DNA from: Candidatus Krumholzibacteriia bacterium | GTDB lineage: Bacteria; Krumholzibacteriota; Krumholzibacteriia; JAJRXK01 | Assembly: GCA_035268685.1 (NCBI GenBank) | Contig: DATFKK010000031.1 | Coordinates: 1 to 35,087, forward strand | Reading direction: 5' to 3' | Length of the DNA: 35,087 nt | Shown here: in pieces, positions 1-35,087 of the stretch | How positions within the stretch are numbered: position 1 is the first letter of the stretch | How the letters are laid out: the number at the start of each line of letters is the position of its first letter | Translations under genes and position numbers: made by a program | Notes under the pieces: model-generated | The model's input: the letters and a program-made list of their open reading frames with translations, nothing else | What the model was told of the DNA's origin: nothing | Database searches by the model: none

Positions 1-2789
1 GCCTGATCGGTGCCTCGTCCGTGGTCGACCCCGAGACGATCCCGTTGAGCCTGGTCGAGATCCTGCCCCTGACCAGCACGCCCGACGTGAGCGTGACGTC
101 GAGCGTGCAGGCGGTCTTCAGCCGCGCGGTCGATCGCAGCACGGTGACCGAGGCGAGCTTCGTCGTGCGCGACGTGACGAGCGGGGATCCCGTACCGGGC
201 TTCATCGGGTTCTCCGACGGCGACCGTCGCGTGTCGTTGATCCCGAGCGAGCCGCTGGCCTACGCCACCGACCACCAGGTCGAGGTGACGAACGCGATCA
301 CCGACCTCGACGGGCAAGTGCTCACCGATCCCGACACCGCCGCGTTCACCACCGCGGCCGCGGCGGCTCCCACGCTGGTGGGCCTGACGCCGCCGGCCGG
401 AACCGTCGGCGCGCAGATATCCATCGCCGGCACCGGATTCGATCCGGTTGCCGCGAACAACACGATCGACGTGAACGGTCGGGTGATCACGCCCACCGAC
501 GCCTCGATCAACTCGTTGCAGTTCGTGGTGCCGGGCGGGGCCACCACGGGACCTCTCACGGTCACCGTGGACGGCCAGCCCACGGCGTCGCTCGAGTTCA
601 CCGTGCTCCAACCCACCACCGTCCCGATCGACGAGATCGACGACACCGTGGATCTCGGGCAGGCGACGCAGTCGATGGCCGTCCTGCCCGACGGAACCCG
701 GGGCTACGCCGTGAGCACGGCGAACGACCAGGTCACGCCGATCGACCTCGTCGGCCTGCAGAACGGCACGCCGATCCCCGTGGGCGAAGAGCCCATCGGT
801 GCGGTGAGCGACGTGTCCGGCGCCTTCGTCTACGTGGCCAACCGCGGATCGAACGACGTCTCGGTCATCGAAACGGCCACCGACACCGTCGTCGACACCG
901 TTCCCCTCGACGACTCTCCCCAGGAGATCGTGGCCTCGCCCACCGGTGACCGCATCTACGTGGTCACGCCCGATGCGCAGGCGGTCGAGGTGATCGACGC
1001 CGACGTCACCAGTGCCGGCTACAACACCGTGGTCGCCCGCTTCGAGACCGGGCAGAGCACCAGCGGCGCGTCGATCTCGCCCGACGGCGGCGTGCTCTAC
1101 CTCGGAACCAGCAACGGTTTCCTCACCGTCGACCTCGGACCCACGGACTTCGGCGTGGTCGCCCGCTTCGAGACCGGACAGAGCACCAGCGGCGCGTCGA
1201 TCTCACCCGACGGCACCCTGCTGATCCTGCTCACCGAGAGCGACGAGGTTCTGCTCGTCGACGTCTCGGGCGCCGGTTTCGGAACCGTGGTCGCCCGCTT
1301 CGAGACGGGGCAGAGCACCAGTGGTGCGTCGATCTCGCCCGACGGCTCGGTGCTCTACGTGATCACCGAGGAGACCGACCTCGTCCTGGCCTACGCGATC
1401 GACGTCGCCGGCTCGGTGTCGGTGCTCGAGGGCCTGCCCGTGGTCGAGCTGAACCTGCTGCGGACCATCGACGCCGGCGACGATCCGCGGTGGATCGCCT
1501 TCGACCCGCGTGATCCGAGCGTGGCCTTCGTCGGCGCCACCGGCGACCTGGCGATCAACGTGTTCGGTCGCAGCGTCGACGGCGACTGCGAGACCTTCGA
1601 GGTGGTCTTCGGCGCCTCGTGGGACGGTGTTTCGTTGCAGGAGGTGCTCGACGCCGAGTACGGCGCCGGCGTGATCGACGCCGCGACCGACTACGAGGGC
1701 TACGCCTGTGGCGACGCCGTCGTGCCCTACTGGCTCGACGACTCCGTCGACGGCTGGGTGATCCGCGAGATCGCCGATGCCGCCGGTCGCAACATCCTGG
1801 GCTGGTACGCCGAGGACTTCACGCCGCCGGTGATCGACGGTGTCGACGACGGCGTGATCTTCGACGGCCCGGCGGGCGAGGGCGGCACGACCTTCGTCGG
1901 CCTCGATGGCCCGACCCGCTTCGGGCTGTACATGAACCCGAACGGCACCGAGGACGCCATCAACGCCCCCGAACCCGAGCTGTTCTTCACCAACCGCGCG
2001 TACAACGACGTCGGCCCCGACGGCAGCGGTGCCGTGCACGCGCCCGACGGCGGCGACCCGCAGGCGCTGATCTACGACATCACGTCGCTGCGGGGTGGCG
2101 TACCGACCTACGTGATCGCCTGGGAGGACATCGACTCGGGCGCCGAGATCACCCCCACCTACCAGGTCGGCAGGACCGACAACGACTTCAACGACCTGGT
2201 CGTCGAGATCCAGGCCAGCTCGCCCGTGCGGGCGGTGTCGAGTTCGATCGACCTGTCGGCCCGCGACGACGGGATCGGCCTGGCGTGGACGGTGACCGGT
2301 GCGGCGCGCATCGACCGTCTGGTCGTCGAGCGTCGCACCGACGACGGCCACTTCGTGGAGGTCGACACCGTCGACGCACCGTCGGCACACGGTGAGTGGG
2401 TCGACACCTCGGTCCTGCGGGCCGGCACCTACGCCTACCGCGTGGGCGTCGAGCTCGGCGAGTACCGGGTGGAGAGTGATGCGGTCGAGATCGCCTTCAC
2501 CCCCACCGTCCGCGAGACGCGTCTGGTGAAGGCCTGGCCGAACCCCTTCAACCCGCAGACCACGATCGAGTACGCGCTGTCGCAGCCCGGTCGGGTGCAA
2601 TTGAAGATCTACGACCTGGCCGGCCGTCTGGTGCGCTCGATGGACCTCGGCCACCAGCCCGTCGGAACCGGCCGCGTCCAATGGAACGGCACCGACGACC
2701 GCGACCGGGTCGTGTCGAGCGGGACCTATCTGGTGCGAATGGTCACGCCGTCGAAGACCGACGTCCTGCGCGTGATGTTGCTGAAGTAG
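1..2789 (+). CDS. Secreted Big_5/IPT/beta-propeller/DUF4114 protein with FlgD-like C-terminal sorting domain (5' end outside window)
   Basis: The frame is open to the left window edge. The first in-window start is a GTG at 21, but codons before it continue without a stop, so the N-terminus and signal peptide are probably missing. Numbering from the GTG, I see an Ig-like Big_5 domain (about 13-111), an IPT/TIG domain (about 115-195), a YVTN-type beta-propeller (about 205-520), a DUF4114-like domain (about 640-740, with DNDFNDLVVEI) and an FlgD/type IX-like C-terminal domain (about 835-922, with PNPFNPQTTIEY and a final VMLLK). Families of this build are exported surface or adhesin-like proteins; no catalytic site is visible. 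Inside the propeller a 20-residue block starting VVARFETGQ recurs identically three times. A perfect hairpin follows the stop. Family assignment is firm; the biological role is unknown. Confidence 0.85.
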   Translation, partial: LIGASSVVDPETIPLSLVEILPLTSTPDVSVTSSVQAVFSRAVDRSTVTEASFVVRDVTSGDPVPGFIGFSDGDRRVSLIPSEPLAYATDHQVEVTNAITDLDGQVLTDPDTAAFTTAAAAAPTLVGLTPPAGTVGAQISIAGTGFDPVAANNTIDVNGRVITPTDASINSLQFVVPGGATTGPLTVTVDGQPTASLEFTVLQPTTVPIDEIDDTVDLGQATQSMAVLPDGTRGYAVSTANDQVTPIDLVGLQNGTPIPVGEEPIGAVSDVSGAFVYVANRGSNDVSVIETATDTVVDTVPLDDSPQEIVASPTGDRIYVVTPDAQAVEVIDADVTSAGYNTVVARFETGQSTSGASISPDGGVLYLGTSNGFLTVDLGPTDFGVVARFETGQSTSGASISPDGTLLILLTESDEVLLVDVSGAGFGTVVARFETGQSTSGASISPDGSVLYVITEETDLVLAYAIDVAGSVSVLEGLPVVELNLLRTIDAGDDPRWIAFDPRDPSVAFVGATGDLAINVFGRSVDGDCETFEVVFGASWDGVSLQEVLDAEYGAGVIDAATDYEGYACGDAVVPYWLDDSVDGWVIREIADAAGRNILGWYAEDFTPPVIDGVDDGVIFDGPAGEGGTTFVGLDGPTRFGLYMNPNGTEDAINAPEPELFFTNRAYNDVGPDGSGAVHAPDGGDPQALIYDITSLRGGVPTYVIAWEDIDSGAEITPTYQVGRTDNDFNDLVVEIQASSPVRAVSSSIDLSARDDGIGLAWTVTGAARIDRLVVERRTDDGHFVEVDTVDAPSAHGEWVDTSVLRAGTYAYRVGVELGEYRVESDAVEIAFTPTVRETRLVKAWPNPFNPQTTIEYALSQPGRVQLKIYDLAGRLVRSMDLGHQPVGTGRVQWNGTDDRDRVVSSGTYLVRMVTPSKTDVLRVMLLK
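1029..1346 (+). repeat. Three near-identical 60-bp repeats inside the propeller gene
   Basis: Copies lie at 1029-1088, 1155-1214 and 1287-1346, with periods of 126 and 132 bp. Copies 1 and 2 differ at two bases and copies 1 and 3 at about three. All encode the same 20 residues (VVARFETGQ...ISPDG). The linkers between them have diverged. Confidence 0.9.
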
Positions 2790-2814
2790 CGGCTTCCCCT
2801 GGTGCGCGCATCGC

Positions 2815-2847
2815 GAGGCCGGCCCCTCTTCCCTCGGGGCCGGCCTC
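2815..2847. terminator. Bidirectional hairpin terminator between convergent genes
   Basis: A perfect 12-bp stem (GAGGCCGGCCCC at 2815-2826 with GGGGCCGGCCTC at 2836-2847) closes a 9-nt loop. It sits between the stop of the surface protein and the stop of the convergent dehydratase. The tail is only weakly T-rich, so either Rho-independent strength is modest or it works mainly as a roadblock. Confidence 0.75.
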
Positions 2848-2854
2848 GTTCGTC

Positions 2855-3814
2855 TCAGCGCGCGAGGAGTTCGTAGGCGCGGGCAGGATCGACGTTGCCA
2901 CCGCTCAAGACCACGGCGACACGACGCAGCGAGGTCTCGGCGCGGAACTCGTCGCCCAGCGCCGCGGCCAGCGACACCGCTCCACTCGGTTCGACCACGA
3001 GCTTCGCCCGCTCGAACAGCGCGCGCATCGAGCCGACAATCTCGTCCTCGGACACCCGCAGCACCGCCTCGACGTGGTCGCGCAGCACCGGCCAGGTCAG
3101 GTCGCCCAGGCTGGTCCGCAGGCCGTCGGCGATCGTGCGGGGGTCGGTCATGGGCACGCGCTCGCCCCGCTGCTTGCTGCGCCAGGCGTCGTCGGCGCCG
3201 GCCGGTTCGGCCGCGAACATGCGTACGTGCGGGGCGGCCTGGCGCAGGGCCAGCGTGATCCCGGCCAGCAATCCACCACCGCCCACGGGAGCGATGACCG
3301 CGTCGAGGTCCTCGATCTGGTCGAGCAGTTCGAGGGCCACCGTGCCCTGCCCCGCGATCACGTCCGGGTGGTCGAAGGGCGGGATCAGGGTGGCGCCCGT
3401 CTCCTCCATGACCCGCCGGGCGCCCTCCTCGCGGGCGGCGAGCGTGGGCTCGCAGGGATGGATCGTCGCCCCGTAACCCTCCGTGGCCGCCCGCTTCACC
3501 ACCGGGGCGTTCGTCGGCATGACCACGTAGCAGGCGATCCCGCGGGTGCGCGCCGCCCGGGCCAGCGCCTGGGCGTGGTTGCCGGAACTGTGTGTGACCA
3601 CGCCGCGCGCCGCCTGCTCGTCGTCGAGCCGCAGGACCGCGTTCGTGGCCCCCCGGATCTTGAAGGCCCCGACCCGCTGCAGGTTCTCGCACTTGAGCCC
3701 GACCGCGCGCTCGGCGCAGGCGTCGATGGCAGCACACGTCATCACCGGCGTCCGATGGACGTGCGGAGCGATGCGCCGGTGGGCGGCGCGGATGGTGGCG
3801 AGGTCGACCGGCAT
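2855..3814 (-). CDS. PLP-dependent threonine/serine dehydratase
   Basis: The 319-residue protein is a fold-type II PLP enzyme of the threonine dehydratase/serine racemase family, expected to convert L-threonine (or serine) to a 2-oxoacid and ammonia in the cytoplasm. The PLP lysine is K52 in GAFKIRGA. The cofactor loops SSGNHAQ (76-82) and GGGGL (178-182) are intact, and LSGGN lies near the C-terminus. There is no C-terminal ACT regulatory domain, so it resembles the short catabolic or serine-racemase-like form (about 320 residues) rather than biosynthetic IlvA (about 500). The ATG at 3814 is preceded by GAAGGA seven bases upstream. It is divergent from the glucan operon and convergent with the preceding surface protein. 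Threonine dehydratase, serine dehydratase and serine racemase cannot be separated by eye. Confidence 0.9.
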   Translation of the reverse strand: MPVDLATIRAAHRRIAPHVHRTPVMTCAAIDACAERAVGLKCENLQRVGAFKIRGATNAVLRLDDEQAARGVVTHSSGNHAQALARAARTRGIACYVVMPTNAPVVKRAATEGYGATIHPCEPTLAAREEGARRVMEETGATLIPPFDHPDVIAGQGTVALELLDQIEDLDAVIAPVGGGGLLAGITLALRQAAPHVRMFAAEPAGADDAWRSKQRGERVPMTDPRTIADGLRTSLGDLTWPVLRDHVEAVLRVSEDEIVGSMRALFERAKLVVEPSGAVSLAAALGDEFRAETSLRRVAVVLSGGNVDPARAYELLAR

Positions 3815-3865
3815 CCGAAATCCTTCCGTGAACGGCCTCTTCAGGATACGTTCACCTGCGTCCGC

Positions 3866-3914
3866 TTGACAGGACGGCGCCCGGGGATCATAGTTTGTTC
3901 AGTTGCCGAACAAA
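3866..3914 (+). promoter_or_regulatory. Sigma70-type promoter with overlapping operator (site A) for the lipoprotein-ROK-GH16 operon
   Basis: TTGACA (3866-3871), a 17-bp spacer and CATAGT (3889-3894) make a good -35/-10 pair. The operator TTTGTTCAG-TTG-CCGAACAAA covers 3894-3914, from the end of the -10 across the likely transcription start. Its outer arms TTTGTTC and GAACAAA are perfect complements. This placement suits a repressor that blocks initiation. It drives the operon that also encodes the ROK regulator, which suggests negative autoregulation. Confidence 0.75.
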
Positions 3915-3968
3915 GGCCGCCCGAGGCTCCGGACGGCCCGCCCTCGCTGCCCGGGACGGATGATCTCG

Positions 3969-5420
3969 ATGCGTGCCGCTCTCCGTGTCTTCGCCGCCGG
4001 ATTCGCCCTGTCGATCGCTCTGACCGGCTGCGACCGCGACGACTCCGACTACCGCCCGCTCGAACTGTCGACCGATCCGATCGTCTTCGAGGACGAGTTC
4101 GGGCCGACCATCTTCGAGCCCTTCCTCACGGCGAGGCAGGATGCCGTGACCCTTGCCGACGTCGTGACCTTCGGCGACTCCGAAGGTGCGATCCGGATCG
4201 AGGTCGATCCTCTGTCGGTCGGCCCCTTCTCGGGCGGCGCCTTCACCGTGCCCGTTGCCCGGGACCTGTCCGGATACAACGCGCTGCGTCTGCAGATCCG
4301 GGCCAGCGCGAACGTGAGCCTCGACCTGATCGGCTTCGGCGAGGGCAACACGGGCACCTCGCTCTACACGGCGAGCACCGAGAACGTCGCCGTGACCACC
4401 CAGTGGACCGAGCTGATCCTTCCCGTGCCCCGTCCGTCGCGCCTGCGCGCCATCCGCGGCATGATGTTCTTCAGCGACGTCGCGGCGGGCAGCGATCCGG
4501 CCGAGGGCTACGTGCTGTGGATCGACCAGGTCGAATGGATCACCGCCGGCGGTCTGTCCGTCGTCGGTGCGCAGATCGACAGCAAGAACCTCCAGGCCGT
4601 CTTCGGTGCGACCGTTCCCATCGGCGAGGGCCGCGTGACCTTCGACGTCGACGGCACGACACGCTCCATGACGACGGCCCCGGACTACTTCGACTACTTC
4701 GACGCCGCCGACGGTGACGGTTCCGTCGTGGAGTTCCGACGCGGCCGGCCCGTCGTGGTCGGCGGTGGCGAGGCCCGGATCCGCGGGCAACTCGGCGACG
4801 TCGAGGCCACCGGCGTGATCCAGGTGACCGGTGTCGCCCCGCCCGTCGATCCGGCTCCCACGCCGAACTTTCCCCCGGCCGACGTGATCTCGCTGTTCAG
4901 TGATTCCTACGACGACATCACCGTCGACACCTTCCGCGCCGAGTTCGGCGCCGGGACACTGTTCGAACTCTCCCGCGACGGCAACGCGGTGAAGGCCTAC
5001 ACCGGTCTCGGGACCAACCTGCAACGCGAGGTCGCAATCGAGTTCGTCGGCGAACAGGTCGACGCCACGGGGTTCACCGGGCTGCGCCTCGACGTGTGGC
5101 TCCCCGATGCCGCGCCGGAGGGCGATCGTCCCTTGATCGGCCTCAAGCTCATCGACTTCGGCCCCGACGGCGAGTTCACGCCCTTCGAGGACCCCGACCG
5201 CGACGACAGCCAGGGCTTCCTGGGCCTGGGGCTCGAGGGCTCGGGGACCGAGATCACGCCCGGTGAATGGGTCACGCTCGAAATCCCCCTGACCGACTTC
5301 GAGCAGTCCCCGCCTTCGATCGGCGGTGCACTGCAGTCGCGCGCGAACCTGGCGCAGATGCTGCTGAGCGTGAACACGGGCTACCTGTTCGTCGACAACA
5401 TCCTCTTCTTCCGGAACTGA
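3969..5420 (+). CDS. Glycan-binding surface lipoprotein with carbohydrate-binding modules
   Basis: The 483-residue lipoprotein starts MRAALRVF and has a lipobox LTGC (C21). I prefer the ATG at 3969 because GGACGGA ends eight bases upstream; an ATG at 3960 in the same frame is possible but leaves no ribosome-binding space. After the signal there is a galactose-binding-like beta-sandwich (about 30-200), an Ig-like middle part, and from about residue 306 a second sandwich beginning VISLFSDSYDD and ending YLFVDNILFF. That last module resembles the C-terminal domains attached to GH16 laminarinases in Bacteroidetes. No glycosidase motif is present, so the likely role is binding beta-glucan at the cell surface, comparable to a surface glycan-binding protein. 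It is first in an operon with a ROK regulator and a GH16 enzyme, behind operator site A. The exact CBM family is unproven. Confidence 0.75.
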   Translation: MRAALRVFAAGFALSIALTGCDRDDSDYRPLELSTDPIVFEDEFGPTIFEPFLTARQDAVTLADVVTFGDSEGAIRIEVDPLSVGPFSGGAFTVPVARDLSGYNALRLQIRASANVSLDLIGFGEGNTGTSLYTASTENVAVTTQWTELILPVPRPSRLRAIRGMMFFSDVAAGSDPAEGYVLWIDQVEWITAGGLSVVGAQIDSKNLQAVFGATVPIGEGRVTFDVDGTTRSMTTAPDYFDYFDAADGDGSVVEFRRGRPVVVGGGEARIRGQLGDVEATGVIQVTGVAPPVDPAPTPNFPPADVISLFSDSYDDITVDTFRAEFGAGTLFELSRDGNAVKAYTGLGTNLQREVAIEFVGEQVDATGFTGLRLDVWLPDAAPEGDRPLIGLKLIDFGPDGEFTPFEDPDRDDSQGFLGLGLEGSGTEITPGEWVTLEIPLTDFEQSPPSIGGALQSRANLAQMLLSVNTGYLFVDNILFFRN

Positions 5421-5435
5421 AGCGAGGCCCCCCCC

Positions 5436-6689
5436 TTGGGCACACGATCCCCCGCCAACTTCGGTCCCGACGAGCGCTCGAGCGAGCGTGTGCGGCCGTT
5501 GCGCGAGGCCGTCCTCCGGCTGATCTGGGACGAGCAGCGGATCTCGCGATCGGACATCGCGCGGCGCGCCGAGCTGTCACGCTCGACCGTCTCGGAGATC
5601 GTGGCCACCCTCCTGCCGACCGGATTGGTACGCGAGGGCGGTCCGGCTCCCTCACGCGGCGGCCGGCGGCCCATCGTGCTCGAGTTCAACGACGACGCCT
5701 ACGGGATCCTCGGAGTGGAGATCGGCGGTGCGCACGTGGCCGTGGCGGTGACCGACCTCCGCGGGCGCGTCCTCGCGTGGAACGAGGTCCCCTTCGACGT
5801 CCGTGACGATCCCGTCGGAACCCGCCGCACCGTGATCGAGTTGTGCGAGAAGAACCTGGCCCAGTGGGGTCGTGGAATCGACGACCTGCTGGGCATCGGG
5901 GTCGGCCTTCCGGCGCCCGTCGATCCCGATCGTCCCGATCAGCTCAGCGAGCTCGTTCTGCCCGCCTGGAAGGGCCGCTCCGGCATGGACGAGATCGCCC
6001 ATCACTTCGGTGTGCCCCTGCTCGTGGACAACGACGCCAATCTCGGCGCGATCGCCGAGCACTGGTGGGGCGTCGGACGCGGCATCGACGACTTCGCCTA
6101 CATCAAGGTGGCGACCGGGATCGGTTCGGGTCACCTGATCGACGGACAGGTGTACCGTGGCGCCACCGGTGTGGCCGGTGAGATCGGCCACATGGCGATC
6201 GACCCCAACGGTCCGCGGTGCGTGTGCGGCCTCCGCGGCTGCCTGACGACGTTCGTCGGCCGCCCCGCCCTGTTCCTCCGCGCGCGCGTCCTCGCCGAGC
6301 AGTATCCCGACAGCGCCCTCGCACGGGCCCAGGACTCGCTGGCGGAGATCGAGGACGCGGCCCTGAGCGGGGACCGGGCGGCCTGTCAGCTCGTGGACGA
6401 AGCCGCCCGTAACCTCGGTATCGCCGTGTCCGGCCTGCTCAACCTGATGAACCCGGCGCGGATCGTCCTCGGCGGCGACTTCGCGCGCCTGGGTGACCTG
6501 CTTCTCGACCCCCTGCGCGATCAGATCGCCCAACGGACGATCGTGACTTCCGTCACCGCGGCGGAGGTGATGACCAGCGACCTTGGCCCGCGCACGACTG
6601 CCGTCGGTGCGGCGACCATGGTCCTCGATGCCGCGCTCTCGGATTCACGAATGTTCCCGATGGCGGCCTCGCGCCAGGAGGCTCCTTGA
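5436..6689 (+). CDS. ROK-family transcriptional repressor (NagC/Mlc/XylR type)
   Basis: The 417-residue protein combines an N-terminal winged helix-turn-helix (about 24-66, with RSDIARRAELSRSTVSEIV) with a ROK sugar-binding domain. The ROK zinc site is present: H252, C262, C264 and C269 in GHMAIDPNG...CVCGLRGC. The first phosphate-type motif reads GVEIGG rather than DxGxT, which fits a sugar-sensing regulator more than an active kinase. The start is TTG at 5436, eight bases after AGCGAGG. The stop overlaps the TTG of the next gene (TTGA), so ROK and GH16 are translationally coupled. ROK repressors bind AT-armed interrupted palindromes and release them on binding a sugar or sugar phosphate. 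It is therefore the best candidate to bind the four TTTGTTCGG-N3-CCGAACAAA sites here. The effector is unknown; glucose or a laminari-oligosaccharide is a guess. Confidence 0.9.
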   Translation: MGTRSPANFGPDERSSERVRPLREAVLRLIWDEQRISRSDIARRAELSRSTVSEIVATLLPTGLVREGGPAPSRGGRRPIVLEFNDDAYGILGVEIGGAHVAVAVTDLRGRVLAWNEVPFDVRDDPVGTRRTVIELCEKNLAQWGRGIDDLLGIGVGLPAPVDPDRPDQLSELVLPAWKGRSGMDEIAHHFGVPLLVDNDANLGAIAEHWWGVGRGIDDFAYIKVATGIGSGHLIDGQVYRGATGVAGEIGHMAIDPNGPRCVCGLRGCLTTFVGRPALFLRARVLAEQYPDSALARAQDSLAEIEDAALSGDRAACQLVDEAARNLGIAVSGLLNLMNPARIVLGGDFARLGDLLLDPLRDQIAQRTIVTSVTAAEVMTSDLGPRTTAVGAATMVLDAALSDSRMFPMAASRQEAP

Positions 6690-7525
6690 GGCTTCTCCGC
6701 AATCCGCGACTCCGTGTTCCGCTGCTCGTCCTGCTGCTGTCCGGTCTCGTGTTCCTCGTGCCCGCCTGCGGCGACGACGACGAAGACGAAGGGACCTATG
6801 TCCTCACCTGGTCCGACGAGTTCGACGGGCCGGCCGACACGTCACCCGATCCCGAGAAGTGGACCTACGACATCGGGACCGGGGTGAACGGTTGGGGAAA
6901 CGCCCAACTCGAGTACGACACCGACCGCATCGAGAACGTCCGTCTCGACGGCGAAGGCCACCTCGAGATCGTCGCGCGCGAAGAGGAATTCGGCGACCGC
7001 CAGTACACCTCGGCGCGCATCAAGACCGAAGGCCTCTTCACCCAGCGCTACGGCCGCTTCGAGGCACGGATCCAGCTCCCGCGAGGCCAGGGCATCTGGC
7101 CCGCCTTCTGGATGCTCGGCGACGACTTCCGCCAGGTCGGCTGGCCCGACAGCGGCGAGATCGACATCATGGAGTACCGGGGCCAGAACCCCGACGAGGT
7201 CCTCGGTACCGTCCACGGCCCCGGCTACTCGGGCGGCGCGTCGATCGGCGCACGGTTCATCCTCGACGGCGGCGACTTCGACGCCGGCTTCCACGTGTTC
7301 TCGATCGAGTGGACCGACGACCGCATCACCTGGTTCGTCGACGACGTCCCCTACCACCGCGTGCGCCCGCAGGACCTCGGTGGTCGCGAGTGGGTGTTCG
7401 ACCACCCGTTCTTCATGATCCTGAACGTGGCGGTCGGCGGGAACTTCGTGGGCCCGCCCGACGAGACGACGCGCTTCCCGCAGACGATGCGGGTGGACTG
7501 GGTACGGGTGTACGAGCGGCAGTGA
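6686..7525 (+). CDS. GH16 endo-beta-1,3-glucanase (laminarinase) lipoprotein
   Basis: The 279-residue protein has a lipoprotein signal ending LVPAC (C28), so it is probably anchored in a membrane, likely the outer one. The catalytic domain (about 37-279) carries the GH16 signature GEIDIMEYRG, with E158 as nucleophile, D160 as helper and E163 as acid/base. WPAFWMLG and the C-terminal VDWVRVYE strand are typical of laminarinase-type GH16, which cuts beta-1,3-glucan internally. The start is a TTG at 6686 overlapping the ROK stop, with AGGAGG just upstream. A short acidic linker (DDDEDE) follows the lipid cysteine. It is last in the site A operon. Mixed-linkage beta-glucanase activity is the main alternative. 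Confidence 0.92.
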   Translation: MRLLRNPRLRVPLLVLLLSGLVFLVPACGDDDEDEGTYVLTWSDEFDGPADTSPDPEKWTYDIGTGVNGWGNAQLEYDTDRIENVRLDGEGHLEIVAREEEFGDRQYTSARIKTEGLFTQRYGRFEARIQLPRGQGIWPAFWMLGDDFRQVGWPDSGEIDIMEYRGQNPDEVLGTVHGPGYSGGASIGARFILDGGDFDAGFHVFSIEWTDDRITWFVDDVPYHRVRPQDLGGREWVFDHPFFMILNVAVGGNFVGPPDETTRFPQTMRVDWVRVYERQ

Positions 7526-7545
7526 GAACCCCGCACGGCGGAAGA

Positions 7546-7578
7546 CGAACGGGGCGAGCCGATGGCCCACCCCGTTCG
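7546..7578. terminator. Hairpin between convergent GH16 and glycosidase-barrel genes
   Basis: CGAACGGGG (7546-7554) pairs perfectly with CCCCGTTCG (7570-7578) across a 15-nt loop. It lies in the 75-bp gap between two converging stops. There is no clear T-tract on either side, so terminator function is inferred from position. Confidence 0.55.
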
Positions 7579-7600
7579 AGTTCCCGGACGCCGGACGTGT

Positions 7601-10600
7601 CTACATGGCGAAGTGCAGGTAGGTGCGGATCTCCCACTCCCGGCCGTTCTCGTCCTCGTCGGCCGTCAGGTCGACCGCGGGCTCGTAGCGGTCGGAGAAC
7701 TCGTCCAGACTCCGCCAGCTCGCCCGCACGCCGAAGCGGGTCTGCGGCGAATCCGCGAACCACCGCGGCGCCCCGAGCGTGACCGACACGTCACCGATCA
7801 ACTGGAGCGGATAGGTCAGGTTGAAGTCGCGGTGGAAGTCGTAGGGACCCCAGTCGTCCTTCTTCACCACGCCCATCAGCGACATGCGCGAGTTCACGTA
7901 ACGGGCATCGAAGTGCAGGCGGTCGATGGTCCGGTTGAGCTGTTCGGAGCCCTCGGCCGTGTCGAAGGCACTTCCCATGGGTTGGGCCGGGCCACCCATG
8001 ACGTTGAACACCATTCGTGAGGTCGGAGTGAGCTTCGACACCACGCGGAGGTGTGCCTCCCAGAGATCCTTGGCCGGCGGAGCACCCCCGAACTGGAACA
8101 GGTCACCGCCTTCGCTCACGAAGACCGTGGCGTCCTGGGTGGTGGGCTGGTGGCGGTGCGTGAAGCGCAGACTCGCGGCGAAGCGCGCGTCCTCCTTCAC
8201 GTCGTTGTCCCACTGCCACATCCACGTCGCCGGGGTGGGATCGTAGGTCATCACGATCTCGCTGCCGATGGTCTCGCGATTGCCGCGGACCTGGAAGGGC
8301 GAGTTCAGGATGCTGCGGGCCTCGAGTCCCGTTCCGAGCTGGGCGAGCGCGTCGTCCACGAAGACCGGATCCTGGCGCTCGGGGGTGAGCAAGGCCTCGC
8401 GCGGGATCGGCCCCTCGAAAGGCTTCTGCCACATGAAGTTCGGTCCGAACTGGAAGTCACCGGCCTGATAGGTGAAGCCGGTGATGACGTTGCGCACGTT
8501 GCCCGCGCCGGTGTCGCGGAGACCCCACCCGGTGTAGTTCAGCGTGTGGTTGTAGCCCCCCTTCGCGACCAGGCCCTGCACGGCGGTCTGCCCGTACCAG
8601 TTCCACCGGCCCTTCTGCCACGTGAGCTTGAGCTTCCCGCCGATGGTGTCCAGGTCGTCGATCTCGTCGGTGAAGAAGTCGAAGCGGCCGTCGGGTCCGC
8701 GCTCGGCCACCTGGAATTCCTCGCCCACCTCGGTGCTGCCCGACCAGATCGCACCGGCGGTGACGCCGAAGGGTCCGAGGCGGGTCTCGGTCTGCAAGGT
8801 CAGACGACGGTTGTCGCGCTGAGGGATCGCGATCGAGGTCACCGCCTCCGCCGCGGGCGACGCGACGTCCTCGTGGTAGATCGCCGTCGTCAGGAAGCGA
8901 CCGTGCTGTTTGCGGTACTTCACGAGGAAGGCGGGATTCGCACCCCACCACAGCTCGGGACCGAAGGCGAACTTCACACCGTCGAGCGCCTTCTTGCCCT
9001 CGATCTCGACCCCGAGCGGCGCCTCACCGTTGTAGATGTCGATGTTCTCTCCGTAGAAGGCCTCGGGGTACAGCCCGAAGAAGTCACCCTCGTAGCCCCA
9101 GTGCGTGTGACCGGTGCGGTAGAAGGCGAACATCCGGAACCAGTCGTCGTCCCAGTTGAGCGACGCCCTGTACACCTGCACCCGATCGAAGCGCGGCAGG
9201 AAGGCCTCGGTGGTGTCCGGCGGGAAGTCCGCGCTGAAGGGATTGTCCTGGATCACACGCACGCGGGGATCGAACACCCCGCGATTCTCGTAGAAGAGGT
9301 TGTCGATCGGGTTGCGCGGCACGTTGCCGAGAATGTTGACCGACAACTCACCACGGACCTTCGGTGAGGGATTCGCCTCGAAGTCCACGTAGTAGGACTC
9401 GAGGCGGTCGAAACCCTGGAAGGGCTCGAAGGGGTCGCGCTCGTCGCTCTGGTCGGGCGTCGAGATGTTCTCGCCACCCGTGAAGTAGGTCTCGAACTCC
9501 ATCCGCACGCCGGACACGCGGACCGCCGACGACGCACCACCGGTGCGCGCCGCGGTGTCGCCACGGGCCTCGAGCGCGGCCGCGGCCGGCGTGATCTCAC
9601 CGAAATGCTCGCGGATCGTCTCGAGATCGGTGTCCGGCGCGTACGGATCGAGCTCGTAGGCTTCCTTGAGGGCGTAGTAGGCCGCCCGCGGGTAGAGCTG
9701 GAAGTAGCCGCTCGAGCTCGGCCGCCCCTTGGCCACGACCCCCCACCACTCCTCGTTCATGTTGTTCTGGCCGGGCACGTAGTCGTCGTAGCCGGCATTG
9801 GGCCACGAGGCGTTGGTGTCGTGGACGTCCAGATTCTCCTCCTGGCGGAACTTCCACCAGCCATCGCTCCACTGGAAGGTGAGACCGCCGATGCAGTTGC
9901 CCACGCGGCCCTTGCCCGCGGCCTGCTCGTAGATCTCCTGCCACTGCCCGATCAGGTAGCGAGCCTGCATGATCTGGTCTTCGCGGCCCTCGCGGGCATT
10001 GAAGGCGTCGGCACCGAACTCGGCGTAGAGCACGGGCTTGCCCAGCTTGGCCTCGACCTCCTCGTAGAGATCGCGGGCGGAGATCCCGCGGTAGACGTTC
10101 GTGCCGAAGATGTCCACCGGCCCACACTCCTCGGCGATGAGGTCGATGTACTGCAAGTCGCCATTGACCATCACCACCGGACGCTTCGTGTCGACCTCCT
10201 TGATCGCCCGCGTGACGTCGCCGTACAGCGAGTACAGGTGCCGGGCGCGAGCCGCCTGCCGTTCTCCCTCGGGCAACGCCTCGATCTCGGTCGACGACCA
10301 CGTGAGCTGGTAGTTGTTCTCGTTGCCGAGCATCCACATGAGGATTCCACGCGTGTCACGGAACTGCTCGACCAGGTCGACGATCTCTTCGGTCACCGCG
10401 GCGCGGAGTTCGGGGTCGGAGTAGTCGATCTCCGGAGCCGGGATCCACACGCCGTCGAGCGTGTAACCGTAGCGCAGCATGGGATGGTTCAGCACCGTGT
10501 AGATCCCGTAGTTGTCGTAGATGTACTCGACCCACTTCGGGGGAATCCCGTTGTAGACGCGGATCGCGTTCACGCCCATGTGCTGCATCAGCGCCATCTC

Positions 10601-10846
10601 GTAGTCGAGCGCGTTGCGGATGAAGTCCTCGGGCTGGGTCCACAGGCTGTAGGAATAGTTCGTGCCGATCGGGAAGTAGTCCCAGTTCATCCCGAGCACC
10701 ATGAAGTCTCGGCCGTCGACCTGCAGGCGTTGGCCGGTCTCGTCGGTCACGACGCGGACCTCTTCCACGCGGTCGCTCTGCGCGAACGCGGCCACGGGCA
10801 GGAGCACGAGCGCGATCAGGACGAAGCGATGGACGGAACGGAACAC
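7601..10846 (-). CDS. Secreted GH2-like TIM-barrel glycosidase fused to an outer-membrane-type beta-barrel domain
   Basis: The predicted protein has 1081 residues. The start is GTG at 10846, with AAGGAG six bases upstream and a clear signal peptide (FRSVHRFVLIALVLLPVAAFAQ); the frame stays open further upstream only by chance. Residues about 25-430 form a clan GH-A TIM barrel like the catalytic part of GH2: LQVDGRDFMVLGMNWD, HMGVNAIRVYN, the acid/base motif MLGNEN (E176) and the nucleophile motif VLYAEFG (E276), 100 residues apart. No sugar-binding GH2 N-terminal domains precede it. From about residue 442 to the end, the sequence is a run of amphipathic, aromatic-rich strands separated by turns, as in outer-membrane barrels, ending WEIRTYLHFAM. 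It sits 23 bp behind the GH1 gene, presumably in one operon. The catalytic assignment is good; the exact family, substrate and barrel function are inferred. Confidence 0.75.
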   Translation of the reverse strand: MFRSVHRFVLIALVLLPVAAFAQSDRVEEVRVVTDETGQRLQVDGRDFMVLGMNWDYFPIGTNYSYSLWTQPEDFIRNALDYEMALMQHMGVNAIRVYNGIPPKWVEYIYDNYGIYTVLNHPMLRYGYTLDGVWIPAPEIDYSDPELRAAVTEEIVDLVEQFRDTRGILMWMLGNENNYQLTWSSTEIEALPEGERQAARARHLYSLYGDVTRAIKEVDTKRPVVMVNGDLQYIDLIAEECGPVDIFGTNVYRGISARDLYEEVEAKLGKPVLYAEFGADAFNAREGREDQIMQARYLIGQWQEIYEQAAGKGRVGNCIGGLTFQWSDGWWKFRQEENLDVHDTNASWPNAGYDDYVPGQNNMNEEWWGVVAKGRPSSSGYFQLYPRAAYYALKEAYELDPYAPDTDLETIREHFGEITPAAAALEARGDTAARTGGASSAVRVSGVRMEFETYFTGGENISTPDQSDERDPFEPFQGFDRLESYYVDFEANPSPKVRGELSVNILGNVPRNPIDNLFYENRGVFDPRVRVIQDNPFSADFPPDTTEAFLPRFDRVQVYRASLNWDDDWFRMFAFYRTGHTHWGYEGDFFGLYPEAFYGENIDIYNGEAPLGVEIEGKKALDGVKFAFGPELWWGANPAFLVKYRKQHGRFLTTAIYHEDVASPAAEAVTSIAIPQRDNRRLTLQTETRLGPFGVTAGAIWSGSTEVGEEFQVAERGPDGRFDFFTDEIDDLDTIGGKLKLTWQKGRWNWYGQTAVQGLVAKGGYNHTLNYTGWGLRDTGAGNVRNVITGFTYQAGDFQFGPNFMWQKPFEGPIPREALLTPERQDPVFVDDALAQLGTGLEARSILNSPFQVRGNRETIGSEIVMTYDPTPATWMWQWDNDVKEDARFAASLRFTHRHQPTTQDATVFVSEGGDLFQFGGAPPAKDLWEAHLRVVSKLTPTSRMVFNVMGGPAQPMGSAFDTAEGSEQLNRTIDRLHFDARYVNSRMSLMGVVKKDDWGPYDFHRDFNLTYPLQLIGDVSVTLGAPRWFADSPQTRFGVRASWRSLDEFSDRYEPAVDLTADEDENGREWEIRTYLHFAM

Positions 10847-10869
10847 GGGTGTCTCCTTCGACACGGGAA

Positions 10870-12246
10870 TCAGGACGGGAGAACGACGTCGTCGTCGACG
10901 CCGTGGTGAGCGATGACGTCGCGGTACCACAGCGCGCTGTCCTTCGCGACGCGCCGCTGGGTCTCGTAGTCGATCCAGTAGAAGCCGAAACGCATGGGAT
11001 AGCCGTGGGCCCACTCCCAGTTGTCGAGCAGGGACCAGGCGAAGTAGCCCTTCAACGGCACACCTTCGTCGATCGCGTCGAGCGCGGCGTGCAGGTGGCC
11101 GTGGAGGTAGTGGATCTTTCGATGGTCGCGGACGCGGCCGTCGGCATCGGGAGCGTCGGACCAGGCGCCACCGTTCTCGGTGACGTAGATGCGTGCGACG
11201 TCGTATTCGCGGTGCAGTCGTACGAGAATCCGATGAAGACCGGGCGGGAAGTCCTCCCAGCCCATGTCGTTGCGGCGCTCCGGGGTACCGACGGTCACGC
11301 CGACCGGTTCGCCGTTCTCGTCGGCATCGAAGACGGCCCGGCTGTAGTAGTTCACGCCCAGGAAGTCGATCGGGCGCGAGATCACGTCGAGATCGCCTTC
11401 CTGCGCGAACGGCATGCCCGACGGTGGCAGGTGCTCGCACTGCACACGATCGGCGACCGCGTCCTCGGGGTACCGACCACGCAGCAGCGGGTCGAGGAAC
11501 CAGCGGTTGAAGAAGCCGTCGAACCAGCGCACCGCGTTGCGGGCGGCGCCGGTGTCCTCGGCCGGCTCGGCGGGCACGAGGTTCAACACGATGCCGGCCT
11601 CGGCCTCCGGTGCGTTGGTGCGGATCACGGGCACGGCTTCGCCGTGGGCCAGCAGGAGATGGTGTGCGACGGCGAGGCCCGTCGGCGGATCGCTCAGACC
11701 GGGTGCCTGCTTGCCCTCTTCGTGACCGAGGACCGCGATGCACCAGGGCTCGTTGATCGTGCTCCACGACGCGACGCGGTCGCCGAGCCGTTCGGTCACC
11801 GCGCGGGTGTACTCGACGAAGGCGGGAACGATCGCGCGGTCGGCCCAGCCGCCGCGGTCCTGCAACGCCTGGGGCAGGTCCCAGTGGTAGAGCGTGGCGT
11901 AGGGAGCGATGCCGTGCTCGAGCAGCGCGTCGACGAGGCGATCGTAGAAGTCCAGTCCCTTCGCGTTGACCGCGCCGGTCCCCTCGGGCACCACGCGTGG
12001 CCACGCGATCGAGAAGCGATAGGCCGTCAGGCCGAGCTCGGCCATGCGGCCCACGTCCTCACGGAACCGATGGTAGTGGTCGCAGGCGACGGCAGGCGTC
12101 GAGCCGTCCTCGATCGCTCCCGGCCGGGCTGCGAAGCGCTCCCAGATCGACTCGCCACGCCCCTCGGCGGCGGTGGCGCCCTCGACCTGCAGGGCCGAGG
12201 TCGACGCGCCCCAGCGGAAACCTTTGGGGAATCGGCGGCTGCTCAC
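10870..12246 (-). CDS. GH1 beta-glucosidase (cytoplasmic)
   Basis: The 458-residue protein matches family GH1 in length and motifs: FRWGASTSALQVEGA near the N-terminus, the acid/base motif TINEPW (E166), the nucleophile motif YVTENGG (E357) and WSLLDNWEWAHGY near the C-terminus. There is no signal peptide, so it should hydrolyse short beta-glucosides to glucose in the cytoplasm. In this context the likely substrates are laminaribiose and short beta-1,3-gluco-oligosaccharides. It is the first gene of a minus-strand pair with the glycosidase-barrel gene. Operator site B lies about 165 bp upstream in the shared divergent intergenic region and could act on both directions. BglA/BglB-type naming is avoided because substrate cannot be read from the sequence. 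Confidence 0.93.
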   Translation of the reverse strand: MSSRRFPKGFRWGASTSALQVEGATAAEGRGESIWERFAARPGAIEDGSTPAVACDHYHRFREDVGRMAELGLTAYRFSIAWPRVVPEGTGAVNAKGLDFYDRLVDALLEHGIAPYATLYHWDLPQALQDRGGWADRAIVPAFVEYTRAVTERLGDRVASWSTINEPWCIAVLGHEEGKQAPGLSDPPTGLAVAHHLLLAHGEAVPVIRTNAPEAEAGIVLNLVPAEPAEDTGAARNAVRWFDGFFNRWFLDPLLRGRYPEDAVADRVQCEHLPPSGMPFAQEGDLDVISRPIDFLGVNYYSRAVFDADENGEPVGVTVGTPERRNDMGWEDFPPGLHRILVRLHREYDVARIYVTENGGAWSDAPDADGRVRDHRKIHYLHGHLHAALDAIDEGVPLKGYFAWSLLDNWEWAHGYPMRFGFYWIDYETQRRVAKDSALWYRDVIAHHGVDDDVVLPS

Positions 12247-12546
12247 GGGCGGACCTCGTGGGTTTCAAGCCCCTTCATAGCAGTGACTTGCCAATCTATT
12301 CGGTCCATGACCCTGACGGAAGGATCGGGCCGGTACCCCAGGACCGGGAGCCGAGCCGGGGGCGGGTTGAGGGCGGATCCGTTCACGAGGCCTCGACACG
12401 AAATGGGGACTTTGTTCGGGGCCCGAACATAGTGTATGATGCCCCCGGGCGTGTCAACCACGACGCCCCTCTCGTACCGCGGTTCGGCCGGCTTCGGCCC
12501 GACCGCACCCGATTCCGGCCCCATCCACTCCCAAGGTGGCGAGACC
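12247..12546. other. 300-bp divergent intergenic region between GH1 and the CBM gene
   Basis: No gene is visible here. The right half contains operator site B and a TATGAT -10 for the plus-strand CBM gene. The left half, next to GH1, holds only a degenerate one-armed match to the operator (TCTATTCGG at 12295-12303). The leader from the predicted -10 to the CBM start is about 105 nt and shows no recognised riboswitch. Confidence 0.6.
12411..12440 (+). promoter_or_regulatory. Operator site B with overlapping promoter
   Basis: TTTGTTCGG-GGC-CCGAACATA occupies 12411-12431, with one mismatch in the right arm relative to a perfect palindrome. TTGTTC (12412-12417), inside the left arm, lies 17 bp from TATGAT (12435-12440), so the operator covers the presumed -35 and spacer. 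The pattern AGTGTA directly after the right arm also follows site D. Confidence 0.7.
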
Positions 12547-13194
12547 ATGCACCAGGCAAATTCGTTTCTCCGTATCGCAGTGGTGACGCTCGCGATCCTC
12601 GCCGTCGGATCGACGGCGTCGGCGCAGAACCTTCTCACCAACCCCGGCTTCGAGGATGGCTCGGCTCCGGCCGCTGGCGCCGGCCCGGGTTGGATCACGT
12701 TCGGCAACGTCTTCACCGAAGCCAGCTTCCCGCTGAGCGGCAGCCAGACCTGCAAGATGTTCGGCAACTTCAGCGGCGGCTTCGACGTCACCGGCATCTT
12801 CCAGGAATTCGCCTGCAGCGCCGGCGAGGAGTTCCAGCTGAGCTCGAACGCCTACCATTCGTCCGACGACCCGATGATCGGCGTCGGTCCGACCGACGAC
12901 AACTGGGTCGTCCAGAAGATCGCCTTCTTCGACGGCTCGGGGAACGAACTCACGGCGGCGGCGTCGGAGTCGATCATCCTCGACGGCACCTTTGCCGTGG
13001 ACACGTGGCACGCGGCGGCACCGATCACCGCCACCGCTCCGGCCGGGGCCGCCACGGTCCAGGCGCTGATCCTCTACCTACAGCCCGCCAGCGACGGGGG
13101 CGCCGCGTTCATCGACGACGTCGTGTTCGAGAACATCACGCCGGTGAGCAACGACGAGGGCTCGTTCGGAAAGGTGAAGAGCCTGTACCAGTAG
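12547..13194 (+). CDS. Secreted CBM4/9-like carbohydrate-binding protein with conserved C-terminal tail
   Basis: The 215-residue protein has a signal peptide ending GSTASAQ. It continues with one beta-sandwich (about 26-195) that begins NLLTNPGFEDG and ends ALILYLQP...AFIDDVVFEN, the pattern of the CBM_4_9 family. No catalytic residues are seen, so it probably binds glucan. The last residues, SNDEGSFGKVKSLYQ, match the end of the secreted protein at 24566-25231 almost exactly, although the two have different main domains. The ATG at 12547 is the start that gives a proper signal peptide. It is the first gene behind operator site B and is paralogous to the next gene, whose N-terminal module shares NLLTNPGFED and ALILYLQP. 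A hairpin follows the stop. Confidence 0.8.
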   Translation: MHQANSFLRIAVVTLAILAVGSTASAQNLLTNPGFEDGSAPAAGAGPGWITFGNVFTEASFPLSGSQTCKMFGNFSGGFDVTGIFQEFACSAGEEFQLSSNAYHSSDDPMIGVGPTDDNWVVQKIAFFDGSGNELTAAASESIILDGTFAVDTWHAAAPITATAPAGAATVQALILYLQPASDGGAAFIDDVVFENITPVSNDEGSFGKVKSLYQ

Positions 13195-13228
13195 CCCTCG
13201 TCCGCATCGTCCCCCGCCGGACCCGATG

Positions 13229-13259
13229 GGGCTCCCGGACCTCGACCCTCCGGGAGCCC
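13229..13259 (+). terminator. Hairpin between the two CBM genes
   Basis: GGGCTCCCGG (13229-13238) pairs perfectly with CCGGGAGCCC (13250-13259) across an 11-nt loop. A pyrimidine-rich but not T-rich tail follows. It may be a partial terminator or a 3'-end stabiliser that lowers expression of the downstream genes. Confidence 0.55.
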
Positions 13260-13306
13260 GTCACCCTCTTCCTCCTGAACCCGCATTATCGCCCCTGGAG
13301 GCAACC

Positions 13307-14707
13307 ATGAAGACCCTCACCAGGCTGGGCACGATGCTGGCGATCGTGGCGCTCCTCGCGCCGGCCGCGTCGGCCCAGAATCTCCTGACCAATCCCGGCT
13401 TCGAAGACAACGGCGGCAGCTACGACGGCTGGTTCACCTTCGGCAACGGCCCGAACATCTCGACCGCCGGAACCGACAACATCTTCCTGTCGGGAACCGC
13501 CGCCGCGAAGATCTTCGGCGAGTTCACCGGGTGCCCCTTCCCCGCCTTCGACGTGGGCGGCTTCGGCCAGTCCTTCACGCCAACGGCGGACAAGGTCTAC
13601 ACCTTCAGCGGTTCGAGCTTCATCAGCAGCGCCGACACCATTCCCGGTGAGATCGTCTGCGAGAGCAACCGCGCCATCGCCAAGATCGCCTTCTTCGACG
13701 CCGCGGTCGGCGGCACCGAGCTGGCCAGCAACGAGTTCGTCGTCGGCGGACCGAACACGCCGCTCGACCAGTGGATCCCCTTCGAGGTGTCCGCTCCGGC
13801 ACCGGCCGGCGCGCAGCGCGTCGAAGCACTGATCCTGTACCTGCAGCCCGGCTGCGAGGAAGGCTCGGTCTTCGTCGACGACACAGCGTTCGTCGAGAGT
13901 GACCCGCCGAGTCTGCCCACCAATCTGGTGACGAACCCCAGCTTCGACGGTGCGTCGAACGCCGGCTGGGACACCTTCGGCAACGCGCCGACGGAGGGCC
14001 GCGGCTCGCTCGTGCGCACCCCGACCGGATCGCAGAAGCTGTTCGGCACCTTCGTCGAGGGTAACGACTCCGGGATCACGCAGACGATCGCCATCACCGG
14101 CGGTCAGAGGTACGAGCTGAGTGCCTACGTGCTCACCACCTGCATCGAGGACCCCATCACCGGTGGCAACAACAACATCGTGCAGGGACTGATCGAGTTC
14201 CGCGACGCCGGTGGCAACCTGCTGGGCACCGCCGAGGAGACCATCCTCGACAACACCACCCCACTGGGCACGTGGACGAAGACGTCGGTCGTCGGCGAGG
14301 CTCCGGAACTCGCGGTGAGCGCCGACATCTTCTTCCTGTTCGTCTCGCCGATCCTCGAGGGTGGCGCGATGTGGTTGGACGACGTGTTCTTCGGCGAGGC
14401 CACCGCGACCAACGCACCGGCGTCCGCTCGCGGCGTCGACCTCGAGCAGAACACGCCGAACCCGTTCAACCCGAGCACCACGATCCACTTCACGCTCGAG
14501 CGCTCCGGGCCCGTGAACCTGCGTGTCTTCGACGCGAAGGGACGCCTGGTCTCGACCCTGGCCGAGCGCGCCTTCGACGCCGGCCGCCATGCCGTGACGT
14601 GGGACGGGCGCACCGACGACGGCCACGCCGTGGCCTCGGGTGTGTATCACTACGTCCTCGACACTCCGACCGGCCGCGATGCCCGGGCGATGGTGTTGCT
14701 GAAGTAG
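13307..14707 (+). CDS. Secreted protein with two CBM4/9-like modules and an FlgD-like sorting domain
   Basis: The 466-residue protein starts at ATG 13307 with TGGAGG five to six bases upstream and has a signal peptide ending PAASAQ. Two related beta-sandwich modules follow: about 24-205 (NLLTNPGFEDNGG to VFVDDTAF) and about 212-375 (NLVTNPSFDG to MWLDDVFFGE). The C-terminal domain (about 385-466) contains NTPNPFNPSTTIHF and ends AMVLLK, which is the FlgD/type IX-like sorting fold also seen in the first protein of the window. The likely role is glucan binding at the surface or in released form; no enzyme motif is seen. It sits 113 bp after the single-module paralogue, probably in the same site B transcription unit. 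Two hairpins follow the stop. Confidence 0.82.
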   Translation: MKTLTRLGTMLAIVALLAPAASAQNLLTNPGFEDNGGSYDGWFTFGNGPNISTAGTDNIFLSGTAAAKIFGEFTGCPFPAFDVGGFGQSFTPTADKVYTFSGSSFISSADTIPGEIVCESNRAIAKIAFFDAAVGGTELASNEFVVGGPNTPLDQWIPFEVSAPAPAGAQRVEALILYLQPGCEEGSVFVDDTAFVESDPPSLPTNLVTNPSFDGASNAGWDTFGNAPTEGRGSLVRTPTGSQKLFGTFVEGNDSGITQTIAITGGQRYELSAYVLTTCIEDPITGGNNNIVQGLIEFRDAGGNLLGTAEETILDNTTPLGTWTKTSVVGEAPELAVSADIFFLFVSPILEGGAMWLDDVFFGEATATNAPASARGVDLEQNTPNPFNPSTTIHFTLERSGPVNLRVFDAKGRLVSTLAERAFDAGRHAVTWDGRTDDGHAVASGVYHYVLDTPTGRDARAMVLLK

Positions 14708-14712
14708 TCCGC

Positions 14713-14734
14713 CGGGGCGAGGGGTATCGCCCCG
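14713..14734 (+). terminator. Short hairpin after the two-CBM gene
   Basis: CGGGGCGA (14713-14720) pairs with TCGCCCCG (14727-14734) around a GGGGTA loop, six bases after the stop codon. The stem is 8 bp and there is no T-tract. Confidence 0.5.
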
Positions 14735-14753
14735 ACCCCTCCGCCCCTCGGCC

Positions 14754-14786
14754 GACGACGCCCCGTCCCCCCCGCGGGGCGTCGTC
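14754..14786 (+). terminator. Strong GC hairpin before the GH17-like fragment
   Basis: GACGACGCCCCG (14754-14765) pairs perfectly over 12 bp with CGGGGCGTCGTC (14775-14786), with a 9-nt loop. The next start codon (14811) is only 24 bases downstream. It either ends the CBM transcript or dampens read-through into the phosphorylase genes. No separate promoter could be identified after it. Confidence 0.6.
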
Positions 14787-14810
14787 GTGTCCCCGACGGG
14801 AGGGCCCCGC

Positions 14811-15188
14811 GTGACCCATCGCCTTCTCCTGCCGTGTGCGCTGCTCGTGGCCGCTTTCGAAGCCACTGCCGTCCAGAGTACGCATCCCGACCTTGCCGTC
14901 GTGCTCGGCGAGGTCGGCTGGGCCACGATCGAGCACGATGCCGGTGAGCAGGCCGAGCGGATCGCCGGCACCCCGACCGAGGACGAGCAGGTGCGCTTCG
15001 TCCACGAGCCCGACGCGTGGATCGAACGTGACCGCGTCATGACCTTCTTCTTCGAGGCCTTCGACGAGAACTGGAAGGGTGGCGACCACCCCGATCACGT
15101 CGAGAAGCACTGGGGCCTCTACCGCGCCGATCGCACGCCGAAGCCGGCGATGCGCGCCGTCGCGGAGTCGCGAAAGGACCGCCCGTGA
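14811..15188 (+). CDS. Truncated GH17-like beta-1,3-glucanase (C-terminal part only)
   Basis: The predicted product has 125 residues. From about residue 24 it matches the C-terminal third of bacterial GH17 glucanases: HPDLAVVLGEVGWAT contains the usual nucleophile (LGExGW), and FFFEAFDENWKGG...HWGLYRADRTPK is the typical end of the barrel. The N-terminal two-thirds, with the acid/base glutamate, is absent, so it cannot be a normal glucanase. The N-terminus (THRLLLPCALLVAAFEATA) looks signal-like, which suggests an internal deletion joined the signal to the tail. Still, GGGAGGG lies six bases before the GTG, and the stop overlaps the next gene's GTG (GTGA). It is therefore probably translated and couples the phosphorylase. 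It may be a remnant kept for coupling, a binding module, or an assembly artefact. Confidence 0.65.
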   Translation: MTHRLLLPCALLVAAFEATAVQSTHPDLAVVLGEVGWATIEHDAGEQAERIAGTPTEDEQVRFVHEPDAWIERDRVMTFFFEAFDENWKGGDHPDHVEKHWGLYRADRTPKPAMRAVAESRKDRP

Positions 15189-18100
15189 AGACCGTGTCAC
15201 CCCCCGACATCACACTCGAGACCATCGTCGTCGACGGCGTGGAGTTCCTGCGCCTGCGGAACCACGACCACATGCCCCGTTTCTTCATGACCCTGGCCAG
15301 CGACACCGACGCCTGGGCCTTCGTCATGTCCTCGGGCGGAATGACGGCGGGACGAACCGATCCCGACGGCGCGCTGTTCCCCTACACGACGGTGGATCGA
15401 CTGACCTACGCACACCGGCACAGCGGTCCGGTCACGCTGATCCGGGCCGGAGACACGGTCTGGAACCCATTCACCGACGACCCCCACCCTCGTGTCGACC
15501 GCCACCTCGACAAGAGCGTGCTCGGCCACCAGCTGGCCTGGGACGTCACCCACCACGACCTGTCGCTGCACTGCCGGTTCCGCTGGGCCACCTGCGAACC
15601 CTTCGGACACGTGCGAACCGTCACCCTGCGCAATCCGGGCGACGCGCCGATCACCTTCGACCTCCTCGACGGAATGCGCAACGTCCTGCCGTCGGGCGTT
15701 CCCCTGCCGCTCATGCAGACGAGCAGCTGCCTGGTCGATGCCTACAAACGAGCCGATGTCGATCCGGCGACCGGCCTCACCACGATCGCGCTCACGGCGC
15801 GCATCATCGATCGCGCCGAGGCCGCCGAGGCACTGCGCGCGACCACGGTGTGGTCGCGGGGCCTCGACGACGCCCGCCTCGCCCTGTCGCCGGACACGGT
15901 GGCGAAGTTCCGCCGCGGCGACCCGATCGACGACGAGACCCGCCTCGCCGGTCGACCGGTCGGCGTCTTCAACCAGGCGACGCTCACGCTGCAGCCAGGT
16001 GAGTCCCGGACCTGGCACCTCGTGGCGGACGTGGGCCGCGACCATGTGCAGGTCGAAGAGCTGCGCTCGCTCCTCGCCGGTGACGATGATCTCGACGAGG
16101 CGATCACCAAGACCCTCGAGGCGTCGACCCGAGACCTCGAGTCCCTGCTCGCGCGTGCCGACGGCTTCCAGTGCACCGCGCAACGCGTGGACGACCACCA
16201 CCACACCGCCAACGTTCTGTTCAACGTGATGCGCGGCGGAACCTTCTACCAGGACGGGGCGATCCCACCGGACGACTTCCAGCGATTCCTGCGGGTCCGC
16301 ACCGGAGACCGACCGACGAAGCTGTCGGGCGAGCGCATCGACACGCTCGCCGGGCTCATGGAGCGGACCGCGGTCGCCGGGCTCGAGGACGAGTATCGGC
16401 TCGCGCTCGAGTACCTTCCGCTGCACTTCGGCCGTCGCCACGGCGACCCGAGCCGTCCCTGGAACCGCTTCTCGATCCGCGTGCGCGACCACCGCGGCGA
16501 GCGAATCCTCCACTACGAAGGGAACTGGCGCGACATCTTCCAGAACTGGGAAGCACTCGCACTGAGCTTCCCGCGCTTCCTTCCGAACATGATCGCGCGC
16601 TTCGTGAACGCCTCGACCGTCGACGGGTTCAATCCCTACCGTGTGACCCGCGAGGGCGTCGACTGGGAGGTCGAGGACCCCGACGACCCCTGGAGCACGA
16701 TCGGCTACTGGGGCGACCACCAGATCATCTACCTGCTCAAGCTGATCGAGTGGGCCGAGGACGCGGTCCCCGAGGACTTCGAACGGATGCTCGCCACATC
16801 GGCCTTCACCTACGTGGACGTTCCGTATCGTCTGCGCTCCTACGCCGAGATCGTGGCCGATCCGCATCACACGATCGATTTCGACGAAGAGGCCGCGGCC
16901 CGCATCGCGCGCCGCGTCGAGACCGAGGGGACCGACGGGCAGCTCGTGCGGCGCTCCGATGGCACGATCGTCCGTGTATCACTGCTCGAGAAGCTGCTCG
17001 TGCCCGTGCTGTCGAAACTGTCGAATCTGGTGGCGGACGGCGGGATCTGGATGAACACCCAGCGCCCCGAGTGGAACGACGCGAACAACGCGCTCGTGGG
17101 CAACGGCGTGTCGATGGTCACGCTGTGCTACCTGCGCCGCTACCTCGCGCGCTTGTGGCCGCTGTACCACGGCACCGATGGCTTCACCATGTCCCACGCG
17201 GTCCGCGTGTGGCTCGACGAGGTGCGGGGAGTGCTCGAGCGCTTCCGCAGCGTGCTCGATGCGCGTCCGGTCGACGATCGCATGCGCCGGGCTCTGCTCG
17301 ACGGCCTCGGCGAGGCCTTCGAACGGTACCGTGACCGGGTGGCCGAGGGCGGACTCGACCGCTCCGAATCGGTCAGTGGCCGGTCGGTCGCCACGCTCTT
17401 CTCGGTGGCCGGCGAGTTCGTCGACCACGCCATCGGCACGAACCGCCGCGACGACGGCCTGGTCCACGCCTACAACATCATGACGCTCGCCGACGACGAG
17501 GCGCGTCTCGAGCGCCTTCAGGTGATGCTCGAGGGACAGGTCGCCGCCATCAGTTCCGGCGGGCTGGACGACGACGAGGTCTTGGGGATCGTCGACGCTC
17601 TCTTCGAGGGCCCACTGTACCGGGCCGATCAGAACAGCTTCCTGCTCTATCCCGAGAAGACCCTTCCGACCTTCCTCGAACGCAATGACGTCGACGCCGA
17701 GAAGGCCACGGCGATCCCTCTGCTCGATGCGATGCTCGACGCCGGCGATACGTCGATCGTGGCGCGCGACGCCGCCGGGCACGTACGCTTCCACGGCGAT
17801 TTCACCAACGCCGACGACGTGGCCGCCGCCCTCGACGAGGCCGCGCGCGACGAACGATGGCGCGCGCGCGTCGACGCCGACCGCGACGCGGTGCTGGCGC
17901 TGTTCGAGGACACCTTCCACCACCGCGCCTTCACCGGCCGCTCGGGCACCATGTACGGCTACGAGGGTCTGGGCTGCATCTACTGGCACATGGTGGCCAA
18001 GCTGCTGCTCGCGGTACAGGAAGTCGCGCTGCGGCGGGCCGATCGCGACGAGCACGACACGACCTTCGGACGGCTCGTCGATGCCTACTACCGTGTGCGC

Positions 18101-18586
18101 TCCGGGCTCGGCTTCTCGAAGACGCCGCAGGAGTTCGGCGCCTTCCCCACCGATCCCTACTCGCACACCCCGCCCCACGCCGGTGCCCAGCAGCCGGGAA
18201 TGACCGGACAGGTGAAGGAGGAGATCCTCACCCGCATGGGCGAGCTCGGCCTGGTCTTCGAGGACGGCTGCGTGGCCTTCCGACCGCGGCTGCTGCGCGC
18301 GGGCGAATTCCTCGAGCACGTCGACTCGCTCACGGTGATCGACACCGAAGGCCGGCGTGACCGGATCGAGATCGCACCCGGACAGCTCGCCTTCACGGTG
18401 ATGGGCGTGCCGGTCGTGTACTCGAAGGGCGATGCGTCCGCGATCGTCGTGCACGGTCGCGACGGTACGAAAACGACGGTCGACGGAGACCGGCTGGATC
18501 CGGACACGAGTCAGCGCTTGATCGACCGCGACGGATCGGTGGTGCGGATCGACGTGACCGTGCGGACGGCAGAACTGCTCGAGTGA
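15185..18586 (+). CDS. Large GH94/GH149/GH161-like glycoside phosphorylase, probably for beta-1,3-glucan oligosaccharides
   Basis: The 1133-residue protein has no signal peptide. An N-terminal beta-rich region (about 10-300: HMPRFFMTLASDTDAWAFV, RTVTLRNPGDAPITFDLLDG) is followed by an alpha-helical barrel containing EGNWRDIFQNWEAL, GYWGDHQIIYLLKLIEW and RPEWNDANNALVG (D632). The latter recalls the WND region that carries the catalytic acid in clan GH-Q phosphorylases. Length and order resemble the roughly 1100-residue beta-1,3-glucan phosphorylases of GH149 and GH161 more than GH94 (about 800). The expected reaction is phosphorolysis of beta-1,3-oligoglucans to glucose 1-phosphate in the cytoplasm. 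The GTG start overlaps the stop of the GH17 fragment. Context (GH16, GH1, GH17 remnant) supports beta-1,3 specificity, but I cannot assign the family with certainty. Confidence 0.65.
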   Translation: MKTVSPPDITLETIVVDGVEFLRLRNHDHMPRFFMTLASDTDAWAFVMSSGGMTAGRTDPDGALFPYTTVDRLTYAHRHSGPVTLIRAGDTVWNPFTDDPHPRVDRHLDKSVLGHQLAWDVTHHDLSLHCRFRWATCEPFGHVRTVTLRNPGDAPITFDLLDGMRNVLPSGVPLPLMQTSSCLVDAYKRADVDPATGLTTIALTARIIDRAEAAEALRATTVWSRGLDDARLALSPDTVAKFRRGDPIDDETRLAGRPVGVFNQATLTLQPGESRTWHLVADVGRDHVQVEELRSLLAGDDDLDEAITKTLEASTRDLESLLARADGFQCTAQRVDDHHHTANVLFNVMRGGTFYQDGAIPPDDFQRFLRVRTGDRPTKLSGERIDTLAGLMERTAVAGLEDEYRLALEYLPLHFGRRHGDPSRPWNRFSIRVRDHRGERILHYEGNWRDIFQNWEALALSFPRFLPNMIARFVNASTVDGFNPYRVTREGVDWEVEDPDDPWSTIGYWGDHQIIYLLKLIEWAEDAVPEDFERMLATSAFTYVDVPYRLRSYAEIVADPHHTIDFDEEAAARIARRVETEGTDGQLVRRSDGTIVRVSLLEKLLVPVLSKLSNLVADGGIWMNTQRPEWNDANNALVGNGVSMVTLCYLRRYLARLWPLYHGTDGFTMSHAVRVWLDEVRGVLERFRSVLDARPVDDRMRRALLDGLGEAFERYRDRVAEGGLDRSESVSGRSVATLFSVAGEFVDHAIGTNRRDDGLVHAYNIMTLADDEARLERLQVMLEGQVAAISSGGLDDDEVLGIVDALFEGPLYRADQNSFLLYPEKTLPTFLERNDVDAEKATAIPLLDAMLDAGDTSIVARDAAGHVRFHGDFTNADDVAAALDEAARDERWRARVDADRDAVLALFEDTFHHRAFTGRSGTMYGYEGLGCIYWHMVAKLLLAVQEVALRRADRDEHDTTFGRLVDAYYRVRSGLGFSKTPQEFGAFPTDPYSHTPPHAGAQQPGMTGQVKEEILTRMGELGLVFEDGCVAFRPRLLRAGEFLEHVDSLTVIDTEGRRDRIEIAPGQLAFTVMGVPVVYSKGDASAIVVHGRDGTKTTVDGDRLDPDTSQRLIDRDGSVVRIDVTVRTAELLE

Positions 18587-18600
18587 GACGGAGGAGAGCG

Positions 18601-19422
18601 CTACTCCACCCTCTGGTACACCCGGACGTAGTCGATCACGAACTCCTGGGGAAACCGGGTGCTGGCGTCCGGGTTTCCCGGCCAGCGCCCGCCCACGGCC
18701 AGGTTCAGCAGCAGGTGGAAGCGCTGGTCGAAGGGCGCGGGATACGCACCCTTCGACGACCACCACTCGTCGAGCGTCTGGTAGAGCTGGCCGTTCACGT
18801 ACCAGCGCAGTTCTTCGGGCTCCCACTCGACCGCGAAGGTGTGGAACTCCGAGTGGAAGTCCCCTTCGGGCAGCGTGAAGTGGGCTCCGGTCTTCGTGTT
18901 CCCGGGCCACTCCCCACCGTGGTGGATGGTGCCGTGGATCGTGTCGGGTTCCTGACCCAGGTACTCCACGATGTCGATCTCACCGCTCGCGGCCCAACCG
19001 CCGTAACGGGAGTCGGTCGGCAGCATCCAGAAGGCCGGCCACATCCCCTGGCCGATCGGCATCCTCGCGCGGATCTCGAAGCGTCCGTAGGTCCAGTCAC
19101 CGCGGTGGCGCGTACGCAAGCGCGCCGAGGTGTAGTTCGATTCCTCGATGCGCTCCTCACGCGCGGTGATCGTCAGGAAACCGTCGGCCACCGTCGCGTT
19201 CTCCGCGCGGTAGTACTGCAGTTCCTCGTTGCCCCAGCCGCAGAGGTCCGGACAGCCGGTGCCGATCTGCGGCTGCCACTTGTCGAGGTCGAGCGCGGTG
19301 CCGTCGAACTCGTCGCTCCAGACCAGCTCGTAGGCCGGATCCGACGACGGGGCCGCGGCCCACGCCGGCCCGACGATCACCGGGATCAGCAAGGACAGGA
19401 CGAACAGGGCGACCGGACGCAT
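18601..19422 (-). CDS. Secreted GH16 endo-beta-1,3-glucanase (second copy)
   Basis: The 273-residue protein has a Sec signal peptide (MRPVALFVLSLLIPVIVGPAWA) without a lipobox, so it is probably periplasmic or released, unlike the lipoprotein GH16 at 6686. The catalytic motif GEIDIVEYLG gives E148, D150 and E153. MWPAFWMLP, LLLNLAVGG and the final IDYVRVYQR are typical of laminarinase-type GH16. The ATG at 19422 has GGGAGAG six to seven bases upstream. It ends 14 bp from the convergent phosphorylase gene. Operator site C lies 28-48 bp upstream of the start, so the gene should belong to the same regulon. The two GH16 enzymes are clearly divergent, not a recent duplication. Confidence 0.93.
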   Translation of the reverse strand: MRPVALFVLSLLIPVIVGPAWAAAPSSDPAYELVWSDEFDGTALDLDKWQPQIGTGCPDLCGWGNEELQYYRAENATVADGFLTITAREERIEESNYTSARLRTRHRGDWTYGRFEIRARMPIGQGMWPAFWMLPTDSRYGGWAASGEIDIVEYLGQEPDTIHGTIHHGGEWPGNTKTGAHFTLPEGDFHSEFHTFAVEWEPEELRWYVNGQLYQTLDEWWSSKGAYPAPFDQRFHLLLNLAVGGRWPGNPDASTRFPQEFVIDYVRVYQRVE

Positions 19423-19449
19423 GGACTCTCCCGGTGGGGGCTCGGCAAC

Positions 19450-19470
19450 TTTGTTCGGCAGTCTAACAAA
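19450..19470 (-). promoter_or_regulatory. Operator site C upstream of the second GH16 gene
   Basis: On the plus strand this reads TTTGTTCGG-CAG-TCTAACAAA. The outer arms differ from perfect complementarity at one base. It sits 28-48 bp before the GH16 ATG, inside the expected promoter/leader. I could not identify a convincing -35/-10 pair around it. Confidence 0.7.
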
Positions 19471-19528
19471 GTCCGCACGACGAGGGAACAGGGCATCGCG
19501 CGCCCGCGACACCCCGTCTCCCGTGCCG

Positions 19529-19545
19529 CCGACCGCGCCGGTCGG
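19529..19545 (-). terminator. Weak hairpin after the selenoprotein gene
   Basis: CCGACC (19529-19534) pairs with GGTCGG (19540-19545) across a 5-nt loop, directly after the selenoprotein stop on the minus strand. There is no T-tract, so confidence is low. Confidence 0.3.
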
Positions 19546-19547
19546 GC

Positions 19548-19889
19548 TCAGCCCATGGCCTGGTCGTAGACATCCTCGTCGAAGCCCACCAGCAGCGTCT
19601 TGCCGACCTTGATCGTCGGCGCGCGCAGGTTGCCGGTGCTGCCGAGCATCTTCTCGACGATCTCCTTCTTCGCGGTGCCGCCGTCGAAGGTGTCGAGCTT
19701 CTTGCCCTTGGCCACGTGGATCTTCGAGGCGTCGCGGATCAGCTTCTTCGCGTCGTTCTCGCCGAGCTTCTTGCTGGCCGAGACCTTCTCCGCGACGTCC
19801 ACGCCCTTCGCCTCCATGAACTTGGAGGCCTTCGCGCACGAGCTTCAACCGGGACGGTGGTAGTACCAGTCGACACGGGACTTCGTCAT
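19548..19889 (-). CDS. ArsC/Spx-like thioredoxin-fold selenoprotein with in-frame TGA (Sec15)
   Basis: Reading through a TGA at 19847-19845 gives 113 residues, beginning MTKSRVDWYYHRPG-U-SSCAKASKF. The ATG at 19889 has GGAAGGA seven bases upstream, which is a far better start than the internal ATG at 19817. Residues 15-18 form a UxxC redox motif exactly where ArsC-like thioredoxin-fold proteins have CxxC. The downstream sequence keeps the fold, including the cis-proline region NLRAPTIKVGKTLLVGF. A hairpin fitting a bacterial SECIS lies 15 nt after the TGA. The family is known to have Cys and Sec forms; the likely role is thiol/selenol redox chemistry or reductase activity, substrate unknown. 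No selA, selB, selC or selD is in the window. An ordinary premature stop is the alternative. Confidence 0.85.
19810..19829 (-). promoter_or_regulatory. Putative bacterial SECIS hairpin
   Basis: On the minus strand GCCTCCA (19829-19823) and TGGAGGC (19816-19810) form a perfect 7-bp stem with the hexaloop AGTTCA, which exposes a GU. The stem begins 15 nt and the loop 22 nt after the TGA, within the spacing known for bacterial SECIS elements. The internal ATG at 19817 lies inside this hairpin. Confidence 0.75.
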
Positions 19890-19992
19890 GATCGTTCCTT
19901 CCGGGAATCGGACAGGGGTTCGTGAACGCCCGCAGTCTAGACCAACGCTGCACGGCGGGCCACCGCGGTCCGGTGTGCGCTCCCCGCTCCGT

Positions 19993-21939
19993 TCAGTAGC
20001 CCAGCGCCCGGAGCCGTTCGACGTCGGCCGGATCCAGTTCCGTTGCGACTCCGGCGCCCGTCGTCGAGCCCGCGAGGAAGGCGCGCAGTCCGCGCATCCC
20101 GGCCAGCCAAGGCTCGGTACGCTGCATCCGTCGGTCTTCGAGCGCGGCGGGGTCACGGCGCAGGTCGTAGAACTCCTGGGTCGACCAGTGCCGGAAGACG
20201 AGCAGGGTCTCCGGCGTGCGGACGCCGTAGAACGGAGTCGAGCAGCGCACGAACACCCGATCGCGCGGCCGCGCGGGATCCTGCAGCACCTCGAGCACCC
20301 GGCGCGGCCAGCGGCTGCCAGCAGGCAGGTCGACCCCGAGGGTCCCGATCAGCAACGGAAGGAGATCGCCCAGCGAACGGAACGCGTCCGCGGACTCGAC
20401 GATCGACGGCGGCACCAGCGCGCGTGGTGCGAACACCATGGGCACGTGGACCATCTCGTCGTAGGGCGTCGTGTTGTGGCCGTAGCGGCCGTGCTCGCCG
20501 AAGGCCTCGCCGTGATCCGACCCGAAGACGACCAACGTGGGCCGTCCCGTCCCCCGCCCCTCCCAGGCGCGCAGCACCCGGGCGACCAGCGCGTCGCCGC
20601 GGCGCAGGGCCCCGTCGTACAGCGCCACGAGGCGCGCGTGGTCCGACCCTTCGGACGCGTAGTCCCCCCGATCGAAGGCGCGCACGTCGGGCGTGTGCCC
20701 GATGACCGGTCCGTCGTAGTCGGGATCGCCGAAGACGTCGTGCTCGGACCCGGGGAAGTAGGGCTCGTGCGGCGGCATGAGGTGGACGAAGAAGAAGGTC
20801 GGAGCCGAACCGTCGAGGCCCTCCCGCACCCGTTCCTCGAAGAGGATCACCGGCAGCTCCGGCCACCACCAGTCGTGCGGACCCGCGGGCGGCTCGCGGT
20901 CGACGTCGCTCCAGGTCTGCACGAACTCGTCGAAGCCCTGGGCACTGCCCGCCGACCGTGCCACGTGGGCGTTGTCACTGACGGCGAGGGTGCGGTATCC
21001 CGCCTCGCGCAGCACCTCGGCGAGCGTGGTGAATCCGTCGGCCAGCGCGTGTGTCCTGCGGATCACCCCGTGGTCGCGCCAGCTGGCGCCGGTGAACACG
21101 GTGGCCATCGAACTGCGGGTGTAGGGTGCCTCGGCGAACACGCGCTCGAACCGCACGCCCGCCGTGGCGAGCGAGTCGATCGCCGGCGTGGTCGGACGAG
21201 GGTACCCGTACGACGACAGGTGATCGGCGCGCACGGTATCGAGGACCACGAACAGCACGTCCGGCTGATCGGGACCGGGTGTCGCGACCCGCGGCAGGTG
21301 CGCGGTGTCCGGGTCGACCGGCAGGCCGACGAAATCCGTGTCGGTGTCCGGCGTCGCCGTCCACTCCTTCCAGAGCGCCCGCTCGTCGGCGTCGAGCCGG
21401 GCGGACAGCTCGATCCGTCGCACGAACACCCCGCGGGGAATCGCCGACCCGTCGGCGCCGTCGAGGTGGTCGCTCGTCTCGATCCGCAGGTCGTGGGTCC
21501 CGGCTCCGAACAGGGGTTCGGGAATCTCCACCGCGAGTGTGTCGACCTGCCAGCCACCGGGGAGCGTGGTGCTCTCCAGTAGCTGTCCGTTCCAGACGAC
21601 CGACACGCGTTGTCCGCGGGCTGCGAGTTCGGGGTGGGTGCTCCAGTGCAGTTCCAGTCGGGCCTCGGAGCCCAGTCCGGTGAGCCGCACCTCCGCCGGC
21701 TCGCCGGTGGTCCACACGGCGCCGGGCTCGAGTGGATGCCATCCGTCGCCGACGTAGTGCAGGCCGACGGTCTCGGTCACGCCGATTCCGTAGGGAGCAC
21801 GCTCCGCGCTGTCGCCGAAGTCGAAGCGCGCCAGACGCACGCGCTCCGTCGGTGTCTGGCATCCGCTCGCCACGAGGGTCCCGGCCAGGGCCAGGAGCGC
21901 CGGAAGCCGGCGGAACCGATCGATCGCGGGTCGTCGCAT
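19993..21939 (-). CDS. Sulfatase-like lipoprotein (alkaline phosphatase superfamily) lacking the usual formylglycine residue
   Basis: The predicted protein has 648 residues, with a signal peptide and lipobox (LVASGC). The first 230 residues or so form a beta-rich domain. Then comes a sulfatase/phosphotransferase domain beginning PDVLFVVLDTVRADHLSSYGY (a metal aspartate), with FGSDHGEAFGEHGRYGHN supplying the second metal site. Canonical sulfatases have C/S-x-P-x-R for formylglycine. Here, around residue 270, the sequence is FAEAPYTRSS, with alanine at that position and a threonine nearby. It may therefore be a phosphodiesterase or phosphotransferase-like member rather than a sulfatase. The ATG at 21939 gives a normal signal peptide but has no clear ribosome-binding site; an upstream in-frame ATG at 22017 would bury the signal. 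It lacks an operator site, so a glucan role is not supported. Confidence 0.8.
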   Translation of the reverse strand: MRRPAIDRFRRLPALLALAGTLVASGCQTPTERVRLARFDFGDSAERAPYGIGVTETVGLHYVGDGWHPLEPGAVWTTGEPAEVRLTGLGSEARLELHWSTHPELAARGQRVSVVWNGQLLESTTLPGGWQVDTLAVEIPEPLFGAGTHDLRIETSDHLDGADGSAIPRGVFVRRIELSARLDADERALWKEWTATPDTDTDFVGLPVDPDTAHLPRVATPGPDQPDVLFVVLDTVRADHLSSYGYPRPTTPAIDSLATAGVRFERVFAEAPYTRSSMATVFTGASWRDHGVIRRTHALADGFTTLAEVLREAGYRTLAVSDNAHVARSAGSAQGFDEFVQTWSDVDREPPAGPHDWWWPELPVILFEERVREGLDGSAPTFFFVHLMPPHEPYFPGSEHDVFGDPDYDGPVIGHTPDVRAFDRGDYASEGSDHARLVALYDGALRRGDALVARVLRAWEGRGTGRPTLVVFGSDHGEAFGEHGRYGHNTTPYDEMVHVPMVFAPRALVPPSIVESADAFRSLGDLLPLLIGTLGVDLPAGSRWPRRVLEVLQDPARPRDRVFVRCSTPFYGVRTPETLLVFRHWSTQEFYDLRRDPAALEDRRMQRTEPWLAGMRGLRAFLAGSTTGAGVATELDPADVERLRALGY

Positions 21940-22120
21940 GGCGCGAATTGTCCGCGGGCGGCTCACAGCTGGCAAGACGACAGTCCGCACCGACACGACG
22001 AGAGCACCGATCACCACGGAAACGTGATCTACCGCCGCCGGGATTGGTACTCCTCACAGCCCGGTCTTACGATGCCACCCCCACCGTGCCTGTTTCCGCG
22101 CCAACCCACGAGGACGAGGA

Positions 22121-24349
22121 ATGTCTTCTGCGAAGATCGTCTGGACGAAGATCGACGAGGCTCCGGCCCTGGCCACCTACGCTCTGCTTCCGATCGTGAA
22201 CGGATTCACGAAAGCTGCCGGCGTCGAGGTCGAGACGGCCGACATCTCCCTGGCCGGCCGCATCCTCGCGAACTTCCCCGAAACCCTGCGCGAGGACCAG
22301 CGCGTGCCCGACGAACTGAAGCGACTGGGCGACCTGGCGAAGACGCCGCACGCGAACATCGTGAAGCTGCCGAACATCAGCGCGTCGATCCCACAGCTGC
22401 AGGCCGCGATCCACGAAGTGCAGCAGCAGGGCTATGCCGTTCCCGACTTCCCCGAGGAACCGGAGACCGACGAGGAGCACGAACTCCGCGCACGCTATTC
22501 GGTGGTGCTGGGCTCGGCCGTGAACCCCGTCCTGCGCGAGGGCAACTCCGATCGCCGTGCCGCCGCCTCGGTCAAGCGCTTCGCCCAGAAGAATCCGCAC
22601 CGCATGATGAAGCCCTGGCCCGAGTCGGGGTCGAAGACCCGCGTGGCCAGCATGGCCGACGGCGACTTCTACGGCAGTGAGGTGTCGACCACCGTCGACG
22701 AGGCCACGTCGTTCCGCATCGAGTTCGTCGACACCGACGGCGCGGTCACCGAGCTACGCACCGAGGCGCCGCTGCTGAGCGGCGAGGTGCTCGACGCCGC
22801 GACCATGAACGTGGCGGCCCTGCGCAACTTCTACGCCGCCTGCATGCGCGAGGCCCGGGAGAAGCGCGTGCTGCTGTCGCTGCACCTCAAGGCCACCATG
22901 ATGAAGGTGAGCGATCCGGTGCTCTTCGGTCACTGCGTGTCGGTGTTCCTGGGCGACGTGCTCGAGAAGCACGGCGACACCCTGAAGTCCCTGGGGGCCG
23001 ACGTGAACTACGGCCTGGCCGACCTGCTCGGCCGTCTCGACCAGCTACCCGCCGAGACGAAGACCGAGATCGAGGCCGACATCGCCGAGGCCCGGAAGAA
23101 CGGCCCGCCCCTGGCCATGGTCGACTCGCGCAAGGACCGCACGAACCTGCACGTCCCCAACGACGTGATCATCGACGCGTCGATGCCGGTGGTCGTCCGC
23201 GACGGCGGGAAGATGTGGAACGCCGGGGACGAGCTGCAGGACACCCTGGCCATGGTTCCCGACCGCAGCTACGGCCCCATGTACCAGGCCGTGATCGAGG
23301 ACTGCCAGAAGCACGGCCAGTTCGATCCGGCCACCATGGGTAGCGTGTCGAACGTGGGCCTCATGGCGAAAAAGGCCGAGGAATACGGCTCGCACGACAA
23401 GACCTTCACCGCTCCCGCCCGCGGCACGATGCGCGCCGTCACCACCGACGGCGCCGTCCTGCTCGAGCGCCCGGTCGAGGAAGGCGATCTCTTCCGCATG
23501 TGCCAGAGCAAGGACGAGGCGATCCGCGACTGGGTCGGCCTCGGCGTGCGCCGCGCCCGCGAGACCGGATCGCCAGCCGTGTTCTGGCTCGACACGCAGC
23601 GCGGGCACGACGCCCAGCTCGTCGAGAAGGTGGAGCGCTACCTCGGCGACCACGACACCGACGGCCTGCAGATCGAGATCCTGCCGCCGGTCGAGGCCAT
23701 GGAGTTCACGCTGGCGCGCGTCCGCCGCGGCGAGGACACGATCTCGGTCACCGGCAACGTGCTGCGCGACTACCTCACCGATCTCTTCCCGATCCTCGAG
23801 CTCGGCACCAGCGCCCGCATGCTCTCGATCGTGCCCCTGCTCAACGGCGGCGGCCTTTTCGAGACCGGCGCCGGGGGTTCCGCCCCGAAGCACGTGCAGC
23901 AGTTCCTGGAGGAAGGCCACCTGCGGTGGGACTCGCTCGGCGAGTACTGCGCACTCGGCCCCTCGCTGGAGCTGGCGGCCGAGCAGTCGGGCAACGACCG
24001 CGCGCGGATCATGGCCCGAGCCCTCGACCGCGCGATCGAACGGTACCTCGAGGAGCAGCGCGCGCCTTCGCGCAAGGTGAACGAGATCGACAACCGTGGC
24101 TCGACCTTCTACCTGGCGCTGTACTGGGCCCAGGCGCTGGCCGAACAGGACGACGACGACGACCTGCGGGCGCGCTTCGACTCGATCGCGGCGAAGCTGG
24201 CCGAGAACGAAGACACGATCACCGAGGAGTTGCTCGAGGCCCAGGGCTCGCCCGTGGACATCGGGGGCTACTACCACCCCGACGACGAGAAGGCCGCCGC
24301 GGCCATGCGGCCGAGCGCGACGCTGAACGCGATCGTGGACGCGCTGTAG
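22121..24349 (+). CDS. icd: Monomeric NADP-dependent isocitrate dehydrogenase
   Basis: The 742-residue protein matches the length and sequence of the monomeric IDH type, which oxidatively decarboxylates isocitrate to 2-oxoglutarate in the TCA cycle using NADP. Recognisable blocks are [21 protein letters not shown] at the N-terminus (seen in part), [27 protein letters not shown] (about 137-147), [25 protein letters not shown] and [13 protein letters not shown]. The ATG at 22121 has GAGGACGAGGA upstream. It is transcribed alone, divergent from the sulfatase-like gene, with a hairpin after the stop. It is a housekeeping gene sitting between glucan-regulon members, without an operator site. Confidence 0.95.
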
Positions 24350-24370
24350 GCCCTCCGGCCGGGCCCCTCT

Positions 24371-24390
24371 CCGGGGGAGCGCTCTCCCGG
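24371..24390 (+). terminator. Near-perfect GC hairpin after icd
   Basis: CCGGGGGAGC is followed directly by GCTCTCCCGG. The 20-bp inverted repeat has a single mismatch, so the loop would consist of the central bases. There is no T-tract. It lies 22 bases after the icd stop and before operator site D. Confidence 0.5.
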
Positions 24391-24405
24391 ACGCGAAGCG
24401 CGCAC

Positions 24406-24435
24406 TTGATTCGGCCCCCGAACAAAGTGTACACT
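24406..24435 (+). promoter_or_regulatory. Operator site D with overlapping promoter
   Basis: TTGATTCGG-CCC-CCGAACAAA occupies 24406-24426; the right arm is perfect and the left arm has two changes. TTGATT (24406-24411) and TACACT (24430-24435) form a possible -35/-10 pair with an 18-bp spacer, so the operator overlaps the -35 and spacer as at site B. The leader to the gene at 24566 is about 130 nt. Confidence 0.65.
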
Positions 24436-24565
24436 CTACAGGCTCAGGTTCGGGCAATCCGGCCGGAACGAAACGCCGGACCACGAATCACCGCTGCGGC
24501 GCGGGACGTCTTCCTCGATCCCGGACCGCCGACGCGTCACGCCTCAACACCCAGGAGTCCATTCC

Positions 24566-25231
24566 ATGAAGGCAATTGCGATCGTCGCGATGCTCGCGCT
24601 GCTGGTCCCCGTCGCGGGATCCGCCCAGGTCCAGGTGACCACCGACCCGGCCACCATGACCAACGGTTTCATGAACGTGTTCAATCTCCCGGCGCCCGAC
24701 GGCGACGGCGCCTTCCAGTTCGCCAGCCCCTGGGGCTTCGCCGACCTGCGCGCCTCCTTCAGCGGCACCGACCTGACCTTCGCCCCGAACACCATCGGTG
24801 ACCCCGATCCGTTCTGGTACATCGGCGGCGGTGGCCCTGGCGCTCCGGGCAACAAGATCATGGAGGCCAACGGCTATTCCGAGGTCCTCGACGGCAGCCT
24901 GGCCGGCGAGACCATCGTCTTCAGCTTCGAGGTGCTGTCGAACACGCTGACCGACGCGCACACCGTCACGGCCTTCATCCGTGACTTCGCGCCGGACTTC
25001 TCGACGGTGAACGAGACCGTCATCCCCGTCGACGCCATCGGCGCGTACACGCTGAGCCTCGGCACGATCAACGACCCCGCCCGTCCCGTGCAGTGGGGCA
25101 TCCAGATGCGCGGCGTGAACGTGTGGGAGACCGACGTCGAGCCCTTCGGCGAGATCGTCATCGGTGCCGACCTCGTCGTGTCGAACGACGAGAGCAGCTT
25201 CGCCAAGGTGAAGGCGCTGTACCAGCAGTAG
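24566..25231 (+). CDS. Secreted protein of unknown family with conserved C-terminal tail, in the glucan regulon
   Basis: The 221-residue protein has a signal peptide (MKAIAIVAMLALLVPVAGSAQ), and its ATG at 24566 is preceded by AGGAG. The mature part is beta-strand rich: FMNVFNLPAPDGDGAFQFASPWGFADLRASF, then TIVFSFEVLSN and PVQWGIQMRGVNVWE. It looks like a jelly-roll carbohydrate-binding-type domain, but I do not recognise the family. It ends SNDESSFAKVKALYQQ, almost the same as the tail of the CBM protein at 12547. Operator site D is upstream and a strong terminator downstream, so it is a monocistronic member of the operator group. Binding of glucan or its products is a reasonable guess only. 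Confidence 0.75.
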   Translation: MKAIAIVAMLALLVPVAGSAQVQVTTDPATMTNGFMNVFNLPAPDGDGAFQFASPWGFADLRASFSGTDLTFAPNTIGDPDPFWYIGGGGPGAPGNKIMEANGYSEVLDGSLAGETIVFSFEVLSNTLTDAHTVTAFIRDFAPDFSTVNETVIPVDAIGAYTLSLGTINDPARPVQWGIQMRGVNVWETDVEPFGEIVIGADLVVSNDESSFAKVKALYQQ

Positions 25232-25261
25232 GCCGGGAGCGAATTCGCCGTTCCGAACGCG

Positions 25262-25289
25262 AGAGGCCGCCGGGGATCCGGCGGCCTCT
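25262..25289 (+). terminator. Strong Rho-independent terminator
   Basis: AGAGGCCGCCGG (25262-25273) and CCGGCGGCCTCT (25278-25289) form a perfect 12-bp stem with the tetraloop GGAT. TCTTCTGTCTT follows. It ends the site D transcript. Confidence 0.9.
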
Positions 25290-25347
25290 TCTTCTGTCTT
25301 CGACCGGTGTCTTCGTGCACGCACAGGTCTTCGGTGACGACGAGCGA

Positions 25348-25375
25348 CGGCCCGGGTCTCGGAGACCCCGGGCCG
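25348..25375 (-). terminator. Hairpin terminator for the oxyR-side transcript
   Basis: CGGCCCGGGTC pairs with GACCCCGGGCCG with one bulged C around a TCGGA loop. It lies about 110 bp past the stop of the small minus-strand ORF. The rest of 25290-25484 shows no gene or other signal. Confidence 0.5.
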
Positions 25376-25484
25376 CCGCGAACCGCAATCCCACCCGGTG
25401 AACGACTGAAGGAGGAGACTGCGGCCGAATCGATGCGTTCTGTCCTGACAACGCGCTCCGCGGGGCGGGAGTTCCCGGGCGTCC

Positions 25485-25724
25485 TCAGTTCCGGTTCGAA
25501 ACCGCGTTGCTCCCCCGCTCCACCGTGCCCAGCTCGGGGTTCTCGTCCTGGGCCGTCTCGCGGCAGACGTCGTCGATCAGCTGCTCGCGGTTCTCGCGGA
25601 ACCAGGACTCGAGTTCGCACGCCAGCTGGCAGAACTCGCGCGGCGAGAGCCGCAGCGACCAGTCGGGCGTCTCGATCTCGTAGCTGGGCACGTCGTGCGG
25701 TCCACGGTCGTGGCGCTGGAGCAT
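25485..25724 (-). CDS. Small hypothetical protein downstream of oxyR
   Basis: The 79-residue product starts MLQRHDRGPHDVPSYEIETPDWSL (seen in part). The ATG at 25724 has GGGAGG six bases upstream, which favours it over longer readings of the frame. The middle part (SPREFCQLACELESWFRENREQLIDDVCRE) is predicted helical and holds three cysteines; no membrane segment or known domain is visible. It lies 113 bp after oxyR on the same strand and may be co-transcribed. Function is unknown. Confidence 0.55.
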   Translation of the reverse strand: MLQRHDRGPHDVPSYEIETPDWSLRLSPREFCQLACELESWFRENREQLIDDVCRETAQDENPELGTVERGSNAVSNRN

Positions 25725-25837
25725 GGCGGGCCTCCCGGATTCGAGGAACGGCGATCTCCCGGAGGGGGTCTTCGCCCCCGACACCGCCGAACTTGAATTT
25801 CAGTATCAAACAATCCCGGGAGAAATCAAGGCCGGAA

Positions 25838-26791
25838 TCACGAATTCGGCGTGACCGGCACTCGTTCGCCCTCCACCAGCTCCACCAGGACGCGACCGAG
25901 CTCTCGGTACTCCGGCGCCCGGCTCGAGGCCTTGCGCCAGGCCAGGCCGATCTCGCGGTACGGCGTCGGCTCGGTGAAGGGAATCACGCGCACTCCACCG
26001 GCTCGGCCCTCGACGTCCAGTGCCATCTTCGGCAGCAGTGTCGTCCCCAGGCCCCCGGCGACCATCTGCGTCAGCGTCCCCAGGCTGGTGGCCCGCATCC
26101 GCGAGGCCTCGCGTGCACCGGCGTGATTGCAGATGGCCAGGGCCTGGTCGCGCAGGCAATGGCCGTCTTCGAGCAGAAGGACCTCCTGATCGACCAGATC
26201 CGAATCCTGCACACGGGAGCGGCCGGCCAGCGGGTGACGGGCCGGCACCGCGAGACGGAACTCGTCGCGGAACAGGGGCAGCGCCTCGACCTCGCCCGGC
26301 AGCGGCAGTGCGAGCAACAGCACGTCGAGCTCGCCCTCGTTCAGGCGCTGGAGAAGGACGTGGGTGAACTCCTCGCGCAGGAACAGCTCGAGCCGCGGGA
26401 AGCGATCGCGCAGCCCGGGCAGGACCCGTGGCAGCAGGTACGGAGCGACGGTCGGGATCACGCCCAGGCGCAGCAGGCCGGCCAGGGGCTCGCGCGCCGC
26501 CCGTGCGGTGTCGGACAGGCCGTCGGCCTCGGCGAGCACGCGCCGGGCCTGGGCGACGACCTCCCGTCCCACCGGCGTCAGCAGGACCTTCCGGGCCGCG
26601 CGCTCGAAGAGCTGCACGCCCAGGGTCTCCTCGAGCGCCTGGACCTGGGTCGACAGAGCCGGCTGGGTCACATGACACGCCTCCGCCGCACGGCGGAAGT
26701 GCAGGTGCTCGGCCACCGCGACGGCGTACTCGAGCTGGCGGATGGTGGGCCGGGTGCGGGGTCGGGTGCCGTTGCCGGGAGCCTTCTCCAT
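25838..26791 (-). CDS. oxyR: OxyR-type LysR-family hydrogen peroxide regulator
   Basis: The 317-residue protein has an N-terminal LysR winged helix-turn-helix (about 17-75: TIRQLEYAVAVAEHLHFRRAA) and a substrate-binding-like regulatory domain. The redox motif EDGHCLRDQALAIC contains C212 and C221, spaced like C199 and C208 of E. coli OxyR, so peroxide sensing by a disulfide is strongly suggested. The ATG at 26791 has CGGAG nine bases upstream; an in-frame ATG at 26851 is less likely because it adds a non-conserved N-terminus. It is divergent from ahpC-ahpD, the classical arrangement for local control by OxyR. Confidence 0.92.
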   Translation of the reverse strand: MEKAPGNGTRPRTRPTIRQLEYAVAVAEHLHFRRAAEACHVTQPALSTQVQALEETLGVQLFERAARKVLLTPVGREVVAQARRVLAEADGLSDTARAAREPLAGLLRLGVIPTVAPYLLPRVLPGLRDRFPRLELFLREEFTHVLLQRLNEGELDVLLLALPLPGEVEALPLFRDEFRLAVPARHPLAGRSRVQDSDLVDQEVLLLEDGHCLRDQALAICNHAGAREASRMRATSLGTLTQMVAGGLGTTLLPKMALDVEGRAGGVRVIPFTEPTPYREIGLAWRKASSRAPEYRELGRVLVELVEGERVPVTPNS

Positions 26792-26978
26792 GGTGCGATC
26801 TCCGAGGGGGTGCAGGCCCGCGGCCCCTCGATGAGCGGGGGCTTCGGTCACCCCATGTTATCGCAAAGCCAAGATCAATCAATTGGAATGTTCGTTCGAA
26901 CGGCCTTTTCTTGCAGCGCGTCCGGGGACGGAGCGGTCCCCGCATCAGTTCCCGAACCCGACCGAGGAGAGTTCGACC
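26792..26978. promoter_or_regulatory. Divergent oxyR/ahpC control region
   Basis: This 187-bp region is locally AT-richer around 26855-26900 and probably holds both promoters and the OxyR site. On the minus strand TTGATT, 16 bp, TAACAT is a possible oxyR promoter. A perfect 10-bp palindrome CGTTCGAACG lies at 26893-26902. I could not place a full OxyR consensus (ATAG-type tandem quarter-sites). Confidence 0.5.
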
Positions 26979-27521
26979 ATGCTGACCGTCGGAGACAGGC
27001 TCCCGCAGTTCTCCCTGACCGCGACCGTCGACAACGACAAGCCCTCGACGGCCTTCGCCGAGGTCGACAACGACACCTACCGGGGAAAGTGGAAGGTGAT
27101 CTTCGCCTGGCCGAAGGACTTCACCTTCGTCTGCCCCACCGAGATCGCCGCCTTCGGCAAGCTGAATCGCGAATTCGCCGACCGCGACTGCCAGATCCTG
27201 GGCATGTCGACCGACAGCGAGTTCGTCCACTTCGCCTGGCGCAACGACCACGACGACCTGAAGGACCTGCCCTTCCCCATGCTGGCCGACGTGAAGCGCG
27301 ACTTCAGCGAGGCCCTGGGCATCCTCGACCGGAACGAGGGCGTGTGCCTGCGGGCGACCTTCATCGTCGACCCCGACGACACGATCCAGCACGTGTCGGT
27401 GAACGGCCTCGACGTCGGCCGCAACCCCGACGAGACCCTGCGCATCCTCGACGCCCTGCAGACCGACGAGCTGTGCCCCTGCAACTGGCAGAAGGGCGAG
27501 GAGACCCTCGTCGTCGGCTGA
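26979..27521 (+). CDS. ahpC: AhpC-type peroxiredoxin
   Basis: The 180-residue protein is an AhpC/TSA peroxiredoxin that reduces hydrogen peroxide and organic peroxides. The peroxidatic cysteine is C52 in DFTFVCPTEI. The C-terminal ELCPCNWQKGE (C166, C168) resembles the double resolving cysteines of mycobacterial AhpC, which works with AhpD instead of AhpF. The ATG at 26979 has GAGGAGA eight bases upstream. ahpD follows after 35 bp, and oxyR is divergent upstream, so peroxide-induced expression is likely. Confidence 0.95.
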   Translation: MLTVGDRLPQFSLTATVDNDKPSTAFAEVDNDTYRGKWKVIFAWPKDFTFVCPTEIAAFGKLNREFADRDCQILGMSTDSEFVHFAWRNDHDDLKDLPFPMLADVKRDFSEALGILDRNEGVCLRATFIVDPDDTIQHVSVNGLDVGRNPDETLRILDALQTDELCPCNWQKGEETLVVG

Positions 27522-27556
27522 CGACGCTCGCACCGACGAGAGAAAGGAAGATCGCC

Positions 27557-28090
27557 ATGGAATGGGTGAGAGAACAGTTGCCCGAGGCCGCCCGCGACAT
27601 CCGCCTGAACCTGGGCACGGTGTTCAACAGCCAGAACCTGAGCGAGCGTCAGGTCTACGGCACGCTGGTGGCCTGCGCTTTCGCCGCCCGCAACGCCGAG
27701 CTGCTGGCCGCCGCGGAGGAGGAGGTCCAGGGCAAACTGACCGACGAGGACCTGGCCCTGGCCAAGTCGATCGCGGCGACCATGGGCATGAACAACGTCT
27801 ACTACCGCTTCCTGCACCTGGTGGAGGATCCGGAGTACGCGCAGATCCCCGCGCGGCTGCGGATGCAGGCCCTGAGCGCCCCGGCCGAGGACAAGCTCGA
27901 CCGCGAGCTGTGGGCGCTGGCGGTGAGTGCGGTGAACGGCTGCGGTCAGTGCATCCAGGCCCACGAGAAAACCGTGCTGCAGCACGGCGCCTCGAAGGCC
28001 ATGGTCCACGACGCGGTGCGGATCGCGTCGGTGGTGAACGCCGCCGCCGCGGCCCTCGACGCCGAGCCCTCCGGCGCCAACGTGGGTTGA
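27557..28090 (+). CDS. ahpD: AhpD-type alkylhydroperoxidase/reductant of AhpC
   Basis: The 177-residue protein matches AhpD. It has the CxxC site NGCGQCIQAHE (C129, C132) with H136, and E117 upstream in the EDKLDRELW helix, all placed as in the mycobacterial enzyme. It reduces AhpC, itself recharged through lipoylated partners in the known system. The ATG at 27557 has AAAGGAAG upstream. It forms an operon with ahpC and ends before a hairpin terminator. Confidence 0.95.
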   Translation: MEWVREQLPEAARDIRLNLGTVFNSQNLSERQVYGTLVACAFAARNAELLAAAEEEVQGKLTDEDLALAKSIAATMGMNNVYYRFLHLVEDPEYAQIPARLRMQALSAPAEDKLDRELWALAVSAVNGCGQCIQAHEKTVLQHGASKAMVHDAVRIASVVNAAAAALDAEPSGANVG

Positions 28091-28117
28091 GACCACGCTC
28101 GGCCGGTCGAACCCACG

Positions 28118-28145
28118 CGGGGCGGTCGCAGATGCGGCCGCCCCG
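28118..28145 (+). terminator. Terminator after ahpCD
   Basis: CGGGGCGG (28118-28125) pairs with CCGCCCCG (28138-28145). The loop can form an extra CGCA/TGCG mini-stem. TTTCGG follows. Confidence 0.65.
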
Positions 28146-28237
28146 TTTCGGTGGTGTGCCGCGATCTGGGGGATACGACGGACCTCGACACCACGCTTGC
28201 CAGCAGCCCCCGGAGTTCTCCATCATGCGCCGACGTG

Positions 28238-29341
28238 ATGGACGACTCTCGCCAACAGATCAGCTTCTGCCGATCCTCCGACGGTGCTCGGATCGCGTAC
28301 GCGACCGCTGGCCACGGCCCTCCTCTGGTCAAGGCGGCGAACTACCTCAGCCACCTCGATCACGATTGGGACAGTCCGGTGTGGCGCCACTGGTTGCGTG
28401 GCCTGTCGAGGCGTCATCGGCTGGTGCGCTACGACGAACGCGGCTGTGGCCTGTCCGACCGCGACACCTCGGTCTTCGACATGGACGCCTGGGTACGCGA
28501 CCTCGAAGCGGTCGTCGACGCCGTCGGACTCGAGCGTTTCCCCGTGATCGGCCTGTCGCAGGGGGCCGCGGTCGCGGTGACGTACGCGGTGCGTCACCCC
28601 GAACGCGTCTCCGCACTGATCCTGTACGGCGGCTACGCCCGTGGACGCTTCCATCGCGCCATCGACGACGACAGCCGCGCCGAGGCCGAGACCATGATCG
28701 ACGTGATCCGTCTCGGATGGGCACGCGAGAACCCGGCCTTCCGTCAGCTCTTCACGATGCAGCTCATCCCCGAGGGCAGCGAGTCCCAGGTCCGTTCGCT
28801 GAACGAACTCTCGCGTCTCTCGGCCGAACCGGAACAGATGGCGACCATGGAGCGGACCTTCTACGGGATCGACGTCCGCGAACTCGCGACGCAGGTACGG
28901 GTGCCGACCCTCGTCCTCCACGCTCGCCACGATGCGGCGATCCCCTTCGACGAGGGCCGCATGCTCGCGGAACTGATCCCCACCGCGCGCTTCGTGCCTC
29001 TGGACAGTCGCAATCACCTGCTGCTCGAACACGAGCCAGCGTGGAGACGGTTCACCGCCGAGTTGGAGACCTTCCTGGCCGGGCAATCCCCGCCGCAGAC
29101 GGGCGCCGACCACGGATCGGCGTTCCCCGAGCTCACACCGCGCGAGACCCGCGTCCTCGAGCTGATCGCCGAAGGCAGCAGCAACGACGAGATCGCCGGG
29201 GCCCTCCACCTCGCGCCGAAGACCGTCCGCAACCACGTCTCGCGCATCTACGACAAGCTCGGCGTGTCCGGTCGGTCACGGGCCATCGTCCTCGCACGAC
29301 ACGCCGGCCTGGGACACGACGCCGATCCGGACGAAATCTGA
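28238..29341 (+). CDS. Alpha/beta-hydrolase fused to a LuxR-type DNA-binding domain
   Basis: The 367-residue protein begins with an alpha/beta-hydrolase fold (about 8-285: [23 protein letters not shown], oxyanion/DERG region, nucleophile elbow [20 protein letters not shown] for the acid, and SRNHLLL for the histidine). It ends with a LuxR/GerE helix-turn-helix (about 295-360: [27 protein letters not shown], seen in part). Such fusions are annotated in many bacteria as regulators whose hydrolase domain may sense or process a small ligand. The catalytic triad appears intact, so it could be an active enzyme. The start at 28238 is chosen from the fold boundary; no good ribosome-binding site is visible, and a GTG at 28151 is possible. 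The target and ligand are unknown. Confidence 0.8.
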
Positions 29342-29347
29342 GTTCGT

Positions 29348-30757
29348 TCAACGGGCCCCGGCCCTCGGCCGGATGTTCTGGTTCACGTGGAAGAGATTGT
29401 CCGGATCGTACTTCGTCTTGACCTCGACGAGTCTCTCGTAGTTCTCGCGGTAGGCCGCCGCGACCCGATCCTGGCCCTCTTCCATCATGAAGTTCACGTA
29501 GCCACCACCGGCAGAGTACGGATGCAGCGCCCGCCAGTAGTCCTGCGCCCAACGTGTGATGCGCTCCGCTTCATCCGGCTCGGGATCGACACCGACGATC
29601 ACCCGTGACCACGTGACGTCGCGGTAACGGAAGGCCGTGTCCTCGGGCGAGACGTCGTGCACGGCCCCGTCGATGGGATACAGGTGCATGGTCGACCGTT
29701 CGGTCGGAAGGTCCGTCCCGAACCGCTCGTGGACGTCCAACGCGTCCTCACCGATGTCACCGACGAAGTCGGCCTTCCAGTACCACTGCAGACCCGGTGG
29801 ATAGTAGATCTCGTCGAACATCGACTGCAGCTTGGGGTACGGCATCGGCCCGATCATGTCGAGCACCGGCTCGCTCCGCTCGCGGATCGGACGGAAGACC
29901 TCTTCTGCCCTTTCGAGGGGGCCGGTGTAACACCACGTGACGACACAGCCGTGGTGACCATGTAGTTCCTCGGGGAACGGAGACCCGGTCGGCACGCGGT
30001 GGAAGCCGAACCACCCGTACAGCTCTCGTGGCGCCTCGCGGATGAAGTCCCGGTACCAACGCAGCGCCTCCCGGGCTTCTGTGATCGGCCACACGATCGG
30101 ACCGCCGTAGACCGTGTGCACCGGCCGACCGCGGAACAGGAAGGACGTGACGATCCCGAAGTTGCCGCCCCCGCCCCGAAGCGCCCAGAACAGATCCGGG
30201 TGCTCGTCCTCGCTCGCGGTCACGATCCGACCGTCGGCGAGCACCACCTCGGCCGCGAGCAGGTTGTCGACGGTGAGACCGTAGCGACGCGTGAGGTATC
30301 CGTGCCCTCCGCCCAGTGTGAGACCACCGACCCCGGTGGTCGAGATGATCCCGCTGGGAACGGCCAGTCCGAAGGGATGCGTGGCGTGGTCCACGTCGCC
30401 CCAGGTACATCCTCCACCGACGCGAACCGCCCGGGATCGGGTGTCGACGTGCACACCGTTCATCGGACCGAGGTCGGCGACCAGACCGTCGTCGCACAGG
30501 GCCAGACCGGCTCCGTTGTGCCCCCCACCGTACACGGCCAGTTCGACCCCGCGCTCGCGCGCGAAGTCGACGCACGCGACCACGTCGGCCACGTCCCGGC
30601 AGCGGACGATGGCGCCGGGTCGTTTGTCGATCATCGCGTTGTAGATGGAGCGACCGTCTTCGTAGGCCTCGCTCCCGGGCAGGAGGACCGGACCCCGCAG
30701 ACGGGCAGAGAGCGACTCGATGGCCTCCGGAGCGAAGGCTCCGTCGGTCCTGCTCAT
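29348..30757 (-). CDS. FAD-dependent oxidase of the berberine bridge enzyme family
   Basis: The 469-residue protein has a PCMH-type FAD-binding domain (about 40-215) with VYGGGHNGAG (H80, the residue that normally links to FAD) and VGGLTLGGGHGYLTRRYGL. The substrate domain ends in the BBE signature YDPDNLFHVNQNI. Family members oxidise sugars, alcohols or alkaloid-like compounds using oxygen; in bacteria, oligosaccharide or small-molecule oxidation is common. There is no signal peptide. The ATG at 30757 has GGAAGGAG six bases upstream. It is convergent with the LuxR-fusion gene, with only 6 bp between stops. A sugar oxidase role near a glucan locus is possible, but there is no operator site to link it. 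Confidence 0.88.
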   Translation of the reverse strand: MSRTDGAFAPEAIESLSARLRGPVLLPGSEAYEDGRSIYNAMIDKRPGAIVRCRDVADVVACVDFARERGVELAVYGGGHNGAGLALCDDGLVADLGPMNGVHVDTRSRAVRVGGGCTWGDVDHATHPFGLAVPSGIISTTGVGGLTLGGGHGYLTRRYGLTVDNLLAAEVVLADGRIVTASEDEHPDLFWALRGGGGNFGIVTSFLFRGRPVHTVYGGPIVWPITEAREALRWYRDFIREAPRELYGWFGFHRVPTGSPFPEELHGHHGCVVTWCYTGPLERAEEVFRPIRERSEPVLDMIGPMPYPKLQSMFDEIYYPPGLQWYWKADFVGDIGEDALDVHERFGTDLPTERSTMHLYPIDGAVHDVSPEDTAFRYRDVTWSRVIVGVDPEPDEAERITRWAQDYWRALHPYSAGGGYVNFMMEEGQDRVAAAYRENYERLVEVKTKYDPDNLFHVNQNIRPRAGAR

Positions 30758-30892
30758 GGGAGTCTCCTTCCAGGGGGATTCGCGGCCGGCGGCGCGTGGT
30801 CGCGCCGCGTGCAACCGCGACCCTGGGCGAGATCGTCGCTCCTGTCGTGAGGCAGACGTCACGAATCGAGCAGAACGGATGGGCCCCCACCC

Positions 30893-30906
30893 GGGACACG
30901 TGTCCC
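30893..30906. promoter_or_regulatory. Perfect 14-bp palindrome upstream of the BBE-type oxidase
   Basis: GGGACACGTGTCCC is a perfect palindrome in the 185-bp gap between nfnB and the oxidase gene, about 135 bp before the oxidase start. It may be an operator. The rest of the gap has no gene. Confidence 0.45.
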
Positions 30907-30942
30907 AGGTGGAGCCGATCGGAGCGGTCGGAGGAGGGCGCC

Positions 30943-32391
30943 TCAGGCCGAGGCCGACTCCGTCTGCCAGATCCCCGTCTCGAGGTACTCGTGGATCGAC
31001 GCCGCGGCGCGCCGCCCGGCGCCCATGGCGAGGATCACCGTCGCGCCGCCGGTGACGATGTCGCCGCCGGCGAAGACGCCCGGACGCGTGGTGCGGCAGC
31101 TCTCGTCGTCGGCGACGATGGTCCCCCACTTCGTGTGCTCGATGCCCGGCGAAGTCTTCTGGATCAGCGGGTTCGACTTGTTGCCGATCGCCACCACGGC
31201 CATGTCGATGTCGAGTTCGTAGTCGCTTCCCTCGATCGGCACCGGCCGGCGGCGTCCGCTGTCGTCGGGCTCGCCGAGTTCCATCCTCTGCAGGCGGACC
31301 TTCTTCACCCAGCCCTGCTCGTCGCCGATGAACTCGAGCGGGTTGGTGAGCATGACGAACTCCACGCCCTCCTCGCGCGCGTGGTGGATCTCCTCGTTGC
31401 GCGCGGGCATCTCGGCGTCGGAGCGGCGGTAGAGGATCCTGGCGCTCTTCGCGCCCAGGCGCAGCGAGGTGCGTACGGCGTCCATGGCCGTGTTGCCGCC
31501 GCCGAAGACGACCACGTTCTTGCCCTTCACGTCGAAGACCGGCGTGTCGGAGTCCTCGCGGTAGGCCTTCATGAGGTTGACGCGGGTGAGGAACTCGTTC
31601 GACGAGTACACTCCGATCAGGTTCTCGCCCGGCACGTTCAGGAAGCGCGGCAGGCCGGCGCCCACGCCGATGAACACGGCGTCGTAGCCCTCCTCCTCGA
31701 GCAGCTCCTCGATCGTGTCGGTCATGCCGATGACGGCGTTCGTGACGAACTCCACGCCGAGCTTGCGCAACTGGTCGATCTCGGCCGCCACGATCTCCTT
31801 GGGCAGACGGAACTCGGGAATGCCGTAGACGAGCACGCCGCCGAGTTCGTGCAGAGCCTCGAACACGGTCACGTCGTGGCCCTGCTTGGCGAGGTCGGTG
31901 GCACAGCTCAGGCCCGACGGGCCGCTGCCCACGATCGCGACCTTCTTGCCGGTACGCTTCTCGGGCGGGGTGACCTTCATCAGTCCACCGTCGCGCTCGA
32001 AGTCGGCGACGAAGCGCTCCAGATGACCGATCGCCACGGGATCGCCCTTCTTGCCCAGGATGCAGAGCTGTTCGCACTGCTCCTCCTGCGGGCAGACCCG
32101 CCCGCAGATCGCCGGCAGGGAGTTGTCGCCCTTGATCACCTTGGCGGCCTCGTCGAAGCGCTCCTCGACCACCAGGCGGATGAAGCCGCCGATGTCGACG
32201 TTGACGGGGCATCCCATCACGCACTTCGGGTTCTTGCAGTCGAGACAACGCTGCGCCTCGCGCACGGCCAGGGCGGCCGTCATGCCCAGGTTCACTTCCT
32301 CGAAGTTGTGGCTCCGGGCGGTGGCGTCCTGCTCGGGCATCTTCTGCCGCTCGATCTTGCGTCGTTCCTTGGGGTGAAGATGCTCGGCCAT
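30943..32391 (-). CDS. nfnB: NfnB / glutamate synthase small-subunit-like flavoprotein
   Basis: The 482-residue protein carries N-terminal cysteine clusters for two [4Fe-4S] centres (CLDCKNPKCVMGCPV and CGRVCPQEEQCEQLC), then an FAD dinucleotide fold (KKVAIVGSGPSGLSCA) and an NAD(P)H fold (KNVVVFGGGNTAMDAVR), ending GGDIVTGGATVILAMGAGRRAA. This is the GltD/NfnB build. Pairing with the PyrK-like NfnA gene directly upstream points to electron-bifurcating NADH-dependent ferredoxin:NADP+ oxidoreductase (or the equivalent sulfide dehydrogenase SudA) rather than glutamate synthase, since no GltB is nearby. The start at 32391 has AGGA about eight bases upstream. It is the second gene of the nfnA-nfnB pair. 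Confidence 0.9.
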   Translation of the reverse strand: MAEHLHPKERRKIERQKMPEQDATARSHNFEEVNLGMTAALAVREAQRCLDCKNPKCVMGCPVNVDIGGFIRLVVEERFDEAAKVIKGDNSLPAICGRVCPQEEQCEQLCILGKKGDPVAIGHLERFVADFERDGGLMKVTPPEKRTGKKVAIVGSGPSGLSCATDLAKQGHDVTVFEALHELGGVLVYGIPEFRLPKEIVAAEIDQLRKLGVEFVTNAVIGMTDTIEELLEEEGYDAVFIGVGAGLPRFLNVPGENLIGVYSSNEFLTRVNLMKAYREDSDTPVFDVKGKNVVVFGGGNTAMDAVRTSLRLGAKSARILYRRSDAEMPARNEEIHHAREEGVEFVMLTNPLEFIGDEQGWVKKVRLQRMELGEPDDSGRRRPVPIEGSDYELDIDMAVVAIGNKSNPLIQKTSPGIEHTKWGTIVADDESCRTTRPGVFAGGDIVTGGATVILAMGAGRRAAASIHEYLETGIWQTESASA

Positions 32392-32444
32392 ACGTCGGTC
32401 CTCGTTCTCGGATCCGGCCGGGCGCCCGGCCTCGATCTCGTTCC

Positions 32445-33308
32445 CTAGGTGAGTTGATCGGCCTGCCGTCCGAGACGGCACTCGTGGTCGTGCTCGAACT
32501 CGTCGAGCCGGGTCTTCTCGAATCCCAGATACGCCTTGTTGCGCGCGGTGAGCAGGTCGAAGTCGACCGCGTGGGCGTCGAATTCCGGGCCGTCGACGCA
32601 GGCGAACTTCGTCTCGCCGCCGACCTCCACGCGGCAGCCGCCGCACATGCCCGTGCCGTCGACCATGATCGGGTTCAGGCTCACCACGGTCTCGATGCCG
32701 TGCGGGCGGGTGACCTCGGCCACGGCGCGCATCATCGGTACGGGGCCGATGGCCAGGACGAAGTCGATGCGGCGGCCCGAGTCGATCAGTTCCTGCAGCT
32801 TGTCGGTGACGAAGCCGTGGAAGCCGTAGGAGCCGTCGTCGGTGGTCGGGTAGACCTCGTCGCAGATCGCGCGCAGCTCGTCCTCGAGGATCACGTACTC
32901 CTTCGAGCGACCGCCGATGATCGAGACGACCTCGTTGCCGGCCTCCTTCAGGGCCACCGCGGTCGGGTACGCGATGGCGGTGCCGACGCCGCCGCCGATC
33001 GAGACGGCCGTTCCGAAGTTCTCGATGTGCGACGCGGTGCCCAGCGGACCCGCGACGTCGGAGATCGTGTCGCCGGTCTCCTTCTCGTTGAGCAGCCGCG
33101 TGGTCTTGCCCACGCCCTGGACGATGACCGCGACCCAGCCCTCTTCGGCGTTGCTGTCGGCGATGGTCAGCGGCACGCGCTCGCCGTCGGCGTGCACGCG
33201 CAGGATGACGAACTGCCCGGCCTTGCGCTTACGGGCGATCTTCGGCGCCTCGAGGCGGAAGTACTTGACGTCCGGAGCGAGGGATCGGGCCTCGACGATG
33301 CGAACCAT
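32445..33308 (-). CDS. nfnA: NfnA / PyrK-like FAD- and [2Fe-2S]-binding reductase subunit
   Basis: The 287-residue protein has a ferredoxin-NADP reductase-type FAD domain (RVPLTIADS), an NAD-binding part (SIGGGVGTAIAYPTAVAL) and a C-terminal iron-sulfur motif VDGTGMCGGCRVEV...FACVDGPEFD. The Asp plus three Cys arrangement is that of the NfnA [2Fe-2S] centre. With NfnB it forms a soluble complex linking NADH, NADPH and ferredoxin pools. The ATG at 33308 has GGAGG six bases upstream, and 53 bp separate it from nfnB. The alternative name is sulfide dehydrogenase subunit SudB. Confidence 0.9.
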   Translation of the reverse strand: MVRIVEARSLAPDVKYFRLEAPKIARKRKAGQFVILRVHADGERVPLTIADSNAEEGWVAVIVQGVGKTTRLLNEKETGDTISDVAGPLGTASHIENFGTAVSIGGGVGTAIAYPTAVALKEAGNEVVSIIGGRSKEYVILEDELRAICDEVYPTTDDGSYGFHGFVTDKLQELIDSGRRIDFVLAIGPVPMMRAVAEVTRPHGIETVVSLNPIMVDGTGMCGGCRVEVGGETKFACVDGPEFDAHAVDFDLLTARNKAYLGFEKTRLDEFEHDHECRLGRQADQLT

Positions 33309-33579
33309 ACATGACCTCCGCGGCACGATGCTGTGGTCCGGCACGACGGAGCAGCTTCGGGGGAGCGCGTGGAGTCCGCCATGCCTGGCAATCGGGATGT
33401 ATACAGGGACCCGCGCCGAGGAGCCATGTCTGCGGCCGGCCATTTCCGTGATCTGGGACGGAGTTCACGATCGGGTTCCGCGCGACCTGTGAAGGGATCA
33501 CAGGAACGAGCCGGTCGAAGGCCACCGTCGACGCCCGAGGGGCTGTCCAGCGGAGCGCGATCCGCTATAGTCCGGGGCG
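33309..33579. promoter_or_regulatory. Divergent region between nfnA and the symporter gene
   Basis: No gene is seen. A perfect 7-bp inverted repeat, CCTGTGA-AGGGA-TCACAGG, lies at 33486-33504, 75 bp before the symporter ATG. It resembles CRP/FNR-type half-sites (TGTGA/TCACA) but with a 5-nt rather than 6-nt centre. A TATAGT (33566-33571) only 8 bp before the ATG at 33580 would give a nearly leaderless mRNA. Confidence 0.5.
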
Positions 33580-35037
33580 ATGAACGTCTACGAACGACTC
33601 TCCGACCCGCTCGCGCTCATCGTATTCGTGATCACCCTCTTTCTGCCGGTGATCGTCGGACTGGTGGCGCTGAAGCGCACCCGCTCGCAGTCGGACTTCT
33701 TCGTCGGCGGGCGCGCCATGAACAAGCTGGTGGTGGCCCTGTCGGCGGTGAGTTCGGGGCGGTCGTCGTGGCTGGTGCTCGGCGTGAGCGGCATGGCCTA
33801 CGCCCGCGGCACGGGCGCGCTGTGGGCGGTGGCCGGCTACACCATCGTCGAGCTGATCCAGTTCCTCACCGTGGGCCAGCGCCTGCGCGACGACGCCCAG
33901 CGCTACGACTCGATCACCCTGCTCGACTGGTTCGAGTCGAAGTTCCCCGACTCGCGCCGCCGCATCCGCGTGACCGGCGCGCTGATCATCGGCGTGTTCC
34001 TCACCGCCTACGTCGCCGCCCAGCTCAACGGCGGCGCGAAGACCCTCGAGGCCGCCCTGCAGATCCCCTTCTGGACGGCGCTGCTGGCCGCGGCCGTGCT
34101 GATCGTGGTGTACATGCTGCTCGGCGGCTACATCGCCGTGGCCTACAACGACGTGGTGCGGGCGACGATCATGCTGGTCGCGCTGCTCGTGCTGCCGATC
34201 GTCGGGCTGGTCGAGATCGGCGGCTTCGCGGGGCTGGCGGAGAGCCTGCGCGGCACCGACCCGGGGTTGGTCGATCCGTTCTCGCTCGGCGTCGGTGCGC
34301 TGATCGGCTTCCTCGGCATCGGGCTCGGCTCGCCCGGCCAGCCGCACATCCTGGTGCGCTACATGTCGATCGACGACCCGAAGAACATCCGCGCCGCCGG
34401 GCTGTTCGGCTTCGCGTGGAACGTGGTGCTCGGTGCGGGCGCGGTGTTCGTGGGTCTGGTCGGCCGCGCGCTGGTACCGGCCGTGGAGAACCTGCCCGAG
34501 CAGGATCCCGAGATGGCCTACCTCGTCCTGTCGGCCGACTTCTTCGCGCCCGCCCTGTACGGCCTGCTCGTGGGTGGGATCTTCGCCGCCATCCTGTCGA
34601 CCGCCGACAGCCAGTTGCTCGTGGTGTCGTCGACGGTCGTGCGCGACGTCTGGGAGAAGGTCGTCCGCTCCGACGTCGAACTCGACGAGCAGCAGCGGCT
34701 GAAGATGTCGCGGATGGTGGTGTTGCTCGCGGGGATCGCGGCCGTGCTGCTCGCGTGGGGTGCGCAGGGCCTGGTGTTCTGGCTCGTGCTCTTCGCCTGG
34801 GGCGGGCTGGGCGCGGCGATCGGGCCGGCGGTGATCCTCGGACTGTTCTGGCGTCGGACCACGGCGTCGGGCGTGGTCGCGGGGATGATCACCGGAGCGA
34901 TCGTGACGATCGTCTGGCGGTTGTGGTTGAGGGATCCGACGGGACTGTACGAACTGATCCCCGGATTCGCGGCGGCGACGATCGCGGTGGTCTTGGTGAG
35001 TCTGCTGAGCCGGCCGCGCGGACGCGCGCGGGTCTGA
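33580..35037 (+). CDS. Sodium:solute symporter (SSS/PutP family)
   Basis: The 485-residue integral membrane protein has about 13 hydrophobic segments and family motifs such as DFFVGGRAMNKLVVALSAVSSGRSSW, LLGGYIAVAYNDVVRA and GGIFAAILSTADSQLLVVSS. These fit the proline/SSS branch, which imports a solute with Na+. The substrate cannot be read; the PutP-like signature suggests an amino acid such as proline, while some SSS members carry sugars. The ATG at 33580 lies very close to a TATAGT box and has only a weak purine stretch (GGGGCG) upstream. The stop is inside the window, so the gene is complete. The last 50 bases of the window show nothing identifiable. Confidence 0.92.
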   Translation: MNVYERLSDPLALIVFVITLFLPVIVGLVALKRTRSQSDFFVGGRAMNKLVVALSAVSSGRSSWLVLGVSGMAYARGTGALWAVAGYTIVELIQFLTVGQRLRDDAQRYDSITLLDWFESKFPDSRRRIRVTGALIIGVFLTAYVAAQLNGGAKTLEAALQIPFWTALLAAAVLIVVYMLLGGYIAVAYNDVVRATIMLVALLVLPIVGLVEIGGFAGLAESLRGTDPGLVDPFSLGVGALIGFLGIGLGSPGQPHILVRYMSIDDPKNIRAAGLFGFAWNVVLGAGAVFVGLVGRALVPAVENLPEQDPEMAYLVLSADFFAPALYGLLVGGIFAAILSTADSQLLVVSSTVVRDVWEKVVRSDVELDEQQRLKMSRMVVLLAGIAAVLLAWGAQGLVFWLVLFAWGGLGAAIGPAVILGLFWRRTTASGVVAGMITGAIVTIVWRLWLRDPTGLYELIPGFAAATIAVVLVSLLSRPRGRARV

Positions 35038-35087
35038 GCGGCCGCTCGGGTTGTCGCCGCGGTGCGCGCTCGCGTATGCTCGGCGCT

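Follow-up and report, generated by a model that had tools for sequence, protein, structure and literature searches.

How could beta-1,3-glucan cross the outer membrane of a bacterium whose glucan locus holds neither SusC nor SusD? The question is raised by a stretch of 35,087 nucleotides from a Candidatus Krumholzibacteriia bacterium (contig DATFKK010000031.1), the whole of which is termed the window here, in which one gene encodes a glycosidase followed by what is probably an outer-membrane beta-barrel. Laminarin is a major marine carbon store, and beta-glucans are common dietary fibres. The reading favored here, at a probability of roughly 0.6, is that the fusion is a SusCD-independent importer of beta-1,3-glucan of the laminarin type, combining a pore with a glucanase on its periplasmic face, and that a surface glycan-binding lipoprotein and a GH16 enzyme assist it.

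A single reading frame for enzyme and barrel

Read directly, the frame runs from a GTG start at 10846 to a stop at 7601-7603 with no internal stop codons, and AAGGAG serves as the ribosome-binding site ahead of the start. An earlier note on this DNA, made from the letters alone, had given one reading frame at 7601-10846. These coordinates are exact, no frame break divides the gene in two, and the single frame is maintained across approximately 68 dereplicated homologues. The 1,081-residue product opens with a type I signal peptide (VFRSVHRFVLIALVLLPVAAFAQ). A TIM barrel spans residues 29-430, and beyond a short link the chain is rich in beta structure (residues 442-1081). The features of the gene are as follows.

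7601..10846, minus strand: coding sequence of the fusion of a glycosidase with a predicted outer-membrane barrel; single open frame, 1081 aa, GTG start, ribosome-binding site AAGGAG at 10853-10858
10775..10846, minus strand: signal peptide, approximately residues 1-24 (ending PVAAFAQ), by direct sequence reading; helix 4-25 in the AlphaFold2 model
9557..10762, minus strand: clan GH-A TIM barrel, residues 29-430, by Pfam GH2_C and by profile and Foldseek matches to BuGH158 (6pal)
10319-10321, minus strand: E176 (motif LGNEN), invariant in the homologue alignment
10019-10021, minus strand: E276 (motif AEFGAD), invariant in the homologue alignment
7604..9523, minus strand: predicted outer-membrane beta-barrel, residues 442-1081, approximately 26 strands, by AlphaFold2, Foldseek and tests of alternation and loop length

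A catalytic domain closest to GH158

The earlier note had described a GH2-like catalytic barrel with glutamates at residues 176 and 276. The positions stand, as N175, E176 and E276 are all invariant in an alignment of 67 homologues; the family assignment does not, GH158 being nearer than canonical GH2. Pfam gives a single match to the fusion protein, GH2_C (PF02836; residues 81-285, E 2e-10). When the AlphaFold2 model of the whole protein is compared by Foldseek with all PDB entries, the best match is the endo-laminarinase BuGH158 (6pal, E 1e-13), and a sequence profile search agrees, matching the TIM domain to the same entry (E 4e-6). In the profile alignment, two motifs of the fusion family, GNE and TEFG, line up with the corresponding motifs of BuGH158, an enzyme from the beta-1,3-glucan locus of Bacteroides uniformis that acts in glucan utilisation and carries its acid/base pair N136-E137 after strand 4 and its nucleophile E220 after strand 7 (PMC7157763). 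The fusion shares this arrangement of a TIM barrel with N-E after beta4 and a Glu nucleophile after beta7. It lacks family-level sequence similarity to GH158 (phmmer E 0.0099; approximately 13% identity in the structural match) and has no Ig-like C-terminal domain, the predicted barrel occupying that part of the chain. By profile and modeled fold, then, the catalytic domain is closest to GH158, a family of endo-beta-1,3-glucanases, and the fusion protein is a putative glucanase.

GH2 itself was considered and rejected. The sugar-binding jelly-roll and Ig-like domains of canonical GH2 are missing from the fusion, in which the TIM barrel comes almost directly after the signal peptide. NCBIfam GH2 equivalogs score far under cut-off, and the PF02836 TIM domain is the sole GH2 match.

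A predicted outer-membrane barrel

The earlier note had read the remaining 640 or so residues as strands of outer-membrane type and had expected a structure prediction to give a TIM barrel followed by a barrel of at least 16 strands, as opposed to soluble beta-sandwiches. From an alignment of 67 rows, AlphaFold2 returns for the whole protein a TIM barrel and then 26 strands (pLDDT 81, pTM 0.79), and for the C-terminal part alone (640 residues) 26 amphipathic strands (pLDDT 82.5, pTM 0.83); soluble beta-sandwiches are absent. The pTM of the full model, close to that of the barrel alone, suggests a predicted packing of the two domains. Within the long barrel loops pLDDT falls below 50 in places. 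In a Foldseek search of the PDB with the barrel alone, the top 50 matches are all outer-membrane barrels, and the matches include MOMP, BtuB, OccAB3, FimD, AlgE, LptD, chitoporin and MtrB. Because TM-scores against solved barrels are low (0.23-0.38; the best, approximately 0.38, is to chain B of the Mtr complex), the barrel is without a close solved relative, and its strand number and closure are uncertain.

Patterns in the sequence agree with the fold matches. Hydrophobicity alternates along the predicted strands with a value of 0.62, versus a mean of 0.34 and a maximum of 0.51 in 2,000 control draws from the TIM part, and lumen-facing residues are better conserved than lipid-facing ones (p 3e-7). 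Loops that follow odd strands span 6-50 residues (median 19) and turns that follow even strands mostly span 2 (p 2e-4); several of the long loops are conserved, as is the C-terminal strand (G-x-EWEIRTYLH). No NCBIfam model matches the C-terminal 632 residues, where Pfam gives only a sub-threshold match to DUF6882. Pfam finds neither a TonB plug domain (PF07715) nor an autotransporter barrel domain in the fusion protein. The C-terminal part is probably an outer-membrane beta-barrel, and the fusion would accordingly reside in the outer membrane.

The short turns of outer-membrane barrels lie on the periplasmic side. Since the enzyme is joined just before strand 1, on the short-turn side, the TIM domain is placed at the periplasmic mouth, and most likely it sits there and not on the cell surface. 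The earlier proposal that the barrel tethers the enzyme at the outer membrane is thus retained in the form of a predicted barrel joined to the enzyme, with the placement refined to the periplasmic mouth.

A conserved glucan locus without SusC or SusD

The genes around the fusion in the window encode glucan-active enzymes, a regulator and a putative binding protein.

10870..12246, minus strand: GH1 beta-glucosidase without a signal peptide (PF00232, E 2e-150), 23 bp upstream of the fusion on the same strand
6686..7525, plus strand: GH16 laminarinase-like lipoprotein (LVPAC-GDDDEDEG; PF00722, E 2e-28)
5436..6689, plus strand: ROK-family regulator with a winged helix (PF00480, E 4e-51)
3960..5420, plus strand: SGBP-like lipoprotein (LTGC-DRDDSD), by tblastn from the partner at locus L131 (31% identity, E 7e-58)
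15185..18586, plus strand: GH149-type beta-1,3-oligoglucan phosphorylase (match to 6hq6, E 9e-289)
18601..19430, minus strand: second GH16 enzyme with a signal peptide, start approximate (PF00722, E 4e-26; tblastn)

Much of this set recurs. Among 43 dereplicated fused loci with at least 6 kb on either side of the gene (the full-flank set), GH16 is present in 42, an SGBP-like gene in 40, a GH149-type phosphorylase in 27, a ROK regulator in 25, an MFS transporter in 22, GH1 in 15 and GH17 in 11. SusC is found in 0/43 of these loci and SusD in 0/43, which agrees with the earlier suggestion that the fusion may replace the pair. Moreover, SusD is absent from the entirety of all ten fusion-bearing related genomes, namely the window's own and nine relatives. 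GH1 occurs in 29 of 69 loci at a median distance of 24 bp from the fusion, and for the conserved MFS transporter, the closest relative encoded in the window's genome is on a different contig (60% identity).

In nearly half of the full-flank loci, approximately 100 bp or less separates the SGBP-like gene from the fusion. Homologues of this gene show a Pfam match to Big_2 and a weak one to SGBP_B_XBD. On the strength of these weak matches, the lipobox and the position, its product is proposed to be a surface glycan-binding partner. In Bacteroidetes, acidic residues after the lipobox cysteine are the surface-export signal of lipoproteins; the CGDDDEDEG of the GH16 protein in the window and the CDRDDSD of the SGBP-like protein resemble it. 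These two conserved companions of the fusion, GH16 and the SGBP-like lipoprotein, probably form the cell-surface portion of the system. Several tandem tblastn matches to this partner occur at each of the loci L061 (11187-14555), L095 (11278-14643) and L098 (11215-13545); its last 150 or so residues seem to be repeated in variable number, which suggests a repeated glycan-binding domain.

Spread of the fusion across phyla

A search for the same domain order, which the earlier note had proposed, finds full-length homologues (48-60% identity) in many genomes of Krumholzibacteriota and several other phyla. Relatives occur in 34 of 80 Krumholzibacteriota genomes, mostly at full length with a few contig-end fragments; a solo barrel was also sought in this phylum, and none was found except contig-end fragments. 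A GTDB contig collection contains 515 loci, of which the best 80 were kept for study. Nearly all of these best 80 are full length (48-58% identity), and they come from Krumholzibacteriota, Eisenbacteria, Gemmatimonadota, Zixibacteria, KSB1, Calditrichota, Ignavibacteriota, Neomarinimicrobiota and Bacteroidota. In a Bacteroidota-side sample of 392 genomes, the full fusion is present in approximately 36, and an intact TIM domain of 430-468 aa without the barrel is present in 8. In-frame stops mark the copies G202:C314:2175-3620, G409:C87:1963-3075 and G318:C53, which seem to be degenerating relatives of either the fusion or its TIM domain.

The gut species Bacteroides finegoldii also has a copy (WP_022275059.1, annotated as a 'glycoside hydrolase family 2 TIM barrel-domain containing protein'), flanked by a partner lipoprotein, GH16 and GH3 with no SusCD beside it; this copy makes the fusion testable at the bench. 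The record of locus L143 (NZ_OY725931.1), labelled a B. finegoldii plasmid, probably represents a piece of chromosome: it contains rpsA and valyl-tRNA ligase.

Barrel-less versions as a natural comparison

The eight genes that encode the TIM domain alone offer a comparison in which the enzyme is kept and the barrel is not. In a tree of TIM domains, whose root was not inferred, barrel-less versions are nested inside fused ones, and well-supported branches force at least three changes. Repeated loss of the barrel is preferred because it is simpler than gaining one homologous barrel repeatedly. The catalytic residues are retained in all eight barrel-less versions, and the SGBP-like partner adjoins just one of them. 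Seven genomes with a barrel-less gene could be judged, an eighth gene on an 8-kb contig falling outside this count. In 5 of the 7, SusD is encoded within 20 kb of that gene (at 1.6 to 19 kb), versus 0 of 12 fused Bacteroidota genomes from the same sample, several of which have SusD elsewhere (Fisher p 0.002, ignoring relatedness). There are exceptions on both sides: the fused locus L100, outside the 43 full-flank loci, has SusC/SusD approximately 5 kb away, and the barrel-less loci of G325 and G380 have no SusD nearby. That the enzyme survives loss of the barrel, and that SusCD is then often present, fits a barrel that does the job of SusC, and the association adds to the case for replacement of SusC/SusD. 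In G325, the barrel-less gene (L121, on contig C23) accompanies GH149 in a genome without any SusD and branches with a Rhodothermales fusion.

A proposed route of uptake

In the proposed route, the GH16 lipoprotein and the SGBP-like lipoprotein would cut and hold the glucan at the cell surface. Oligosaccharides would then pass through the large, plug-less predicted barrel of 26 strands, lined with conserved residues, and the GH158-like TIM domain on the periplasmic side would cut the emerging chains; uptake may in this way be made one-way by hydrolysis and not by TonB energy. Inner-membrane MFS or ABC transporters, the GH149 phosphorylase and GH1, GH3, GH17 or GH30 enzymes would, as gene content suggests, complete the breakdown. 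The fusion would thereby take the place of SusC/SusD in its loci.

With the plug domain absent, a pore of 26 strands would have to be closed by its long conserved loops or by the TIM domain to avoid leaking, and the enzyme as a gate for the pore is an attractive idea. A bolder version, offered tentatively and with the odds somewhat against it, has the glycosidase gating or plugging a TonB-independent pore of 26 strands from the periplasmic side, with chain cutting both driving and rectifying transport and an SGBP-like lid replacing SusD, and regards the whole as a new importer class that extends across FCB bacteria into gut Bacteroides.

Alternative explanations

The barrel might serve for display. 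Type V autotransporters of the EstA kind have a signal peptide, an N-terminal enzyme and a C-terminal barrel, the order seen in the fusion, and a barrel that merely anchored the TIM glucanase on the surface would leave the oligosaccharides to enter otherwise. About half of the barrel-less versions (L121, L123, L124 and L127) have a signal sequence ending, as judged by eye, in Cys and look lipid-anchored, as if to replace a lost anchoring. However, type V barrels have 12 or 16 strands whereas the fusion has approximately 26, with no match to an autotransporter family or domain; its lumen is strongly conserved and several long loops are conserved as well, which goes beyond the needs of an anchor, and the loci hold no SusCD or TonB receptor to handle import. 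Autotransporter-like display is therefore unlikely.

A second possibility leaves the barrel as a general anchor or porin that concentrates the glucanase, the true importer being an unlinked TonB-dependent transporter. Each of the ten related genomes encodes 4-12 TonB plug proteins, and such receptors elsewhere in the genome could import the oligosaccharides. None of these proteins, however, is encoded within 35 kb of the fusion gene, SusD is missing from all ten genomes and loss of the barrel goes with a nearby SusD, all of which make this explanation quite improbable.

The reverse direction of transport has a precedent in PgaB/PgaA and PelA/PelB, where, as PMC9384988 and PMC12022489 describe, an outer-membrane pore is paired with a glycosidase in the periplasm, and AlgE is among the fold matches of the barrel. 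A glucan-trimming enzyme and an exopolysaccharide export pore in one chain was nevertheless rejected as very improbable on gene content: the neighbours are catabolic (GH16, GH149, GH1, GH3, GH17, GH30, sugar importers and ROK/LacI regulators), no synthase recurs in the loci, and BuGH158 works in glucan utilisation.

Finally, a soluble all-beta C-terminal region would fit the low TM-scores to any single solved barrel but is scarcely credible beside the 50 outer-membrane barrels that head the fold matches, the alternation, the loop asymmetry and the conserved C-terminal strand.

Relation to known systems

The favored reading, import through a pore with its own glucanase, has partial counterparts. 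GH158 enzymes (BuGH158, 6pal; GH158(Pro), 9oro) share with the fusion the clan GH-A TIM barrel, the N-E acid/base motif and the second Glu in matching places, and likewise occur in beta-1,3-glucan loci with GH16 and an SGBP. Unlike the fusion, BuGH158 carries a type II signal peptide and, at its C-terminus, an Ig-like domain; it sits beside SusCD and has no membrane barrel. The SusC/SusD-type 1,3GUL of B. uniformis (PMC7157763) has in common the substrate class, GH16, GH3 and a lipoprotein like SGBP-B, whereas the fusion loci lack SusC, SusD and a TonB plug and have enzyme and predicted pore as one chain. The nearest precedent for such a chain is Formosa FbGH17b, a GH17 fused to a membrane-spanning transporter in a laminarin locus, whose authors knew no other transporter-CAZyme fusion; its enzyme family is different, and the transporter is not described as an outer-membrane barrel (PMC6246565). 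In gene set, the fusion loci also resemble the GH149 clusters of PMC5827456, the relevant passages of which place GH149, GH16, GH17 and an MFS transporter together in Type II clusters and in CAZyme clusters lacking SusCD, and name no outer-membrane component for the latter. In Muricauda laminarin clusters, a conserved gene termed 'GH2' adjoins GH16 and GH149 (PMC13188888); this gene possibly belongs to the fusion family.

The earlier note knew of no standard CAZyme with this domain order, and the open-access literature likewise yielded no account of any fusion between a glycosidase and an outer-membrane barrel, which is not proof of absence. The fusion loci, as clusters for the use of algal and fungal beta-glucans without a SusC/SusD pair, may be a new variant of polysaccharide utilisation system, and might merit a class of their own if transport is shown. 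If the proposal is true, one conserved polypeptide would supply both pore and enzyme, TonB power would be dispensable for uptake, and genome surveys that recognise glucan users by their SusCD would overlook a whole group.

Other genes of the window

Between GH1 and the GH149-type gene, two plus-strand genes (12436-13194 and 13226-14707) encode secreted proteins whose 'NLLTNPGFE' domains are related; FlgD_ig and a weak CBM_4_9 match are found in the second. Both genes may be part of the glucan locus, and a similar protein is found near the fusion at locus L110. A sulfatase (19996-22017, minus strand; PF00884, E 9e-44) lies at the edge of the glucan cluster, and a sodium:solute symporter (SSF; 33580-35037, plus strand), possibly a solute importer, is approximately 15 kb from the glucan genes. 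At the other end of the window (3-2789, plus strand), a beta-propeller/Ig protein with a sorting-type C-terminus (FlgD_ig) carries three identical copies of VVARFETGQSTSGASISPDG, apparently a recent internal repeat.

Follow-up and report, generated by a model that had tools for sequence, protein, structure and literature searches.

The window analysed here, a stretch of 35,087 nucleotides, contains on its minus strand a gene (19551–19889) for an ArsC-family selenoprotein of 113 residues with selenocysteine (Sec) at residue 15, recognised by matches to the models NF041106 and PF03960 and by alignment with 28 relatives. The start codon is the ATG at 19889 (minus strand), which is preceded by AAGGAACGATC; a Shine-Dalgarno-like AAGGAA, read directly from the sequence, lies 6 nt upstream (19896–19901, minus strand), in agreement with the ribosome-binding site proposed in a preliminary description of this DNA, and purine-rich sites resembling it precede the starts of most relatives. 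The Sec-encoding UGA is codon 15 (19845–19847, minus strand), which had been described as taking the place of the first redox Cys, and indeed it aligns with the Cys of the solved relatives SACOL0876 and Spx. Cys18, the second redox residue in UxxC, is encoded at 19836–19838 (minus strand). A further TGA (19548–19550, minus strand) terminates the gene and is identical to the Sec codon, but without a reported SECIS hairpin behind it, while the genes of 62 relatives end in TAG (36), TGA (17) or TAA (9).

A plain ORF listing yields just an 89-residue stump from the ATG at 19817. The practical consequence, that standard callers truncate the gene to this stump, therefore holds for plain ORF callers, but a caller equipped with the NF041106 model, which already covers the family, need not lose the gene. 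If the TGA is translated as a residue, the product matches the entire profile (1–107 of 107) of NCBIfam NF041106 ("ArsC family (seleno)protein") with 118.6 bits, where the curated cut-off is a whole-protein score of 85 bits, and Pfam ArsC (PF03960) with 27.8 bits against a cut-off of 24. The GC content at the three codon positions is 0.54/0.40/0.95 for the gene in full and 0.56/0.38/0.98 for the part beyond the UGA, the third-position values of 0.95 and 0.98 being as expected for coding sequence in a GC-rich genome. The full-length match and the high third-position GC after the UGA bear out the view that coding sequence of the same family flanks the TGA.

The genome to which the window belongs (4.59 Mb in 202 contigs, 99.33% complete) contains all the Sec machinery for which a search had been advised, namely selA (466.2 bits, cut-off 267.9), selB (335.7 bits, cut-off 242.25), selD (324.9 bits, cut-off 125) and a tRNA-Sec of 74.2 bits with the anticodon TCA (UCA in the RNA). 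Judged by this gene content, the organism should be able to insert Sec. The selD gene (L010, contig C87, 1501–2433, minus strand) has an in-frame TGA of its own at the motif AAGUAAKL, and selenophosphate synthetase is thus itself a selenoprotein in this genome. Reassignment of UGA throughout the genome, to Trp or Gly for instance, would account for an in-frame UGA that is read through with no Sec insertion, but it is contradicted by the UGA stops of the sulfatase and sodium:solute symporter genes, both confidently identified in the window, and of the selenoprotein gene itself, from which it follows that the code is not reassigned, as well as by the presence of tRNA-Sec (anticodon TCA) and selA, selB and selD, and we reject it as extremely improbable.

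The in-frame TGA is widely conserved. A protein search of 193 related genomes gave matches in 24, every match containing an in-frame TGA and one containing two. Members scoring above the NF041106 cut-off occur in 19 of 80 genomes of the window's phylum, in 4 of 5 of a second phylum and in 35 of 95 of a third; exactly one in-frame TGA is present in each of these 58 members, in the same column in those that were translated, and a Cys form at the Sec position was found in none of the 58 across the 180 genomes. When 62 relatives were extracted and translated, all 62 had the in-frame TGA and none had any other internal stop. If the TGA were a nonsense mutation, or a miscalled TGC or TGT, only the 89-residue stump or nothing would be made, and ordinary ORF calling does find the stump alone. 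This reading is contradicted by the UGA common to 62 relatives from several phyla, by the lack of Cys among the 58 members, and by the absence of the scattered stops that had been named as the mark of a pseudogene. It is further opposed by a dN lower than dS against each of four relatives, by the high third-position GC on either side of the TGA and by the full Sec machinery of the genome, so that we reject a pseudogene or sequencing error as highly improbable.

Possession of the gene goes together with Sec machinery in other genomes also. Of the 23 other matching genomes, 22 have selB above its cut-off (the exception being G034) and 22 have tRNA-Sec above its cut-off (the exception being G007), with one or the other present in all 23. 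The distribution of the gene itself is patchy, and a genome of the same genus (G001) has tRNA-Sec and selB without it.

Downstream of the UGA lies a putative bacterial SECIS (bSECIS) hairpin (19810–19829, minus strand), for which the preliminary description gave a 7-bp stem and a GU-containing hexaloop 15 nt downstream. Its coordinates are confirmed and the structure is conserved in the 62 relatives: in the window a perfect 7-bp stem, with arms at 19829–19823 and 19816–19810, begins 15 nt past the UGA and closes a 6-nt loop, AGUUCA (19822–19817). The apical-loop GU (19820–19821, minus strand) occupies positions +26 and +27 from the T of the UGA, where G26 is found in 62 of 62 relatives and U27 in 59, the other three having G. 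The rules for bacterial SECIS elements, as quoted in PMC13188914, are an upper stem of 4–16 bp, a loop of 3–9 nt with G in the first two loop positions, 16–37 nt between UGA and loop, and a minimum free energy (MFE) of at most −7.5 kcal/mol. The window hairpin accords with these, with 7 bp, a 6-nt loop with GU at positions 2 and 3, a UGA-to-loop distance of 22 nt, and an MFE of −13.1 kcal/mol over the 32 nt around the hairpin.

Taken alone, the single hairpin of the window is just mildly unusual and not significant, with a z of −1.77 against dinucleotide shuffles (11 of 200 fold equally well) and p ~0.10 against synonymous-codon shuffles. Across the 62 relatives, conservation of the hairpin exceeds amino-acid constraint, far beyond chance. 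The mean stem is 7.2 bp, compared with 2.9 bp (sd 0.14) for synonymous-codon shuffles, and for 18 representatives less than 65% identical it is 7.22 bp compared with 2.85 (sd 0.32), the highest of 5000 samples reaching 4.28. All 62 have the loop G, against 30.8 expected from codon usage, a count made less independent by kinship. Two registers of the hairpin occur, one with the 6-nt loop in the window and its close relatives, and one with a loop of 3 nt and a one-base shift in most others. Two-sided pair changes amount to 22 cells in 4 pairs in one register, with a covariation score matched by none of 500 shuffles, and to 4 cells in 2 pairs in the other, where 1 of 500 shuffles scored as high.

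We consider it close to certain that this is a true selenoprotein gene, encoding Sec and belonging to family NF041106, and we infer the insertion of Sec itself. The preliminary description is correct in both observation and interpretation, having survived each of the two refuting conditions that it set. A UGA spotted by eye in raw sequence can therefore be a real Sec codon. In the mechanism we propose, the stem-loop beginning 15 nt past UGA codon 15 would direct SelB to deliver Sec-tRNA(Sec) to the ribosome at this codon, after which the remainder of the protein would be read through.

The selenoprotein family is known already, and the window gene is an ordinary further member. Mention of ArsC-like selenoproteins goes back to 2006 (PMC1794560), and a 2026 review (PMC13188914) lists NF041106 as 'Arsenate reductase-like protein' with the motif UxxC, crediting the family to its ref. 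61, the 2008 selenoproteome paper on the Global Ocean Sampling metagenome (PMC2398784). In that paper 42 Sec forms were assigned to 'Arsenate reductase 2' (cd03032, UxxC), and 238 Cys homologues were counted under the broad domain cd03032. 'Arsenate reductase 2' is, like the window protein, an ArsC-like thioredoxin-fold protein with UxxC, but it has Cys homologues in PMC2398784, whereas NF041106 has no Cys form in the 180 genomes covered here; the two groups are equated by the review's citation and not by alignment. The window protein resembles NF041106 (ArsC_rel_Se_1) in its full-length match, Sec position and UxxC, and codon 15 shares an alignment column with the Sec of 28 relatives. It has no feature that distinguishes it from the family, and adds one more lineage to a sparsely described group. 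Its nearest named relative, at 60% identity, comes from a Thermoanaerobaculales MAG (L044). The Uxx-star glutaredoxin-like (seleno)proteins (NF041212) are also small thioredoxin-fold selenoproteins in which the second Cys may be absent, but the window protein matches that model just partially and weakly (19.3 bits against a cut-off of 66, residues 10–35).

An AlphaFold2 model of the protein has a thioredoxin-like fold (pLDDT 91.6, pTM 0.83). The top structural match is YffB (1rw1; Z 9.1, 2.5 Å over 85 residues), followed by Spx (3ihq and 3gfk; Z 8.8 and 8.7) and an ArsC-related protein (3gkx; Z 8.6), all tied within 1 Z, while Spx ranks first in Foldseek and is the nearest solved sequence by profile (2.9e-9). 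Sec15 corresponds to the first redox Cys in SACOL0876 and in Spx. With Spx and YffB (TIGR01617; PDB 3gfk, 6ghb, 1rw1) the window protein has in common the fold, the redox Cys/Sec position and an L-R-(x)-P near the C-terminus; it differs from them in having Sec for Cys, in a TIGR01617 score under the cut-off and in an identity of 18–27%. Among 29 aligned sequences W8, Y10, R12, G14, Sec15, G62, G83, G86, L88, R89, A90, P91, G96 and G102 are invariant. The UxxC motif of the preliminary description is correct for the window protein, in which Cys18 is present, but does not extend to the whole family, since this residue is Cys in only 56 of the 62 relatives, Ser in 5 and Ala in 1; the constant feature is therefore the selenocysteine and not UxxC. 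The UxxS and UxxA forms (L029, L030 with Ala, L031, L032, L033 and L036) are relatives of the same class.

Spx is the nearest solved relative in profile comparison and has one of the most similar folds, which raises the question of an Spx-like regulator that would bind the C-terminal domain of the RNA polymerase alpha subunit and sense redox state through Sec. We regard this as quite unlikely, for the score against the Spx/arsC_related (Spx/MgsR family) model TIGR01617 is 33.4 bits, far under its cut-off of 75.05, identity to the Spx structures is 24–27%, and YffB, which is not known to be a transcription factor, is an equally good match (Z 9.1). The label "ArsC-like" given at the outset is upheld as a family assignment by NF041106 and PF03960, but is not evidence for arsenate reduction, the nearest relatives by sequence and fold being Spx and YffB. 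Detoxification of arsenate by a selenocysteine-containing arsenate reductase would be consistent with the 27.8-bit PF03960 match and with the name arsenate reductase(-like) used in PMC13188914 and PMC2398784. The arsenate reductase model TIGR00014 is absent from the NCBIfam matches at E ≤ 0.01, where TIGR01617 does appear (below its cut-off, as above), the closest solved sequences are those of Spx, and neither the Pfam-annotated neighbours nor the ORFs scanned in the window included a recognisable arsenic gene. With TIGR00014 unmatched and no arsenic gene among the annotated neighbours, the ArsC name is not to be taken as the function, and an arsenate reductase seems unlikely.

In the window the neighbours of the selenoprotein gene are a GH16 hydrolase and a sulfatase. 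We found no partner common across phyla; the neighbours are lineage-specific and indicate no substrate. In L044, nitric oxide reductase-like and hemerythrin-like genes (1854–4103 and 617–1222) apparently lie upstream of the relative's gene, judged by eye from the translations, and such genes were not seen beside the window's gene. Elsewhere in the window, a 927-residue frame (25307–28090, plus strand) matches PF02627, carboxymuconolactone decarboxylase (AhpD-like), in its C-terminal 80 residues, while its long upstream portion has no Pfam match and may be non-coding.

The most likely function is a selenol-based redox exchange, which we predict because the fold is Spx/YffB-like, Sec15 is invariant and Cys18 is variable; we have little confidence in any particular substrate. 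The product would belong to the Spx/YffB/ArsC-like superfamily, as a small protein with the thioredoxin fold in which Sec15 occupies the N-terminal end of helix 1. Sec15 would attack an oxidised substrate in a thiol/selenol exchange, and resolution of the resulting adduct may fall to Cys18 in the proteins that have it and, in those with Ser or Ala instead, to an external thiol (glutathione, glutaredoxin or thioredoxin). Loss of the second redox Cys in 6 of 62 relatives means that a dithiol mechanism cannot be general. A more specific proposal takes Sec to be obligatory (no Cys in 58 members) and the resolving Cys to be dispensable (replaced by Ser or Ala in 6 of 62), which would fit a single-selenol function impossible for a Cys version, such as that of a glutathione-coupled reductase or a metal or metalloid ligand as opposed to a dithiol arsenate reductase; we offer this tentatively, as a possibility on the doubtful side. 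The family pattern, with Sec always present and the second Cys optional, renders the mechanism testable.

The searches also returned about 30 weaker matches, scoring 30–51 bits and below the NF041106 cut-off, among them L043:1471–1812. Most have one in-frame TGA, and this more distant, ArsC-related set looks like a separate group of ArsC-like selenoproteins. In one further genome (G249:C502:29489–29808) the family match falls into two pieces that overlap and lie in different frames, which suggests a frameshifted or mis-assembled copy.
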